A stretch of 64,000 nucleotides of DNA from Anagrus nilaparvatae (taxonomy: Eukaryota > Arthropoda > Insecta > Hymenoptera > Mymaridae): assembly GCA_022575985.1 (NCBI GenBank), contig JAKSXM010000263.1:9962001-10026000 (forward strand), written 5' to 3'. The notes below the pieces were generated by a model, which had not been told where the DNA came from, ran no database searches, and was given only the letters and a program-made list of their open reading frames with translations. Position numbers and translations under genes: made by a program. Shown in pieces: positions 1-64,000 of the stretch; position 1 is the stretch's first letter, and every line of letters begins with the position of its first letter.

Positions 1-1388
1 AATAAATTGTTTTATTTGTTCGTAAGTAAGACCTTTATTATTGTTAGATGTTTTAGTCATAAATTCAACCGATTGTATTTGAGAAACTGTATACATAATT
101 GCATTATAAAAGGCGTCTCGTTTTTCATCTGTAGGTAAAGTCGTAGTATTAAATAAATTTTCATAATTTCGTACGACATCTTCAAATTTATCAATAAATT
201 CAGAAGCTTTTTCTTTATTAGGATTGTATTGCATTTCATATAGTTGTTTACGAACATTACTGAAGTTAAGTTTGTCTCACATCGTTTAATTTCTTTTAAC
301 TGGTCAATTATTTTTGCCGGTTCTGAAATACTAGCTACTTTTGAATAATAAGTTTGATCAATCCGATTTATTATTATATCTCTGACTTTGTATTGATGTC
401 GTTTTAGTGTGCTTTCATCGTAACTTTTAGTTTTACTAGTAGATTCGTTTTCATTTATTACGTAAAGCAATTCGTTTAATCTTAGTTCCGAAGTCAAAAA
501 ATCGTAAAAATGTTCAAATTTCGTTTGTTGTGTTAATTTGTATTCTTGTTTTGGTCCGGATTCTTTACTTATAACTTCAAGTTTTAAAAGTTCGTTTTTA
601 ACTGAATTTATAGAATTTTCGTTAGATTTATTTTTAACAATATCAAGTTTATTAAATTCATCTCTAATAATATTATTAATTTCTTCGCGACTTATGTTAC
701 TTTCCTGTACAACTGAAGAGTTATGACTTTCTAAATTATTTTCGTTATCGTTTACCTCGTTATAACCATCAAGCTCTCTGATTTTTAATGTAAGTAAATC
801 AATTGCTTCTGTCATTCGTTTTGCTTGAGCTGTAGTATTTTGAGCGTACATCAGAGCTTCCTTCTTTTCTGCTTTCTTCTTTTCGTCGTTTAATTTAAAC
901 TGAGAATCCAGGTAATTTATCATCAGTTTATTAGTGTCTGCTAAAGATTTTGCAGCATCTTTTAACATAAGGCAGGATTCTTGAAGGGCTTTAAATTCGT
1001 CGCATTTAATCGTAATCGTTTTTGATTGCGCATCACCTGCAACTTGCCCATTATTGTTGTTAGGGGTCGTTTTTGAACCATCGTCTGCGACATAATGAAA
1101 ATTACTCAAGTAATAGCGTGAAACATATGTTTGTTTATTAATATGAAATTTTTTATCGCCATTTAAGGTTATAAAATTCGTTATTATAGGTTTACATTTT
1201 TTACTATCGTTCTCGTTTTCGTTTATTCGTTCAGAATCGTTTTCTGCCAACAAATCGTTTTCTTCTTCCTGAGTAATATCATCATTGCATAGCTGGTTTA
1301 ATTTTGCCCATGGTACCTCCAAGTATTGACCTTCGTTTTCTCTTGTCGTTATTTCGTTAACAACAGCTTTCCACATTTCTTCATCCAT
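1..1388 (-). pseudogene. copia-type Gag, partial and frameshifted
   Basis: The minus-strand frame opens at 1388 and runs off the left edge. The N-terminal two thirds are acidic, Asn/Lys-rich and probably coiled-coil. The segment around residues 290-375 has the look of a Ty1/copia Gag (UBN2-like) domain, with a KVRDIIINRID motif followed by an IKRCETNLTS motif. At about 255-265 the frame shifts: downstream of it the copia-like sequence continues in another frame up to position 1. So this is the 5' part of a copia element whose pol would lie to the left of the window. No CCHC knuckle or LTR was recognised. Seen: long ORF and frame change. Known: the order of these motifs in insect copia Gags. 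Inferred: that the copy is dead. Confidence 0.7.
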
Positions 1389-1644
1389 ACATGTTTTGGC
1401 TGTTCAATTTAAAAATTTAAAATTTTAGAATTTATAAAATAATAAAATTAAATAGGCTAATATTCTCTTTTGATTTACCGAACACAAGTATATCATAAAG
1501 AAAAATAAATAAATAAAAATGTAATTAACCGAACACAAGTTATATTACATAAATATTCTAGTCATACACACAGTTGTTTAATGAACACAAATTAAACAAC
1601 TGCATATAGACCCAGCATGCAATATGGGACTTAAATGCATTTAT

Positions 1645-1797
1645 TTAATAGTACGTACTGGTTTTATATTCAGCTGTATTTGTTTTAAAAATCATAACAT
1701 CGTCATTGATCGTGATCGTTGTTGGTTCATCTTTATGATTTTCTTTAAGTTTAAATATTTCGTTAAATTTAGCAAAGAAAAGGTCTAGAATGTCCAT
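1645..1797 (-). CDS. short 50-residue ORF upstream of the copia gag
   Basis: A minus-strand ORF starts MDILDLFFAKFNEIF and ends at TAA. It lies in the leader between the copia gag start and the inverted-repeat element to its right. Charged residues are frequent and codons look protein-like, but the length is small. It could be a small leader ORF of the copia element, a decayed exon or chance. No motif was recognised. Confidence 0.2.
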   Translation of the reverse strand: MDILDLFFAKFNEIFKLKENHKDEPTTITINDDVMIFKTNTAEYKTSTYY

Positions 1798-1903
1798 ATT
1801 CAGTGTAGACAAATCTAAAAATTTATTTCATGAAATATTATATAAAATCCTAGGAATATTAAAATATTAAAGTATTAAAATATAAAAGTATTAAAATATG
1901 TAT

Positions 1904-3595
1904 GGGCATATCTCACCAAGTGGTTATATTTCTAATTTTATAAAATAAATTTTATTTTTGAGAGCACAATAATGACATTTGGACAGAAGTTTAATAAAAC
2001 AATAAAAATTAAGATTTTCTTTGCGTAACTTAATTTTAAGCTACGGCGTTTGATAAATGAACTTCTTAATTTAAAAAATATATTTAGGTATAATTAGGTT
2101 TTTAGGTTATAATTACTAAATGATGATATTAGTTCTCAAAAATACTGGAAAATATAGAGGTATATAACAATAAATTTTATTTCTCTCCAAAAACCAATAA
2201 TAAGTATTTTCAATTTTTTTATAAACAAAAAATTAAATGTTCTACAGACTGCGCTATAGGCATAGTTAGGCTAAGCTCCCTGAATCTTTAACTCATTGCT
2301 CCTCGCTTTGCTCACATAAAGCCTAAAATATAGTTAACGTTAAAGTTACTGCTAAAATGGGCGGATCAAAAGGGGGGTGGTAAGGGTAATTGCCTCCCCT
2401 GAGCTCCAAAAAATGCATGTTTTTTGTTCATAATTTTGTTTTTTTATACAAATTTCATAAGAAAACACAAAATTTTGCTTAAGCGCCCCACCCCCTTAGG
2501 CCCTTTTCTGAATCCGCCACTGGTTAAAATATGATCGCATTATCTTATTATAATTTATTAAATCATTTAGTGCGCCTTCTATGATTTTTGAAACATTTTT
2601 TTAAAGTTTTTGATTTTTTTCAAAATGTATTTTTCTTGAAATATAGATTTTAATGATCCACTAAGTATGACCTACAACTACATAATTTTTTTACTACAAC
2701 TACATATTTTTTTCACGCTCTTTGGGCTAATCATTTTCTAATTTTATTTATTTTTTTGAAGCACTAAATTCAAATCAAAAACATCTTTTTTGAACTAAGA
2801 ATGAAATATAGGTAGTTCTTACACGTTTGTTATTTTTAGGTTATTGGTAAACAACGCTTCTAAATTATACGATTATTTTATATAAAACTGAGGTTTATAC
2901 ATACAACGCATTGAATCAAGCAATGCCGTTTTTTTTAACTGAAATCTTATAACATTTTACATAAATCACAAAAGATTTTGCGAAGATTTTTTAAAAATTG
3001 AACGAGTGCCATTAAAAAATGTGATTTTAGTATCAAAATTACGCATCGACAACAAATTCTTTTGGTGTCGATATCTACTAAATTATTGGAGGCACCAGTT
3101 TTTCTCAAATCACTTTCAAATTGTGAAACATTGTAGAGAATTTTCACAATAGTTAGAAATAAAAATTGTTCACGGCATTCATTTGTGGCTAAAAAACTTT
3201 CTTTGATCGTATTTATTTGAAAACGTGGTTACCAATGTTTCGGCTGGCAGAATTTTTTTTAGAAAGGGAGCACACTGTTTTAATTATGTGAAGAAATTAA
3301 ATATATTATTAATTTATCAAAATCTATTTATAAAAAGGCAAATGGTTTTACGGCATTCCCACTGTAATGTTAAGAATTTAAAAAACTTAACAAGGTTACC
3401 AACAAAATATTAGGGTTTCGAATCATTCCAAGGTTGTTATTTCATAATAATTAACGAAATAAGGCAAAAAAATTTCTTGAGGCTTGAGAAGAAATATATA
3501 TAAATAAATTTCAATAATTTTTTTTTTGAAACAGAAAGCCGGATTTTCATTAAAACCCTCAATTATGCAATATAACCACTTGGTGAGATATGCCC
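1904..3595. mobile_element. TIR element, non-autonomous, 1.69 kb
   Basis: The ends are perfect 27-bp inverted repeats, 1904-1930 and 3569-3595, beginning GGGCATATCTCACCAAGTGG. The element is flanked by GTAT on both sides (1900-1903 and 3596-3599), a possible 4-bp target duplication. No transposase ORF is visible inside; the interior is AT-rich and contains a smaller hAT-like element. The superfamily is uncertain because a 4-bp duplication with a GGGC terminus does not settle it. Seen: inverted repeats and flanking tetranucleotide. Inferred: a cut-and-paste element. Confidence 0.75.
2359..2522. mobile_element. hAT-like miniature element nested in the TIR element
   Basis: The ends are imperfect inverted repeats (GGGCGGATC... 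and ...GATTCAG/CCGCCACTG type), resembling the CAGTGGCGGA terminus common in hAT-type elements. The flanks GCTAAAAT (2351-2358) and GTTAAAAT (2523-2530) form an 8-bp target duplication with one mismatch, which is the size hAT elements make. There is no ORF. It lies inside the 1904-3595 element and is therefore younger than it. Confidence 0.6.
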
Positions 3596-4697
3596 GTATA
3601 CATATGTAAAAGAATTAAAAATAAATATTTATTGTCGTTATTATTATTTATTATGATCATAATATTGTGTGTAAAATTTCGTTATTTACTCGTTTTTATT
3701 AAAGAAAATAATTTTATTCGATTCGATTAAATAAATTAATATTGCAATATAATTTTTATTTTAAAAATAAATTAATAAGCGAAAATAATTTAATTTTAAA
3801 TTTATAAATATCGTTTTATTATATCGTTATAAACACATCTTATGTATCGTAAAACGTCAACAAATAAATCGGAGCAGAAAAACACATGAGAAACAAAGGA
3901 GAGAGAGAGAGAGAGAGAGAGATACATGAAGAACTCTAAAATATAGCGCGCGGTGCCGGGCGGTTCGAGGCAAGAATTATTAACATGAATTTTATCAAAT
4001 TTATTTAAAAATAATAATATATTTTAAAATTTTAATTTTCGTTTAAAAATTAAATTTTATACACTCATTTATTATTTTCTTTTTCGTTTTATTAAAATTT
4101 ATTAAATTCTTTTATTTAAAAATTAATCGTAAAACATTTTATTCTTATCGGTATTTATGCGTGTGTAGTGTATATATTATGTAATACTAATATGGTCGCC
4201 TGTAGACGACGAATCGTGCTTCAGTATGCTCGCGCATTTTATGTAAAGACAGAAGTGTATAAAATCTAACGATCGTTAAATAAACGGATATTGAAAAATT
4301 TCCATTATTGTAGTTTACATACACACACATATGTAATAATATACATGCACACGTTTTTCGTTATTTTGACGGTAATTCACTATTAAAAATAAATTTTGAT
4401 AAATATTTCGTCGTTTTATTTAAACTTTTATTTTTGTAAAATTTTATTAAATTTTATTCGAATTTTTGTTTTTAAAACTCTCGTGCACACTTCGTTACCG
4501 GCACTTGTATTATAACGTCAAAATGGCGGCTTTCATATTTCACCGCGTCGTTTTATTAAAATTTATAAATTTATCACTTATTCGTACTTTTATTCAAAAT
4601 TCATTTAAAATAGAATCGTATACACTTCTTAAAATTTGTTTCGTATGAATCCCGTCACAACGTGTATTCGCGTGTATAAATATTTCACTGCACATAC
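3596..4697. other. AT-rich non-coding stretch
   Basis: No gene is visible. It holds a GA dinucleotide microsatellite (about 3899-3922), a short GC-richer patch near 3945-3970 and otherwise A/T runs. It probably lies in the first intron of the minus-strand gene whose coding exon ends at 4698. Confidence 0.6.
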
Positions 4698-4803
4698 CTT
4701 TTATAGCATTTTGTTCCAGGAGTAGGTTTTCACCATCCTCTGGAGCAGCAGCCTTCTTCCCTTCTCCTACCGGCACTGGCTCACTAATTTCTTTATTTTC
4801 CAT
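4698..4803 (-). CDS. probable first coding exon of a host gene
   Basis: The minus-strand reading starts at ATG 4803 and gives 35 residues (MENKEISEPVPVGEGKKAAA then an acidic stretch ending QNAIK). It ends in phase 1 at a good donor, AAG|GTATGT. Composition is clearly richer in GC than the surroundings. No downstream exon could be identified with confidence; it would lie to the left, beyond or between the transposable elements. The function is not recognised. Seen: ATG, open frame, donor consensus. Inferred: a genuine first exon. Confidence 0.45.
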
Positions 4804-7100
4804 TAGGAAAAATACTTATGTAATTTAAATCACAAAATCACGATTAACACGAGATCAAAAATTATAAAAAGAATTTCTCAACTTATTCTCACAACTTTGA
4901 TACGAAAAAGGCCCAAGGTTAACTTTATGCGCAGTGGAAGGCAGTGTGGGTCATAGCCTGATGGAATAATGGGTTGTTGAGAATAAGGAGATAAATACAC
5001 AAGAAAAACACAATTAATTATAAGAATAATGAATATACTTATGTAATCGTAATCGATCTTTACTCTTCAAGAGATCAGAAGAGACTGACTAAGCGGGCGG
5101 AAGCCTACTTTTACATGACAGTACTACGCATGCGTTATATGCACGGTGTGTAATACTTTCATTTTAACACTATCTTTGGCTGTCATTTTTGATGATATCT
5201 GATACTGCTCAAAAGTCTTCTCTTTATGTGATTAATAATATGCTTGCGCGAATTCAAACTTCATTTTTTTTATTTATTTAATTCTTCTTATAGTTGCCAA
5301 TAATCAAAACCTTTCCTAATCACTTATTTTCCTTCTTTTTAAAATGGGATTCCAAAGATACTTATCTTTCATAGGAAATCCAACTTCACTAATCAAAATT
5401 AAAAATTAACTTATCCAATTTCAAAAATACACAATTGATTATAATTAAAAATATATAAGAAATCACAATATACATAATGGCCGGCGACATGCGTTTTCGT
5501 GCGTTATCAAAAACGTGACCTATTTTTAGAAGGGTCAGTCGCCGAATATCTTCCTCGCTGGTCACTTAAACCCGCGTTTTCGATCGGCTTCTCTCCCTTC
5601 TCCTTTTCATGTCTTGTTCTTCTAGCGGCTTTTATTAAATATCTATGTGTGCGTGTGTCGCTAATGTCACCTATATTTTTAATTGACTATTACTTAATTT
5701 ACAAAAATCTCGCAGCTTTTTTCTAAAATTTAAACATTTTATTAAATTCAAAATAAACGTATTTTAGCGTTTGTAACCACGTTACAATATCCCTCCCTCA
5801 AACGGGGCTTTAGGTACAAAAGCCCTCAAACTCCTCTTTACTCATTTTGCTAATTCGAACTTTCGAGTTACAATTTCCCTACCCGAAACATATCCCTAAT
5901 ATATCTTATTCAATAATTTATTTACAATAATTTATTTACAAGCTCGTTGAGCTTGGCCGAGTAAGATAGGCGAATTTGCACTCATAGGCATATGAAAAAA
6001 CTAACTAGGGCATGTTTTTATACCTAAAAAATAAAAATTTTTTGCGTTGGTTTTAGACCTCTAGCCCACCCCGTTGTCTCCCTATCTCAAAAAACGTGTA
6101 AAAATCGAGTTTTTCTTTGAGCAAATCTTTAAAATAGTATAACTTTGCAAGAAATGGAGCTTTTTTGACGTGCCTGGCGTCGTTGAATGCGGAATCCAGC
6201 ATATTTTTGAAAAAAATTTTTTTTGCGCCGATACCAACCCTTACGCCGCTCTCAAACACTTAAAACTGGATTTCAAAAAACGAAAAATATCGAAATTTCT
6301 AATTTTTTCCTACTACAAGGTTGCTTGAACTGAAATTCTCAGCAGTTCTTGGTAGTTATTTATCCAACTTTTAACCCTGGATACTTATTATTTTTTTACA
6401 GGTGGGGCAACATGACGAAAAATCAAAAAAACCACTTTTTAATTTTTAAGCATTTTTATTTAATTACAATTGTTTGCCTGAACTTTTTAATTTAAAATAG
6501 CAATAAGGCCTAAAAAATATGATTTTTTATGAGGAATTTATTATATTTTTAAATGCGGAAAAATTTAATAATCCTAATTTTTAATTATATAGACATAAAG
6601 TTGTTTTTTAGCCTTATTTGAAATAGAGAATGCTAATTAATTATACTTGAATATTTTTTGTATATTAATTGAATGTTATAGTATGAAATTTTAATCTTAA
6701 AGTATAATAAAATATAAGAACCAATTTACAAAAGCTAATTTTTTTATTTATTTTTGAAAAAGATATAATAAAAATAATATAAAAATAATATAATATAATA
6801 TAAAATCATTTTTTATATAATTAAAGAAAAATATTTTAACTTTTAAGTAAAAAAAAAAATTTGAAGAAAAACCCCCCTTTATTTATAACTATTAAGTAAC
6901 TTTCAAATGATTTGCAATCCAACTTAAATAATTTTATTTTTCTCTAAAAGTTTAAAATTTTAATCATTGTAAAATATATATTTTTTTAACACAAAAAAAT
7001 TATTTAAACCTTTGCATAGCCAAGGAATAACTTAAACTAACGCATTTCCCGTAAAAGACCCGATTTTTCCTATTAGGTATACGAGTAGATATAATAACAG
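4804..7100. other. intergenic stretch with a possible LTR remnant
   Basis: No gene is supported. The patch at 5480-5790 is GC-richer and ends with AATAAA and a TGTAAC/GTTACA palindrome. On the minus strand the abutting sequence at about 5785-5805 is purine-rich (GAGGGAGGGA), as a polypurine tract next to a 3' LTR would be. That would fit an old LTR remnant, but the other LTR end was not found. From 5940 to 7080 there are only A/T-rich sequence and homopolymers. Confidence 0.35.
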
Positions 7101-7545
7101 TATATTACGGTCCTAGGCCAGAAAAATAAAGAATGTCCCAAAGTGCACGTAAATTAGCTTCCGAGGCGAAGCCGAGGATGGTAAACTGCGATTTGATTCA
7201 TTCTTTGTTTATGGCCAAGGATTGTACAAAATTTTTCTGCTACTGTGGTGAGAAAACGCGTCTTTGCCGGACGCGTAGTGTCCGAGAAAAACGTACTTTC
7301 GGGCCGCCGTACCGAAATAGTATATTACGATCCCGTGTCCAGAAAAGTAAAAAATGGCTAAAATCGCACGTAAATTACCATCCGAGGCGAAGCCGAGGTT
7401 GGTAAACTGAGATTTGGGTCATTATTTATTTATGGACAAGGGTCGTATACGATTTTTCTTCGTCAGTGGCGAGAAAACGCGTCTTTTCCGGTCGCGCAGC
7501 GGCCGGGAAATACCTGCTTTCTGGCCACTGGCAAGAAAAAGATTT
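7101..7545. repeat. two tandem copies of a 220-bp unit
   Basis: Copy 1 begins TATATTACGGTCC at 7101 and copy 2 begins TATATTACGATCC at 7321, a period of exactly 220 bp. Both contain CGAGGCGAAGCCGAGG and GAGAAAACGCGTCTTT. The copies have diverged by roughly a fifth by eye. Both are much GC-richer than the flanks. The 90-residue ORF that spans them is not thought to be a gene. Confidence 0.75.
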
Positions 7546-8172
7546 TTGAATTATTTTGGGTATAACCTTTTTATATAAACTGTAAAATTTGTTGAAATAT
7601 CAGTTGTTGGGCGTTTATTTAAAATACCCGTTTTTCTGAAAAAATTAAAACTCGAAATAACTCAAAAATATTATATTATTTAAAAAAAAAAAATTTGGAC
7701 TGTAGGGGAAAACAAGTTGTTTTAACTTATTTCTTGGATATCTAAAGGTCTGAATCAATGTTTAAAAAAAAATTTTTTACTTTGATTCAAAACTTAAATA
7801 TAAAATATTCAACTTATAGAGAAAAAAAATAATGATTTAAGAAAAAAAGTCCATAGAAATTTAGGGACTCTTAAAAATTAAATTATTAAAATAATAAAAC
7901 TATAATTTTTATAATTTTAGTTTCGAGAAAATAATTTTTTTGTAATTTTCTTTACGTTTCAAGCCATTCGAAAGAGATTTGCAATCGTTTAAATAAAAAA
8001 ATTAAATCCGCTTGCGGCAAGCTAATTTTTTTTCTGCCTTAAAATTTATGTACAACATCGTATGAAAACGGATAATGAAAAAAAGTTTTTATTTAGTAAA
8101 TTTTTAAGAGGAAAAGATTTTGAAAACCACTAATATAATTTTTTTTTAACATCCATTGGTTCAATCGTTTGC
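7546..8172. other. AT-rich stretch, nothing recognised
   Basis: Long A and T homopolymers and low-complexity sequence. No coding frame, repeat boundary or regulatory site could be supported. Confidence 0.6.
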
Positions 8173-8176
8173 TTAA

Positions 8177-8911
8177 GGCGCGATTTCAGTTTTCGGAAAA
8201 AAATTTTTAAAATATAGAAAAATATTTTTTTTTAATTATTTTATTTAATTTAAAAACTATCTAAGAATGTATAAAAAAATTTTTGAAATAAAATTCTAAC
8301 GCGTGTAGGAGATATTAAAGTTTTTGTAAAGATATTCATAAAAGTAAGTATACTAAGAAAAAACTTTAAACGCGTTTCTCTCGAAATGCCTTTTTTAAAT
8401 CGGCTTGCACTCTCTTTCAAAAAGTATACATCCGATTTACCAATTTTTTTTTATTTTATTAAATAATTAAATACGCAGGGTGTAAACCGACAAAATCAAC
8501 AAAAAATTTTTTTGGCCTTTTATTTAATTTACAAGGTCCAATTTCGTGCCAAAAAAAAAAAGGTTTTTCTTTCATTTCAGTGGCATTTTTTTTTTCAAAA
8601 AAATTTTTTTTTGTCGGTTTACACCCTTGGAAAACCAATTCTAAAAACAACCTTTTTTGGTTTTTTTGTTTTTGGCAACCTGGATTCGAGATATCGTGCA
8701 AGCCGCAAGAAACTACCTCGACTTTGGCGCGCTATATATACAGACTGATAAATGCAAACAAAAAAATAAATAATAAAATATGTTAATCTAATAAAATATA
8801 ATAATAACATATGTATAATCGTCTAAAAAAAAAATTTTTTAATTTAATAAAGTAAAAAAAATATAAGCATTTTAAAAAGCCACCTTTTTTCCGAAAACTG
8901 AAATCGCGCCT
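8177..8911. mobile_element. TTAA-flanked miniature inverted-repeat element
   Basis: Perfect 26-bp inverted repeats, 8177-8202 and 8886-8911, start GGCGCGATTTCAGTTTTCGG and are bounded by TTAA on both sides (8173-8176 and 8912-8915). A TTAA duplication is typical of piggyBac and Kolobok superfamilies. There is no transposase. A second palindrome is nested in the middle. The ORFs reported on both strands at 8459-8810 arise from that palindrome. Confidence 0.8.
8478..8626. repeat. nested fold-back repeat
   Basis: The arms GGGTGTAAACCGACAAAA and TTTTGTCGGTTTACACCC face each other across about 110 bp. It sits inside the TTAA-flanked element and is probably another, younger miniature element. No clear target duplication was identified. 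Confidence 0.6.
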
Positions 8912-8915
8912 TAAA

Positions 8916-11900
8916 ACTAAAACGGGAAATCTTAAGAAATTCTTAAGAAAATCTATATTTTTTGAACAACTTAATTTTAATTCTAGTTTGCTCAGCCATT
9001 ACACAAGTTAATAATTTAATTTTTTTTTTAAATAAACAGTGGCCATTAAGCTTAAAGGCTCTATAATTTTTTATTAAAATTTAAGGAATATTTTAAAAAT
9101 AATCAAAATTAAGGCTATCGTTCCAGTTCTGGTGATCGTACAACTACTAGAACGTTTACCTTAAAATTTTCAAGAAAACGTTTTCGTTGTTTTTTTTTAA
9201 ATTTTTTATTCCTGTCAAAAAAAAATTTAACTAGTTTTACTTTGGTGAAATTAATGTATATTTTCATAACAAATTAATCAAGAAACATATTTATACGGAA
9301 TAAAATAAAAAAATACATGACACGAAAATAAAAAAAATTTTCTTAAATCTTTGAAAATGAGATTACATATCTCGAAACGCGTCAGTTTATAATTGACTTG
9401 TCACTATTAGCCGGAAAAAATAAATTTTCTTTTATTAAAAAAAAAAAAAATTTTAATTGTCTTTAATTTATTTTAAATTATATAGTGAACGGACACATAA
9501 AATAAAATGTTTTACTTAAAAATACATGGATCGCATTTTTACATTCTTTGAGGAACCAAAGTACTATCCTATTGGCAGAATATTTTCTTGTAGGTACTTT
9601 CTGTTTAGATACGAAACTTTCCTAATATTTTCATTTAAGGATCAGAATTTAATTGAATTGTTTTAAATTGCGCATGCGTGATAAAATCGTAAAGTAGAAC
9701 TTAACAAACTCCATTTATTTGCAAATTTATCGATTATTTGCCATAAATAATTATACAATCTTCCGTTTGTTTTTTTTAAATTTCCATATAGTAACTAGTT
9801 TTGAGAAAAAAAAATTCATGGGGTATGATTTCAAGGCCCTTATAAAATAGCAGAACTTTTATAAACTATTATATTTTTATAATGTAGAAAATTTTTTTCT
9901 TTTTTGAAATTAAAAAAAAAAATTCCCGCAAAACCACGTCAAATTGTAAAAATCTATCTTTACGAAAAGTATGTAGTTTTGAATAGATTTGAAGGTCACA
10001 GGTTAAATGGGCTTAATTTTATAAATTTATAAAAAAAATTTAAGTTACAAATTATATTATTTTTTAATTAAATGTGGCAGTAATATGATTTTTAGGGTAT
10101 TTTGAATATGTTAAAAAATATATATAAATCAATGAAGATTGTTATGAAGTATGTATATAAAAAAAAATAAACATAGAAATTAGTAAAAAAAAAAACGACT
10201 AAATTGACAAATAAAAAAAGAATTAATATATTTAAAGATTCTAATATGTTTAAAAATTTTTCGCAAACAATTTTGAATAATTCATTTTAAGGTAGTATGT
10301 CCGTGAAAAATTTACAGAACAGATTTTGACCAAACTTCATAAAATGAAAGTTTTTTATTAATTAAAATTGCTGAAAAAATTTGGAGATTGTTAGGTGTTT
10401 GGTTTTAGAGAAATTAATAAATATATTTAACGTGTAAGTAAATGGAAAACTCCAAAAATGCGTACTAATTTCAAGATTTATCAAAATTTACAGAACAGAT
10501 TTAAATGAATTTGCATAACAATGGAGATAAAGTATCTATAAATTTTTTGATATTAATTAAAAGTACCGTAGGTGTTTCTAATATAAAGAAATTAATTAAT
10601 AAATATAAGAAGACATTGTTTATCATGCAGTCTTAGTAACTTTTCAACATCATGTGCGAGTTACTCTCTTAAATATTGTATCGATGAAATATTATTTTAT
10701 TAAATTAAAATAATAGTTTTGTAATTATTTAATTATTTATAAAAAATTATTGTTTTATATTTGTATTATTATTATTATTATACTATATTATTATTAATAT
10801 TATACTTTTTTATAATATATTGAAAAGGGAGTAAAGTCACTAGAATATAGTAATATTACTGCAGAATCAAGCGCGTGGCTATCTAAAATAACTTGACTTT
10901 TAACGTCACTGACATACGTCTTTAAACAAGTTTCAAATTTTTCTTCAATATTGACTTCAAATTATTCTTTTATACGAAAAAAAAAATTATACAATAAAAA
11001 CGTAATGCTGAAATAGCTCTTCTTATCCCATCTAAAGCCACCTGAATATATGTTATATATTATAAAAGTAAGTTACCGGGAAAAATTATAATTCTAAGTA
11101 ATGTGCCAGCGCAGCGGCTTGTCTATAAAAGATCAATGAATTGAAACTCTTGTAGAACATCGTTATTTATTTAATTATTTTCTGTTTATTATATTATTTT
11201 TTTTTAATTTAAAAACTTTACGTATATAATGAGTAGAAAAGTATTAAGTGTGCACATATTAATAATACTTATTTGTTTTTTTAATTTAAAATTTTAAAAT
11301 AAGAATCATAAATTTCATTATTTTAATTAATGATACTTGAAATATGCATTTTATATTTAATATTACTTCGCAGTAATAGAAATACCACATAATTTTTAAT
11401 TATAGCAAAATAATTATATCAATAATCACAAATTATAAAAATATTCAGCTTTAATAATAAACAAGCATAAAATTTACTTACGTGTTTTTGTCTGCCGAAT
11501 TTTTCAAATGATAATTTCGGTTTCTGAAACTCGCTCCGCCATCTTAAAAAAAAATTACACCCTCACTTTCATTATTAGCCATTATTTATAAATCACTTGC
11601 AAAATATAATGGCTAGTAATAACGTTTTTATTCACTTTTTTCGTAAAGAAACGAAAAATTCGACACTTTGATATCTTATAAAATATACCGGCAGTATTTT
11701 CAATTTTCGAAAAATAATGCGTTATACTAATAATAATAAAAATAAATAATAAAATAATAAAAATAATAAAAATAACGACGCAAGTATAGCGATCCGTGTT
11801 ACCGCGTTCGATACATATGTTAGCGCGGGCTTACTCAATATATATTAGCAAGATCCACCAGATTTTGACATTTTTGTCGCTAGTGTACGAAAAACTACCA

Positions 11901-12277
11901 ATATGGCCGGTCGTTTGTGAATGTTTACATCTATCGTAATAAAAGATATATTAGCTAAAATTTTGACCACGCGTGGCGTTAGAATCCTGCTAACCTCTAA
12001 GTTATTAAAAGCAAAGTTTTAAAGGCAGCATTCTTTTTATTGAGAAAATGTTTTATTTGCATTAATTTTTATTCTAATTTTCATTCGTGCAGTCTTGGGA
12101 TATATTAATATTGTTTAAACACGGTTAATTAGGAAGTTATTTCAAGGGCATACGAAAATTAACATTATTTTTTATTAAAAAACAAAAATAATTTTCAAAG
12201 TGTTAATAATTTGTGTTTGTAAAAGACATTTTGTGTTATGCTAGTACTGTAAAAGAATTTTTAATTTATAAAAAAAT
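8916..12277. other. AT-rich upstream region of the plus-strand host gene
   Basis: No ORF is supported. On the minus strand, 11560-11490 reads ATGGCGGAGCG... and ends at a strong CAC|GTAAGTAA donor, but the frame stops after 12 residues; it could be a 5' untranslated exon of a divergent gene. The segment 11760-11990 is GC-richer and is a candidate promoter region for the gene starting at 12278. Confidence 0.4.
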
Positions 12278-12406
12278 ATGTCTCAAGATCTTGTTGACCA
12301 AAACAGTCTGTTTGAAAGACAAAAAACAATACCAACTTTTATAGATGGTAATATGTGGTTTAAGGATTACAGATTTCATTCCCACGATAAGAAAAAAATT
12401 ATTTAA
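12278..12406 (+). CDS. exon 1 of a FLYWCH-like host gene (ends in stop as it stands)
   Basis: A 42-residue frame starts MSQDLVDQNSLFERQKTIPT and continues with an FIDGNMWFKDYRF segment. Its spacing of aromatic residues resembles the start of FLYWCH-type zinc-finger domains. The frame meets TAA at 12404-12406, immediately before a GTATAC donor-like site. Read as it stands, the exon is closed, and a one-base change in the preceding A-run would open it. The likely continuation is at 46321, on the far side of elements A and B. Seen: ORF and donor. Inferred: family and link to the later exons. Confidence 0.4.
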   Translation: MSQDLVDQNSLFERQKTIPTFIDGNMWFKDYRFHSHDKKKII

Positions 12407-13868
12407 GTATACAATTCACTATTTTGTAATTTTTTTCCATTAAATTATTAATTTTAATTGAAGTAAATTTAATTAATGAATATTTTTCTTTTGCAAATAA
12501 TAATTTGAAAGATCTCTATCCACTTCAAATTATGCGATTCCTCTCACCTCTCTTTTGTTTTCCCCTTGTCAATAAAATAAAATTGTTTACATTAATTTTA
12601 CAATACCATCTCCAAATTTAACATCTTTTTAAAAATAATCTTACAATCTTTTTATAACAAAAAATTTAATTATTTTTGTAATTTTTTAAATTATAATATC
12701 TTTTCACAGTTTAGTATTCAGTAGTTAAGGAATTTCTTTTTCATATAGCAAAATTATAAAGTTATTTAATCAATATAAAGCTTTATTAAAATAAAATATA
12801 TATAATAAAAACAAAAATTCTAGATATTAGTAATTCCATAGAAAAAAAATTAAGTATTAGGTCTGAAAAGAAAAAAAATATTGTTTTTTTTTATGCGAAA
12901 ATTTTTCAGAAAAAAATATCCACAAAATCAAAATTTCACCTTTAACAATTTCACCTAAAACTCAATTCATAAACGTTTGGATAACTTTCAGACAAATATG
13001 CTATAATTTACTATTTTATACAATAAAATACAAAGAAAAATTAATATATATTAAACCCAATAGCTTGAAACAAACTGCAATGAATAATAGTGTCTAAAAA
13101 AGAATGCGTAAAAAAACTATAAAAAAAAATGTGCTGATAAACTGTACTTTTAAAATTTGCCAATTTAAGTAACAAAATGCAAAGTAAAAATAAATGCGCC
13201 AATAAAATTAACTTTTCTAATTTTATATTTTTATAATTTAAAACTTAAGGGAGACGCGGGTATTATGGCACACCCTTATTTTAGTATGAAAATTTCGAAA
13301 TTACTTCACACCTGATTTGTAAACTTTTCATCTATAGACCTTTTTTTGTTTTATGAAATAAATGCAAAAATAAGATGACTAAATGTCACTTTCTTCAAAT
13401 TTCATATATAAAAGAGGTTTTTTAAAATTATTTAAAGTTATTATAGCACAATGAGTCATTGAAATGGCTTGAAATAACTTCACAAGTATATATGATTTAC
13501 ACCACAACTTTTATCAGTTTTTTTTTATGAAGTAGATGATATTATTTATAACATTTTCATAACATCATTCTGCAAAAATTATACAATTTTAAAAACTTCC
13601 AATAGTGCTAAAAAATTTTTAATTTACAAAGGACAATTTTTTCGTAAATTTAGTTACAAATTGCAAATTTATCGCGTTGTTATTTTAACAGTGCATGATT
13701 GATAAATTAATACGTCTAGGTATTTAAAAAAAATTTTTTTTTTATTTTTTTCATAAAACTCATAACTTATAGAAAACTTTATGAATTTACTTTATTCATA
13801 TATTTTATTAATATACTTTATTAATTGTATTATTCATTGAAAAATATTTTTTGAAAATTCTATTTTAG
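12407..13868. other. host intron, left part
   Basis: AT-rich DNA with no open frame. It ends at the first base of the left LTR of element A. Nothing else was recognised. Confidence 0.55.
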
Positions 13869-14789
13869 TGTTACGATTTTTTGATTATTATCTTATTTAA
13901 TTTTAATTAATAATTTATATAATTTATTTAAAAGTACTTTAATTTTTTAATAAGTGAATGTAGGGTTATTGTGAATCTATACTTTAATATAAAAATATAA
14001 TTTACTATACTTATATATATATATATATATACCATATATATACATAAGTATATGATTATAAATTCGTAACTTTAATACTTTATTTGCCTATTTTTATACT
14101 TGTAACTTATTGAAGTTACTTGTATCCGGGAAGGCGTGTTTTTCTATGATTGAATTAGCAAACTTGGTGTTAATTGATAGCTGAAAATAGAATTGGATAG
14201 ATAAAGAGGAAGACAAATAAAAACACTTTTAATTTAATACAACAACCAATAAACCAAAATTACTATTTATTGATAAATGCAAATATAATAAAAACTCAAT
14301 AAACTAATTACAACGATTAATAATATAGCTAAATAAGTATAATGCATAATATTTTAACTAACCATAAACTTAATATTTTCTTTAATAATAATATAACGAC
14401 TGTTTGATAATTTATAATTTTATAAATTATTACAATATCGCGAAACTAGCCAGTATCAAATTACTGAAATAACGGAAATAACTGAGGTAGCTGAGGTAAC
14501 GAAGTGAGACGAGTGAGGCCGAGATGACAAAAACTACTTCTATATATACTGATTGATAGTTGACGTGTTTTTTTGACATTCTTAATTAAGAGGGGTAAGC
14601 CCGCTGTCCAAAATCTTGTAGCGTCTCGTTGTATCCTTTCTTAATAATTACTTCTCCGAAGTCCTCGTTAATTCAATTAGCAACTTAATTTGCATGTAAA
14701 CTGCTTCTGTTCATAGCTGCCTTTCTAATTATATAAAAATCTTTCAATTTTTACAGGATTGCGTCAGCTGACTTTTTCCCATCGTAACA
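13869..14789 (-). repeat. 3' LTR of element A
   Basis: It starts TGTTACGAT and ends ATCGTAACA, a perfect 9-bp terminal inverted repeat. It contains an AT microsatellite near 14013-14040 and is intact. Its inner edge abuts the polypurine tract, which identifies it as the 3' LTR of a minus-strand element. Confidence 0.92.
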
Positions 14790-14802
14790 CCCTCGCTCTT
14801 CT
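14790..14802 (-). promoter_or_regulatory. polypurine tract of element A
   Basis: The minus strand reads AGAAGAGCGAGGG directly against the LTR, preceded by a run of eight T. A purine run after a T-run is the usual second-strand priming site of gypsy elements and retroviruses. Its presence shows that the LTR is joined to internal sequence and is not a solo LTR. Confidence 0.75.
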
Positions 14803-15561
14803 AAAAAAAACTCGTGTAGAGTTTTTCAGCAAAAATAAAAATTTTTGTAAATAAACTTTTTAGACTTGTTTTCTTTTTGTAGTTTTAGCGTCAAACTCGG
14901 TATATTCAATTTACATTTTATAAATAATTAAAGATTCTAACAAAAAAAAATTAATTTAATCGAACTCAGATTTGCATTATACTTTTTTAACTCAGATTCT
15001 ATATAAACTCAAACTAAAATTTTAATTTTACAACTTTTCTTATGAACTAATACATTTCCATACAACTTTAAAAACATAATATTTTTTAAAAGTTTTGAGT
15101 AAAATTCTCCTAATTTTACTTTTATCCTATATTCCCTTCTCCTTATGAAAAAAAATGAAGGCATTTTTTTAAAAAATAAAAATATTACAACAAATATTTT
15201 TATTAATAACTAATTATAATCTAAACTTAATTTCCAATTATATACAAAAAAATTTTTTATCTTAATAAAATTCAAGAATTTCAAAAAAAATAATTTTGAA
15301 TTTCCCGCTTACTTTCTATAGTATATGCCTTTTAACATATACTAGTACATTCGTGTGTATGTGTCGACCGGGTACTATACTATAGTTTTTGATGCATTTA
15401 AGATCACCTCGTGGTTTTTATTTACTTCCGCTGCACTCTTGGAGTTAACAGGTTGCTTTAACAACAAATTTATTAATTACAAAAAATTTATAAGTGAAAT
15501 TGTGCTTAATACATTGTGAAAAGTGAAAGTGACTATTGTTTAATAAAATATTAAAATAATT
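14803..15561. promoter_or_regulatory. upstream region of the antisense JmjC gene
   Basis: No ORF. It holds A/T-rich DNA, a GC-richer patch at 15350-15450 with GGGTACTATACTATAG, and the probable 5' untranslated region. In element coordinates it is the last segment before the 3' LTR. The exact transcription start cannot be read from sequence. Confidence 0.4.
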
Positions 15562-18500
15562 ATGGATCCAATTACCGGACAAGTAAGTACAATGTTTTGA
15601 TTTTTGTTTATAGGTTATACATAACCCCTTTCAATAATTTTATTAACAAAAAAGATATAACTTTTAATTACTTACTAGAACATTTTTCTTATTGAAAAAA
15701 AATTAACTTATAACCTAACTTATTCTTAAGCAAGAAAATTTTAAAATTAATTTAGGCTTCAAATAAAAAGTTTTATTTTCAAAATCTCAGCATATTTTCT
15801 CGTATGCTGAGATTTTTACATATAGAAAAAATATATATATTTTTTTTTTTTTTTGAACTTAAAAAAAAATTTTATTTTATTTTTAAAAATCTCAGCATAT
15901 TTTCTCGCATGCTGACATTTTTTTAACCTATAAAAAAAAATATATTTTTTTGAACTTAAAAACAAAAATTTATATTTTACTTTAAAAAATCTCAGCATAT
16001 TTTCTCGCATGCTGACATTTTTTTATCTATAAAAAAAAAATATATTTTTTTGAACTTAGAAAAAAAATTTTTATTTTATTTTTAAAAATCTCAGCATATT
16101 TTCTCGCATGCTGACATTTTTTTATCTATAAAAAAAATATATTTTTTTTTTTTAACTTGGAAAAAAAAAAATTTTTTATTTTATTTTTAAAAATTTCAGC
16201 ATATTTTCTCGCATGCTGACATTTTTTTAACCTATAAAAAAAAATATATTTTTTTGAACTTAAAAACAAAAATTTATATTTTACTTTAAAAAATCTCAGC
16301 ATATTTTCTCGCATGCTGACATTTTTTTATCTATAAAAAAAAAATATATTTTTTTGAACTTAGAAAAAAAATTTTTATTTTAAATCTCAGCATATTTTCT
16401 CGCATGCTGACATTTTTTTATCTATAATTATCTTGGAAAAAAAAAATTTTTATTTTATTTTTAAAAATCTCAGCATATTTTCTCGCATGCTGACATTTTT
16501 TGTCTATAAAAAAAAATATATTTTTTTGAACTTAGAAAAAAAATTTTTATTTTAAATCTCAGCATATTTTCTCGCATGCTGACATTTTTTTATCTATAAA
16601 AAAAATATATTTTTTTTTTTAACTTGGAAAAAAAAAAATTTTTTATTTTATTTTTAAAAATCTCAGCATATTTTCTCGCATGCTGACATTTTTTTAACCT
16701 ATAAAAAAAAATATATTTTTTTGAACTTAAAAACAAAAATTTATATTTTACTTTAAAAAATCTCAGCATATTTTCTCGCATGCTGACATTTTTTTATCTA
16801 TAAAAAAAAAATATATTTTTTTGAACTTAGAAAAAAAATTTTTATTTTAAATCTCAGCATATTTTCTCGCATGCTGACATTTTTTTATCTATAAAAAAAA
16901 TATATTTTTTTTTTTATCTTGGAAAAAAAAAATTTTTATTTTATTTTTAAAAATCTCAGCATATTTTCTCGCATGCTGACATTTTTTGTCTATAAAAAAA
17001 AATATATTTTTTTGAACTTAGAAAAAAAATTTTTATTTTAAATCTCAGCATATTTTCTCGCATGCTGACATTTTTTTATATATAAAAAAAATATATTTTT
17101 TTTTTTAACTTGGAAAAAAAAAAATTTTTTATTTTATTTTTAAAAATCTCAGCATATTTTCTCGCATGCTGACATTTTTTTAACCTATAAAAAAAAATAT
17201 ATTTTTTTGAACTTAAAAACAAAAATTTATATTTTACTTTAAAAAATCTCAGCATATTTTCTCGCATGCTGACATTTTTTTATCTATAAAAAAAAAATAT
17301 ATTTTTTTGAACTTAGAAAAAAAATTTTTATTTTAAATCTCAGCATATTTTCTCGCATGCTGACATTTTTTTATCTATAAAAAAAATATATTTTTTTTTT
17401 ATCTTGGAAAAAAAAAAATTTTTATTTTATTTTTAAAAATCTCAGCATATTTTCTCGCATGCTGACATTTTTTGTCTATAAAAAAAAATATATTTTTTTG
17501 AACTTAGAAAAAAAATTTTTATTTTAAATCTCAGCATATTTTCTCGCATGCTGACATTTTTTTATCTATAAAAAAAATATATTTTTTTTTTTAACTTGGA
17601 AAAAAAAAATTTTTTATTTTATTTTTTTAAAATCTCAGCATATTTTCTCGCATGCTGACATTTTTTAACCTATAGAAAAAATATATTTTTTTTGAACTTT
17701 TTTAAAAGAAAAAATTTTTATTTTATTTTTAAAAATCTCAGCATATTTTCTCGCATGCTGACATTTTTTGTCTATAAAAAAAAATATATTTTTTTGAACT
17801 TAGAAAAAAAATTTTTATTTTAAATCTCAGCATATTTTCTTGCATGCTGACATTTTTTTATCTATAAAAAAAATATATTTTTTTTTTTAACTTGGAAAAA
17901 AAAAATTTTTTATTTTATTTTTTTAAAATCTCAGCATATTTTCTCGCATGCTGACATTTTTTAACCTATAGAAAAAATATATTTTTTTTGAACTTTTTTA
18001 AAAGAAAAAATTTTTATTTTATTTTTAAAAATCTCAGCATATTTTCTCGCATGCTGACATTTTTTTAACCTATAGAAAAAATATATTTTTTTTTGAACTT
18101 AAAAAAATTTTAATTTATTTTTAAAAATCTCAGCATATTTTCTCATATGCTGACATTTTTTACATATAGAAAAAATATATATATATTTTTTTTCTTTTGA
18201 ACTTGAAAAAAAATTTTAATTTATTTTTAAAAATCTCAGCATATTTTCTCATATGCTGACATTTTTTACATATAGAAAACACATATATATATCTTTTTTT
18301 TTGAACTTATGAAATTTTAACTTAATTATAATTTAAACTAATTGACAAATTTTTATTTTTAGCCCTTGTTTGAAAGATTTAGTAGAACTGAATTGCTTGT
18401 GAAACCTGGTTATAACATGACAACTATAGCTTCATACCTAGGACAATCTAAGAATAAGGAACTTCAAGAAGCATCCTGCATAAAGGTATTTATTATTATA

Positions 18501-20139
18501 TTTATGTATATTTTGTTTATAATAATGTAGTTATCATAATTATTATTATTATTATTATTATATTATATAATTTTTTTTGTTTTACTCTACTGGTTTTAAC
18601 TTATTTCCTTATTTAGTTCGCAGCTTCGGTCAACGTTGTTGGATTTGAGGGGAAGAAATATGTACCTCTTCTTAAGCGTGATCATTTTCACCGTGAATAT
18701 TTTGAAGAGCGTGCTGTAGGTTTGCATCGCCTTTCTTTTTACCACGTAAAACATCGATATCGTGGTGATCGCTCTGGGCTAACTTCCACTCTCAGCCGTG
18801 ATCTGCCCTTGTCTAGGAACGAGTCTCTTAATGATGCTGCTATAGCTACAGCTGCTCTGGACCATCGTGCTCGAAGTAAGCGGTCGTTTTTAATGGCTCG
18901 GGATATTCCTGTTCCCCTGGACTTATCTTTCATTAGGTTATATGAAAATGACACCGCCAGTGACATGTTGTCTTATGCCATGAAGCCTACTCCTGGTAAT
19001 AAAATTTTTAGAATAAAATCTATTTGCCTAATAATATTAATGTTATTTATTAAATAAATATTTTGTTATTTTGTTTCAGGTATGAATGCTTCTATGTTGT
19101 ATGTTGGTAATCCCGGTTCGTCTACTGTCCTCCATATTGAACCTGGACAGTTTTGCTCCTTAAATACCCTTTTACGAGGACGTAAGGCCTGGCGTATTAT
19201 TCCTGCCAGTTACATGGAAAAATTTATGGCTTTATACCGTTCATTTGGCTTAAGCACTTGCGGTAGGACTGACTGTGTTCCAGGCTCCTTATGTCAATTT
19301 TGTGGCTGCCGATGGGTTGGTGCCCATTCTCCAGTTTTTTATTTATCTTCTGAATTTCTAACTGCCCATGGCATAGAACATTATGATTTTATTCAACATC
19401 CAGGCGACACAATCCTTGTAAACCCTACTGTAGGCCACGAAATAGTTAATCTGGATTTTTGTGTGGCTGAGGCTCGAACTCTTCTACCTCTTATTGTTGG
19501 TGGTAATCGTGAAGAATCGGAATGCTGTCCTTGCCGTGATGAAGAGTATGGTGTTTATGGGCGGCAGCGAATAGGGCTATCTAATCCTGGCCTCATTATT
19601 GAAATCCCCAAGAAAAATCGATGTCCTAAACCGGAATGCTGTAATGGTTTTTGCCCAATCACTAAAGACTTTCATGCCCACATGAGAAATGTGCATGATG
19701 CTTACAAGTGCGAAATTTGTGAACAACAATTTGCGAATAATGAAAACCTTACTAGGCACAAGGCTGATATCCATGAAGGGGTCACCATCGTATGTTATCC
19801 ATGTGGCAATCCTGGTATTAAAAGAATTAGTAAGAGTCATCACCAAATAGGCAAGAAACACTTATTAAAATGCCAACAATATTTATCTGAAGACCTGCCT
19901 TTTTTGTCTAGTGTGCCTGTATCTAGCGAAAAAGATAGGAAAAAACTATCTAAATTGCTAGGAAAGTAAGTAAATTTTATTAGTTAATTATATATCCTTT
20001 TTTTTTTTTTTTTTTTAATTTTTACTAAAAAAAAAAATTTTCTTTTTGCAGCCTCCCTTTCATCAAGCCAGATTCGGCGGACTGGAGTCGACTTAGATCC
20101 TTAGTTGAGGAAAACTTTTCACATTTTGATGAATTCTAA
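15562..20139 (+). CDS. JmjC-domain protein with C2H2 zinc fingers, five exons, antisense inside element A
   Basis: Exons 15562-15582, 18363-18485, 18617-18995, 19080-19965 and 20052-20139 join in frame at GT/AG sites to give 498 residues. The JmjC fold is recognised from a YVGNPGSSTVLHIEPGQF segment, an LLRGRKAWRIIP segment and FIQHPGDTILVNPTVGHE. The iron ligands H193, E195 and H294 are present, as is the family Asn/Lys-rich context. A Cys cluster lies at about 235-252. Three zinc fingers follow near 356-380, 385-406 (a classical C-x2-C-x12-H-x4-H) and 413-435. JmjC proteins of the KDM4/JMJD2 type are Fe(II)/2-oxoglutarate histone-lysine demethylases in the nucleus; the substrate here is unknown. 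It is antisense to gag-pol-env and lies between the envelopes and the 3' LTR. Intron 1 holds a large satellite array. The start is chosen because ATGG opens the only frame leading into exon 2. Confidence 0.85.
15775..18310. repeat. satellite array in intron 1 of the JmjC gene
   Basis: About 26 tandem units of 84-109 bp share the core TCAGCATATTTTCTCGCATG followed by CTGACATTTTTT. The core is a dyad: TCAGCAT and ATGCTGA separated by 10 bp. The spacers are A/T homopolymer mixtures around TATATTTTTTTGAACTT. Units of different length alternate, giving a higher-order period near 465-485 bp. The outermost units have variant cores (CGTATGC, CATATGC), as array edges often do. The repeated 62-64-residue minus-strand ORFs across it are by-products of the repetition. 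Confidence 0.95.
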
Positions 20140-20297
20140 CAAATTGAATTTATTTCTTATGTTAATTTACAATAACTTATTAATTTGTTTTAACAATTGT
20201 TTATATTTCTAATTTTTGACTACATTAAAAAAATTTTGTCTATTGTTTTGTAAGAACCAAAAAAAAAATTTTCTTGAATTTACCGTTAGTTAATGAC

Positions 20298-20303
20298 AAT
20301 AAA
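20298..20303 (+). terminator. polyadenylation signal of the JmjC gene
   Basis: AATAAA lies 160 bp past the JmjC stop codon, in a T-rich 3' region that ends before the next gene. The signal is canonical, but the cleavage site is not determined. Confidence 0.5.
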
Positions 20304-20628
20304 AATTTTATCTAATTGCATCTAAAAAGCTTTTTTATTATTTTTTTTTTTTTTTTTGTGTGCGTGCTACTTTCATCCCAAAAAAAATTTTATTGTTAAA
20401 TTTTTTTTTTTTTTTTATCACATTAACTAGTTACTTTCGTCATTTTTACCCCTTCTATTTGATTGAAGTTTTACTGCTACTTGATTAGAAAGCTGTTGTA
20501 GTAGCTTACTTCACTAGTTTATTTTCGCTGCTCTGATCACTTGCTTGTAGCCTTCAGTACTCAAAAGGTTCAGCTGAAACTTTTGTTCTTCGCTTGTTAA
20601 AAAAAAATTTTTATTTTAAAATTTAAAC

Positions 20629-21160
20629 ATGGAAGTTCATCTTCGGGATCATCCTGGCCAAGACGTTACTCATATTACTAATATGAAGAATATGAATTTA
20701 ATTGTAAGTTATTTAAAAAAAAATTATTTGAATATTAAATTATTTTTGTTAGACTTCTTTTTGTTTTATAACAATATTTATTTTATCAAAATTAGCTGCA
20801 TGATTTTTCTATTACTTTTTTTTTTTGAATATTTTTATATTGTAAATTTATTTTTGTTTTAGTGGGATTACTGCCGCATCTTGTCTTTTTACATGGGTGC
20901 AAACCCCTTCACCTGGGTGCTACGAAGAGTCCAAGATTACCAATATCCCGAAGACGATTGGTGGTGGAATCTTGTGAGTTTTATTTCTTATTATCTTAAA
21001 AAAAAAATTTTGATTTATTTACTTTTATTAATTATTTTTAATTTTATTTATTTTCTAGTTGTGGGAACGTGAAACAAGATGGGAGCTAGGTATTGGTCGC
21101 TGGGCTCCTCCACCGCCTGAGCCAGAATTTCCTCCAGGGAATATGGATATGGTTGATTGA
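20629..21160 (+). CDS. 95-residue Trp-rich protein, three exons, antisense inside element A
   Basis: Exons 20629-20703, 20863-20973 and 21059-21160 join in phase 0 at ATT|GTAAGT, AG|TGG, CTT|GTGAGT and AG|TTG. The product has ten Trp, including a WWW cluster (DDWWWNLLWE), then GRWAPPPPEPEF, and is acidic at the C-terminus. No signal peptide, membrane span or known domain was recognised. An AATAAA at 21202-21207 would end the transcript. It lies in the same direction as the JmjC gene, 490 bp after its stop. The match of splice phases across two introns is good evidence for a real gene, but its role is unknown. It may be an adaptor or a virus accessory protein. Confidence 0.65.
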
Positions 21161-21300
21161 CGATGTAACTTGTAATTAAATTTTGTACTGACCAGGTAAA
21201 AAATAAAAAACCATTTTATTTAAAAGAAAAAAACTTTGTCCGCAATTATTTTTTTTTTGTCTTCTTGAATTACTTTAAAACTATTACTTAACTTCCTTTA

Positions 21301-22029
21301 CTAATAATGTATAAAATGTTCCTTTACTTGAATTAGATTTTTGTAATTAGAATATTGGCTATAACACCTATAGCAGTTTTTGATTGTTCTCGGTGACCAT
21401 AATATTGTTCTACAGCTAAGGCATCCTGGATACCGGTATTTCCAAACCATGCCGTGCGTTATTGGGTACAACTTCCAGTTTAGAATACTTAAATTCAGCG
21501 CTTTTTTACAACTTTTACATAAGTACTTGTTAGTACCTCCTACTATATAACCCTTATTTTCATTATTTTTAATACAATAAAAATATTTGTATTTACTTGA
21601 TTTTTCTGCGACCGGTATATTCCAAGCGTACCTTTCTAATAACTCTCTGGTGACCCACTTAGCCTGGTCCTTTGCACTTTCCGTCCCTTTATGTCCTATC
21701 ACTTTGTCTATTTCTACTATTGCCTCTGATAAAATTGCCAGAAATTGTCTTGGGTCCCCATCCTTGCTTAACAGTGGCGTCATAACTTCTGCTGCTGTAG
21801 AAAATACATCGTAGTCACCTGACACAAGTAACTTGTTTATTTGCTTTAAAAGCGCCTTTTTTGATACATGACGCAAGGCTTTAATTAACCTTTTTAATTT
21901 ACTAGGATACTTATTTTTTTTGTCTTTGTAAATTGAACATAATCCGGGTACTGCTTCTTTGAATAGTTGCAAATCGAAAACTGCCATTATGTTTAAAATT
22001 TTTCCTGTAACAAGAACGTTTTTATACAT
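21301..22029 (-). CDS. Cys-pair accessory ORF of element A, 242 residues
   Basis: This is the last sense-strand ORF of element A, just downstream of the F-type envelope. Residues 15-140 are predicted helical and charged. The C-terminal part has pairs CKSC, CLSC and CYRC at about 172-220, resembling a zinc-binding module. Trp and aromatic residues are frequent there. There is no signal peptide and no family was recognised. The frame is intact, in contrast to pol. It is convergent with the Trp-rich antisense gene, leaving 140 bp between the stops. It could be a regulatory or nucleic-acid-binding protein of the element; this is inference only. Confidence 0.6.
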   Translation of the reverse strand: MYKNVLVTGKILNIMAVFDLQLFKEAVPGLCSIYKDKKNKYPSKLKRLIKALRHVSKKALLKQINKLLVSGDYDVFSTAAEVMTPLLSKDGDPRQFLAILSEAIVEIDKVIGHKGTESAKDQAKWVTRELLERYAWNIPVAEKSSKYKYFYCIKNNENKGYIVGGTNKYLCKSCKKALNLSILNWKLYPITHGMVWKYRYPGCLSCRTILWSPRTIKNCYRCYSQYSNYKNLIQVKEHFIHY

Positions 22030-22094
22030 TATTTTATTTTTAACCTATACTTAATCCTTATTTACTAATTCCAATTCCTTTTCCTTATTAGCCC

Positions 22095-24224
22095 TTAATT
22101 TGGTGAATCTATGCAGCCCTCCATGGGATACTGTTCAATAGGATTATATACTTTATTTCCTTTCATTATTTTTATTATTAGTAAAGACATGTTTATCAGA
22201 GTTAGACCAAAGGTTATTACTAATATAGTTCCAAACTTGTGCTCCTCCAAAACGGTTCTCCAGTTTGTTTTAACTACTGGTTTTTCGGTAGAAAAAACCA
22301 GACTCTTTTGAGTAGTTAAAAATTTAGCTATATTACTTACAATCAAATTACCTTTGGGGATAATCAAGTTTGGTTTTTTATTCCCACTGCCCTTGTAAAC
22401 GAGTGAACCCACCGTAATTTCGCAAGAAGATGGTAGATTTACAACACCAAATCCTGATAATCTGTTAACTTGCGAATATCCATTGCACTTAATTTTTACC
22501 TTGGTCTCTTCCACCATTGAATACAACACTTCTCCTTCCACTACTTCAAGAACTGACTCAATGGCGAAACCTTCCTCCTTTGGATAGGTCATTAAGTCCC
22601 TTACTAGCAATTCTGTTTCGCAATTGGCCTTTAGGCTGATGACAGGAGCTACCTTTTGATAAATATTTTCTGACCTGCAGTCAATGCTGTTCCCCTTTTC
22701 TTGTTCTGATAGGAAGAATGACCTGTGCCCTGACTTGTCTACACCTAAGTAATCATTATTATAAATAACTTTAGAAAAAATAACATTGTAATCTATATCG
22801 GTGAATGATGGTAATCTGTGTAACTTGTAAAGTGAATATTCCTCTTTTTGAATAGTTGGTACATTCACCATAAAAGCTTTTTTTTTTTTTTTTTTCCCCT
22901 TCAAGAAGGGGCCTTTTTCGTAGGACGAGGAGAATGCATTTACGCATACCATACACGCGTACTGTATGGTTATGTGGGACTCAACCTCAAATTTGTATCT
23001 GGGGTTGCCCAGATATACACAATTGAGGAATTACAAAACCCACTAAACTCCCCACCCTCCTGCATTTATTACAATATCATAGAATCCGGACCGGGACTCC
23101 CTGTTTAGGTATTACTTCGGTCCGGAAACAATGCAGCCCAGGCATTTCTTCGCCATACCCTGTCAATAAAGGAGGAGATTTTCCTACGAGAGGAAACCTT
23201 CCTCCTTTTTTCAAATCAGTGTCGCCCGTACTTACTCTGCCACACTGTACCAGTTAGCGGCACTGCGCAGCATTTCCGGGACGACTACTTCCGGCCTCCA
23301 TTCATCGAAGGGCGGTCGCCCTTCAGCGAAGCGAGGACACCCAAAAAAGGTGTGCTCAGCGGTATCCAGCTCGCCCGGGCAATGCAAGCATTCCGGAGAT
23401 GTCACCTTGCTCCACTTGAAAAGCATATCGCGGAAATAACCGTGGCCAGTTAAGAACTGTGTGAGGTAGAAGTCTACCTCTCCATGATCACGGTTCATCC
23501 AGCTTTCCAAATCGATGATAAGGCGGTGCGTCCAACGTCCCCTCGGGTCACCATTCCACCATACATTCACCATAAAAGCTATAGTCCTGTTGTTTAACCT
23601 TACTACCTTAAAATCTACTACGAAATTGCACTGATCTACCGGTAGTAACTCTTCATTAAAAAGTTTCTTTAAATGCCCTTTTATTCCTACCTCTATTACC
23701 TCGTCTATTTTATTAAAAAATTCCTTCGGTGTCTCCTTTCTAGATATAGCTACCATAGCTGTAGCTAAATAATCAAATTCCTTTCCTATCCTTATGGTGT
23801 CTTCTAATGTAACGTTGTTTAGTGATAACTCCGCATAGGCATTTCTAAAACTCTTCTGGGCTTCATTTACGAAATATAATGCTCTAGGGTTTTCCGTAAA
23901 TTGCATGTGAGTTACATTTATTAATTTTCCAAAGTTTTCGTTTTCTTCGATGGCTATCTCTTTTAATGCTGAGGTGTATTTGAGGCTATTTACTACTAGA
24001 TCACTAACGTTTCCTTTTACCATACTTAGGTACTTCAAAAACACCTCATTAATTATTTTAGTATCAACCAAAGTAAAAATAATAAATAGATCATTTATAA
24101 TTTTCATTTTGCCTACTCGTTCGAAAACTATTCCTGGGTTGTTTTCTATTGTTAATACCTTTGTTCTATTCATGTCTGCACATACTGTAGCTGTTAATAT
24201 AATAATTCCCAAAAAGTACTGCAT
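22095..24224 (-). pseudogene. second envelope gene of element A, baculovirus-F/errantivirus type, broken by an R1-clade insertion
   Basis: The frame opens at 24224 with a signal peptide (hydrophobic residues 3-16). It continues as a helical ectodomain with several N-glycosylation sites. The second half (22952-22095) has the Cys pattern and YSLYK...LPSF context familiar from baculovirus F and gypsy envelopes. It ends with one membrane span (about residues 246-266 of that half) and a short tail. Proteins of this type are class I membrane-fusion glycoproteins. No RxxR furin site was seen. The coding sequence is split by 684 bp of an R1-clade LINE plus an 18-bp target duplication, so the hybrid ORFs on either side run into LINE sequence. 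Apart from that insertion the two halves look open. Confidence 0.7.
22879..23562 (-). mobile_element. 5'-truncated R1-clade LINE copy inside the F-type envelope
   Basis: The minus strand matches the last about 685 bp of the R1-clade element at 62764-63448, including the C-terminal CCHC-like motif (CLHCPGELDTAEHTFFGC) and a 17-base A tail. The 18-bp sequence ACATTCACCATAAAAGCT occurs at 22861-22878 and 23563-23580, a clear target duplication. The copy differs from the long one at a small number of positions and gains a stop where the long copy has Tyr. Confidence 0.93.
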
Positions 24225-24426
24225 GATTCACCTTAAAACAAAATAAACCAAATAATTATACCAAAAAAAAAGAACTATTTTACAATTTATTATAACTCTA
24301 CGGCTTATAATTTTATCCTTTTAGTTTAAACCATATCATAAAAAAATGAAACACCTTAACCATATTAGAAAGAAGAAAAATTTAAAAGATAAACAATTTT
24401 GAATTATATGATTTTATGTACAATAA

Positions 24427-26461
24427 TTAATTAAAATGTCTTCTTTCTCTTTCTTGCTCTTGGACTAAATCTTGGTTACCGATAGTTAACCCTAATAAGG
24501 GGTACATCGGTGTTCCCTGATTTGTTTCCTCTTGCAATACAGGTGCCGTTGGTCCTGTATCATTTACTTGCTCTTGTTCTCCCGATGGCACCTGTTTCCT
24601 TCTGTTATTTGCTTCTTGTCCTAAATGAATTAGAAGTTGGGTAACTGAATCCCACACAGCTCCCAACAAATGTAACGAAACTCCATATTTATTATATAAG
24701 GTAATAGTATGGATGGCGGTATCTGCACAAAATTTGATTAGTCTAGCTATCATTATTAAACCTAGAATACCTGCTGAAGCTGTGCCAAATGCCATAAATT
24801 TTCCCCAGAACTGTTCTTATGTTGATTGGATGATCTTACTGATGGAATCTGCATCTAACAAGAAAGCAGGATACAACTTGTCTCCAGTTATGTTCTGTCC
24901 CATCATACCTCTTGCTACACTGTTCAATACAGCAGATTTTTCCAATGGGAATCTCATGTATTCTTTAAGGCTCTTCAACTGGTCAGCGGTGTATATGCCA
25001 GCTTCAGCTAAATTTTTAGGGTCTACATATTTCCAGGTAGCTTGTGTACCCGGCTGTAAGACCTGAGGCTTCTTTGCTTCAGAGATGTCAGGTGAAAATT
25101 TGAACCATGTTTCACCTAAAAAGAACATGCTGGGTACCAAATTATTACATTCTACAGATGTACCAGTTTTAGTTAGTATATGAGTTCTTTGAGCCATAAA
25201 GTATTCTTCGTCATCTTTGTACACCGGGAGTTCCTGATAACAGGATGTTGTTTTCCGATATTTTACTGGTACGCTGATACATTTTATGATGTTCACGGAT
25301 TCTCCCGAGACCAATCCGACAAAGCCTGGACCTCCAACAACCTGGTAAGCAAAGCTAGCTGGATCTAGTATTGCTAGACTTAAGGCATTAGCTATTACTT
25401 TCTTTTTTAAATTGCACTTCTGTAACATAACATCATGATATAGATTTTTTAATTGTATTTTATGGTGTTTTTCTACATATAAAAATTTTGAGTTCATGTA
25501 AGCCATTAAGTCTAAATTTTCAGGTGATATTGAATCTTGCACTTCCAAGTACTCAGGATTCTCCATTTCAGCTATAAAAATGCGTGGGTCATCTGTCCTG
25601 GTGAATTCATTCGAGCAGGCTGAAAATTTACCTTTCGCAGTAAAAGCAAACATAATTGAAGACTCCAAAGCATATATTGGTCGTTCCGGTAATTCTGGAT
25701 CTATTATCTTGTCAACTGGACCAGCATACAACTTTGAATACTTATCTGCGCAAGGATCTCTTGGAGCAGCATTCCAGAATGCATAACCACCATACAGATC
25801 AATACATTGTTCTTAGTTTGCATTTTATTCCTGTATTCAAGATCACATTGTTGTTATCGATGTCTACAGTGGCTTCATAGTCTTCTAAGGTAACTTTTAT
25901 CCATCCATCTACCACCACTTCACTCCAGGTACCGTATGGATCAGAATAATAGCCATTCATACAGCTCATGCCTCTGTCGCTCCGATGTCCTGCCAATTGA
26001 ACGGGCATTGATCTGGAATTATTAGGCATTAAATTAGGCACTAAAATTTGATTTCTAAAATGAAAGTTTAACGTATTATGCATTGTGTCACATTGTAACC
26101 GAGTTACATGTTCAATATACGAGATTTTTCCTCCTGGTATGCCGGATATTCTTGTTCTTTTGTACCAGGCTGCATCACAGTAACTTACTTCTCTGGTAAC
26201 TTCCACTTTGCATAGTTTTACATGCACTTTTGCATAATAGTTAAGTTGCAGTAACGCTATTTTTGTCTTTTCGACAAAAACTTTTGGATTCATTGCGACA
26301 TGACATTCTCCCACATCAATTAAGGAGAAAGTAGATATGTTATTATACTGCTGAGCACAGTCAAAGGCTATCATTGATTTTTCTGCTCCATGGGTACCTG
26401 AAATTACGATTATTACCAAAAACACGTACAGATTCATCTGTAAACAAATAATATTTATCAC
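24427..26461 (-). pseudogene. first envelope gene of element A: chuvirus-like (Jingchuvirales-type) glycoprotein
   Basis: Three pieces are read: 26461-25799, 25731-24817 and 24795-24427. The first has a signal peptide, then IAFDCAQQYNNISTFSLIDVG and a KIALLQLN segment, and later YYSDPYGTWSEVVVDG; these are hallmarks of chuvirus-type glycoproteins found as LTR-element envelopes in arthropods. The last piece carries the membrane segment (AGILGLIMIARLIKF) and a hydrophilic tail. The pieces are separated by a frameshift near 25795-25815 and by an in-frame TAA at 24817-24819. Family members are membrane glycoproteins thought to mediate entry. The gene follows integrase, as an envelope should. As it stands it cannot give a full-length protein. 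Confidence 0.75.
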
Positions 26462-26515
26462 TATAATTTCTTAATTTAATTTTTAATCTTAGACTTAACT
26501 TCTATGTTAGTTAAC

Positions 26516-27380
26516 TTATTCTAAAGGAAATTTAGGCTTAATATATGAATGCTGTAACCTATTTCCATTTACGACGCTAAATTTATTTTTTCCTGTTTTT
26601 ATTTTTACATTTCCATTTCTATAATTATTTATTACAGCAAATGACCCTTTATATTGAGCCTTTAATTTTCGTATTTTACCTCCTTGCAATAAGAAAACAC
26701 TTTCACCAATTTTGAAAATGTGTTCTAATACAGTTTGATCGTAACGTTCTTTTGACTTTTCTTTGGCTTTGATAATGTTTTCTTTTGCAATTTTTTGTAC
26801 TTTATTTAATGTAGTTATTAAATTAGTTAAATAAGCATCTACAGTGCCCTCATTTTCAACTGGTTCTTTTATTTCAGATGGAGTTCTAGCAATTCGACCA
26901 AACATCAATTCAAAAGGAGTTGCTATAGTGGATTCATGCACCATTGAGTTGTAAGAAAACGTTGCCAACTCTACGTAGTCATCCCAGTCTTCCTCGTTGC
27001 CATTTACGAATACTTTTAAAAACTGACCAAGAGTATGATGCATTCTTTCCACAGGATTTGACCTTGGTGTGTAAGCACAAGTCCTTATCTGCTTGATTTT
27101 GAACTGCTTGGCTACTGCGGCGAACAGTTTTGACATAAAGTTTGCCCCCCTGTCCGAGACCACTGTTTGGGGAGCCCCAAACACAGTTATGTACCTCTTG
27201 ACAAATGCATCAGCTACTGTACTGGCTTGTGAATCTGGTAATGGCACTGCAACGCTATATTTGGTCAACGTATCCTGCATGGTAAAAATAACAGTATTTA
27301 ATTTTTTAGTTGTAGTTAAAGGTCCTACTATATCGATACTTAGTTTCTGCCCTGCTTGCGTAGGAGTGTCAGTTTATTTT
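26516..27380 (-). pseudogene. integrase core and C-terminal part of element A pol
   Basis: The frame includes SIDIVGPL (first Asp of the DDE triad), VVSDRGANF (second Asp) and NPVERMHH (Glu). A GPY-like C-terminal segment (KAQYKGSFAV...) follows. This is the catalytic core that inserts retroelement DNA. The zinc-binding N-terminal part is in another frame upstream, and the join lies at about 27355-27385. The ORF from the first Met starts at 27280, but homology begins further upstream. Confidence 0.88.
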
Positions 27381-29580
27381 TAACTTTTCTTCTTACCAAT
27401 TTTTTTAACTGACAGGTTAAACACTGTCTAATGTAATCTTGAATTTCGTCTCTCATATTTTCCCAGCTGTACTTGGCCCTGAGACGTTTATATGTCTTCA
27501 AGAATGCACGATGTCCAGAAACTATAGTATCATGAGCCTCCTTGATCAATGCCTCTCTCTCAGATGGCTGAGGCACTCTCACCTCTCCTAAACAAACTAT
27601 GATCTTGGTTTCCTCATTATCTTGTAAACTTTTCTTTAATTTTCTAAGGATGTCTAGCCACTCGATGAAATTAATCCTGTTTGATTTGGCTATGCTGAAC
27701 GACTTAATTCCATATTCCTTTAACAGAGTTTTTAAATTATTAAATAATTTTGAGATATTTTCACTTACCTCTGTCATAGAAATAGGGTCATTTTCCCTAA
27801 TAGGCAATAAAATGTGATATCTACTACCTATTTTGTCCCTATTATAGACAAAATTATCAGCCTTTACTAAGTCCCTAAAATTATTTAATTCTGTAGTATT
27901 TAAGTCAGCACTTGCAAAAGGCAAGTCGTCTAATATTTCAGGATTATTTAATTCTTGTCCTACCACATCTGCATTAAAATCAAATGTATTATTTGCTGGA
28001 CTACTGGTGCCTACTTCAACTTCCTCCCTGTTATCATTTTCTGCTTCAGTTGGAACTTTTTTTTGTTCAGCTAGCGTATTTTTCTTCTTTTTTCTATTAG
28101 GCATTAAAGCTTGAATTGCCTCTTGATATTTTTGACTCTGACCTGCCATTCTTGTTTGCATTCTTTCAGTAATGCCAAGTATGCGTCTTTTCTTTCTTAA
28201 CTGTATTTCCTCTGCCTGAAAAGTATAAATTTTTGACACTCTTACAGGTGTTGCTTCAAAATATAGTACAGGATTTCTTGATAAAGCATCGGCATTAACA
28301 TTACTAGCTCCATCTTTAAAAATAAATTCATAATCATAGTCTGCTATCCTTAGCCTCCATCGAGCCACCCTTGAGTTAGGATCCTTTTTTGATTGCATCA
28401 AACTTAAAGCTCTATGATCACTAACTAAATAAAATTTCTTATCATACAGATAAGGTCTAAAATATTCAACACCCCATACGACAGCAAGTGCCTCCTGGTC
28501 CGTCACCGAATATTTTCGCTCTGCATCATTCAGGACTCTTGAAGCATATGCTACTGGCAAATCTTTACCAATTTCACCTTGAGAAAGCACAGCACCTAAA
28601 GCTACCCCGCTGGCATCTGTTGTAAGGACAAAATCACGACTGAAATCTGGATACTGCAGGATTGGAGCTTCACACAGCTTTTTCTTTAAAATTTCAAATG
28701 CCTCTTGAGCTTCGTCACTCCAAATGAATTCTTGATCTTTCTTAAGCAAAGATGTAAGTGGCTTAGCAATTTTAGCAAATTGAGGAATTTGTCTCCTGTA
28801 ATATGATGTAATTCCTAAAAATTGTTTAACGTTTTTAGGTGTAGCTGGCACTGGAAATTTTTCAACTGCTTCAAATTTCTTTGGATTTGGTTTTACTCCA
28901 TCCTTAGAAATGACATGTCCTAAATAAGTCACTTCTGTTTGCAAAAAGAAACATTTTTCTGCCTGCAACTTCAGATTGGCTTCTCTTAACCTCTTCATTA
29001 CTTCTTTTACCAATTCTAGCAGTTTTTCTAGAGTTTTAGCATGTATCAGAAAATCATCAATGTATGCTATTACTCCTTCTAAATCCCTGAATAGCATTTG
29101 AATCAACCGCATAAAGCTACTTGGACTATTCTTTGCGCCGAAGGGTACCCTAGTGTATTCATACAACCCAAACATCGTAGCAAATGCTGTTTTATGCCGG
29201 TCCTTTTTGTGTATTAGGATTTGGTGGAACCCAGAACTCAAATCGAGTGAGCAAAAGTACTTTGAGCCGTTTATGCTGTCCAGCAGGTCCAATAAATTTA
29301 GTAAAGGATACTGGTCAGAGATAGTTTTATCATTTAATCGCCTCAGATCCAAAACTAAACGATGTTTTACTATTCCCTGGCTGTTTGGTTTCTTCGGTAC
29401 CAACATTATTGGATGGCTATAGGATGAATGAGATGGAGTAATTATACCTTCTGCCAACAGCTTATCCAATTGCTCCTTCAACTCTTCTCTTAGCAAAGGT
29501 GAAATTCTATACATTCTGGAAGTAATTGGCACGTCATCGACTGTAAAAATTCTATGTTGAAACACATTTGTAAAGGACAA
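27340..29580 (-). CDS. reverse transcriptase, RNase H and integrase zinc domain of element A
   Basis: The 746-residue ORF has gypsy-type RT motifs: HPIMLVPKK, RLVLDLRRLN, FCSLDLSSGFHQI, YTRVPFGAKNSP and the catalytic VIAYIDDFLIHA. RNase H follows with VLTTDASGVALGAVLSQ and later VSDHRALSLMQ. After a charged linker of about 170 residues comes an HHCC module (HDTIVSGHRAF...CLTCQ). It copies the genomic RNA into DNA. Its N-terminus overlaps the upstream ORF in another frame, with the frame change at about 29575-29583; its C-terminus ends at the frameshift before the integrase core. The RT core itself is intact. Confidence 0.9.
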   Translation of the reverse strand: MSFTNVFQHRIFTVDDVPITSRMYRISPLLREELKEQLDKLLAEGIITPSHSSYSHPIMLVPKKPNSQGIVKHRLVLDLRRLNDKTISDQYPLLNLLDLLDSINGSKYFCSLDLSSGFHQILIHKKDRHKTAFATMFGLYEYTRVPFGAKNSPSSFMRLIQMLFRDLEGVIAYIDDFLIHAKTLEKLLELVKEVMKRLREANLKLQAEKCFFLQTEVTYLGHVISKDGVKPNPKKFEAVEKFPVPATPKNVKQFLGITSYYRRQIPQFAKIAKPLTSLLKKDQEFIWSDEAQEAFEILKKKLCEAPILQYPDFSRDFVLTTDASGVALGAVLSQGEIGKDLPVAYASRVLNDAERKYSVTDQEALAVVWGVEYFRPYLYDKKFYLVSDHRALSLMQSKKDPNSRVARWRLRIADYDYEFIFKDGASNVNADALSRNPVLYFEATPVRVSKIYTFQAEEIQLRKKRRILGITERMQTRMAGQSQKYQEAIQALMPNRKKKKNTLAEQKKVPTEAENDNREEVEVGTSSPANNTFDFNADVVGQELNNPEILDDLPFASADLNTTELNNFRDLVKADNFVYNRDKIGSRYHILLPIRENDPISMTEVSENISKLFNNLKTLLKEYGIKSFSIAKSNRINFIEWLDILRKLKKSLQDNEETKIIVCLGEVRVPQPSEREALIKEAHDTIVSGHRAFLKTYKRLRAKYSWENMRDEIQDYIRQCLTCQLKKLVRRKVKNKLTLLRKQGRN

Positions 29581-31409
29581 GGGTTCTCCAGTATATGAAA
29601 TACATCTGCATTTTCTTCTAATATTTTCTCAACAACTTTCTTTTCCTCTTCATTCAAGTGGCCTAAATTTGACATTTCCTTTACCTTATCAATTCTTTGT
29701 TCAGGTGTTAACTCCATGTATAAGACCCTTTCTGTATTATTTAGTTCCTTTTTGACCTCATTTATTAATTCTTTGATTTGCTCTAAAAAATGCATGTTAT
29801 TTTGTAAATTATCCATTTCAATGATTGTACTTAAATTATCAAATGGCTCTATAAATTCGTATAACTTACACTGATTTACTTCATTTACTAAATTACTAAC
29901 TATTGCCAAAAAGTCACTTTTACAAAATACCTTTTTTGTGATCAACGTTTCATTTACCAAACCTTCTAATATTTCAAGATGCTCCATACATAAGTCCTCA
30001 TCCTTTTCGACTTCTTCCTCTACTGAATTTTCAATGCTGCTTTCATTTGTATCCTTACTTGATCTACAAGCGCCTGCATAACCCCCCTGATACAAATTTT
30101 TATTTAATGGAGGCTTAAAATTATTTTTATCATAAAATTTTAACTGTATATTATGGTATTTTGCTTTATTTTCACCACTTTTATTTTCTAATGCCTTATT
30201 TGTATTATTTTCTATACTAGCTCTTTCATTATTTAATTGATTCATAACAAAATAAATTATCCACAACATTACAAAATTTAGTAATTTTATTATTGCTACA
30301 AAATTACTTGCAAGAAAATTCATACATTCTAAAATTTCTGCAGTATTGTTATACACAACTGTAGTTTTTTTATCGACCACTACAGCATCCTTGTTTGAAA
30401 AATTTTCAAACATGGGTCTTTTATTTTTAACTTCATCTACAGTTTTCTCTTCTACTGTAGGAGCCTCATTTGAAAAATTTTTAAACAAAGGCCTTTTATT
30501 TATAATCTCATCTGCAGTTTTCTCCACTACTGCAGGAGCCCTACCCGAAAATTCTTCCAATAAAGGCTTTTCATTTATAAACTCATCTGCAGTTTTCTCT
30601 ACTACAGGACCTTTTTTGGAAAAATTTTCTAAGCTATTTTTACTATTTAATACCACTTCTGCAGTTTTCTCCGCTACTGCAGGAACGATGTTTGAAAATT
30701 CTTCCAATAAAGGCCTTTTATTTATAAACTCATCTGCAGTTTTCTCTACTACAGGAGCCTTATTGGAAAAACTTTCTAACCTGGTTTTATTATTAAATGC
30801 CTCTTCTGCAGTTTTCTCTCCTACTGCAGGATCCATGTTTGAAAATTCTTCCAACAAAGGCCTTTTATTTATAAACTCATCTGCAGTTTTCTCTACTACA
30901 GGAGCCTTATTGGAAAAATTTTCTTTCATGGGTTCATTATTTTGCATTTTGCTTGCTTTACTTAACAACTTATTTGCACCTTTTAATGCTACTAAAATTT
31001 TTTTCTTTAAACTATTATCCCTACTTATTACTTTCTTTGCAGTTTTACCACTCTTATAATTCTTTATATTTTTAACTTTTACTTTTAGAGTAGGAGATTT
31101 TTTTCTTTTAACCTGTTCTCCCACTCTTATTACCTGGATTATACAGTCTTCCTTGTCTTCTCCGGCCTTTACTTCTTCTGATAAAATTTTTAATATCTCG
31201 TTTTTTGACTGGAAGGGGTACTTGTGTCCTTGAAGCACTAAACAGCGTTCGTCAAAATATAACCTTGCGTTGTTGCCGTCTAAAAACCTGTTTCCTATTA
31301 GCCCTGTTTCATCAATTGGAAAGTTATTTTCTACCACATGAAATTTTGTTAAAATTCCGCAAATTTTTATTTCTATGCTTCCCAATGATTTGACTGCAGG
31401 ATCTGAAAT
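29490..31409 (-). CDS. protease C-terminal half and repeat-rich linker of element A pol
   Basis: The frame starts after a TGA at 31410-31412. The first about 60 residues contain a retropepsin-like GLIGNRFLDG motif. Residues 157-354 consist of eight repeats. A hydrophobic patch (LNFVMLWIIYFVMNQL) follows, then an acidic region and an ELTPEQRIDKVKEM segment typical of the stretch before gypsy RTs. The frame then leaves homology where the RT ORF begins. A 500-residue insertion of this kind between protease and RT is unusual. Confidence 0.65.
   Translation of the reverse strand: MSDPAVKSLGSIEIKICGILTKFHVVENNFPIDETGLIGNRFLDGNNARLYFDERCLVLQGHKYPFQSKNEILKILSEEVKAGEDKEDCIIQVIRVGEQVKRKKSPTLKVKVKNIKNYKSGKTAKKVISRDNSLKKKILVALKGANKLLSKASKMQNNEPMKENFSNKAPVVEKTADEFINKRPLLEEFSNMDPAVGEKTAEEAFNNKTRLESFSNKAPVVEKTADEFINKRPLLEEFSNIVPAVAEKTAEVVLNSKNSLENFSKKGPVVEKTADEFINEKPLLEEFSGRAPAVVEKTADEIINKRPLFKNFSNEAPTVEEKTVDEVKNKRPMFENFSNKDAVVVDKKTTVVYNNTAEILECMNFLASNFVAIIKLLNFVMLWIIYFVMNQLNNERASIENNTNKALENKSGENKAKYHNIQLKFYDKNNFKPPLNKNLYQGGYAGACRSSKDTNESSIENSVEEEVEKDEDLCMEHLEILEGLVNETLITKKVFCKSDFLAIVSNLVNEVNQCKLYEFIEPFDNLSTIIEMDNLQNNMHFLEQIKELINEVKKELNNTERVLYMELTPEQRIDKVKEMSNLGHLNEEEKKVVEKILEENADVFHILENPCPLQMCFNIEFLQSMTCQLLPECIEFHLC
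30320..30917 (-). repeat. eight tandem 24-25-residue repeats within pol of element A
   Basis: Units follow the pattern FSNxAPVVEKTADEFINKRP then LLEE. Odd and even units alternate between two versions (PVVEKTADEF and PAVxEKTAEE), suggesting duplication of a two-unit block. At the DNA level the period is 72-75 bp. The repeats keep the reading frame. Confidence 0.9.
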
Positions 31410-31640
31410 TCATATTAGCTTAACTATTTCATTTTTACAGATTTTTACCTCATCCGGCACTGCTTTTTGCTTCAATAAATTCGCGCTGGCTCCTGAATCC
31501 AAGAGGTAGTCAAATTCTTTGTCTAGACTGGCAGAAGATAAGAAGACTGTTGGCGCGTTGCTATTTCTACTTAGATAGATTGTGTGTTCGATGTACTTGG
31601 AGCCTCTTGATTCGCGCTCATCGGTTGGCTGCTGCCGTTT
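31410..31640 (-). pseudogene. protease N-terminal half of element A
   Basis: The frame upstream of the TGA contains FDYLLDSGASANLL, with the DSGA active-site motif of aspartic proteases at 31488-31499. The in-frame TGA at 31410-31412 separates it from the C-terminal half. The end of gag overlaps it in another frame, as expected for gag-pro frameshifting. Confidence 0.75.
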
Positions 31641-32604
31641 CCCTGATTATTTTCTTCTGCCCTTCCTGTATTGGCGGGCCTTGATCTGCAAAAACGAAAA
31701 AACCTTTTCTCTTACAGTTATGGCATTCCATTTGCTGGCGCTTAACTATCCAGTCCGGTTTGTTCGGATTACCCGGATTGGTCCAACAATTTTCCTTGAC
31801 ATGACCATTCTTTGAACAATGGATACACTTTAGTTTTCCTCTATTGTCCTTTTCACTAGCCTGTTGCTTTCTTCCTTCTACAATTTTTGGCAACTCCGGA
31901 CATAGAAGAGTCGTGTGGTCTTGTCTAAGGCATAAAAAACAATAATTATTATTTGGAGTGGTATGCGTACTTACAACTTTTATTTCTTCTGTTTTTGGCG
32001 TTTTTGCTTCGTCATATGAGCAAGACTCTCTTTCTACCACGATGGCTTCGTTAAGAGTATCTGCAAAAGTAGCATATGACATTAGCCTCGTTCTTATTTC
32101 TGTTCTCATGCCTTTCAAAAAGAACCTAAGCTTATCTCTGTCTAACGTACTGTCCTCCAGTGGCCTCCCCTCCAATTTTGCTGCCTTCTTTATTTTTCTC
32201 CCTAACTCCTTTATTTTGTTGGCAAATAACACGACCTTCTCTTTTTCTCCTTGTCGGACTCTCGCCAAATCCCCTCCTAATTCATGCGATGTTTTTGGAT
32301 TTCCAAATGCAAATTCCACAAAATCGATGACCTCTTTAATTGACCTGAAATTATGTCCTATTGCCGCTTTCGCTGCCTCCCCCTTAAATCTTAAAAGAAT
32401 TAACGGGGCAACCTCGATTTCGTTTTCTACGGGGATCATACCTTTGGCTCTGCCACACCCTATTACGAAATTTTCTACCTCTTCTTGAGAGCCAGAAAAT
32501 TCCGGAATGGTGTTTATTGTGTCCTTGATCGAGAAAGGCCTAATTTTAGAGAGAGAGAGAAGAATTTTGTGTATATGACGCGCCTGTGAACTCGTTTGTG
32601 TCAT
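31618..32604 (-). CDS. Gag (capsid and nucleocapsid) of element A
   Basis: 328 residues. Residues 25-190 resemble a gypsy-type capsid (IPEFSGSQEEVENFVIGCGR, then a helical region with DKLRFFLKGMRTEIRTRLM). Two CCHC knuckles follow, CFLCLRQDHTTLLC and CIHCSKNGHVKENC, and an incomplete CHNC. It packages the genomic RNA. Its frame overlaps the upstream ORF by 58 bp. The Met is the first in frame, but capsid homology begins close to it, so part of the N-terminus may come from the upstream frame. Confidence 0.85.
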   Translation of the reverse strand: MTQTSSQARHIHKILLSLSKIRPFSIKDTINTIPEFSGSQEEVENFVIGCGRAKGMIPVENEIEVAPLILLRFKGEAAKAAIGHNFRSIKEVIDFVEFAFGNPKTSHELGGDLARVRQGEKEKVVLFANKIKELGRKIKKAAKLEGRPLEDSTLDRDKLRFFLKGMRTEIRTRLMSYATFADTLNEAIVVERESCSYDEAKTPKTEEIKVVSTHTTPNNNYCFLCLRQDHTTLLCPELPKIVEGRKQQASEKDNRGKLKCIHCSKNGHVKENCWTNPGNPNKPDWIVKRQQMECHNCKRKGFFVFADQGPPIQEGQKKIIRETAAANR

Positions 32605-33607
32605 ATGTGTTCCTTCTTAAACAATTGCCAACGTGATACGTACCACACCTTCTGCATACCTCTGGCTGCCTTATTTGTTCTGCCGTATGGTACATTGTGG
32701 AGTATGGCGTGTAATGGTTAGTTGCCATTGGTGCTGCCCTATAATTAGTACTGCTGGCCAAACCTGTAAAATTATTGTTTATTGTTTTTTGGCCTAGCTC
32801 CTGGATGTGCGCTGTGACTCCCATAGTTGTTGTAGGTATTTCAGTTGCGTCTGGCTGTAAAATAAATTTTTTTGTACTTTTTACACTTGGATTTACTGGA
32901 GTTACAAAACTCTCTCTGTCATCTAGTAAACATAAAGTATATTCTGCGGCTAACTCTTCCAGGACTAACTCTGGGCCTAAACTACTGTTAAATAAATCAA
33001 TAAGTACTCTTAGCGTCTCAGCGTCCCTTAATGCTTTGTCCAGTACGTCTTTGTTGTTTTGTGGTAGATATGTCTGCAACTGTGAAGCTGCTGGTACTAA
33101 TTCTGTTTCCACATTTGTGTCTAATAACCTGTAAGCTAAATACCTTAATAAATCTTTTACAGATGGTCTTGACTTGGATTCTGGGTAATTGCAATGACGC
33201 CTTAACACGTCATAAATCCTGCTGTCAACATAAACTTTTAGCGAGGAATCATGGCTACTTGTACCTGTTATTATGTCAATAATTTCTGCAGGATGTATGC
33301 TACTTGCCCTTAGTTCCTGAATCATACTTGCCAATGTGGCGTCTTTTATTACCTCGTCTAATACCTCTTTTTCTATTCTGTTCTCTAACGCTTCAATTAG
33401 CTCTTGCCTTTGCTCAACTGACGATGTAGCTTCCTTGTTTTTGGTTTCATTAAAATGTTTTTTGTACCATTCTAAAACTTCCTCTATCGTTGTGTCTACA
33501 TTTATTTCAATAAAGTCCTTCGCATATTTACATAGCACGTTATATCCTTTCTTTGCATTAACGTCTTTTTCTACTATTTTCTCTGCTAATACTCTTAAAA
33601 GACTCAT
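32546..33607 (-). CDS. 5'-most ORF of element A, 353 residues (Gag N-terminal region or separate protein)
   Basis: The ORF begins 80 bp after the primer-binding site. It is helical and charged through residue 240, then Thr/Asn/Pro-rich, and ends with a truncated knuckle CRRCGTYHVGNC. No domain was recognised. Its stop TAA (32546-32548) falls directly after a CT run that gag reads in another frame. It may be a matrix-like N-terminal part of a longer Gag or an independent leader protein. Confidence 0.65.
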   Translation of the reverse strand: MSLLRVLAEKIVEKDVNAKKGYNVLCKYAKDFIEINVDTTIEEVLEWYKKHFNETKNKEATSSVEQRQELIEALENRIEKEVLDEVIKDATLASMIQELRASSIHPAEIIDIITGTSSHDSSLKVYVDSRIYDVLRRHCNYPESKSRPSVKDLLRYLAYRLLDTNVETELVPAASQLQTYLPQNNKDVLDKALRDAETLRVLIDLFNSSLGPELVLEELAAEYTLCLLDDRESFVTPVNPSVKSTKKFILQPDATEIPTTTMGVTAHIQELGQKTINNNFTGLASSTNYRAAPMATNHYTPYSTMYHTAEQIRQPEVCRRCGTYHVGNCLRRNTYDTNEFTGASYTQNSSLSL

Positions 33608-33686
33608 TTTGTTGATTTATAATAATAGAAAGAAATAGAAAATTTGAAATTATTTGCTTTTTCAATACAGAAAAACTCCCTAAAAA

Positions 33687-33698
33687 GACGAGCCCCCA
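33687..33698 (-). promoter_or_regulatory. primer-binding site of element A (tRNA-Pro)
   Basis: The minus strand reads TGGGGGCTCGTC four bases inside the 5' LTR. These 12 bases are complementary to the 3' end of tRNA-Pro, the same primer used by murine leukaemia virus. The match stops after 12 bases. The position fixes the 5' end and strand of the element. Confidence 0.85.
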
Positions 33699-33702
33699 AT
33701 TT

Positions 33703-35522
33703 CGTTACGATTATTTGATTATTATCTTATTTAATTTTAATTAATAATTTATATAATTTATTTAAAAGTACTTTAATTTTTTAATAAGTGAATGTAGGGT
33801 TATTGTGAATCTATACTTTAATATAAAAATATAATTTACTATACTTATGTATATATATATATATACCATATATACACATAAGTATATGATTATAAATTCG
33901 TAACTTTAATACTTTATTTGCCTATTTTTATGCAAGTAATAAAAGTTACCAAAAAAGTAAATAGTATATTGTATGGCCTTAGGCTAATCAGATCTTGTAC
34001 CTCTGAAGCACTTCGTAAGCGCCTTATTGAGTCACTTGTGATTCCCCATTTGGATTACTGCTCTGCAGTTTATTCTGATATTTCTAAGGAACTGAATGGG
34101 CAATTACAGAGACTCACTAATTCGGGTATTAGGTACATTTTTGGTTTGAGACGACAAGAACACATTACTCCATATAGAAAGCGTCTTGGTTGGATGCTTA
34201 ACAAAACAAGAACTGACTACATTGCATCCCTTATCATGTACAGAATTGTGCGTATGAGGGAACCACCTCTATTGTGCACATTATTTGAACCATATAAATC
34301 GGACAAACCCACTAGAGGCCCCCGTAAAGATCTTAAGGTTAATCTAGCACCGACTGACTGGGGTCTATACTCTTTTCAAATAAAGTACGCGAATCTATGG
34401 AATTCGATTCCTCCCTGTATAAGGGATTTACCATCCTATTCTCGCTTCAAAAAGAGTATCAGACTTTACTTTCATAAATTAGAGAATATTTTGTAATTGA
34501 CTATGTATTATTGATATCTACTGTTTACCTAGTTAACTATTTACTGTTAACAATTTACATTTCACCTTTGATTAATATTCAGTATTATTGTAAATTTTTC
34601 TTATTTTATTTAATTCTATGTATAGATTAAAACCATTCAGTATTAATTAATCAATTTAATGTAAATTTTTCTTTTATTTAACTTTAATTTTAGTTTTAAG
34701 TACACATAAAATTTTATATATATTGTAAATTATATTAACTTTCTGTAAACAATTGACAATTGAGTGTGTTAAAATATTTTGTAGTTGGCAAATAAATATT
34801 CATAATAATAATAATAATAATAATTTTTATACTTGTAACTTATTGAAGTTACTTGTATCCGGGAAGGCGTGTTTTTCTATGATTGAATTAGCAAACTTGG
34901 TGTTAATTGATAGCTGAAAATAGAATTGGATAGATAAAGAGGAAGACAAATAAAAACACTTTTAATTTAATACAACAACCAATAAACCAAAATTACTATT
35001 TATTGATAAATGCAAATATAATAAAAACTCAATAAACTAATTACAACTATTAATAATATAGCTAAATAAGTATAATGCATAATATTTTAACTAACCGTAA
35101 ACTTAATATTTTCTTTAATAATAATATAAAGACTGTTTGATAATTTATAATTTTATAAATTATTACAATATCGCGAAACTAGGCAGTATCAAATTACTGA
35201 AATAACGGAAATAACTGAGGTAGCTGAGGTAACGAAGTGAGACGAGTGAGGCCGAGATGACAAAAACTACTTCTATATATACTGATTGATAGTTGACGTG
35301 TTTTTTTGACATTCTTAATTAAGAGGGGTAAGCCCGCTGTCCAAAATCTTGTAGCGTCTCGTTGTATCCTTTCTTAATAATTACTTCTCCGAAGTCCTCG
35401 TTAATTCAATTAGCAACTTAATTTGCATGTAAACTGCTTCTGTTCATAGCTGCCTTTCTAATTATATAAAAATCTTTCAATTTTTACAGGATTGCGTTAG
35501 CTGGCTTTTTCCCATCGTAACA
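33703..35522 (-). repeat. 5' LTR of element A, split by a LINE fragment
   Basis: Segments 33703-33931 and 34831-35522 together make 921 bp and align end to end with the left LTR. The inner terminal base is C where the left LTR has T. The outer end is ATCGTAACA. The interruption is a CR1/jockey-like fragment. Confidence 0.92.
33932..34822 (+). mobile_element. 5'-truncated CR1/jockey-like LINE in the 5' LTR
   Basis: About 890 bp. The reading at 33932-34496 gives the region downstream of the RT active site seen in CR1/jockey-type LINEs (VIPHLDYCSAVY, RLTNSGIRYIFGLRR, PYRKRLGWML). The 3' end is an AAT microsatellite at about 34802-34822. The 8-bp target duplication ATTTTTAT lies at 33924-33931 and 34823-34830. 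No RT catalytic core is left. Confidence 0.85.
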
Positions 35523-35903
35523 GGAGATGTATAAATATCGATTTTTTATTTTAAAAAAATACGCATAACCTACAATTTTACTAATTTTATATTTATACTT
35601 TTAAAAATAATTATTTAAATGATAGATCAATTTTTATTATTATATAAAAATAAATTTTTTTAAAAAGAAAATTCGTATCCACTTCAATTTTTGATTTATT
35701 TTGGCATAATAAAATAAGATATTTTGTAGAAATTTTTTTTTAAAGGCAATTTCATCTTTTCATATAAATAAGGTGGATAATTATAGACATATGAACATAA
35801 ATAATTTATTAAATATTTTTAATGAATGAATATAGTATTACTACTTTAAAAATGTATAATAAGCATTTATTTTATAGAATGGAGAATATGTACTTACTCA
35901 TAC
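35523..35903. other. host DNA between elements A and B
   Basis: A short AT-rich intronic remnant between the 5' LTR of element A and the presumed 3' LTR of element B. A TTTTATAG/AATGGAG acceptor-like site occurs at about 35870-35880 but no exon could be supported. Confidence 0.5.
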
Positions 35904-36357
35904 TGGATACAAGGAGGCCTTGAAATAAATACACACACAGAATTTAGATAAAACTTAAATTTATTATAAAATCGGTTTGAGGTTTACGTCGCGAGATTTA
36001 TCTTAACTGACTGACGTCTTACAATTTTTATGTTCTTATATACTAATGATTCCTTATTTTAGTTATTTTAAATATTCAAAATATAAATATTATTATTTGT
36101 GAATTCCTTAATTATTACTTAATTTTATGTTATAGTTTACGTAATAGTGAACTATATTTTCCTAATTGATATTATTATTTCCTAATTTTATGTTATTATT
36201 TCTTAATCTAAAACATTTCCTATTTGATTTTTAAGCTTAAATGGTAATTACATATTTTATTTATAAATATTATCTTAGGTAATTGTTTATTATTTATTAT
36301 TAATTGTTTATAAATTATTATTAATTATTTATTATTTTTGTTAGTTATTGCATAACA
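35904..36357 (-). repeat. 3' LTR of element B (outer edge estimated)
   Basis: The inner end is GCATAACA, so the LTR begins TGTTATGC on the minus strand. It is followed by a purine-rich AGGGGTGGAGA tract on that strand (36358-36368), which fits a polypurine tract. The outer end cannot be fixed because the other LTR is truncated; TGGATACAAGG at 35904 is the best candidate. Confidence 0.55.
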
Positions 36358-36368
36358 TCTCCACCCCT

Positions 36369-36921
36369 AGTTTCTAAATAAAAATGTTAGTTTTTATTTT
36401 GAATCTGGTTCGGTAACCAGATATAATATTTACTTATGTTATTCAGTATTAGTAGTTACAAATTTGTCTTATTTGCTAATTTAATTTATTATGTGATTTT
36501 TACATTTATTAGAGTGTATTGACCTGTAAGTTTATCTTGCGTTACAAAATTACAGTGTTGTCATTTTACAAAATTTTATTTTATGTATTGTTAATAACTT
36601 ATATATATATATTTTCTTAAAAGATAATGTTAGCGAAAATTTTATGATAATTATTTTTTTTTATAACAATTTTTTTATAATAATAATTTTTTTATAAAAA
36701 CTTTTTATTAATAACTATTGACAAAAATTTTATTATTTTGTTGTATTAATTCAAATTGTGTAAGGTTCCCTTCCTAAGGTACCCTTACTCAGGTATTTCT
36801 CCCCGCTTAAGTTTTGGGAGTTTTATAATTAATTATTTTAAAACTGACAAAATGTTTGATTTTGGAAAATGAAGTTAGAAGAATTGAAAAATAAAATTGA
36901 TATGTTGAAATAATAATGTGA
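36369..36921. other. untranslated region between glycoprotein stop and polypurine tract of element B
   Basis: AT-rich, no ORF. It contains a GC-richer patch at 36760-36830 (AAGGTACCCTTACTCAGG). Nothing else was recognised. Confidence 0.5.
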
Positions 36922-38974
36922 TTATTGTTTATTATAAAATTTAAAGTTTTTGTCGAAGCAATGATATGATTTGGGTTCAATGTAAGGGGCTTCGGTAGGT
37001 ACTGGAGGGGGGTTGAAGACTGGATTGTTATGATTGTTTTGTTCCATGTTAATTTTTACTTCGTCGTTTTTAGTTTGATATTCTATGATAGGATTTGTGT
37101 TGACTTTTGAATGATTATTTTTATTTTCGTAATTTGAAAGTTGTATTAGAAAATTTGTGACAGATGTAAAAATTGCTCCTAATAAGTAGAATGAGAAACC
37201 ATATATTCGATGTAATTGGAAAAAATTTAGAATTGCTGATAACACTGATTTAATTACGTAGAATATGGAAAGTATTCCTAATATTCCGGTTGATGTTAGG
37301 CTGAAATCCCAAAAATCTTTTTTTACTGTGTCGAAAAAGTGATCTAGAATTGTGTATATGGAGTTTTGTGTTAGTAGATATTTGAATAAGTCTTGATGTA
37401 TTGAGGTTTCGCCATTCAATGATCTCGCTATGCTATTTAAAAGCGATTCTCGTTCCATTGGGAATAAATTACTTTTTTGTAGGTTTTCTAATTCTTTTTC
37501 GGAATAAAATAATAATATCGGAATAATTTCCGCTTGTTGCCAGGTTCTTTATCGGCTCATATTTCCAAGAAATCTTGGTGTCTGGCTTCAAAATAACTGG
37601 CTCTTGTGCTGGTAAAGGGTTTGGTAAAAATTTTAGCCAAACGTCATTGATTTTGAAAATTGGTGGTAAAATCGTTGAACAGCTTACCTCCGTTGGTTGG
37701 TTAATTAAAATTCTTGTTATTGGGCTTAAAAATTTTAATGTATTATTATTTTTTAAAACTGGTAATTCGTTATAACAACGTTCAGTTTGAACCATTTTTA
37801 CCCTGACTGGTGTACAACGTATTATGTAAACCACTTCTGCGACTACTTTTGCGTAATGGCCAATTCCAAATTTTGAGTATGCAAAATGATCTGGGGATAA
37901 TGTGGCTAGGATTTGGTTATTTTGGAGTATGGATTTTTCTAATTCACATTCTTTTCTCAACATATGTAAATATAATTTATCTGCTTGTAAATTTATATGG
38001 TGTTCTGTAAAAACAAATTTTTGATTTACGTATGTAAAAAGATCTAAATCTTGTACGCCCGTATTTCCGATAGGGATGTGTTGCAGAATTTGATTTAATA
38101 CAACTTTTTTATTATCTAAGATTAGTATACGTGGGTGGAGCGTTCTTAATGCTGGTATTTGACAAATAGAAGTTTCTTCTATTATTTTAAAAGCAAAGGT
38201 TGTATGTTGTGAGTTCAATATATATGTTGTAATATTATTTTTAATATCCGTAAAATCAGTTACTTTTTCGGCGAATCCGTAATATAAAATAGTATAATGG
38301 TCTGAGATACAACCTTTACCTTCTAAATTGTTCCAGAAAGTATGGCCATATTGTATATCCATACAATGATATTTATTGAACTCACAAGACACACCTGAAT
38401 TTAAACGTACTATGTTAGAATGTAAGTCTAATGATGCATACTGCTGTGATAATGTTATTTTAATGTGACCTTGGACGAACACATGTCTGAATGTCCCGAA
38501 TTGGTCATTATAAAATCCACCTGTACATTCATTATTTTCGGCTGAACCGGAAAATACGATTGGTACTGTTTTTGTTTCATTTATATTTAAATTAGTAATT
38601 ACATGACTATTGTCATATTTATAAATCCTCGTTTCGTGGATATTTTTACACGTTTCTGAACTGACCTTTATGATGAAGGTTTCTTCTGCTCTTTCAATGG
38701 GTTTCACATAGTTGAAGTACCCGTTGCATGATTGGACTACTCGATGAATTTCTATTAAGCATTGGTAAACTTTGAGTTTTTAGTATTCTTTGAGTTGTAG
38801 CAGCGCTATATATTCATTAGTTGTTTCGACTTTTGGTTTTTGTATATTACAGCTAGGTATATTTGTTAAAGAAATTGTAGTTACGTTGCTATTAGCGCTT
38901 CTGCAGTCAAATCCTATTAGAAACTCAGAGTTTATGATTCTAAAACATAAAATGATGAGCACATATTTCTGCAT
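36922..38974 (-). pseudogene. chuvirus-like glycoprotein of element B
   Basis: Pieces 38974-38780, 38707-37469 and 37458-36922. The first has a signal peptide and IGFDCRSANSNVTTISLTNI with IALLQLKEY, the same hallmark as in element A. The middle carries CTGGFYNDQFGTFRHVFVQG, matching the YSDPYGTW region of element A, and a large ectodomain. The last has membrane segments (ILGILSIFYVIKSVLSAIL and YLLGAIFTSV) and a hydrophilic tail. A gap or frameshift near 38708-38780 and another near 37460-37510 break it. Members of this family are entry glycoproteins of Jingchuvirales that recur in arthropod LTR elements. Confidence 0.75.
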
Positions 38975-39136
38975 ATTGGTATCTAAACAAATTAATAATA
39001 TATTAGATATATTTAAATATAAGCTAAAAGAGAAAAAAAAATTAAAGTAACTTAGTTTTTATGAAAATGAGTCATATATATTTTATATTTTGTTTTTATG
39101 TACAAGAAAAGAGAGTACTTTGTAAAGAATTCATAT

Positions 39137-40696
39137 TTAGAGTTTAGCTTTTACTGTTGGTCTTTTTAACCTTCTAACATGTACTATTTGGGTCGAGTTA
39201 GTTCCAACCTTTTGAATTTTTACATTATAATCGGAAAATTTTTGTATAATTTGATATGGTCCTGTATATGGATCGTCTGGTTTTGAAGTTTCGCCTCCTT
39301 TTGCTAAGAAGACTATATCGCCTATATCAAATTCTGTGATATTTAAATTTCTATCGTAATATTGTTTTGATGTTAATTTTGCGTTATATAAGTTTTGATT
39401 TGCGATTTGTCGTATGCCTAGCAGTCGCGAGACTAAATCTATTAAGTAATTTTTATAAGTTGGTAATTTTTCAGATTCTTTTATTTTAGCTTCTGAAGGC
39501 ATGCGAGCTAGTAAACCAAATACGATTTCGTGTGGACAGTAACCTGTTGAGCTATGTACCGTATTATTATAGCAAAAGCTGGCTAAATTTATATACATAT
39601 GCCAATCTTTGTATTTATTTGTGTAATTTCTAAGATATTCAGTAATTACATGATTTGAGCGTTCTACCATTCCGTTTGAGGTTGGTGAATAGCTAGTAGT
39701 TGTAATTTGTTTTATTTTGAATCTTTTAGCTACTGCTCTCATTAAGTTACTTATAAATTGAGAACCTCTGTCTGAAAGTAATATTTTAGGAGATCCAAAA
39801 TAACATATAAAATTGTTAATAAATGCCGTTGATACCGTGGGTGTATCGACATTTTTGAGGGGAACGGCTACTAAAAATTTAGATAATTGGCATTGTATCA
39901 TTAATATGTATTTGTAGCCATCAGCTGATACGTTTCCTATAGGACCCATAATATCAATTGATACTCTTTCAAATACCGCCCCCGGGCATTGGGTTATTTT
40001 CATCGGTAATTTGACTCTGCGGCGTGAAATTTTCCGTAATTGGCAATTTAAACAAAGGCTAATTTTTGTTTGCACGTATTCTTTTAAATTTTCCCAGTAA
40101 TAGGACTGGCGAATTTTTTGAATAGTGGCTTTTTGACCTCTATGTCCTGCCGTAGGTAATTCATGAAATTCTTTGAAAATAGCTTCTCTGTTGTTTTTTT
40201 GCACATAAATTAAAGATTGCTTACAAACTATTATTTTAAACTTATTTTCAGCAATTTTATGTTTCAACTTTAGTATATCTGAAAAAGATACGTTAGCTAC
40301 AAATATGCTTTCAGCAATACTTAAATTATTTTTATTATTAGAATTGTTAAGATATTCTATTACTTGTAAAATTGATTTTTCTATATTATTTAAAACTAAC
40401 TTAATTGATTCTTTAGGGTTAATGCATAAGCCAAAATATATTTTATTTCTATGTTTTTGAATATTTAAAGTATTAATTTTGTTTTTAGAAAAACTTTGTA
40501 TTTTTCCTGCTTTTATTAAATTAATCGCACCTTTACACAAAGCTTTTCCGTTTTCGTCTATAAAATAAATTATGTTATCTTTTCTAAATTGTAATAAATC
40601 TTTTAAGTATACTAAATTGCTTAAATTTAAATTATTGTTATATTGTAAATTAATATTGTCATTATTGACTATGTTATCGTTATCGTTATCTGACAT
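39137..40696 (-). CDS. integrase of element B, 519 residues
   Basis: An acidic Asn-rich start (MSDNDNDN) is followed by a linker, an HHCC zinc module (HELPTAGHRG...CLNCQ), a DDE core (VSIDIMGPIG, LLSDRGSQF, NGMVERSNH) and a C-terminal GPY-like segment (DPYTGPYQII). All catalytic residues are present. It is the most complete pol piece of element B. The frame is open for some 25 codons before the Met, up to an insertion in pol. Confidence 0.9.
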   Translation of the reverse strand: MSDNDNDNIVNNDNINLQYNNNLNLSNLVYLKDLLQFRKDNIIYFIDENGKALCKGAINLIKAGKIQSFSKNKINTLNIQKHRNKIYFGLCINPKESIKLVLNNIEKSILQVIEYLNNSNNKNNLSIAESIFVANVSFSDILKLKHKIAENKFKIIVCKQSLIYVQKNNREAIFKEFHELPTAGHRGQKATIQKIRQSYYWENLKEYVQTKISLCLNCQLRKISRRRVKLPMKITQCPGAVFERVSIDIMGPIGNVSADGYKYILMIQCQLSKFLVAVPLKNVDTPTVSTAFINNFICYFGSPKILLSDRGSQFISNLMRAVAKRFKIKQITTTSYSPTSNGMVERSNHVITEYLRNYTNKYKDWHMYINLASFCYNNTVHSSTGYCPHEIVFGLLARMPSEAKIKESEKLPTYKNYLIDLVSRLLGIRQIANQNLYNAKLTSKQYYDRNLNITEFDIGDIVFLAKGGETSKPDDPYTGPYQIIQKFSDYNVKIQKVGTNSTQIVHVRRLKRPTVKAKL

Positions 40697-40774
40697 TTCG
40701 GATGATTCATCACTACTAAAATCAGATTCTGTTAATAATGCATTTTTTGTATCTTGAATATTTTTGCTTGTCCT

Positions 40775-41724
40775 GTTATGTATTTAACCCACTAGGTTAA
40801 ATGCTGAATATTGATGTTGTTTGCTTTCACCCGTGATTTTGATGTAAATGGCGATTCAGGGTACTCCTGGATCCCGTGGGATGTTTTGCGGAAAGGCTTT
40901 TAAGGAAATAGTTCAATTGAATAGCCACTGACTTTAATTATATACTTTCATTTAATCAAAGTTCAAGATTTGACTTTTCTACACACTAATTCGATGGATT
41001 TTTATGATTGACCAGAATGAACAGACTTGCCCGCACGCCCGTGTGTCTGTTGGTATGGCGGAGAAAATGAGAAAATCTTATTGGTGTTGCTAAGGGGCGT
41101 ATGATTCTAGTGAGGAGTTGACTGTGGGAATTTATGTTATGGAAATCTGATTATTATGCGTAGGGTGTGTAATAGGGAAAACGTGATAATGTCATTGTTT
41201 ATGTGTCTAGACCTTTTAATAAGAAACGCGTGTTATTGCTATGTAATGCTTTATTTATGCGTCTAGACTTTCTATGTATTACGTGACAATGTCTTTCATA
41301 CTAAGGTTGAGGTAAAATCATTGTTTATGTGTCTAGACTTTTTAATAAGAAACGCGTGTTATTGCTATGTAATACTTTATTTATGCATCTAGACTTTCTA
41401 TGTATTACGTGACAATGTCTTTCATACTAAGGTTGAGGTAAAATCATTGTTTATGTGTCTAGACTTTTTATGTATTACGTGATAATGTGTTTTATAATAA
41501 GGTTGGGGAAAATCATTATTTATGTGTCTAGACTTTTTATGTCTTACGTGATAATATCTTTTACTATAAGGTTGAGGAAAAATCATTATTTATGTGTCTA
41601 GACATTGTAATAGCAATAAACGAGTGGGTTAATAAAAATATGAGTCTAGACATAGTTATCATAAAAGGTAAAGTTTGTGAAGATATAGTAGTATATATTT
41701 GGCAAAAAATAATGGGTATATTAG
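40775..41724. mobile_element. candidate insertion in pol of element B, with internal tandem repeats
   Basis: About 950 bp of sequence unlike gypsy pol separates RNase H from integrase. GTCCT stands at both edges (40770-40774 and 41725-41729), a possible 5-bp duplication. The right part (41200-41620) has three to four tandem units around ATGTGTCTAGACTTTTTA and CTATGTATTACGTGA. The ends lack clear TG...CA or inverted repeats, so it is uncertain whether this is a solo LTR, another element or a natural linker. Confidence 0.45.
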
Positions 41725-41728
41725 GTCC

Positions 41729-43250
41729 TTAATTAATAGTCCCTTTAGGAGGCCTGCCTCTTTTATTTTTAGGCAAAGACCGTTTGTCTATTATTTTTCG
41801 TTTTTTACAATTTCTCTGTTTTTGAATTCTTTTTTGCGTAGTAGTATTGCTATTATTTTGTTTATTTTCGGAATTTTTATTAGTAATGTTTGAGTTTTCT
41901 TGTTTATGTTTTTGTGCACGAGTTAATACATTAGATTCTTGTGGCATTTCTATTTGCCTACTTAGGCAATCCGCCACTACATTAGCTTTACCTTTAAGGT
42001 ATATTATTGTAAAATCTAAGTCGGAAAGTTCAAGTCGCCATTTTAAAACTCGTTTATTTTTTTCAGATTTTTCGCAAAAAGATAATGGTCTATGGTCACA
42101 ATAAACTGTAAAATGTTTATATAAATATCCTCTTAGGTGGTCAATCGACCAGTAAATAGAAAAGAATTCTCGTTCATAAGTCGAGTATTTCCGTTCATTG
42201 GTCGTTAAAGTTCGTGAAATGTAGCTTACGGGATTTTCTTTACCCTTGGGTCCTTGACATAGGCAACAACCTATGCCATATCCACTACTGTCTGTGTAAA
42301 GTGTAAATTCTTTTTCTAGGTCTGGAAATATTAAAACTGGTGCTGTACATAATTTTTCTTTTAATAAATCGAAAGCTCTTTGAGTTTCTTCAGTCCATTT
42401 AAATGGTGTGTCTTTTTTTAATAAATTTGTCAATAGGCGTGCTATATTTGCGTAGTTTTTGATAAATTTTCTGTAATAGTTTGTCATCCCATTAAAAATT
42501 CTGACTTGTTTTAAAGTTTTTGGTATGGGTATTTTTGTAATTGCTTCGACCTTTTTCGGGTCAGTCTGTATTCCTTTTTCTGAAATTTTGAATCCTAAAT
42601 AGATTAGTTCTCGTTTTAGGAATGTACATTTATTTATTTGTATTTTTAGGTTAGCTTCCCTTAATTTTTGGATTACTCGTTCTAAAGCTATGAAATGTGT
42701 TTTTAAATCAGTAGAAAATATAAGAATATCATCGATATATACTCGTACGTTTGGAATATTTTTTAGAACACTTGCTATAAGGCGGACAAATTCCTTTGGG
42801 CAGCTCCTTAAGCCAAAAGGAAGTCTTTTGTGCGCAAAATGTCCAGAATGCGTTGAGAATGCTAATTTTTCACGGTCTTTAGGAGCTACCAGAAGTTGGG
42901 AGAACCCGGAATAAAGATCTAATGATGTAAAGTAAATTGCGTCTTTCAGGTCGTCTAGAATTTCTTGTACTCTTGGAATTGGGAATTCTGGTTCAATAAT
43001 TTCTTTGTTTAATTTTCTGAAGTCTGAAATTAGGCGGTATGTAACGTTGCCTTTATTATCTGGTTTTTTTGGAATCAAAAATAATGGAGCGTTATATGGT
43101 GAGTTTGAAGGTTCAATTAAGTCTTGTTCTAGTAATTCATTTATTTGACGATCTATCTCGGCTCTTTGTCCATAAGGTATAAAATATTGTTTGACATAGA
43201 TAGGGTCTGAGGTTTTAGTTCGAATTTTTACATTAATATTATTTGCTTTT
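41729..43250 (-). CDS. reverse transcriptase and RNase H of element B
   Basis: Motifs: LIPKKPDNKGNVTYRLISDF, YFTSLDLYSGFSQLL, KRLPFGLRSCP, the catalytic VYIDDILIF, then RNase H with FTLYTDSSGYGIG and YCDHRPLSF. The frame is open upstream of the first ATG-like codon to about 43250. The C-terminus is Asn/Lys-rich and ends with an AT-hook-like KRGRPPKG just before the stop. Copying of the RNA genome is the role. The stop abuts the candidate insertion. Confidence 0.88.
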
Positions 43251-43990
43251 CTTTTAATTGAAAAACGTCATGGTTTTCTTCAATAAGATTTTTCATAGTT
43301 TCGTATTTGGGAGTATTCTTTAAATGATCCAATTCTGCTAAATCTAAAACTTTTTGTGCTCTGGGTTTTTCTATTATTGAGTTATTTTCTATTGTAAAAA
43401 TTTCATTTTCAAATTTTGTAATTCTTTTGTTTTTCTGTTCAATGTGGTCTAGGTAAGTTAAAGGGAAGGCTTCTTGGCTCATTATTGTTTGTATATATTC
43501 AGGGGAGTGATTTTCTGGTTCATTTTCTTTTAAGTAACTTAAAAATTGCTCGTATTTTTCTTCAGAAAAATTATAATTTATAAAATCAGAAAAATTTAGT
43601 TTTTTATTTTTAATTTCGTAATTATTAATTTCATTGTTTATGTTTATATTAATATCATTATTTATAAATGTGGATTCATCAAATTCTTCGATAGGTTTTT
43701 GTTTTAAGTTTATGTTATATATTTTGGCAATATTTTTAATTATTGTATCATTATTTAATAATTCTTTATTATTTTGTAATGTGTATGTATTACAAAATGT
43801 ATTAATATCGTACGGTGTATTAAGAATATTTGTATCATCATTATTTAATAAATCTGTATTATTTTGTAATGTGTATGTATTACAAAATGTATTTATATCG
43901 TACGATGTACTGAAAATATCTGCATTATTTTGTAATGTATATGTATTACAAAATGTATTGCTTTGAATTATATCATTTATTAAAATATTA
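43228..43990 (-). CDS. protease-RT linker of element B
   Basis: An open frame runs from about 43990 to 43228 (the last 84 residues start at Met 43482, MSQEAFPLTYLDHI). It contains three near-identical blocks around TFCNTYTLQNN at 43760-43960 and ends NLIEENHDVFQLKEK, the segment that precedes RT in gypsy elements. The change into the RT frame lies near 43228-43250. It parallels the repeat-rich linker of element A in position. Confidence 0.5.
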
Positions 43991-43991
43991 T

Positions 43992-44522
43992 TTATTTCAT
44001 CAAAATTGTCATTTTTATTGCATAATTTAACGTATTTGTTTTTAAGATATCTTGTTCATCATTTTTAATATTATTTAACATATTATGTAATTCTTTTTCA
44101 TAATTTAAAGTAGCTACTTCATCAGTATGACAAAATGTGCTGACATCAGCATTTTGGATGGTATTGCTAGCTTTTTGCTGAGTAGTGCATTCTGAAATAC
44201 TTGAAATTTTGTTTATATTTGTATCAAAAGAATTTATGTCATTTTCCTTGACCTTAAAATAATTAATTTTGCGGGATCTATTTTTTTTTAAACTAGGGCT
44301 TCTTGATAGAGAAATGTTTGCATCTACTAGTTTTACATCAGTTTTAACTACTTCTGCGGTTGGCCAAACTGCAGCTTTAATATCTGTTGATGTAGAATTT
44401 CCAATGCTGGCATTTTGTACGTGCACATTTCCCTGTATATTTGAAATATTTGATGAATTTGAATCTAAAATTTCTTGTTCTATATCATTTTTATAAAAGA
44501 AGGGCATTTCTTGGTTTTTCAT
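43992..44522 (-). CDS. linker ORF of element B, 176 residues
   Basis: Asn/Ser/Lys-rich, low complexity, no recognised motif. It follows the protease piece and leads, after a frame change near 43990, into the next linker. It is probably part of the same polyprotein. Confidence 0.4.
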   Translation of the reverse strand: MKNQEMPFFYKNDIEQEILDSNSSNISNIQGNVHVQNASIGNSTSTDIKAAVWPTAEVVKTDVKLVDANISLSRSPSLKKNRSRKINYFKVKENDINSFDTNINKISSISECTTQQKASNTIQNADVSTFCHTDEVATLNYEKELHNMLNNIKNDEQDILKTNTLNYAIKMTILMK

Positions 44523-44574
44523 AGTTATAGTTTTTTTTTCATAATCAATTTTTACTTTGTTTTCGTCCAGAAAA

Positions 44575-44880
44575 TCACTTCCTAAAATTCCGTGTACTGA
44601 TTTTACAGCGAAGTCCTTTTCTTACAATGTGAAATTTACATGGTAATTCATATAGGGAGATATTATAAGTTCCAATGGTCGTTATTGTTTTGTCTGAAAT
44701 TCCTGTGATTATTACTATTTCATTTTTATTTATATATGGTATATTTAATGTAGGGATGCAAGATTCATGTATCACAGACAAACTAGCGCCTGTATCCAGA
44801 AGTAAGTATCTTAAATTGCCCTTTTGGTCCGAAAATTTTAAAACAGGAATTTTGTTAATTGAGTTAAATGTTAGAATATT
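44575..44880 (-). pseudogene. protease of element B
   Basis: The frame contains LLLDTGASLSVIHESC, with the DTGA active site of retropepsins at about 44780-44800, and IVIITGISDKTITTIG. The expected C-terminal GxD/IL motif appears in another frame just below 44600 (VKSVHGILGSDFLDENKV), so a frameshift lies near 44600-44615. Confidence 0.65.
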
Positions 44881-44927
44881 GTAGGTTCTTATTGAGTCAG
44901 GTTGAAATTGATTGGTAATGCGTGTTG

Positions 44928-45974
44928 TTACTGTCCTTGAGTCGAAAATTGTTGTGGGGTTTGTATCTGACCAGACCCCTGTAACCCCATCAGGGCTGGT
45001 AAACGGTTTCCCTGAATTTGCGAAAGTTGAAATTGGGCACAGTTATTTACGCTGTGATATGGGTTGCCGCAATATGTGCAGCCTCTTTGATAATTTTGAT
45101 TATTATTTCTTGGTCTATACCCGTTATTTCTACTTTGATAGTTATTTTGATTGTTATTTTGGTTATTATAATTTTGACGATTATTGTTATTATTATATGA
45201 GCGGTTTTGGTTATAGTTTTGATTATTATTATTTCTATTATTATTATTGTTGTTATTGTTATAACGTCTATTTTGGGTATATCTTGAATTATTGTTTTGA
45301 TTATTGGACTGAAAATTTCTTTGGTTATTTTGATTTGAATTATTTTTAGAATTTCCTTTATTACATTCGCTAGTATTATGTGTAAAACTTTTGGGGTGAT
45401 TTTGGCAAAATTTTTGACTATTTTCTGAGTTTACTTGTTTTTGTCTATTTTGTCTATCTTGGAAAAATAGGACTGTTTTTTCTATTGTTGAACATAGAGT
45501 TTCTACTTGTTGCTGTAAATTATTAACTTTTTCTTGAACTGTTTTTGGGCAATTTTCTAATTTGTGGTCGGTAGAAAAACATTTTTCGCATTTTTCTAGA
45601 TTAATCGTGTTAGTTAATTCAGTTTTAGTTTCGTTTTTAAGTATAGGTTGGACTTCATATCTCATTTCTTTGTATTTTTCTAGGTAGTCTTCAATTGTTG
45701 CTGCTTTTTTAGCGATTTCACCTATTGTAAGTAATTCTGTTTTTAAGCCTAATCTACATTCTATTTCCGGTACAAGACCTCTTTTAAATCTATTTTTCGC
45801 TATTTGGGTAATTTGTATATTAAATGTTTGTATTAAAACGTCGGCGTTGGGGGCATTTCCTATATTTGCCTCGTAGGCTTTCTTTGTTTTACTGAGTAAT
45901 TCTTCTAATCTTAGTTGGTAACTTAAGACAGTTTCACCTTTAAATTGATATATATTTCCAATTTTATTTGACAA
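44928..45974 (-). CDS. Gag of element B, N-terminally truncated
   Basis: 348 residues from the first Met; the frame is open back to about 46047. A capsid-like helical region (FNIQITQIAKNRFKRGLVPEI) is followed by a CCHC knuckle (CEKCFSTDHKLENC), a very Asn-rich low-complexity stretch and a second knuckle (CTYCGNPYHSVNNC). The start of the capsid is missing compared with gypsy Gags, which agrees with the 5' deletion of the element. Confidence 0.75.
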   Translation of the reverse strand: MSNKIGNIYQFKGETVLSYQLRLEELLSKTKKAYEANIGNAPNADVLIQTFNIQITQIAKNRFKRGLVPEIECRLGLKTELLTIGEIAKKAATIEDYLEKYKEMRYEVQPILKNETKTELTNTINLEKCEKCFSTDHKLENCPKTVQEKVNNLQQQVETLCSTIEKTVLFFQDRQNRQKQVNSENSQKFCQNHPKSFTHNTSECNKGNSKNNSNQNNQRNFQSNNQNNNSRYTQNRRYNNNNNNNNRNNNNQNYNQNRSYNNNNNRQNYNNQNNNQNNYQSRNNGYRPRNNNQNYQRGCTYCGNPYHSVNNCAQFQLSQIQGNRLPALMGLQGSGQIQTPQQFSTQGQ

Positions 45975-46261
45975 ATCTAGATAGTCTATATTTTTACTGA
46001 ATAATCTTTCTGACTGGTTGTCCCAACGACTCTTCCTAGGGAGATTATTCTACCAACCGGAGCCGGGCCTATTCAGGTTTCTGGCTCCTGTGGAAAATTG
46101 GGGTTCTCCTCCAGCGAAGAGGCGTCGCTTGGAATAGGAGGGAGGAAGATTAATTTATTGTTGTTTTTTTTTTGTGTTTTTATATGTGTAAATATGGGGA
46201 ATAAAAAGAAATTGGGGGTTTATAGAATATATTATTTTTATATATATATAAAAAATTGTTG
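45975..46261. other. leader remnant of element B
   Basis: A GC-richer patch at 46010-46145, then T-rich sequence. No primer-binding site could be recognised. It joins the truncated gag to the 38-bp LTR remnant and probably marks a deletion or rearrangement. Confidence 0.45.
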
Positions 46262-46320
46262 ATTAATTATTTATTATTTTTGTTAGTTATTGCATAACAC
46301 TGTATTAAGTATAAAGTAAG

Positions 46321-46485
46321 ATGCTACTTTAAATTCTATTTTAATGAAGATGGAAGTTTTCGTATTGGCCAAGATCCACCTGATCATATATGCGATAAGA
46401 AGGATCACGAGATTAAAAGAAAAAAAAAACAAATTGACAAGAATCAATCTACACCGTTATCTACACAAGAGAATATGTTTAATGA
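46321..46485 (+). CDS. exon 2 of the FLYWCH-like host gene
   Basis: The exon follows GTAAG and reads CYFKFYFNEDGSFRIG then DPPDHICDKKDHEIKRKK. A Cys, an aromatic stretch and an HxC/HxH-type ending resemble the second half of a FLYWCH zinc finger. It closes at AATGA|GTAAAT in phase 2. It starts only 21 bp after the LTR remnant of element B. FLYWCH proteins bind DNA in the nucleus. The link to exon 1 is inferred from the matching halves of the motif; the exact junction is not clean. Confidence 0.4.
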
Positions 46486-46540
46486 GTAAATATAAACCTT
46501 GCTTTCAATATTTAAAAATATTATATTATACATTTTATAG

Positions 46541-47209
46541 TTCCAATGTACGGAAGCCGCATAGTAATATGGGAGAATGGGAGAGATGGTGGGTAAATTG
46601 TCGAGAGAATGGTTGGGCGAGTTGTCGGGTGAGTTGTTGGTTGAGTTGTAATATATTAGACATGAACTTTCTGCGTTAACGGGAGGTTTTTGAGGTCAAG
46701 GAAAACGAATTTTAGCGAGAAAATTTTCAATTTTTCACCCTAAAATATTTTTCGAGTTTTCCGGGCATAAAAAAATATTAAAATGAACATAATACTTTAC
46801 CGCGATGTTTTTTTGGTCGAGAGAAATAAATTTTAGAAGGAAAATTTTAAATTTTTCAGCCTAAAATATTTTTCTGATTTTTTGTGTCCGCCATCTTGAA
46901 AAATCCTAGGGGTAAAAAATTGAAAATTTTCTCACTGAAATTCGTTTTCCTTGACCTCAAAAACCTTCCGTAGAAAGTTCATTTTCTAATGTATTACAAC
47001 TCGACCAACAACTCACCCGACAACTTGCCCAACCATTCTCTCGACTATTTACCCACCCTCTCTCCCATTCTCCCATGATACTAGGCGGCTTCCGTACCAA
47101 TGCGATAAGAAAAAAAATTCATTATTCACATTCAAAAAATCTGTGGTTTTTAATGAAGAAGACGTTAGTGTTAATTTTGTTGATAAGTATACATTTAATC
47201 ACGGAAAAT
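46541..47209 (+). pseudogene. possible exon 3 of the host gene, split by a fold-back element
   Basis: After a TTTTATAG acceptor the sequence 46541-46547 continues, across the inserted element, at 47102. There the frame FQCDKKKNSLFTFKKSVVFN and an acidic continuation stays open to a GTATAG donor-like site at 47210. A second frame is also open over part of this stretch and would fit the phase of exon 2 better. Coding status is therefore uncertain. Confidence 0.25.
46548..47097. mobile_element. fold-back miniature element
   Basis: Long near-perfect inverted arms (about 190 bp) start GTACGGAAGCCGC and contain GTTGGGCGAGTTGTCGGGTG on the left arm and its complement on the right. CAAT is present at both flanks (46544-46547 and 47098-47101), a possible 4-bp duplication. 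There is no transposase. A central unpaired region (46770-46900) carries related A/T-rich repeats. Confidence 0.75.
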
Positions 47210-48244
47210 GTATAGGGATCGACTTTTCCATGCTGTTTACAATAGATTTGCGAAACCTATATATTTCCTACTCGACGAAAACCTTGATTAAAAAACAGCT
47301 TTTCAACAAAAATGTGATAAATTTTCGGTTTATTTTTTTTTTTAAATAATATCATAATCCAACATTGCGTACAAATATTTGAAGAAATATTTAATAATAC
47401 TCTTTTGATTCTAAATAAAAAAATCAATGTCTTAAGACCAAATTTATAGAGTATAAATGTAAGATAAAATTTATGCTGTAAAAATTTGGAAATTTTAAGA
47501 AAGGACATCGGTTTCTAGTAAACTTAAATTTCTACACGGCAGAGCTGCTTTGGTTGAAATATTCATCATGAAGTAACAACCAATTGGTTGAATTTTCATC
47601 CAAAATGGTTAAAAAGTCAACCAAAAGCTAAAATACAAAATAAAAATGATGTAATAATAATTTTTGCATCTATTAAAAGTGAATTAATTTTATAATATAT
47701 TACATAACTGATTTTTAATACATTATTACTTATAATTATTACCAATAAAAAATGGAAAAGATTTTTAGCGAAATTCAAAAAATATTGGATGGAAGAAATT
47801 TCACCAAATGTTTTTAGCGTCTTCAACATGATACAAAGGACGAATGACTATTGGTATTTTTATGAAATGTATATTAATAGCAAAATCACAAGCTATCCAA
47901 ACACTTATAAATTGCTAAGTATGTAACTAAATTATTGCATTTAATAATACTCAATGTTTGCCTTCGTATTTTCTCAACTGCAATGCGAAAAAATTGTATG
48001 TATCCGTAGACCATAAATAATATACCGTAATATTCCTGGTAATATTTAATTTACTTACGATCGGAGTTTTTTTTTTATTTTTGTGGCTTTAGGTAGAAGT
48101 ATATTATTAAATATTTTATATGATTTTAACAAATCGTTTTTCATGTCAGCCTCTCGAAATTTTGTTTTCTCGCCATTGACGAAGACAAATTGTATATTCT
48201 CCATGGCCATAGAAAAAGAATGCCTTAAGGACTTATGATCCCAA
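47210..48244. other. intronic stretch
   Basis: AT-rich. A short inverted repeat around TTGGTTGAA/TCAACCAA occurs at 47550-47625 and may be a small fold-back element. No further exon was supported. Confidence 0.5.
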
Positions 48245-48248
48245 TTAA

Positions 48249-50269
48249 CCCATTAACGCCCAACCGACAATTCCTGGACACTCGCATATTTTTATATGAA
48301 AAAATTGAAATTTTGGGCCAAAAATGGTACCTAGTAGGTATTTAGGGCTGCTCTTTCCGAATCTGAAGTCCGTTTTCACGTACCGCCCCTCGGGGGTGCG
48401 ATATTAACCCCCAAAGTGGGGTATGTCTTAAATGAATTTTTGAACTTTCTTTATAATGTTATTTAGCTAATAAAAACAGTTGATTATTATAAAAAATTAT
48501 TGCTAGAACCTTTAAAAACCTCAAAAAATAAAAGAAAAATATTTTTACCTGTTTTACCCCATTGGGGGGCAAATTATGGGGGTGTGGGGGGGGGGATAGA
48601 CTTTTTAGGTACTTGAATAAATTGAAATTTTTATTTGGGATTACGATATCAACCCCTCAAATGGGGTAAATTGTAAATATACTGTTAAATATTTTTTAAC
48701 TATTCAACACGTGGAAAAGTGGTTGTTCTTTAAAAAAAAATAATTACACGAACTGTAAAAAATGTCAAAAAATTACGTGCATATCTTAAATACTCCATTT
48801 CAACCCCTTAGAGGGCTGGTAATAGGGTGAACTTTATAAATAAACGAAATTATGATTTTTAGGCCTAAAAATGGTACTTTTGGCTGCTTTTTCCGAATCT
48901 GAAGTCCATTTTCACATAAAATCCCTCGAGGGCGCGATATCAACCCGTAAATTGGGGTAAATTATAAATATGCTCGCAAAAATATTTAAACAATTCAACA
49001 CTTGAAACAATGGTTTTTCTTTAGAAAAAATAACTAGACAACAATCAGTAAAAAATTTCAAAAAATCACGTGCGTATATAATTATTCAATACCTAGCAAG
49101 CTATTTTTTGCGTAATTTTAATAATTTTGAAACATTAAACGTAAATTTACAATTTACCCCATTATAGGGGTTGATATCGCACCCCCGAGGGGTTGTATGT
49201 AAAAATGGACTTCAGATTTGGAAAAATCAGACAAAAATACCTACTAGACACCATTTTTAAACCTAAAAATTATAATCTTGTTTATTTATAAAGTTCGCCC
49301 CATTACCACCCCTCTAAGGGGTTGAAATGACGTATTTCGATATGCACGTGATTTTTTGACATTTTTTACAGTTCGTGTAAATATTTTTTTTAAAGAGCAA
49401 CCTTGGAAAAGTGGTTACTTTTCCAAGTGTTGAATCGTTAAAAAAACTTTAAAAGTATATTTACAATTTACCCCATTTTAGGGGTTGATATCGTAATTCT
49501 GAATGGTGGTACGTGAAAATAGACTTCAGATTTGGAAAGAGCAGCCTAAAATACCTACTAGATAACATTTTTAGGTAAAAATTTCAATTTATTCAAGTAC
49601 CTAAAAAGTCCATCCCCCACGTCCCCATAATGTACCCCCTCCCATGGGGTAAAACAGTTCACAATATTTTTCTTTTATTTTCTGAGGTTTTTAAAATTTC
49701 TAGCAATTATTTTTTCTAATAGTAAACTGTTTTTATTGGCTAAATAACATTATAAAGAAAGTTCAAAAATTCATTTAAAACATACCCCACTTTGGGGGTT
49801 GATATCGCACCCCCGAGGGGTGGTACGTGAAAACAGACTTCAGATTCGGAAAGAGCAGCCCTAAATACCTACTAGATACCATTTCTAGGTAAAAATTTCA
49901 ATTTATTCAAGTACCTAAAAAGCCCATCCCCCACACCTCCATAATTTACCCCCCAATGGGGTAAAACAGGTAAAAATATTTTTCTTTTATTTTTTGAGGT
50001 TTTTAAAGGTTCTAGCAATAATTTTTTATAATAATCAACTGTTTTTATTAGCTAAATAACATTATAAAGAAAGTTCAAAAATTTATTTAAAACATACCCC
50101 ACTTTGGGGGTTAATATCGCACCCCCGAGGGGTGGTACGTGAAAACGGACTTCATATTCGGACAGAGCAGCCCTAAATACCTACTAGGTACCATTTTTGG
50201 CCCAAAATTTCAATTTTTTCATATAAAAATATGCGAGTGTCCAGGAATTGTCGGTTGGGCGTTAATGGG
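48249..50269. mobile_element. 2-kb palindromic TTAA-flanked element (piggyBac-type ends)
   Basis: The ends CCCATTAACGCCCAACCGAC are inverted and flanked by TTAA (48245-48248 and 50270-50273). A CCC start and a TTAA duplication are typical of piggyBac. The arms continue to mirror each other for much of their length. Inside are several inverted and direct copies of a GC-richer block around CCCCTCGGGGGTGCGATAT and ACCCCCAAAGTGGGG. There is no transposase ORF. The whole could fold into a very long hairpin. Confidence 0.88.
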
Positions 50270-50273
50270 TTAA

Positions 50274-50907
50274 GATATTTGAGTAGATATTAACGTTATA
50301 CCGACGGTATTTTTTTTTTATAATTTGCGATTGTAAATAAAATAAGTCGTAAAAAATTAAAAAATATGTTTATATAGTAATATTATTGTAAAAAAAAATT
50401 ATTTCAATGTTATTTATTTATGAAAAAACGTTGTTACTTTAGGTTATGGTACTTGCTGAAATTTGGTTTTCACTGAATAATTAATTATTGAATGTTGATA
50501 TAATATTTGACAATTTATTTATCATATTTAATTAATTACACCTCCCTGTGTCATCAATATCATACTTTTTGTAAGCTACAAATATTAATTTCCAAAAGAG
50601 CAATGTTAAATTGCCTGCTTTTAATTTGCAATAAAAAGAAAATTAATGTGGTAATAAATGTAAAACCAAGTTCAATTCAACTTTGAAAATGTTTAAATTT
50701 AATAATTTCACAATTTCATTAAATTCTTTAATCATTTTTAATTGGGATCATAACTCCTTAAACCACAGTTTAGTAAATTATCCTGCAATTTGGGCAAATA
50801 TTTATTTTTGTGGTCTAGGATCTTACTGTACTATTGCCTAACCGTCAGGAGTAAATGGTTTTTTGATTTTTTTTAGATGAGATGAATCGTATTAATATAA
50901 CGTCTAA
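50274..50907. other. intronic stretch
   Basis: AT-rich sequence between the palindromic element and the next exon. A strong TTTTGATTTTTTTTAG acceptor ends at 50876. Confidence 0.5.
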
Positions 50908-51085
50908 CCAGCAGTTGATAAAAAAAAACGGACCTTTAAAGAAAACCATAATGAACTACTAGATGCAAAAGTAAAAGATGCATGGAAAGGTGTGGACTCA
51001 GTACCTCCTTGGTCAGAGGAAAAATTTTTTAAACAGATGGCTATTTACACAAATAGTAATAACATTTTGGAACTTTGTGACTTAG
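50908..51085 (+). CDS. middle exon of the host gene
   Basis: The open frame reads ...KRTFKENHNELLDAKVKDAW, KGVDSVPPWSEEKFFKQMAI, then an Asn-rich segment and ELCDL. It ends in phase 1 at a G|GTAAAC donor and joins in frame with the exon at 52546. The best acceptor (50876) would put an in-frame stop before this stretch, so either a weaker acceptor near 50911-50914 is used or the exon start has decayed. No domain is known. Confidence 0.5.
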
Positions 51086-52545
51086 GTAAACGTATTAAAC
51101 TAAATTCATAAAAGATATAAATATCACCTGAAGGAAAATTTTAAATTTCGTAATTTTAAATTTTTAAAACGTCATTTCCCTTCAGCAAAATAATAAATTT
51201 GCACTTACTGATATCACTTCTCAAGTATTGCCAAATTGGCATGAAAAAATAGTTCAAATACATATAAGGTTATTTACAAAGTAGCGTGACATCCAATTCC
51301 ATAAATCTAAAAGTTTGATCCAAATATTGTGACATTTAAAAATGTATTAATTAAAAATAATTTCACAATTTCGAAATATAAAAAAGTATAAAAATAGAAA
51401 GTTAAATAGTTGGTTCTTTTATTGAAATACTAATTTTTAATTGTGGATGTTAATAATATGTTGGAAATAATGGACATTATAAAAGTGCCATAGGTTATAT
51501 TTTAAAAATTAGTCATAAATTTAATAAATTTATATTTTCAAGAAAAATAATTGTTGTGAATGGTTTACTAGTAAAACGAAAAAGCTCAAAATATCATAAA
51601 TTTCATAAAGCTGTAATATATTAGCCTGTGATGTAATAGTGACTTCAAAAAAATAAAGTGCCGAAAGCTCTGATCCCAAAAATATCTATTTCAGTAAAGC
51701 TTATTAAAGGTGAAGTATCTATTTTTTAATTAAGAATTACACATTTTATTAATAAATAAAAATTTTTTTTGCAATAAAAAAATTTTATTAACCACCAAAG
51801 AATGTCAGTTTTGTTTGATGATAAGCGTGTTATTCTAATTTGCATGAGATAATAAAAATAAGTTATAACAATGTTAGGTAAAATGTTTAATAAAATAAAA
51901 AACTTTTTTACTTTTGGACTAGACACTAAAAAGTGTAAAAAGAAGTTGTTTATAAGGATCAAAGATTTTGGCACTATTTTTATTGAATCGCTATTATGTT
52001 TCTAATTAATTTATTCAAGCTTTATGAAATTCGTCAAGTCTTTAGTTGTATATTTTAATTAGTAAACCCTTCACAATAATTATTTTACTTAAAAACATAA
52101 ATTAAATTTTTTATAAGTTTGTTATTAATTTTTTAAAATATAACCTGTTGCACTTTTATAGTTTTCTTTATTTCCAGCATATGATCATTATTCACAATTA
52201 AAAATAAGGACTGCCAGCAAATAATTATATGGGCTCTAAAGCTCATTGGCAGCACTTAGAAGTATTGTAATAAGCTAAAATTTTGGGAAACTCGTGTTTA
52301 TCTAACCAAATTTTAGCACCCAATTTTATCTGGTAATCAAAAATTCAAGAAAATTTAAAACAAAACTTGCAGAATAGTATTAACAAATTATAAATACAAT
52401 TTATACATTATACCAACGAATATAATATAAACTTATAATACATATAATACAGTTTTGATATCTATATCAAAAATTCTGATACGTACAATTACTTATAACC
52501 CGCTAATGTATATGAAAAATAATGTTTAAATTGCATATTTTTTAG
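51086..52545. other. intron
   Basis: AT-rich, no ORF above background and no recognised repeat boundary. It ends at a TTTTTTAG acceptor. Confidence 0.55.
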
Positions 52546-54024
52546 TGGATTCGGACCCTGCAATTGAAGATGGAACAAATAAGAAAAACTTATTTACAAA
52601 TATTTTGGATAGTGATGATGAGGATCCAAATAATGATTTTTATAATTACAAATAGAAAAAGGGGGGGGGAGGGCGCCGAAGTAAAAAGTTATGCTTAAAA
52701 GAGCTCCACAAAGATTTAATATTTTTTTAGTGAAATTGAAAAAGTTTTTAGAAAATTTTTTTGAAAATTAAAAGTTAAATATTTTTAAGTATAAGTGGAA
52801 AAAAAAATCAAAGCTCCGGGTCCAACATTCAAAAAGAAATTAAGAAATAAAATATTGAGAAGAAATTAAGGGTTAGGTTCGTTCGAACGCATGGAGAATT
52901 ATAAGCATATTTGGAGGGAAGGCGTCGAAAAAATTTTTTGCACGAAATTAGATTTGTTTTATTAAATATTCAAAAAAGAAGCAATAGAATTAAAAAAAAG
53001 AAAAAATGATTCAAATTTCAAGATAAAGGACATCAAAAGCTATAATATATCGAATCAACCTGGTTCGCCCAGTTAACAACAGTATCTTCATATAATAGTC
53101 TATCTAAGTTAAGTAAATTTAACATGTACAACACAAGAGCTTTACACATAAAAGCAATTGATATAATAAAAGATAATGAAAACAGTTATAAAAATAGTTC
53201 TGATGGAAATGCCATTTTTTGCTTAAAATACACGTTGAACAGTAAAAAAAAACAGGGAGAAATCCAAAAAATATTAAAACAGGAAAGTGGAAAATGGTAA
53301 TTTTCATATAAATTTCATATAAGTATTAATGAAAACAGAGCAAGTAACTTATAAACTTTATCACATCATTTTGAATGAAAAAGGATGAATTTATAAGTGA
53401 GCAGCAATTTAAAAAAGTATAGACAACAATATATAAATAGCTAAATACATGAAAATAGAAAATACAAAAAAGATTCAAAGTAGCAACAAGAAATAGATCT
53501 GAAGATTCAAGGAGTGAAAAAAAAAAAAATTGAATGCCGAATGGGGAGAGAAACTTTTTCAAATTTTTAAATTCATATAATTTTACTATAAATTAATAAA
53601 TAATAAAATATTGAATTTTTGTTTTTAAATTTTCAAAATGTATACTTTTTATAAGCATATGTATAAATGTAATGAATATTACTTGAAAGTTTATGTACAT
53701 TTTTTTAAATTTTAATTACTAAATTGGTATTGTATTTAATTTCTTATTTTTTCAAAACTAGTAATTCATAAACAAAACAATATTTAAAAAAGAAAATGTA
53801 AAAAATATTATATGTATCTTGTAACAATTATGTAAATGATTATAAGCAAGAATAAACTACTACTACTACTAATTACAAATACAACACAGTCCAAGAATAT
53901 CAAAAGGATCATTTAATAATGTTGAAAGAATTGCTTTTTAGAGACACAGAAAATCCATTGAAATTGGATAATCCTATTAATGATGAAAACTCAAAAGAAT
54001 CTTTAGTTTCTTGTAAAGATACAG
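52546..54024 (+). pseudogene. acidic exon of the host gene, interrupted by a LINE-like insertion
   Basis: The exon starts in the phase left by the previous one. It reads SDPAIEDGTNKKNLFTNILD, DSDDEDPNNDF and then meets the insertion at 52655, where a TAG appears at once. After the second copy of the 12-bp duplication (53870-53881) the same frame continues as NTVQEYQKDHLIMLKELLFR and ends at ACAG|GTAAAA in phase 1. The uninterrupted exon would be about 252 bp. With the insertion the protein would stop after the acidic segment. Confidence 0.6.
52655..53869 (+). mobile_element. 1.2-kb LINE/SINE-like insertion in a coding exon
   Basis: Its 5' end is GAAAAAGGGGGGGGGAGGGC and its 3' tail is AATAAACTACTACTACTAC, a simple-repeat tail typical of some CR1/RTE/I-type elements. 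TAATTACAAATA is duplicated at both sides (52643-52654 and 53870-53881). No RT motif was recognised in the interior, so it is either a 5'-truncated LINE, mostly 3' untranslated region, or a SINE-like relative. Confidence 0.8.
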
Positions 54025-54082
54025 GTAAAACCTAAACATATAGTTCAATATAAAATGTAATTTTATAAATTATTCTTTTCAG

Positions 54083-54294
54083 AAAATCGCGAATTAGAAC
54101 CTGCTAGTATATTATTAAATAAAACAAATGATACGCTTAGCAATGAAACCGTTTGCATTGATACTCATGTATGTGCAGCTGAAGATAAAAATCTTATAAT
54201 TAATAGTTCACTGTCTGAAGGAAATATTTTGGAAAAAGAACTACAAATTGACATTTCAGTATCCAAACAAAAGATTTTGAATAAAAATAATAAA
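54083..54294 (+). CDS. penultimate exon of the host gene
   Basis: It starts after TTCTTTTCAG in the correct phase and reads ENRELEPASILLNKTNDTLS, continuing through CAAEDKNLIINSS to ILNKNNK, with donor AAA|GTAATT in phase 0. Acidic and Asn/Lys-rich; no domain recognised. Confidence 0.6.
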
Positions 54295-54334
54295 GTAATT
54301 ACCGATATAGCTACAAAATTTTTAATTTGCCTAC

Positions 54335-54464
54335 ACTGAAAAAAAATTCCGATTACTGCAACCGAAATTTCAGTTGCGACAACCGGAATTCCTGTTACTG
54401 CAACCGGAATTTCTAGTTGTGGCAACCGGAATTTCAGTTGCCACAACAAGAATTTTTTTTCAGT
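54335..54464. mobile_element. small palindromic element in the last intron
   Basis: The ends ACTGAAAAAAAATTC and GAATTTTTTTTCAGT are inverted. The interior has four to five imperfect copies of GCAACCGGAATT in both orientations. About 130 bp, no ORF. It resembles short fold-back elements common in insects. Confidence 0.7.
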
Positions 54465-54510
54465 ATACATTATAATAGATTAATATATTGAATACGTATG
54501 TTTTTTTTAG

Positions 54511-54681
54511 AAAACTTTAAAAAGAAATAAAGATACGTCTGAAGACACAGAACAATCTTCAAAAATACAAATAAAAAAAATCAAGAATTGTGTATCAGAT
54601 GATGAAGAAAATTGTGTAACTATTCAATCTAGAACAACTCGCAGTAGACCAATTAAACCTGTGAAATTGCTAGATATTTAA
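54511..54681 (+). CDS. last exon of the host gene
   Basis: After TTTTTTTTAG the phase-0 frame reads KTLKRNKDTSEDTEQSSKIQ, then an acidic patch DDEENCVTIQ, a basic tail RTTRSRPIKPVKLLDI and TAA. The Ser/Arg/Lys-rich tail could be a nuclear-localisation signal. Three successive exons joining in frame make a real protein-coding gene likely, even if this allele is interrupted. Confidence 0.6.
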   Translation, partial: KTLKRNKDTSEDTEQSSKIQIKKIKNCVSDDEENCVTIQSRTTRSRPIKPVKLLDI

Positions 54682-56017
54682 AATTAATGTGGTTACCAAT
54701 TATTATTATGAATAGTAATACAAAATATTCATATCCAAAAGTATATAAAATATATAAAATTTATATAATGAAATACTATTCTTAATAATTTATTTTTACT
54801 TTCTTACCAATTTTACCATTTTTTTTCGTTACTTTTTTTCAGTTACTATCTATAAGATTGCTTCAAATTCCAGATTTGTTTAAAGTTAACAAAAATTTAT
54901 AATTAAATTACGAAAACTGAAGCATAAATTGTAAAACCACTGTTTTTATAAAATATTCAATAAAATATCTTCTTTTTCTATAAACCCATTTGCATGTCTA
55001 ATAAATGTAAATACCCAAAATTGCAAAGAAAAAATGTTCGTGATTTTGCTAAATAGCTTTTTAAAATGTTTTGTTAAAATGACCAATGTTTACTTATTGT
55101 GTGTAAAAATTCAACCAATTTTCCCACATTTTTTTCGCATATTTTTTGCTTCAAATTCTAGACTCTTTAAATTAAACAAAAATTTATAATTAAATTAGGA
55201 AAACTGAAGCATATAAATAAATTCTTGAAAATCTTTTCTTTTCATATAAAATATAATGAAATTAAAATTTTCTGTACTCAATAAGTATTACCGAGTTTAA
55301 TTTTAAAGTTTTTATATAATTTAACATTTAAAATTAATGTTGTAACTAATTATAGTTATATGAATATTATGAAATGTATATATTATAATATATATGTATA
55401 TTATATATGTAAGTAGTGTTTAAAAAAATTTTTTTAAATATAATTTTGAAAAGGTCAATATTGTAAAATGAGACAGCTTTTGTATGCGCAACAGCATACT
55501 TTTTGAATAAATAGTAAAACTAATTCTAATTTGAAGTATGAATAATAAAAAAATTAATAAAAAAATTGAAATGAATTATAATAAAAAAAATCTTGTATGT
55601 AAATTATTTAATGTTAAAAATGTATGAAAATATGCTATAAATTATCTTATTATGAATTGTACAAGTCACAACAACATTGCGATAAAAAAATTTTAAAAAA
55701 AGCTTTATTGTCATTAAAAAAATTATCGTCAGATTCGCCTGAAGCTGATTAATATTATTTTTATTATTTCTTTATAAGTTTTATTATAATTATTTAAAGG
55801 TAGAGAATTTATTTTCACCACCTTGAATTTTTTTAAACTCACAAGCGCACAGACTGTAATTTTAATAACTTATTTATTTATTTACAGCACAGCAGCGGAG
55901 TAATAATCTCTTTCTCTCTTCAGGCTTTTAAATTATTTTTAATGTACAAAATCACTTTATTTTTTCTCTCTATATTATAAAATTCTAAACGCTGCCACCG
56001 CCGCCGCCGACATGGGT
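54682..56017. other. 3' flank of the host gene
   Basis: AT-rich with two diverged copies of a GAAAACTGAAGCATA block (near 54915 and 55200). No ORF. A GCCACCGCCGCCGCC patch precedes the minisatellite. Confidence 0.5.
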
Positions 56018-56241
56018 CATTTGGTCACCCCCATTTGGGCACCCCCATTTGGACAACCCCATTTGGACACCCCCATTTGGTCAACCCCATTTGGACACCC
56101 CCATTTGGACACCCCCATTTGGGCACACCCATTTGGACACCCCCATTTGGACACCCCCATTTAGGCACCCCCATTTAGGCACCCCCATTTGGTCACCCCC
56201 ATTTGGACACCCCCATTTGGACACCCCCATTTGGGCACCCA
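56018..56241. repeat. minisatellite, 16 copies of a 14-15-bp unit
   Basis: The unit is CATTTGGACACCCC with variants GGGCAC, GGTCAC and TAGGCAC. The apparent ORF with repeated WTPPFGHPHL is a product of the repeat and has no other support. Confidence 0.95.
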
Positions 56242-57384
56242 TGTTTGTTTTTTTTATTCAAATTACAATTTTTTTTATTTTTATTTTTTTTAAGTTTAAA
56301 ATTTATTTACTTCAGCTAAAAGTTATTGTACACTTCAGATATGTTTTTTAATATTTTAAGGTTATGATAATATTTGATTATTAGATAATACATTTAAAAA
56401 TTAATCAGTAAAAGTTAAATTATCGTTTTTAATAGAAGAAACAATATAATCAAATTTATAGTATTTTTAATAAATATAAAGTAATAAATTATTTTGAAAT
56501 ACAATAAATATTATTATTATCAACATAAAAATTTTAAAAATTATTGATATCAACATCGAAAATTTTTATAAGGTTAGTTATTTTTTTATTTTTTTTTTAC
56601 TCAAAATTTTTAAATAATAAAATGCAATACTATTTCAGGACAAAATATTTAAAAAAATTTTAATTAACATAACTAATTCAAGCAATAATACTTCAAATCG
56701 AATATTTTAATTATCAAACAATTAAGAAATTGAATTAATAATTAACATCAAATTAACAACTGATTGTTAATCAGTTGTTAATAAGTTTAGCAGTTAAGTT
56801 TAAAGTTTTATTCTTTCTAATTAATTGTCTGTTAATTTCTAATTGTAAACATGGGCTTTTTCACCACACTCGACGCTTTGCGGGGGTTGGCGCGCGGAGC
56901 GCGCAGGGGGCGGAGCCCCCTAGTAACTATATAAAATAATAAAAATACTATTTTTTTTATAAATCTAATTTTGTTTTTGTTTAACACTTTGATATAATAC
57001 GAAGAAGAGAAAGAGACAACTTATATTTATAATGGGTATTTTTTTATTCGGCTTTATATATATTTCTTTTATATATAACATTTTACTATTTCTTTTACCT
57101 ATATAGTAATATTAAGTATATATAATAATATAATCCTTATTTTATGTGTAACAATAAACATTTAAATTATAATTATTTATTATTTATACATACCTATCTA
57201 ATTTTTCTGCATTCCATTAATATTAAAATTAAAAAAAAAAAAATATATCAGAAACAGTAAATTTATATTTTTAAATGTTAAAATATTAAATTTGATTATT
57301 TTAAATTAAAATCTAAAAAAAAGATTCTTGGCTGCATTTAAAAATCGCGCGGTTATGTTCATTACTTTGTATAGTTGGCAGAAC
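56242..57384. other. AT-rich stretch with a Helitron-like end
   Basis: No ORF. The only notable structure is the GC-rich double hairpin at 56890-56923, described separately. The rest is A/T-rich. Confidence 0.5.
56890..56923 (+). mobile_element. possible Helitron 3' terminus
   Basis: Two perfect 6-bp hairpins with the same GGA loop stand in tandem, GCGCGC-GGA-GCGCGC and GGGGGC-GGA-GCCCCC. The last runs into CTAG followed by T. Helitrons end in a hairpin plus CTRR and insert 5' of T. The 5' end was not identified. Confidence 0.4.
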
Positions 57385-57739
57385 TTAGAAATAAAGAGCG
57401 CAATGTATTATACTATGTGTTAATACGTTTAAGGAAGGGGAATCGAGGAGAGTCTGACAGCTGGCAGGCTGCTCTCTGATTGGCTGGCTACAGTCACAAT
57501 TAACAAAATTTGGTTGAGGTAAGTCAGAAATGGCTTGACACAATGCAGCATCTGCATCTTGTTTATCTTTTAAATCAGTAGCACGAACAAAATAAGGATA
57601 CAGGCTTGATGTTATTGATGGTTCTTTTAATGATCTAATGGAAGTCGCACAGCGACGTAGCCGATTAAAGGTAGTCGCGAGTCCCGCTAAATCATGACTG
57701 CAGGTTGTATTTTCTGGTTTAGTAATGTGTGAAGGTGAT
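57385..57739 (-). CDS. probable exon of a minus-strand host gene
   Basis: Open for about 118 codons with protein-like composition (DLAGLATTFNRLRRCATSIR, then SSLYPYFVRATDLKDKQDAD and NCDCSQPIREQPASC). It ends at TAA 57385-57387, so it may be a last exon. Candidate acceptors are CCAG at 57714-57717 and TGCAG at 57698-57702, after an ATTACTAAAC branch-like site. The frame does not join directly to the exon at 63769-64000 with either acceptor. An R1-clade element lies between the two. No family was recognised. Confidence 0.45.
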
Positions 57740-58219
57740 GGGTTATTGGGTTATTGGGAAGTGGCATTGTCATCAGACAAGGAGGAGCAATCCTCCATTC
57801 TGTAGGGGATCTATCTATGGAATCAATGCCGCCTGGTTCCAGAGTAAAATCTGACATCAGCCCTCATGACTCCACTGGTAGATGCCTGACCTGTTCCATG
57901 ACAGGTATAAAACATTGTGGAATGGTAGCAAACATAGAGGTGGAAACACTTCGCCTGTTAGATTGAGGATTGGTGTTCCCTCGAGTCACCGCCTCTCAAT
58001 CGAAGTCTGTTACATGCCGGATTAATAATCGTATGTGATGTCATCAGACATGGTGGTGAAAACCCCCCGATCTGTAGGACTATTATTACTGGATGGACGC
58101 TGGAAGCTGATAGATACTCTCTGTCAGCGACTAACATAAATCCTTTAATAATACTCTGAAGGGTACTCTTACCCAACTAAGGGCCCTTTGTCCAGGGACA
58201 CAGGCTTATTTTATGTACA

Positions 58220-60157
58220 ATGCTAAATAAATACAGTGAATTACCCCAGGTTGATACCCCTCTTACAGAGGATAATTCAACCTCTGATTCCGATCAAGTG
58301 AAAGCCTTGATGGTCAGAGCCAGAGACACGGATTCTGGGGGTCTTCAATTTAGCATTTCTCAGCAGCAAGGGCAGAACACCACGCCCACAGAGCAACAAC
58401 ATCTAGCTCTAATTAATGCTGAAAAAAAGACGGCAAAGGTAGTCTTAACTAGGCTAGAGGTCGAGGATTCCTCCCGCAAATCCTCAATGGAAGGTGATAT
58501 ATGCGCAAAATGTGGCGCCCAAAAAGGTTCAAGCAACAGCTTGATACGGCCTTCTATTCTGAAGGACCAGAGGTCATATTCGTTGCCTAATGTTAGCGAA
58601 GTTGGGCCTGATGACGAAGGCAAGAGGGAAGAAAATATAGAAAGATATCTCCGAATATCAAAGGACTATAACAAGGCGTGCATTGAAATCCACTCAAACA
58701 TGGAGAGAGATATTACTCAGATGAGAGACTCAGTCAAAGTACAGAAGAACTGTAATATGACAGTCAAAAAAGGCCTAGCTGAGTTTGAAAAATATTTAGC
58801 CAGGCTTAAGACAATTTTTAAACTGCAGCAGGAGCTTTTAAATGGAAAACAAAAACCCGATATTCCTATAGAGGAAGCATCAGGGGTTATGACTGGAAAA
58901 GGAAAGAAGAGGGCTCGGACTGCGTCCCGAAGCCCACCCGGAAAGGAGAATACAAAAAAGAGACCGGCGCAGAAAACGTCCCCGGAACTCCCTCTAAGGA
59001 AGACCTTCGCTAATGCAGTGATGTCTCCTCCGAAAGATATGGTTCAGGAGGTAAATCAGTTAGCTTCTGGCCAGCAAACGCAGCCAAAAGATGTAGCTAC
59101 AGATACCTCCCCTCCAGACGAGGATGATTTCGTCGCTGTTAAAAGCAAAGGTCAAAGAAAAAAGGAAAAGAAGAAAAAGGAAAAAGAGTTTGAAAGAAAG
59201 GAGGCAGAGGCTCGTAAAAACCAAGAGCAGGAACAGAAGAAGCAGCAGGAGAAGGAACAGCCAAAAATAACTGCAGCGGCAGCAAACCTGCGGCAGGGGG
59301 CAGAAAATAAAAGAAGCAAAAAGAAAAAGCCGCAGAAGAAGGAAGGAGATGGCGTATCTCCTCCTTCCGAGGCGACAGAAAAAAGCAGGAGAAAGAAGCG
59401 CCAGAACCGGCGCATAAGGATCTCTAAGCGTAAGGAGGCTCTAATAATAAAGCCTCCTGAAGGGAAGTCTTATGCAACAGCCCTGCTGGAGATCAAAAGA
59501 GGTGTCCAACTAAAAGATTCAGGGACTGAGGTTCACCGAATCCAGAAAACCCAGGATGGGAGCGTCCTAATAGAGCTGAGCTCGTCGAAAGACCGGCAAA
59601 AACTATTAGACGCTGTCAAGACGGTCGCAGGCCCAGAAAGTACAGTCAAGGAACTGATTCCCCACCTAACCGTGGAGATCAGAAGCCTAGATGGTACTAC
59701 TGGTAGCGACGAAGTGAGGCAGGTGATAAAGGAGGCAACCAAGCTGCAGAACGATGACGACATAAAAGTCGCCATCTTCAAGGCTAAGGGTACTAAGGCG
59801 GATATGGCGGTCGTAGACCTACCAGAAGCCGCCGCACTAAAATTGACCAAAAAAGGCCGGCTTAATAATGGCTGGTCTAATTGGCAAGTGCGCTTAAGAG
59901 CCGAGGTTACACGGTGCTTTAAATGTCTTGGTTTCGGCCACAACCAGTGGTCATGTAAGGGCATGGACCGAAAATTTGGGTGTTTTAAATGTGGCGTTCA
60001 AGGCCACAAGTCAGAAAATTGTCCTGTGGAAAAAGCAGAATGCTTCCTCTGCAGGGAAAGAGCTGACAAGGCCAAGACCGACCACCTTCCAAGATGCGGA
60101 GCATGTAAGTGTTATCGGGAGGCCCTTACTGCAAGGAAGATAAAGTGTCATCGGTAA
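58220..60157 (+). CDS. ORF1 protein of the R1-clade LINE
   Basis: 645 residues. The first 230 are mixed with a CAKCGAQKG motif and a coiled-coil-like stretch. Residues 240-400 are Lys/Glu/Gln-rich and basic. The C-terminal 150 residues hold an R1/TRAS-type Gag-like domain (EIRSLDGTTGSDEVRQVIKE) and three zinc knuckles: CFKCLGFGHNQWSC, CFKCGVQGHKSENC and a longer CFLC...H...C. It binds the element RNA and forms the transposition particle. The stop overlaps the ORF2 start as TAATG. Confidence 0.88.
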   Translation: MLNKYSELPQVDTPLTEDNSTSDSDQVKALMVRARDTDSGGLQFSISQQQGQNTTPTEQQHLALINAEKKTAKVVLTRLEVEDSSRKSSMEGDICAKCGAQKGSSNSLIRPSILKDQRSYSLPNVSEVGPDDEGKREENIERYLRISKDYNKACIEIHSNMERDITQMRDSVKVQKNCNMTVKKGLAEFEKYLARLKTIFKLQQELLNGKQKPDIPIEEASGVMTGKGKKRARTASRSPPGKENTKKRPAQKTSPELPLRKTFANAVMSPPKDMVQEVNQLASGQQTQPKDVATDTSPPDEDDFVAVKSKGQRKKEKKKKEKEFERKEAEARKNQEQEQKKQQEKEQPKITAAAANLRQGAENKRSKKKKPQKKEGDGVSPPSEATEKSRRKKRQNRRIRISKRKEALIIKPPEGKSYATALLEIKRGVQLKDSGTEVHRIQKTQDGSVLIELSSSKDRQKLLDAVKTVAGPESTVKELIPHLTVEIRSLDGTTGSDEVRQVIKEATKLQNDDDIKVAIFKAKGTKADMAVVDLPEAAALKLTKKGRLNNGWSNWQVRLRAEVTRCFKCLGFGHNQWSCKGMDRKFGCFKCGVQGHKSENCPVEKAECFLCRERADKAKTDHLPRCGACKCYREALTARKIKCHR

Positions 60158-61047
60158 TGTTCGGAGTCCTGCAAGGGAATATGAGCAAAACCATTCTTGC
60201 TGACCTTTTGCTCGATCAGCTCGCAGGCGAGACAGACTCTAGCGTCGTCTTGCTATCCGAGCCGCTTCGCAATAGGAACCAGCAATTCTGGTTAACCGAT
60301 GACACAGGCCGGTGCGCTATATGGCTACGAGGTCGTGCTCAGACGTCTATGTCACGACATGGAAAAGGCAATTGCCACGTCTGGGCAATGTGCGGTGATA
60401 CAACTTTCATTAGTTGTTATTTGTCACCGAATGACACTATTGGGGTGTTCACCGCAAAGCTGGCCTCATTGGAGGAAACGATAAGGGAAGTCTCTGGCAA
60501 TATCATATTTGCTGGGGACTTAAATGCCAGGGCCGTGGAATGGGGAATGCCAACCACGAACCGTAGGGGAACGTTGATCCTAGAGATGGCTGCTAGAACT
60601 GATCTGGTGGTCATGAACTCTGGGAACAATCCAACCTACGTAAGGCCAGGCTTTGGCGAATCGATCCCTGATGTCACTTTTGCCTCGGCCGGGCTGGCAG
60701 GAAGAGTGGGTGGCTGGAGGGTAATGGATGGAGCCAATGGCAGCGATCATAATTACATCACCTTCAAAGTGCGTGATAGGGTTGATAATCGGCCCCCGTA
60801 CAAAAAGCGCCCACTAGGCTGGAATGTGTCAAAGATGGACGAGGACAGATTTGAGGATTATCTTCGCGAAGAGTTCTCGTCTATCCCAGCCTGGCATGGA
60901 GGACCGACCACCCCGCGAGAGGCAGAGACCCTTGTCAAGAGGGTAACGGCTCTTCTGAGGGGAGCCTGCGATGCCTCTATGCCGCGAAAACGGCCCTGGA
61001 AGGGTAAAAGAAGCGTGTATGGTGGAATGAAGAAATTTCGGACCTAA
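60157..61047 (+). pseudogene. ORF2 of the R1-clade LINE, endonuclease part
   Basis: It starts at the ATG inside TAATG (60155-60159), MFGVLQGNMSKTILADLLL. AP-endonuclease motifs follow: LLSEPLRN (Glu), IIFAGDLNARAVEWG (Asp/Asn), TNRRG, PDVTFAS and GSDHNYITF (terminal Asp-His). It nicks the target DNA. A single missing base near 61018-61020 takes the frame to a stop at 61047; the RT lies in the next frame. Confidence 0.85.
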
Positions 61048-63140
61048 GACGGGTCTGTCACGGCGCACGCAGAAGACGGCAAAAAGCGCATGGCCGCCCA
61101 GAGCTGGCTACGCGCTCTGAAGAGTACAAGGGAGCCAAGCATAGGCTGGCGAAAGCTATCCGCCTCAGCAAGGCGCGCTGTCTTCGGTCCCTAAGAGATG
61201 ATGTCAACAGCGACCCGTGGGGCCTGGGATATAAGGTTGTCATGGGCAAACTTAAGTCCGGATGTGACAACACGATGGATGAAGCAACGACCAAAAGAAT
61301 AGTGGACGCTCTCTTCCCGGATCATCCAAACCAACAACACCCTGCTTTAGATGTCCCGAGGGAGCAAGTTCTGCTATTTATCGTGGCGGAGATGCTTCAG
61401 GCAATTAGGTCAATGAAAAATGGGAAAGCGCCAGGACCAGACGGAATATCCGCGGAAGCCCTTAAGGAGGCTGCAAAGGTAATCCCTGGTCTCCTGCTTG
61501 GCATGTTTAACGCGCGCCTCGTGGCAGGCGCCTTTCCAAGGGACTGGAAAGTGGCCCCTCTGGCTCTGATAAGCAAGGGAAAGGGTGAACCAGGATCTCC
61601 ATCATCTTACAGACTATTGTGTATGTTAAATACCATTGGCAAGGTGATGGAGAGCATGGTCAGAGGAAGATTGTGGCAAGCAATTAGGGAAGCGGGTGAC
61701 CTTAGCGACGACCAACACGGCTTTCGTGAGGGGCGTTCCACGATCGGTGCCATCGAGCAGGTCGTGAAGGTGGTTATGAGGGTCAGACAGGTGCGACCGG
61801 ATATTAAACCGGACGTCCTGCTTGTCACGTTGGATGTGAAAAACGCATTCAACTCGGCTAAGTGGGACGATATGTTGCACTCCCTCGAGCAGGTATTCAG
61901 AGTTCCGGATTATCTGAGAATTATACTCAGAGATTACCTCCGGGACCGATACCTGCGCTGGGACACGCTCGTTGGCACAAGAGGTAAAGTATTAAGCGCA
62001 GGCATAGCGCAGGGTTCAGTTCTGGGTCCTGATCTGTGGAATGCCTTTTACGACGGCTTGCTAAAGATTGAGCTCCCGGATGGATGCTCCATGATCGGAT
62101 ACGCGGATGACGTTGCTCCAACCATAACAGCTCGAGAGCCAGAGGACCAGCAGAATACCTTGGATGAGGCCATGCGCCTTATCAATAGCTGGATGTCGGA
62201 TCACGGACTAAGACTGGCAGTCCCGAAAACGGAGATTGTCCTTCTGACCCGGAGAAGGGTTGATACCATATTCGGCATCAGCTTTGATGACGGAGGTAAT
62301 CCCCTTATGATCCAGACCAAACCATCGGTCAAATATTTGGGGGTCTTCTTGGATAACAAGTTGACCTACAATAGACAATTCCAGCAGGCCTGTGAAAAGG
62401 CTGGCCGGGTGACAAAGTCCCTCTCGTGGCTAATGACGAACATCGGCGGTCCCAGATCTGAGAAGAGGAGGCTGTTGATGACGACAGTTAACTCCATCTT
62501 GCTCTACGGTGCAGAGGTGTGGGCGGACAATGTCCGCATAAAAAAGTACTGCAAGAAACTAAAGGCAGTACAGAGGCAGGGGGCACTTCGAATCGCTTGC
62601 TCGTACAAGACAGTATCAGAGCCAGCGATCCAGGTGGTGGCTCGGGTAATTCCCATCGACCTGCTTGCCTTGGAAAGGCAGGCGATCTATAACCGTGGGG
62701 AAGAAGAGCGCGACGTAGCTTCCGTTCGCGCTCGCTCCCGCACAATGGAATGTTGGCAGTATAGGTGGAATGGTGACCCGAGGGGACGTTGGACGCACTG
62801 CCTTATCATCGATTTGGAAAGCTGGATGAACCGTGATCATGGAGAGGTAGACTTCTACCTCACACAGTTCCTAACTGGTCACGGTTATTTCCGCGATATG
62901 CTTTGCAAGTGGAGCAAGGTGACATCTCCGGAATGCTTGCATTGCCCGGGCGAGCTGGATACCGCTGAGCACACCTTTATTGGGTGTCCTCGCTTCGCTG
63001 AAGGGCGACCGCCCTTCGATGAATGGAGGCCGGAAGTAGTCGTCCCGGAAATGCTGCGCAGTGCCGCTAACTGGTACAGTGTGGCAGAGTACGTACGGGC
63101 GACACTGATTGGAAAAAAGGAGGAAGGTTTCCTCTCGTAG
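61020..63140 (+). pseudogene. ORF2 of the R1-clade LINE, reverse transcriptase part
   Basis: The frame is open from the shift. RT motifs: NGKAPGPDGI, LALISKGKG, YRLLCMLNTIGKVMESMV, DDQHGFREGRST, LVTLDVKNAFNSAKW, GIAQGSVLGPDLWN and the catalytic MIGYADDV. The region after the palm leads to a CCHC-like CLHCPGELDTAEHTFIGC near the C-terminus. It copies its RNA at the nicked target. The domains are otherwise intact, suggesting a young copy. Confidence 0.9.
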
Positions 63141-63448
63141 GAAAATCTCATCCTTTATTGACAGCGTATGGCGAAGAAATGCCTGGGCTGCATTGTTTCC
63201 GGACCGAAGTAATACCTAAACAGGGAGTCCCGGTCCGGATTCTATGATATTGTCATAAATGCAGGAGGGTGGGGAGTTTAGTGGGTATTGTAATTCCTCA
63301 ATTGTGTATATCTGGGCAACCCCAGATACAAATTTGAGGTTGAGTCCCACATAACCATACCGTACGCGTGTATGGTATGTGTAAATGCATTCTCCTCGTC
63401 CTACGAAAAAGGCCCCTTCTTGAAGGGGCCCAAAAAAAAAAAAAAAAA

Positions 63449-63768
63449 TTGCGTTCCACCCTGTATATAGCTTCAAGTCCCACAATTCTCCCAATTACTA
63501 GTAGTATTTGGCCAACATTAGGTTCATGTGTTCAGAGTTGGACAAATATGGATTATTTTTCCATATTCATATTCCATATTTTTTCACGTATGGAATATTA
63601 TGGTACTCATATTAATATGGAGAAAAAAAATAATCATATCTGGATTTGGATTCCATATGAAAAAATATGGAATACGGATATGGAAAAAAATCAATATCTG
63701 TCATATTTGCCCAATTTTTCATGTTTTTAATTAATCAAAACGATAAAAAATTTAATTATTTTACTTAC
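63449..63768. other. intron, 3' flank of the LINE
   Basis: It begins TTGCGTTCCACCCTGTATA, which looks like another transposon end. From 63540 to 63720 there is a patch of ATGGAATATG-like repeats in both orientations. No coding sequence. Confidence 0.45.
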
Positions 63769-64000
63769 AAAATTTGACGAACGAGAAATTTTTTGGAGTA
63801 TTTTCAAATGTCGATATTGTGGGGGGACAGAACATAATGTTCGCGCTTTTAAAGTTGGAGCTACTGGAGTATCTAATCTATGTTGATTAATTGCACTGGA
63901 TGCAATTACTGGAGTTATTAACCTATCTCTATTAGTTTGAATATTTGGAGCAACTTGATTCGTGGATAGAGTCGTCGATAGAGTAAGAGGTGGACATTCT
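63769..64000 (-). CDS. exon of a minus-strand host gene, runs off the right edge
   Basis: The only open frame gives 77 residues (ECPPLTLSTTLSTNQVAPNI, then TPVIASSAINQHRLDTPV, ending KISRSSNF) and ends in phase 0 at TTT|GTAAGTAA. Thr/Ser/Gln-rich with a basic C-terminal part. No domain recognised. Because the other two frames contain stops and the donor is strong, a real exon is likely. It may belong with the exon at 57385-57739. Confidence 0.5.

What the first reader, a model, noticed from the sequence alone, without database searches (positions are those of the whole stretch)
15562..20139. Intron-bearing JmjC zinc-finger gene carried antisense inside an LTR retroelement
Seen: five exons join in frame to 498 residues, with HxE...H ligands (H193, E195, H294) and C2H2 fingers. 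The gene sits between two near-identical LTRs, with a polypurine tract and tRNA-Pro primer site confirming both edges. Known: JmjC proteins of the KDM4 type remove methyl marks from histone lysines, and H3K9 methylation is a main silencing mark of transposons. Known: introns of a gene antisense to the genomic RNA are not removed during retrotransposition. Inference: the element carries its own chromatin eraser, possibly to counter heterochromatin or piRNA-guided silencing of the provirus. I know of no described insect endogenous retrovirus with such a cassette.
Basis: partly seen in the sequence, partly recalled or inferred. Interest (0 to 1): 0.93.

Follow-up and report, generated by a model that had tools for sequence, protein, structure and literature searches.

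The report
Retrovirus-borne antisense JmjC zinc-finger gene
An endogenous retrovirus carries, back to front and with introns, its own JmjC (histone-demethylase-like) zinc-finger gene whose first intron holds a large array of one palindrome, a layout that suggests the element may steer its own chromatin tool to itself.

Summary
In detail: five exons in phase (498 aa), H193/E195/H294 present, antisense between env and 3' LTR of a Ty3/Gypsy-type element with 99% identical LTRs. It is not a one-off. The genome search listed 135 matches to exon 4 (111 clusters); of 39 clusters with a listed env match within 25 kb, 38 have env opposite and on the same side. Two other copies have target-site duplications, one with LTRs without mismatch over 873 bp. 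The gene is constrained (dN/dS 0.08-0.37, 28 pairs) and exchanged as a cassette between elements with near-identical env.

And several catalytic clades and one of the two ligand-less clades carry palindromes with clade-specific half-sites in introns and gaps (26 in the window, none expected; 122 and 139 genome-wide for two types against 1 and 0 for reversed patterns); other clades, and elements without a JmjC match, complicate this. The likeliest reading is an animal analogue of plant VANC, a self-targeted chromatin factor. Binding and catalysis are inferred, not shown. The KDM4 label is unsupported.

The parts
13869..14789 (-). 3' LTR of the minus-strand element (TGTTACGA...TCGTAACA ends)
33704..35522 (-). 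5' LTR, split by an ~890-bp stretch at about 33932-34822 that holds a LINE-like ORF
   Evidence: 9 mismatches over the two aligned pieces (700 + 228 bp) of the LTRs
33687..33698 (-). primer-binding-site-like TGGGGGCTCGTC (tRNA-Pro label recalled)
14790..14801 (-). purine-rich stretch next to the 3' LTR (polypurine-tract-like)
15562..15582 (+). JmjC gene exon 1 (MDPITGQ)
15583..18362 (+). JmjC gene intron 1, holding the palindrome array
15787..18259 (+). array of 26 palindromic units TCAGCATATTTTCTNNNATGCTGA, start-to-start spacing 83-106 bp
   Evidence: (26 found, 0 expected)
18363..18485 (+). JmjC gene exon 2
18617..18995 (+). JmjC gene exon 3
19080..19965 (+). JmjC gene exon 4: JmjC domain with HIE..H, internal Cys/His cluster, three C2H2-like fingers
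20052..20139 (+). JmjC gene exon 5 and stop
20629..21160 (+). second antisense gene, three exons (20629-20703, 20863-20973, 21059-21160), 95 aa, Trp-rich, unknown function
   Evidence: relatives in L001 and L002
21301..22029 (-). ORF of unknown function, conserved in the element family
   Evidence: 56 genome matches
22095..24224 (-). second env-like region (marginal Baculo_F match at 22095-22952), interrupted by a piece (22878-23564) of the LINE seen at 58-63 kb
24817..26461 (-). env-like glycoprotein ORFs, Monjiviricetes_fusion (PF24664)
26516..31385 (-). pol region: reverse transcriptase, RNase H and integrase domains in 26516-29580; the ORF at 29490-31385 is unassigned
31618..33607 (-). gag-position ORFs (no Pfam family above cut-off)

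Best explanation
The gene is a conserved accessory gene of a family of env-bearing Ty3/Gypsy-type endogenous retroviruses. It is read from its own strand, opposite to the genomic RNA, so its introns survive reverse transcription. Its product is a JmjC protein with C2H2-like fingers (three in the window copy). The fingers, probably as a dimer, are proposed to bind the clade-specific palindromes that stand in the gene's own intron and in other gaps of related elements. JmjC catalysis (in clades that keep the ligands, such as the window's) would then remove repressive methyl marks or hydroxylate a chromatin protein there; in clades that lost the ligands the protein would act by occupancy or recruitment. 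This is a VANC-like self-recognition, anti-silencing and autoregulation module. Shown: the gene, its position and orientation in many elements, constraint, cassette exchange, loss of ligands, and palindromes far above controls. Inferred: that this protein binds them, dimerises, acts on chromatin and helps the element.
For: 38 of 39 JmjC clusters with a listed env match within 25 kb have env antisense on the 3' side, 34 of the 38 at 2.7-4.9 kb. Two copies with TSDs, one very young. dN/dS 0.08-0.37 in all 28 exon-4 pairs with dS 0.03-1.3. 15 of 15 aligned members hit Pfam JmjC. Palindromes: 26 in the window vs 0 expected; a repeated palindrome family in 17 of 32 stretches (29 loci; a G-run pair in L001 not counted), 13 of them with differing spacers between identical half-sites, Markov largest family 1-2; 13 sites in four of four further RTE-clade loci, fetched after that half-site was seen, vs Markov mean 0.05, largest 1; genome 122 vs 1 and 139 vs 0 for reversed patterns. 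Half-sites go with the JmjC clade rather than with the LTR/env backbone in the cases seen: L001 shares the window's flanks at 89-92% and env at 98% but has another JmjC and no TCAGCAT palindrome in the 9 kb fetched, whereas L018 (C47) has a 76% JmjC, a 50% env and the TCAGCAT palindrome.
Against: No expression, binding or enzyme data. Two JmjC clades lack the iron ligands. No repeated palindrome of this kind was found in L001, L024, L031, the LMG ligand-less clade (L074, L075, L084) or the long multi-finger clade (L069-L073). The palindromes lie within or beside the JmjC gene, so going with its clade is partly physical linkage. L017 keeps the TCAGCAT palindrome although only two of its fingers match the pattern. 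Palindromes also occur where no JmjC was found: 4 to 7 sites each in L009-L012 (5.4-6.4-kb parts of short LTR copies), and in L085-L087; of the 16 groups formed by the 50 listed GCGTTTA sites (of 122), 3 have a JmjC match within 20 kb, so action in trans must be assumed. The window copy lacks a TSD. AlphaFold models failed (pLDDT 43 and 44).
Confidence: 0.5

Rival explanations
1. Regulator of the retroviral cycle, not an eraser: like HTLV HBZ (recalled) or the antisense proteins of plant Retand elements, the protein binds the palindromes to tune its own antisense promoter and the sense transcript.
For: Position between env and 3' LTR, antisense, spliced; two clades without iron ligands still constrained; in the window all sites lie in its own gene. 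Retand passages describe antisense ORFs with predicted DNA binding plus tandem arrays.
Against: Of 41 exon-4 frames, 20 keep both iron ligands, and 19 of these 20 also the putative 2OG residues N and K, which mere DNA binding does not need.
Confidence: 0.27
2. The palindromes are RNA or DNA hairpins (packaging, priming, small-RNA source) or sites for a host factor or another element protein, unrelated to the JmjC protein.
For: Perfect inverted repeats can form hairpins; both arms change together between clades; present where no JmjC was found.
Against: Within a clade the half-site letters stay fixed while spacers vary, as for protein contact rather than mere pairing; half-sites do not follow ORF21301, gene 2, env or LTR, which L001 shares with the window.
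Confidence: 0.15
3. Captured host gene hitchhiking as passenger, with no use to the element.
For: A related long JmjC multi-finger family without listed env matches within 25 kb exists in the genome; function untested.
Against: Conserved place and orientation over many elements, dN/dS well below 1, repeated exchange.
Confidence: 0.06
4. Artefact: assembly join or a separate transposon nested in the LTR element.
For: No TSD at the window copy.
Against: Same layout in independent copies with TSDs GTAT and CCCC(C).
Confidence: 0.02

Closest known systems
VANC anti-silencing proteins of Arabidopsis VANDAL transposons (PMC5735166: abstract and one results section read; PMC10398659: abstract)
   Same: Element-encoded factor; targets are short motifs forming tandem repeats in the element's non-coding DNA, including introns of the VANC gene itself; targets differ between related elements
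   Different: VANDALs are plant elements with a transposase (VANA); VANC has DUF1985/DUF287 domains, no JmjC; there binding was shown in vivo and in vitro, here it is inferred
Plant Retand and other LTR elements with antisense ORFs (PMC11963269 and PMC7264820: passages read)
   Same: Antisense coding region between pol and 3' LTR, predicted DNA binding, arrays of family-specific tandem repeats; the reference list shown also names an antisense gene in the fungal element Boty
   Different: TRP28-domain proteins; no env or JmjC mentioned for Retand and no palindromic dimer sites in the passages read
TET/JBP dioxygenases carried by fungal DNA transposons (PMC12730594: abstract read)
   Same: Mobile elements carrying a dioxygenase that likely helps them escape silencing; transferred between element lineages
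   Different: DNA-methylation erasers in DNA transposons; here a JmjC protein in a retroelement
HTLV HBZ antisense gene (recalled; antisense genes of HTLV are mentioned in the passages)
   Same: Antisense, spliced regulatory gene at the 3' end of a retrovirus
   Different: bZIP protein, no JmjC
Chuvirus/Jingchuvirales glycoprotein captured by retrotransposons (PMC10084718: passages; PMC7642597: search listing)
   Same: Retroelement with a Monjiviricetes-type glycoprotein
   Different: PMC10084718 reports clear capture only for a Pao element; here it sits in a Gypsy-type element, with an antisense JmjC gene

Membership tests
Ty3/Gypsy-type env-bearing endogenous retrovirus | LTR pair, primer site, purine tract, RT-RNaseH-integrase order, env | tested here: met
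   no TSD at the window copy, TSDs at two others; no RT tree was built
JmjC dioxygenase | JmjC profile match with HxE...H iron ligands | tested here: met
   (E 1.1e-15); window HIE..H; N and K at the putative 2OG positions
JmjC dioxygenase | Catalytic activity | not testable with these tools
   no assay
KDM4 demethylase | Closest to KDM4 by sequence, JmjN domain | tested here: inconclusive
   JmjC chains listed are KDM6/UTY, JMJD6, JMJ14 (60 of 76 rows shown; 60 of 352); no Pfam family in exon 3; exons 1, 2 and 5 not scanned; so unsupported rather than excluded
VANC anti-silencing system | Element-encoded protein binds tandem motifs in its own non-coding DNA | tested here: inconclusive
   motif arrays found; binding untested
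VANC anti-silencing system | VANC protein homology (DUF1985/DUF287) and VANDAL transposase | tested here: not met
   Pfam scans of the main ORFs and of exons 3 and 4 show other domains; it may work like VANC but is not a VANC
Retand-type antisense ORF | TRP28 domain | tested here: not met
   exons 3 and 4; two exons of gene 2

The most novel reading that the evidence does not exclude
An animal retrovirus family independently evolved a VANC-like self/non-self chromatin system: a swappable antisense JmjC zinc-finger cassette and its clade-specific palindromic landing sites co-evolve, some clades turned the eraser into a catalytically dead DNA-binding version, and DNA without the gene collects landing sites, even of several clades side by side (L085, L086), to profit in trans.
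Probability: 0.42. Interest if true: 0.96.

Novelty: new variant of a known kind. Interest (0 to 1): 0.9.

Why it matters
How mobile elements of animals evade chromatin silencing is an open question; of element-encoded anti-silencing, the cases I found are plant VANC (sequence-specific) and, by another enzyme and as a proposal, fungal TET/JBP. Here a candidate factor, its candidate target sites and natural versions without the iron ligands are all in one genome, so protein-DNA specificity and the need for catalysis can be tested directly. Swappable finger-site pairs could also be useful as orthogonal DNA-binding modules.

Tried and rejected
AlphaFold on exon 4 with 4 and with 11 aligned rows failed (pLDDT 43 and 44); no fold search was made. 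Viral contigs: 62 stretches matched a pattern, none was a relative (could not be run). Protein search: 3 hits with exon 4, 10 with a 15-row alignment, all unnamed ENA contigs; with the long multi-finger relative, 79 hits, of which one (P0011) is listed with a JmjC domain and the others with zinc-finger domains. Argued against: assembly join, nested transposon; short JmjC-less copies as ancestral state (relics in L004 and L007; L005, L006, L008-L012 undecided). KDM4 identity not supported. Paper searches on JmjC or jumonji with retroelements: (20 of 220 listed; 18 of 18; 0; 10 of 19; 1), and finds in PMC10084718 and PMC13172572 showed no described case; only listings were seen for most papers, and only open-licence papers are held.

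Limits of counts: protein searches of the genome score only the best candidates (133 of 489 for exon 4; 130 of 369 for env), so the 72 of 111 JmjC clusters without an env match are undecided. Pairs in dN/dS and loci in the palindrome survey are related by descent, and several pairs have dS near 1. The JmjC-env comparison uses identities to the window only; of the 39 clusters the window itself and two others (C79:5524591, C95:4620151) were left out. In the L001 comparison matches under 400 bp starting in 15690-18348 (intron array) were not printed. The palindrome survey asked for exact 7-base arms with 50 Markov controls per stretch; three loci are covered by two stretches each.
Full report
OBSERVATION. 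The gene is as described: five exons with GT/AG borders and phases 0,0,1,2, 498 residues by exon lengths, HIE and a second His at the claimed places. Pfam gives JmjC at E=1.1e-15 and a C2H2 match below cut-off. It lies antisense in a minus-strand element whose gag-position ORFs, Gypsy-type pol and Monjiviricetes-type env run from 33.6 to 24.8 kb. The LTR is longer than the first repeat suggests: 13869-14789, with the 5' copy split by an insertion; 9 mismatches over 700 + 228 aligned bp. The window copy shows no target-site duplication.

RECURRENCE. The window lies in a 489-Mb genome. LTR relatives at 17-21 kb spacing in three other places (C79, C1, C39) each enclose an antisense JmjC gene at the same place. 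The C79 copy has a GTAT duplication and the C1 copy CCCC(C), with LTRs showing no mismatch and one gap over 873 bp; the far end of the C39 copy was not resolved. Exon 4 has 135 listed matches in the genome, the env query 132; both lists are capped. Of 111 JmjC clusters, 39 have a listed env match within 25 kb: 38 opposite and on the 3' side, 1 in the same orientation; 34 of the 38 at 2.7-4.9 kb. Introns look old: an AG acceptor stands before exon 4 in 5 of 5 relatives looked at, and P0001 and P0002 end in the same LGK as the unspliced window exon, as if read into the same intron 4.

CONSTRAINT AND EXCHANGE. All 28 exon-4 pairs with dS 0.03-1.3 give dN/dS of 0.08-0.37. JmjC identity and env identity to the window do not rise together: Spearman -0.49 over 36 pairs; among five elements with env at 93-99%, JmjC identities are 28, 37, 43, 49 and 75%. 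L001 matches the window at 89% over 14790-15609 and at 92% over 20423-22091, with no nucleotide match printed in between (short matches in the intron array were not printed): the gene body from the start of intron 1 to beyond the stop behaves as a swapped cassette. L001 also carries a duplicated, partly lost cassette.

CATALYTIC LIGANDS. Of 41 distinct exon-4 frames, 20 keep HIE or HVE and the second His, 1 (L036) has DVE, 15 have lost the ligands (RTE/RKE/RLE or LMG/LMS/LIS with Tyr for the second His) and 5 do not cover HxE (3 with His, 2 with Tyr at the second site). A tree of 47 rows places the two lost groups apart (two changes; one is not ruled out by the best-supported branches). The C1 element, very young, carries a lost-type gene. 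The Cys/His cluster inside the JmjC region (C65, C71, C74, C76, H82) is invariant in the 15-row alignment. A search pattern finds three C2H2-like fingers in 13 of 20 members listed and two in 7, among them L014, L017, L018 and the LMG clade.

PALINDROMES. Intron 1 of the window gene holds 26 copies of TCAGCATATTTTCTNNNATGCTGA, none elsewhere in the 64 kb, none expected. Relatives carry other half-sites: CTCAGCATA (76% JmjC), CGCCGTATA (59%), GTGCAGCATA (61-64%), GCAGATCG (41%), GCAGGTC (40%), and GCGTTTA or GCGTTAA in the RTE clade. A repeated family was found in 17 of 32 stretches (29 loci); in 13 the spacers differ while half-sites stay; the largest Markov family was 1, or 2 in three stretches. 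After seeing GCGTTTA/GCGTTAA sites in L002, L003 and L078 I fetched four more RTE loci: all four held them, 13 sites against a Markov mean of 0.05. Of 18 other stretches taken as controls, 13 had none, L004 one, and L009-L012 4 to 7 each. Genome-wide: GCGTTTA-N8-TAAACGC 122 against 1 for the reversed pattern, TCAGCAT-N10-ATGCTGA 139 against 0. In the C1 element nine sites stand along its length. Half-sites of 7-10 bp would suit three fingers (inference). Against a simple story: no repeated palindrome of this kind in L001, L024, L031, the LMG clade or the long multi-finger clade; and sites exist where no JmjC was found, including L085 and L086, where TCAGCAT, CGCCGTA and GCAGATC types stand side by side. 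The 50 listed GCGTTTA sites (of 122) form 16 groups: 3 have a JmjC match within 20 kb, 3 more an env match only, 10 neither; at most about 2% of the genome lies that near a listed JmjC or env place.

MECHANISM. The anatomy resembles VANC: element-encoded factor, motif arrays in introns of its own gene, targets differing between relatives (PMC5735166, abstract and one section; PMC10398659, abstract). It also resembles Retand: antisense ORFs with predicted DNA binding plus tandem arrays (PMC11963269, passages), and the TET/JBP transposons of fungi: a dioxygenase eraser (PMC12730594, abstract). I propose a self-targeted JmjC chromatin factor. The steps from palindrome to binding, and from JmjC to a removed mark, are inferred. 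The lost-ligand clades show that catalysis is dispensable for part of the family.

NOVELTY. Searches for JmjC or jumonji with retroelements showed no described case in the listings seen of an open-licence library. The layout has plant analogues, so I rate it a new variant of a known kind, though JmjC, env and clade-specific palindromes together are new to me.

Noticed in passing
36922-45974 (-): A second Gypsy-type element region with its own Monjiviricetes_fusion glycoprotein ORFs lies beside the first.
   Followed up: no
22095-26461 (-): The element has two env-like regions: a Monjiviricetes-type glycoprotein and a marginal Baculo_F match; the second is interrupted by a LINE piece.
   Followed up: partly
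58220-63140 (+): LINE with a weak zinc-knuckle match, endonuclease and reverse transcriptase (R1-like by recall).
   Followed up: partly
L085, L086 (C62:9857900-9859900, C47:3341400-3343400): Repeated DNA, no JmjC match listed nearby, with palindromes of three JmjC clades side by side plus a fourth type GCCGAGC.
   Followed up: partly
L056-L060, L069-L073: Related JmjC genes with several C2H2 fingers and tandem arrays upstream, some in copies about 98% alike on different contigs, no listed env match within 25 kb: host family or another element.
   Followed up: partly
G000:C62:66759950-66765355: Tandem array of a fragment of JmjC exon 4, repeated about every 0.9-1.2 kb.
   Followed up: no
20629-21160 (+): Second antisense gene of three small exons, conserved in L001 and L002, no Pfam family for the two exons scanned.
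   Followed up: partly
L005, L007, L008, L010, L011, L012: A further palindrome type CTGTAGT...ACTACAG (and CTGCAGT), in L010-L012 repeated mostly every 150 bp.
   Followed up: no
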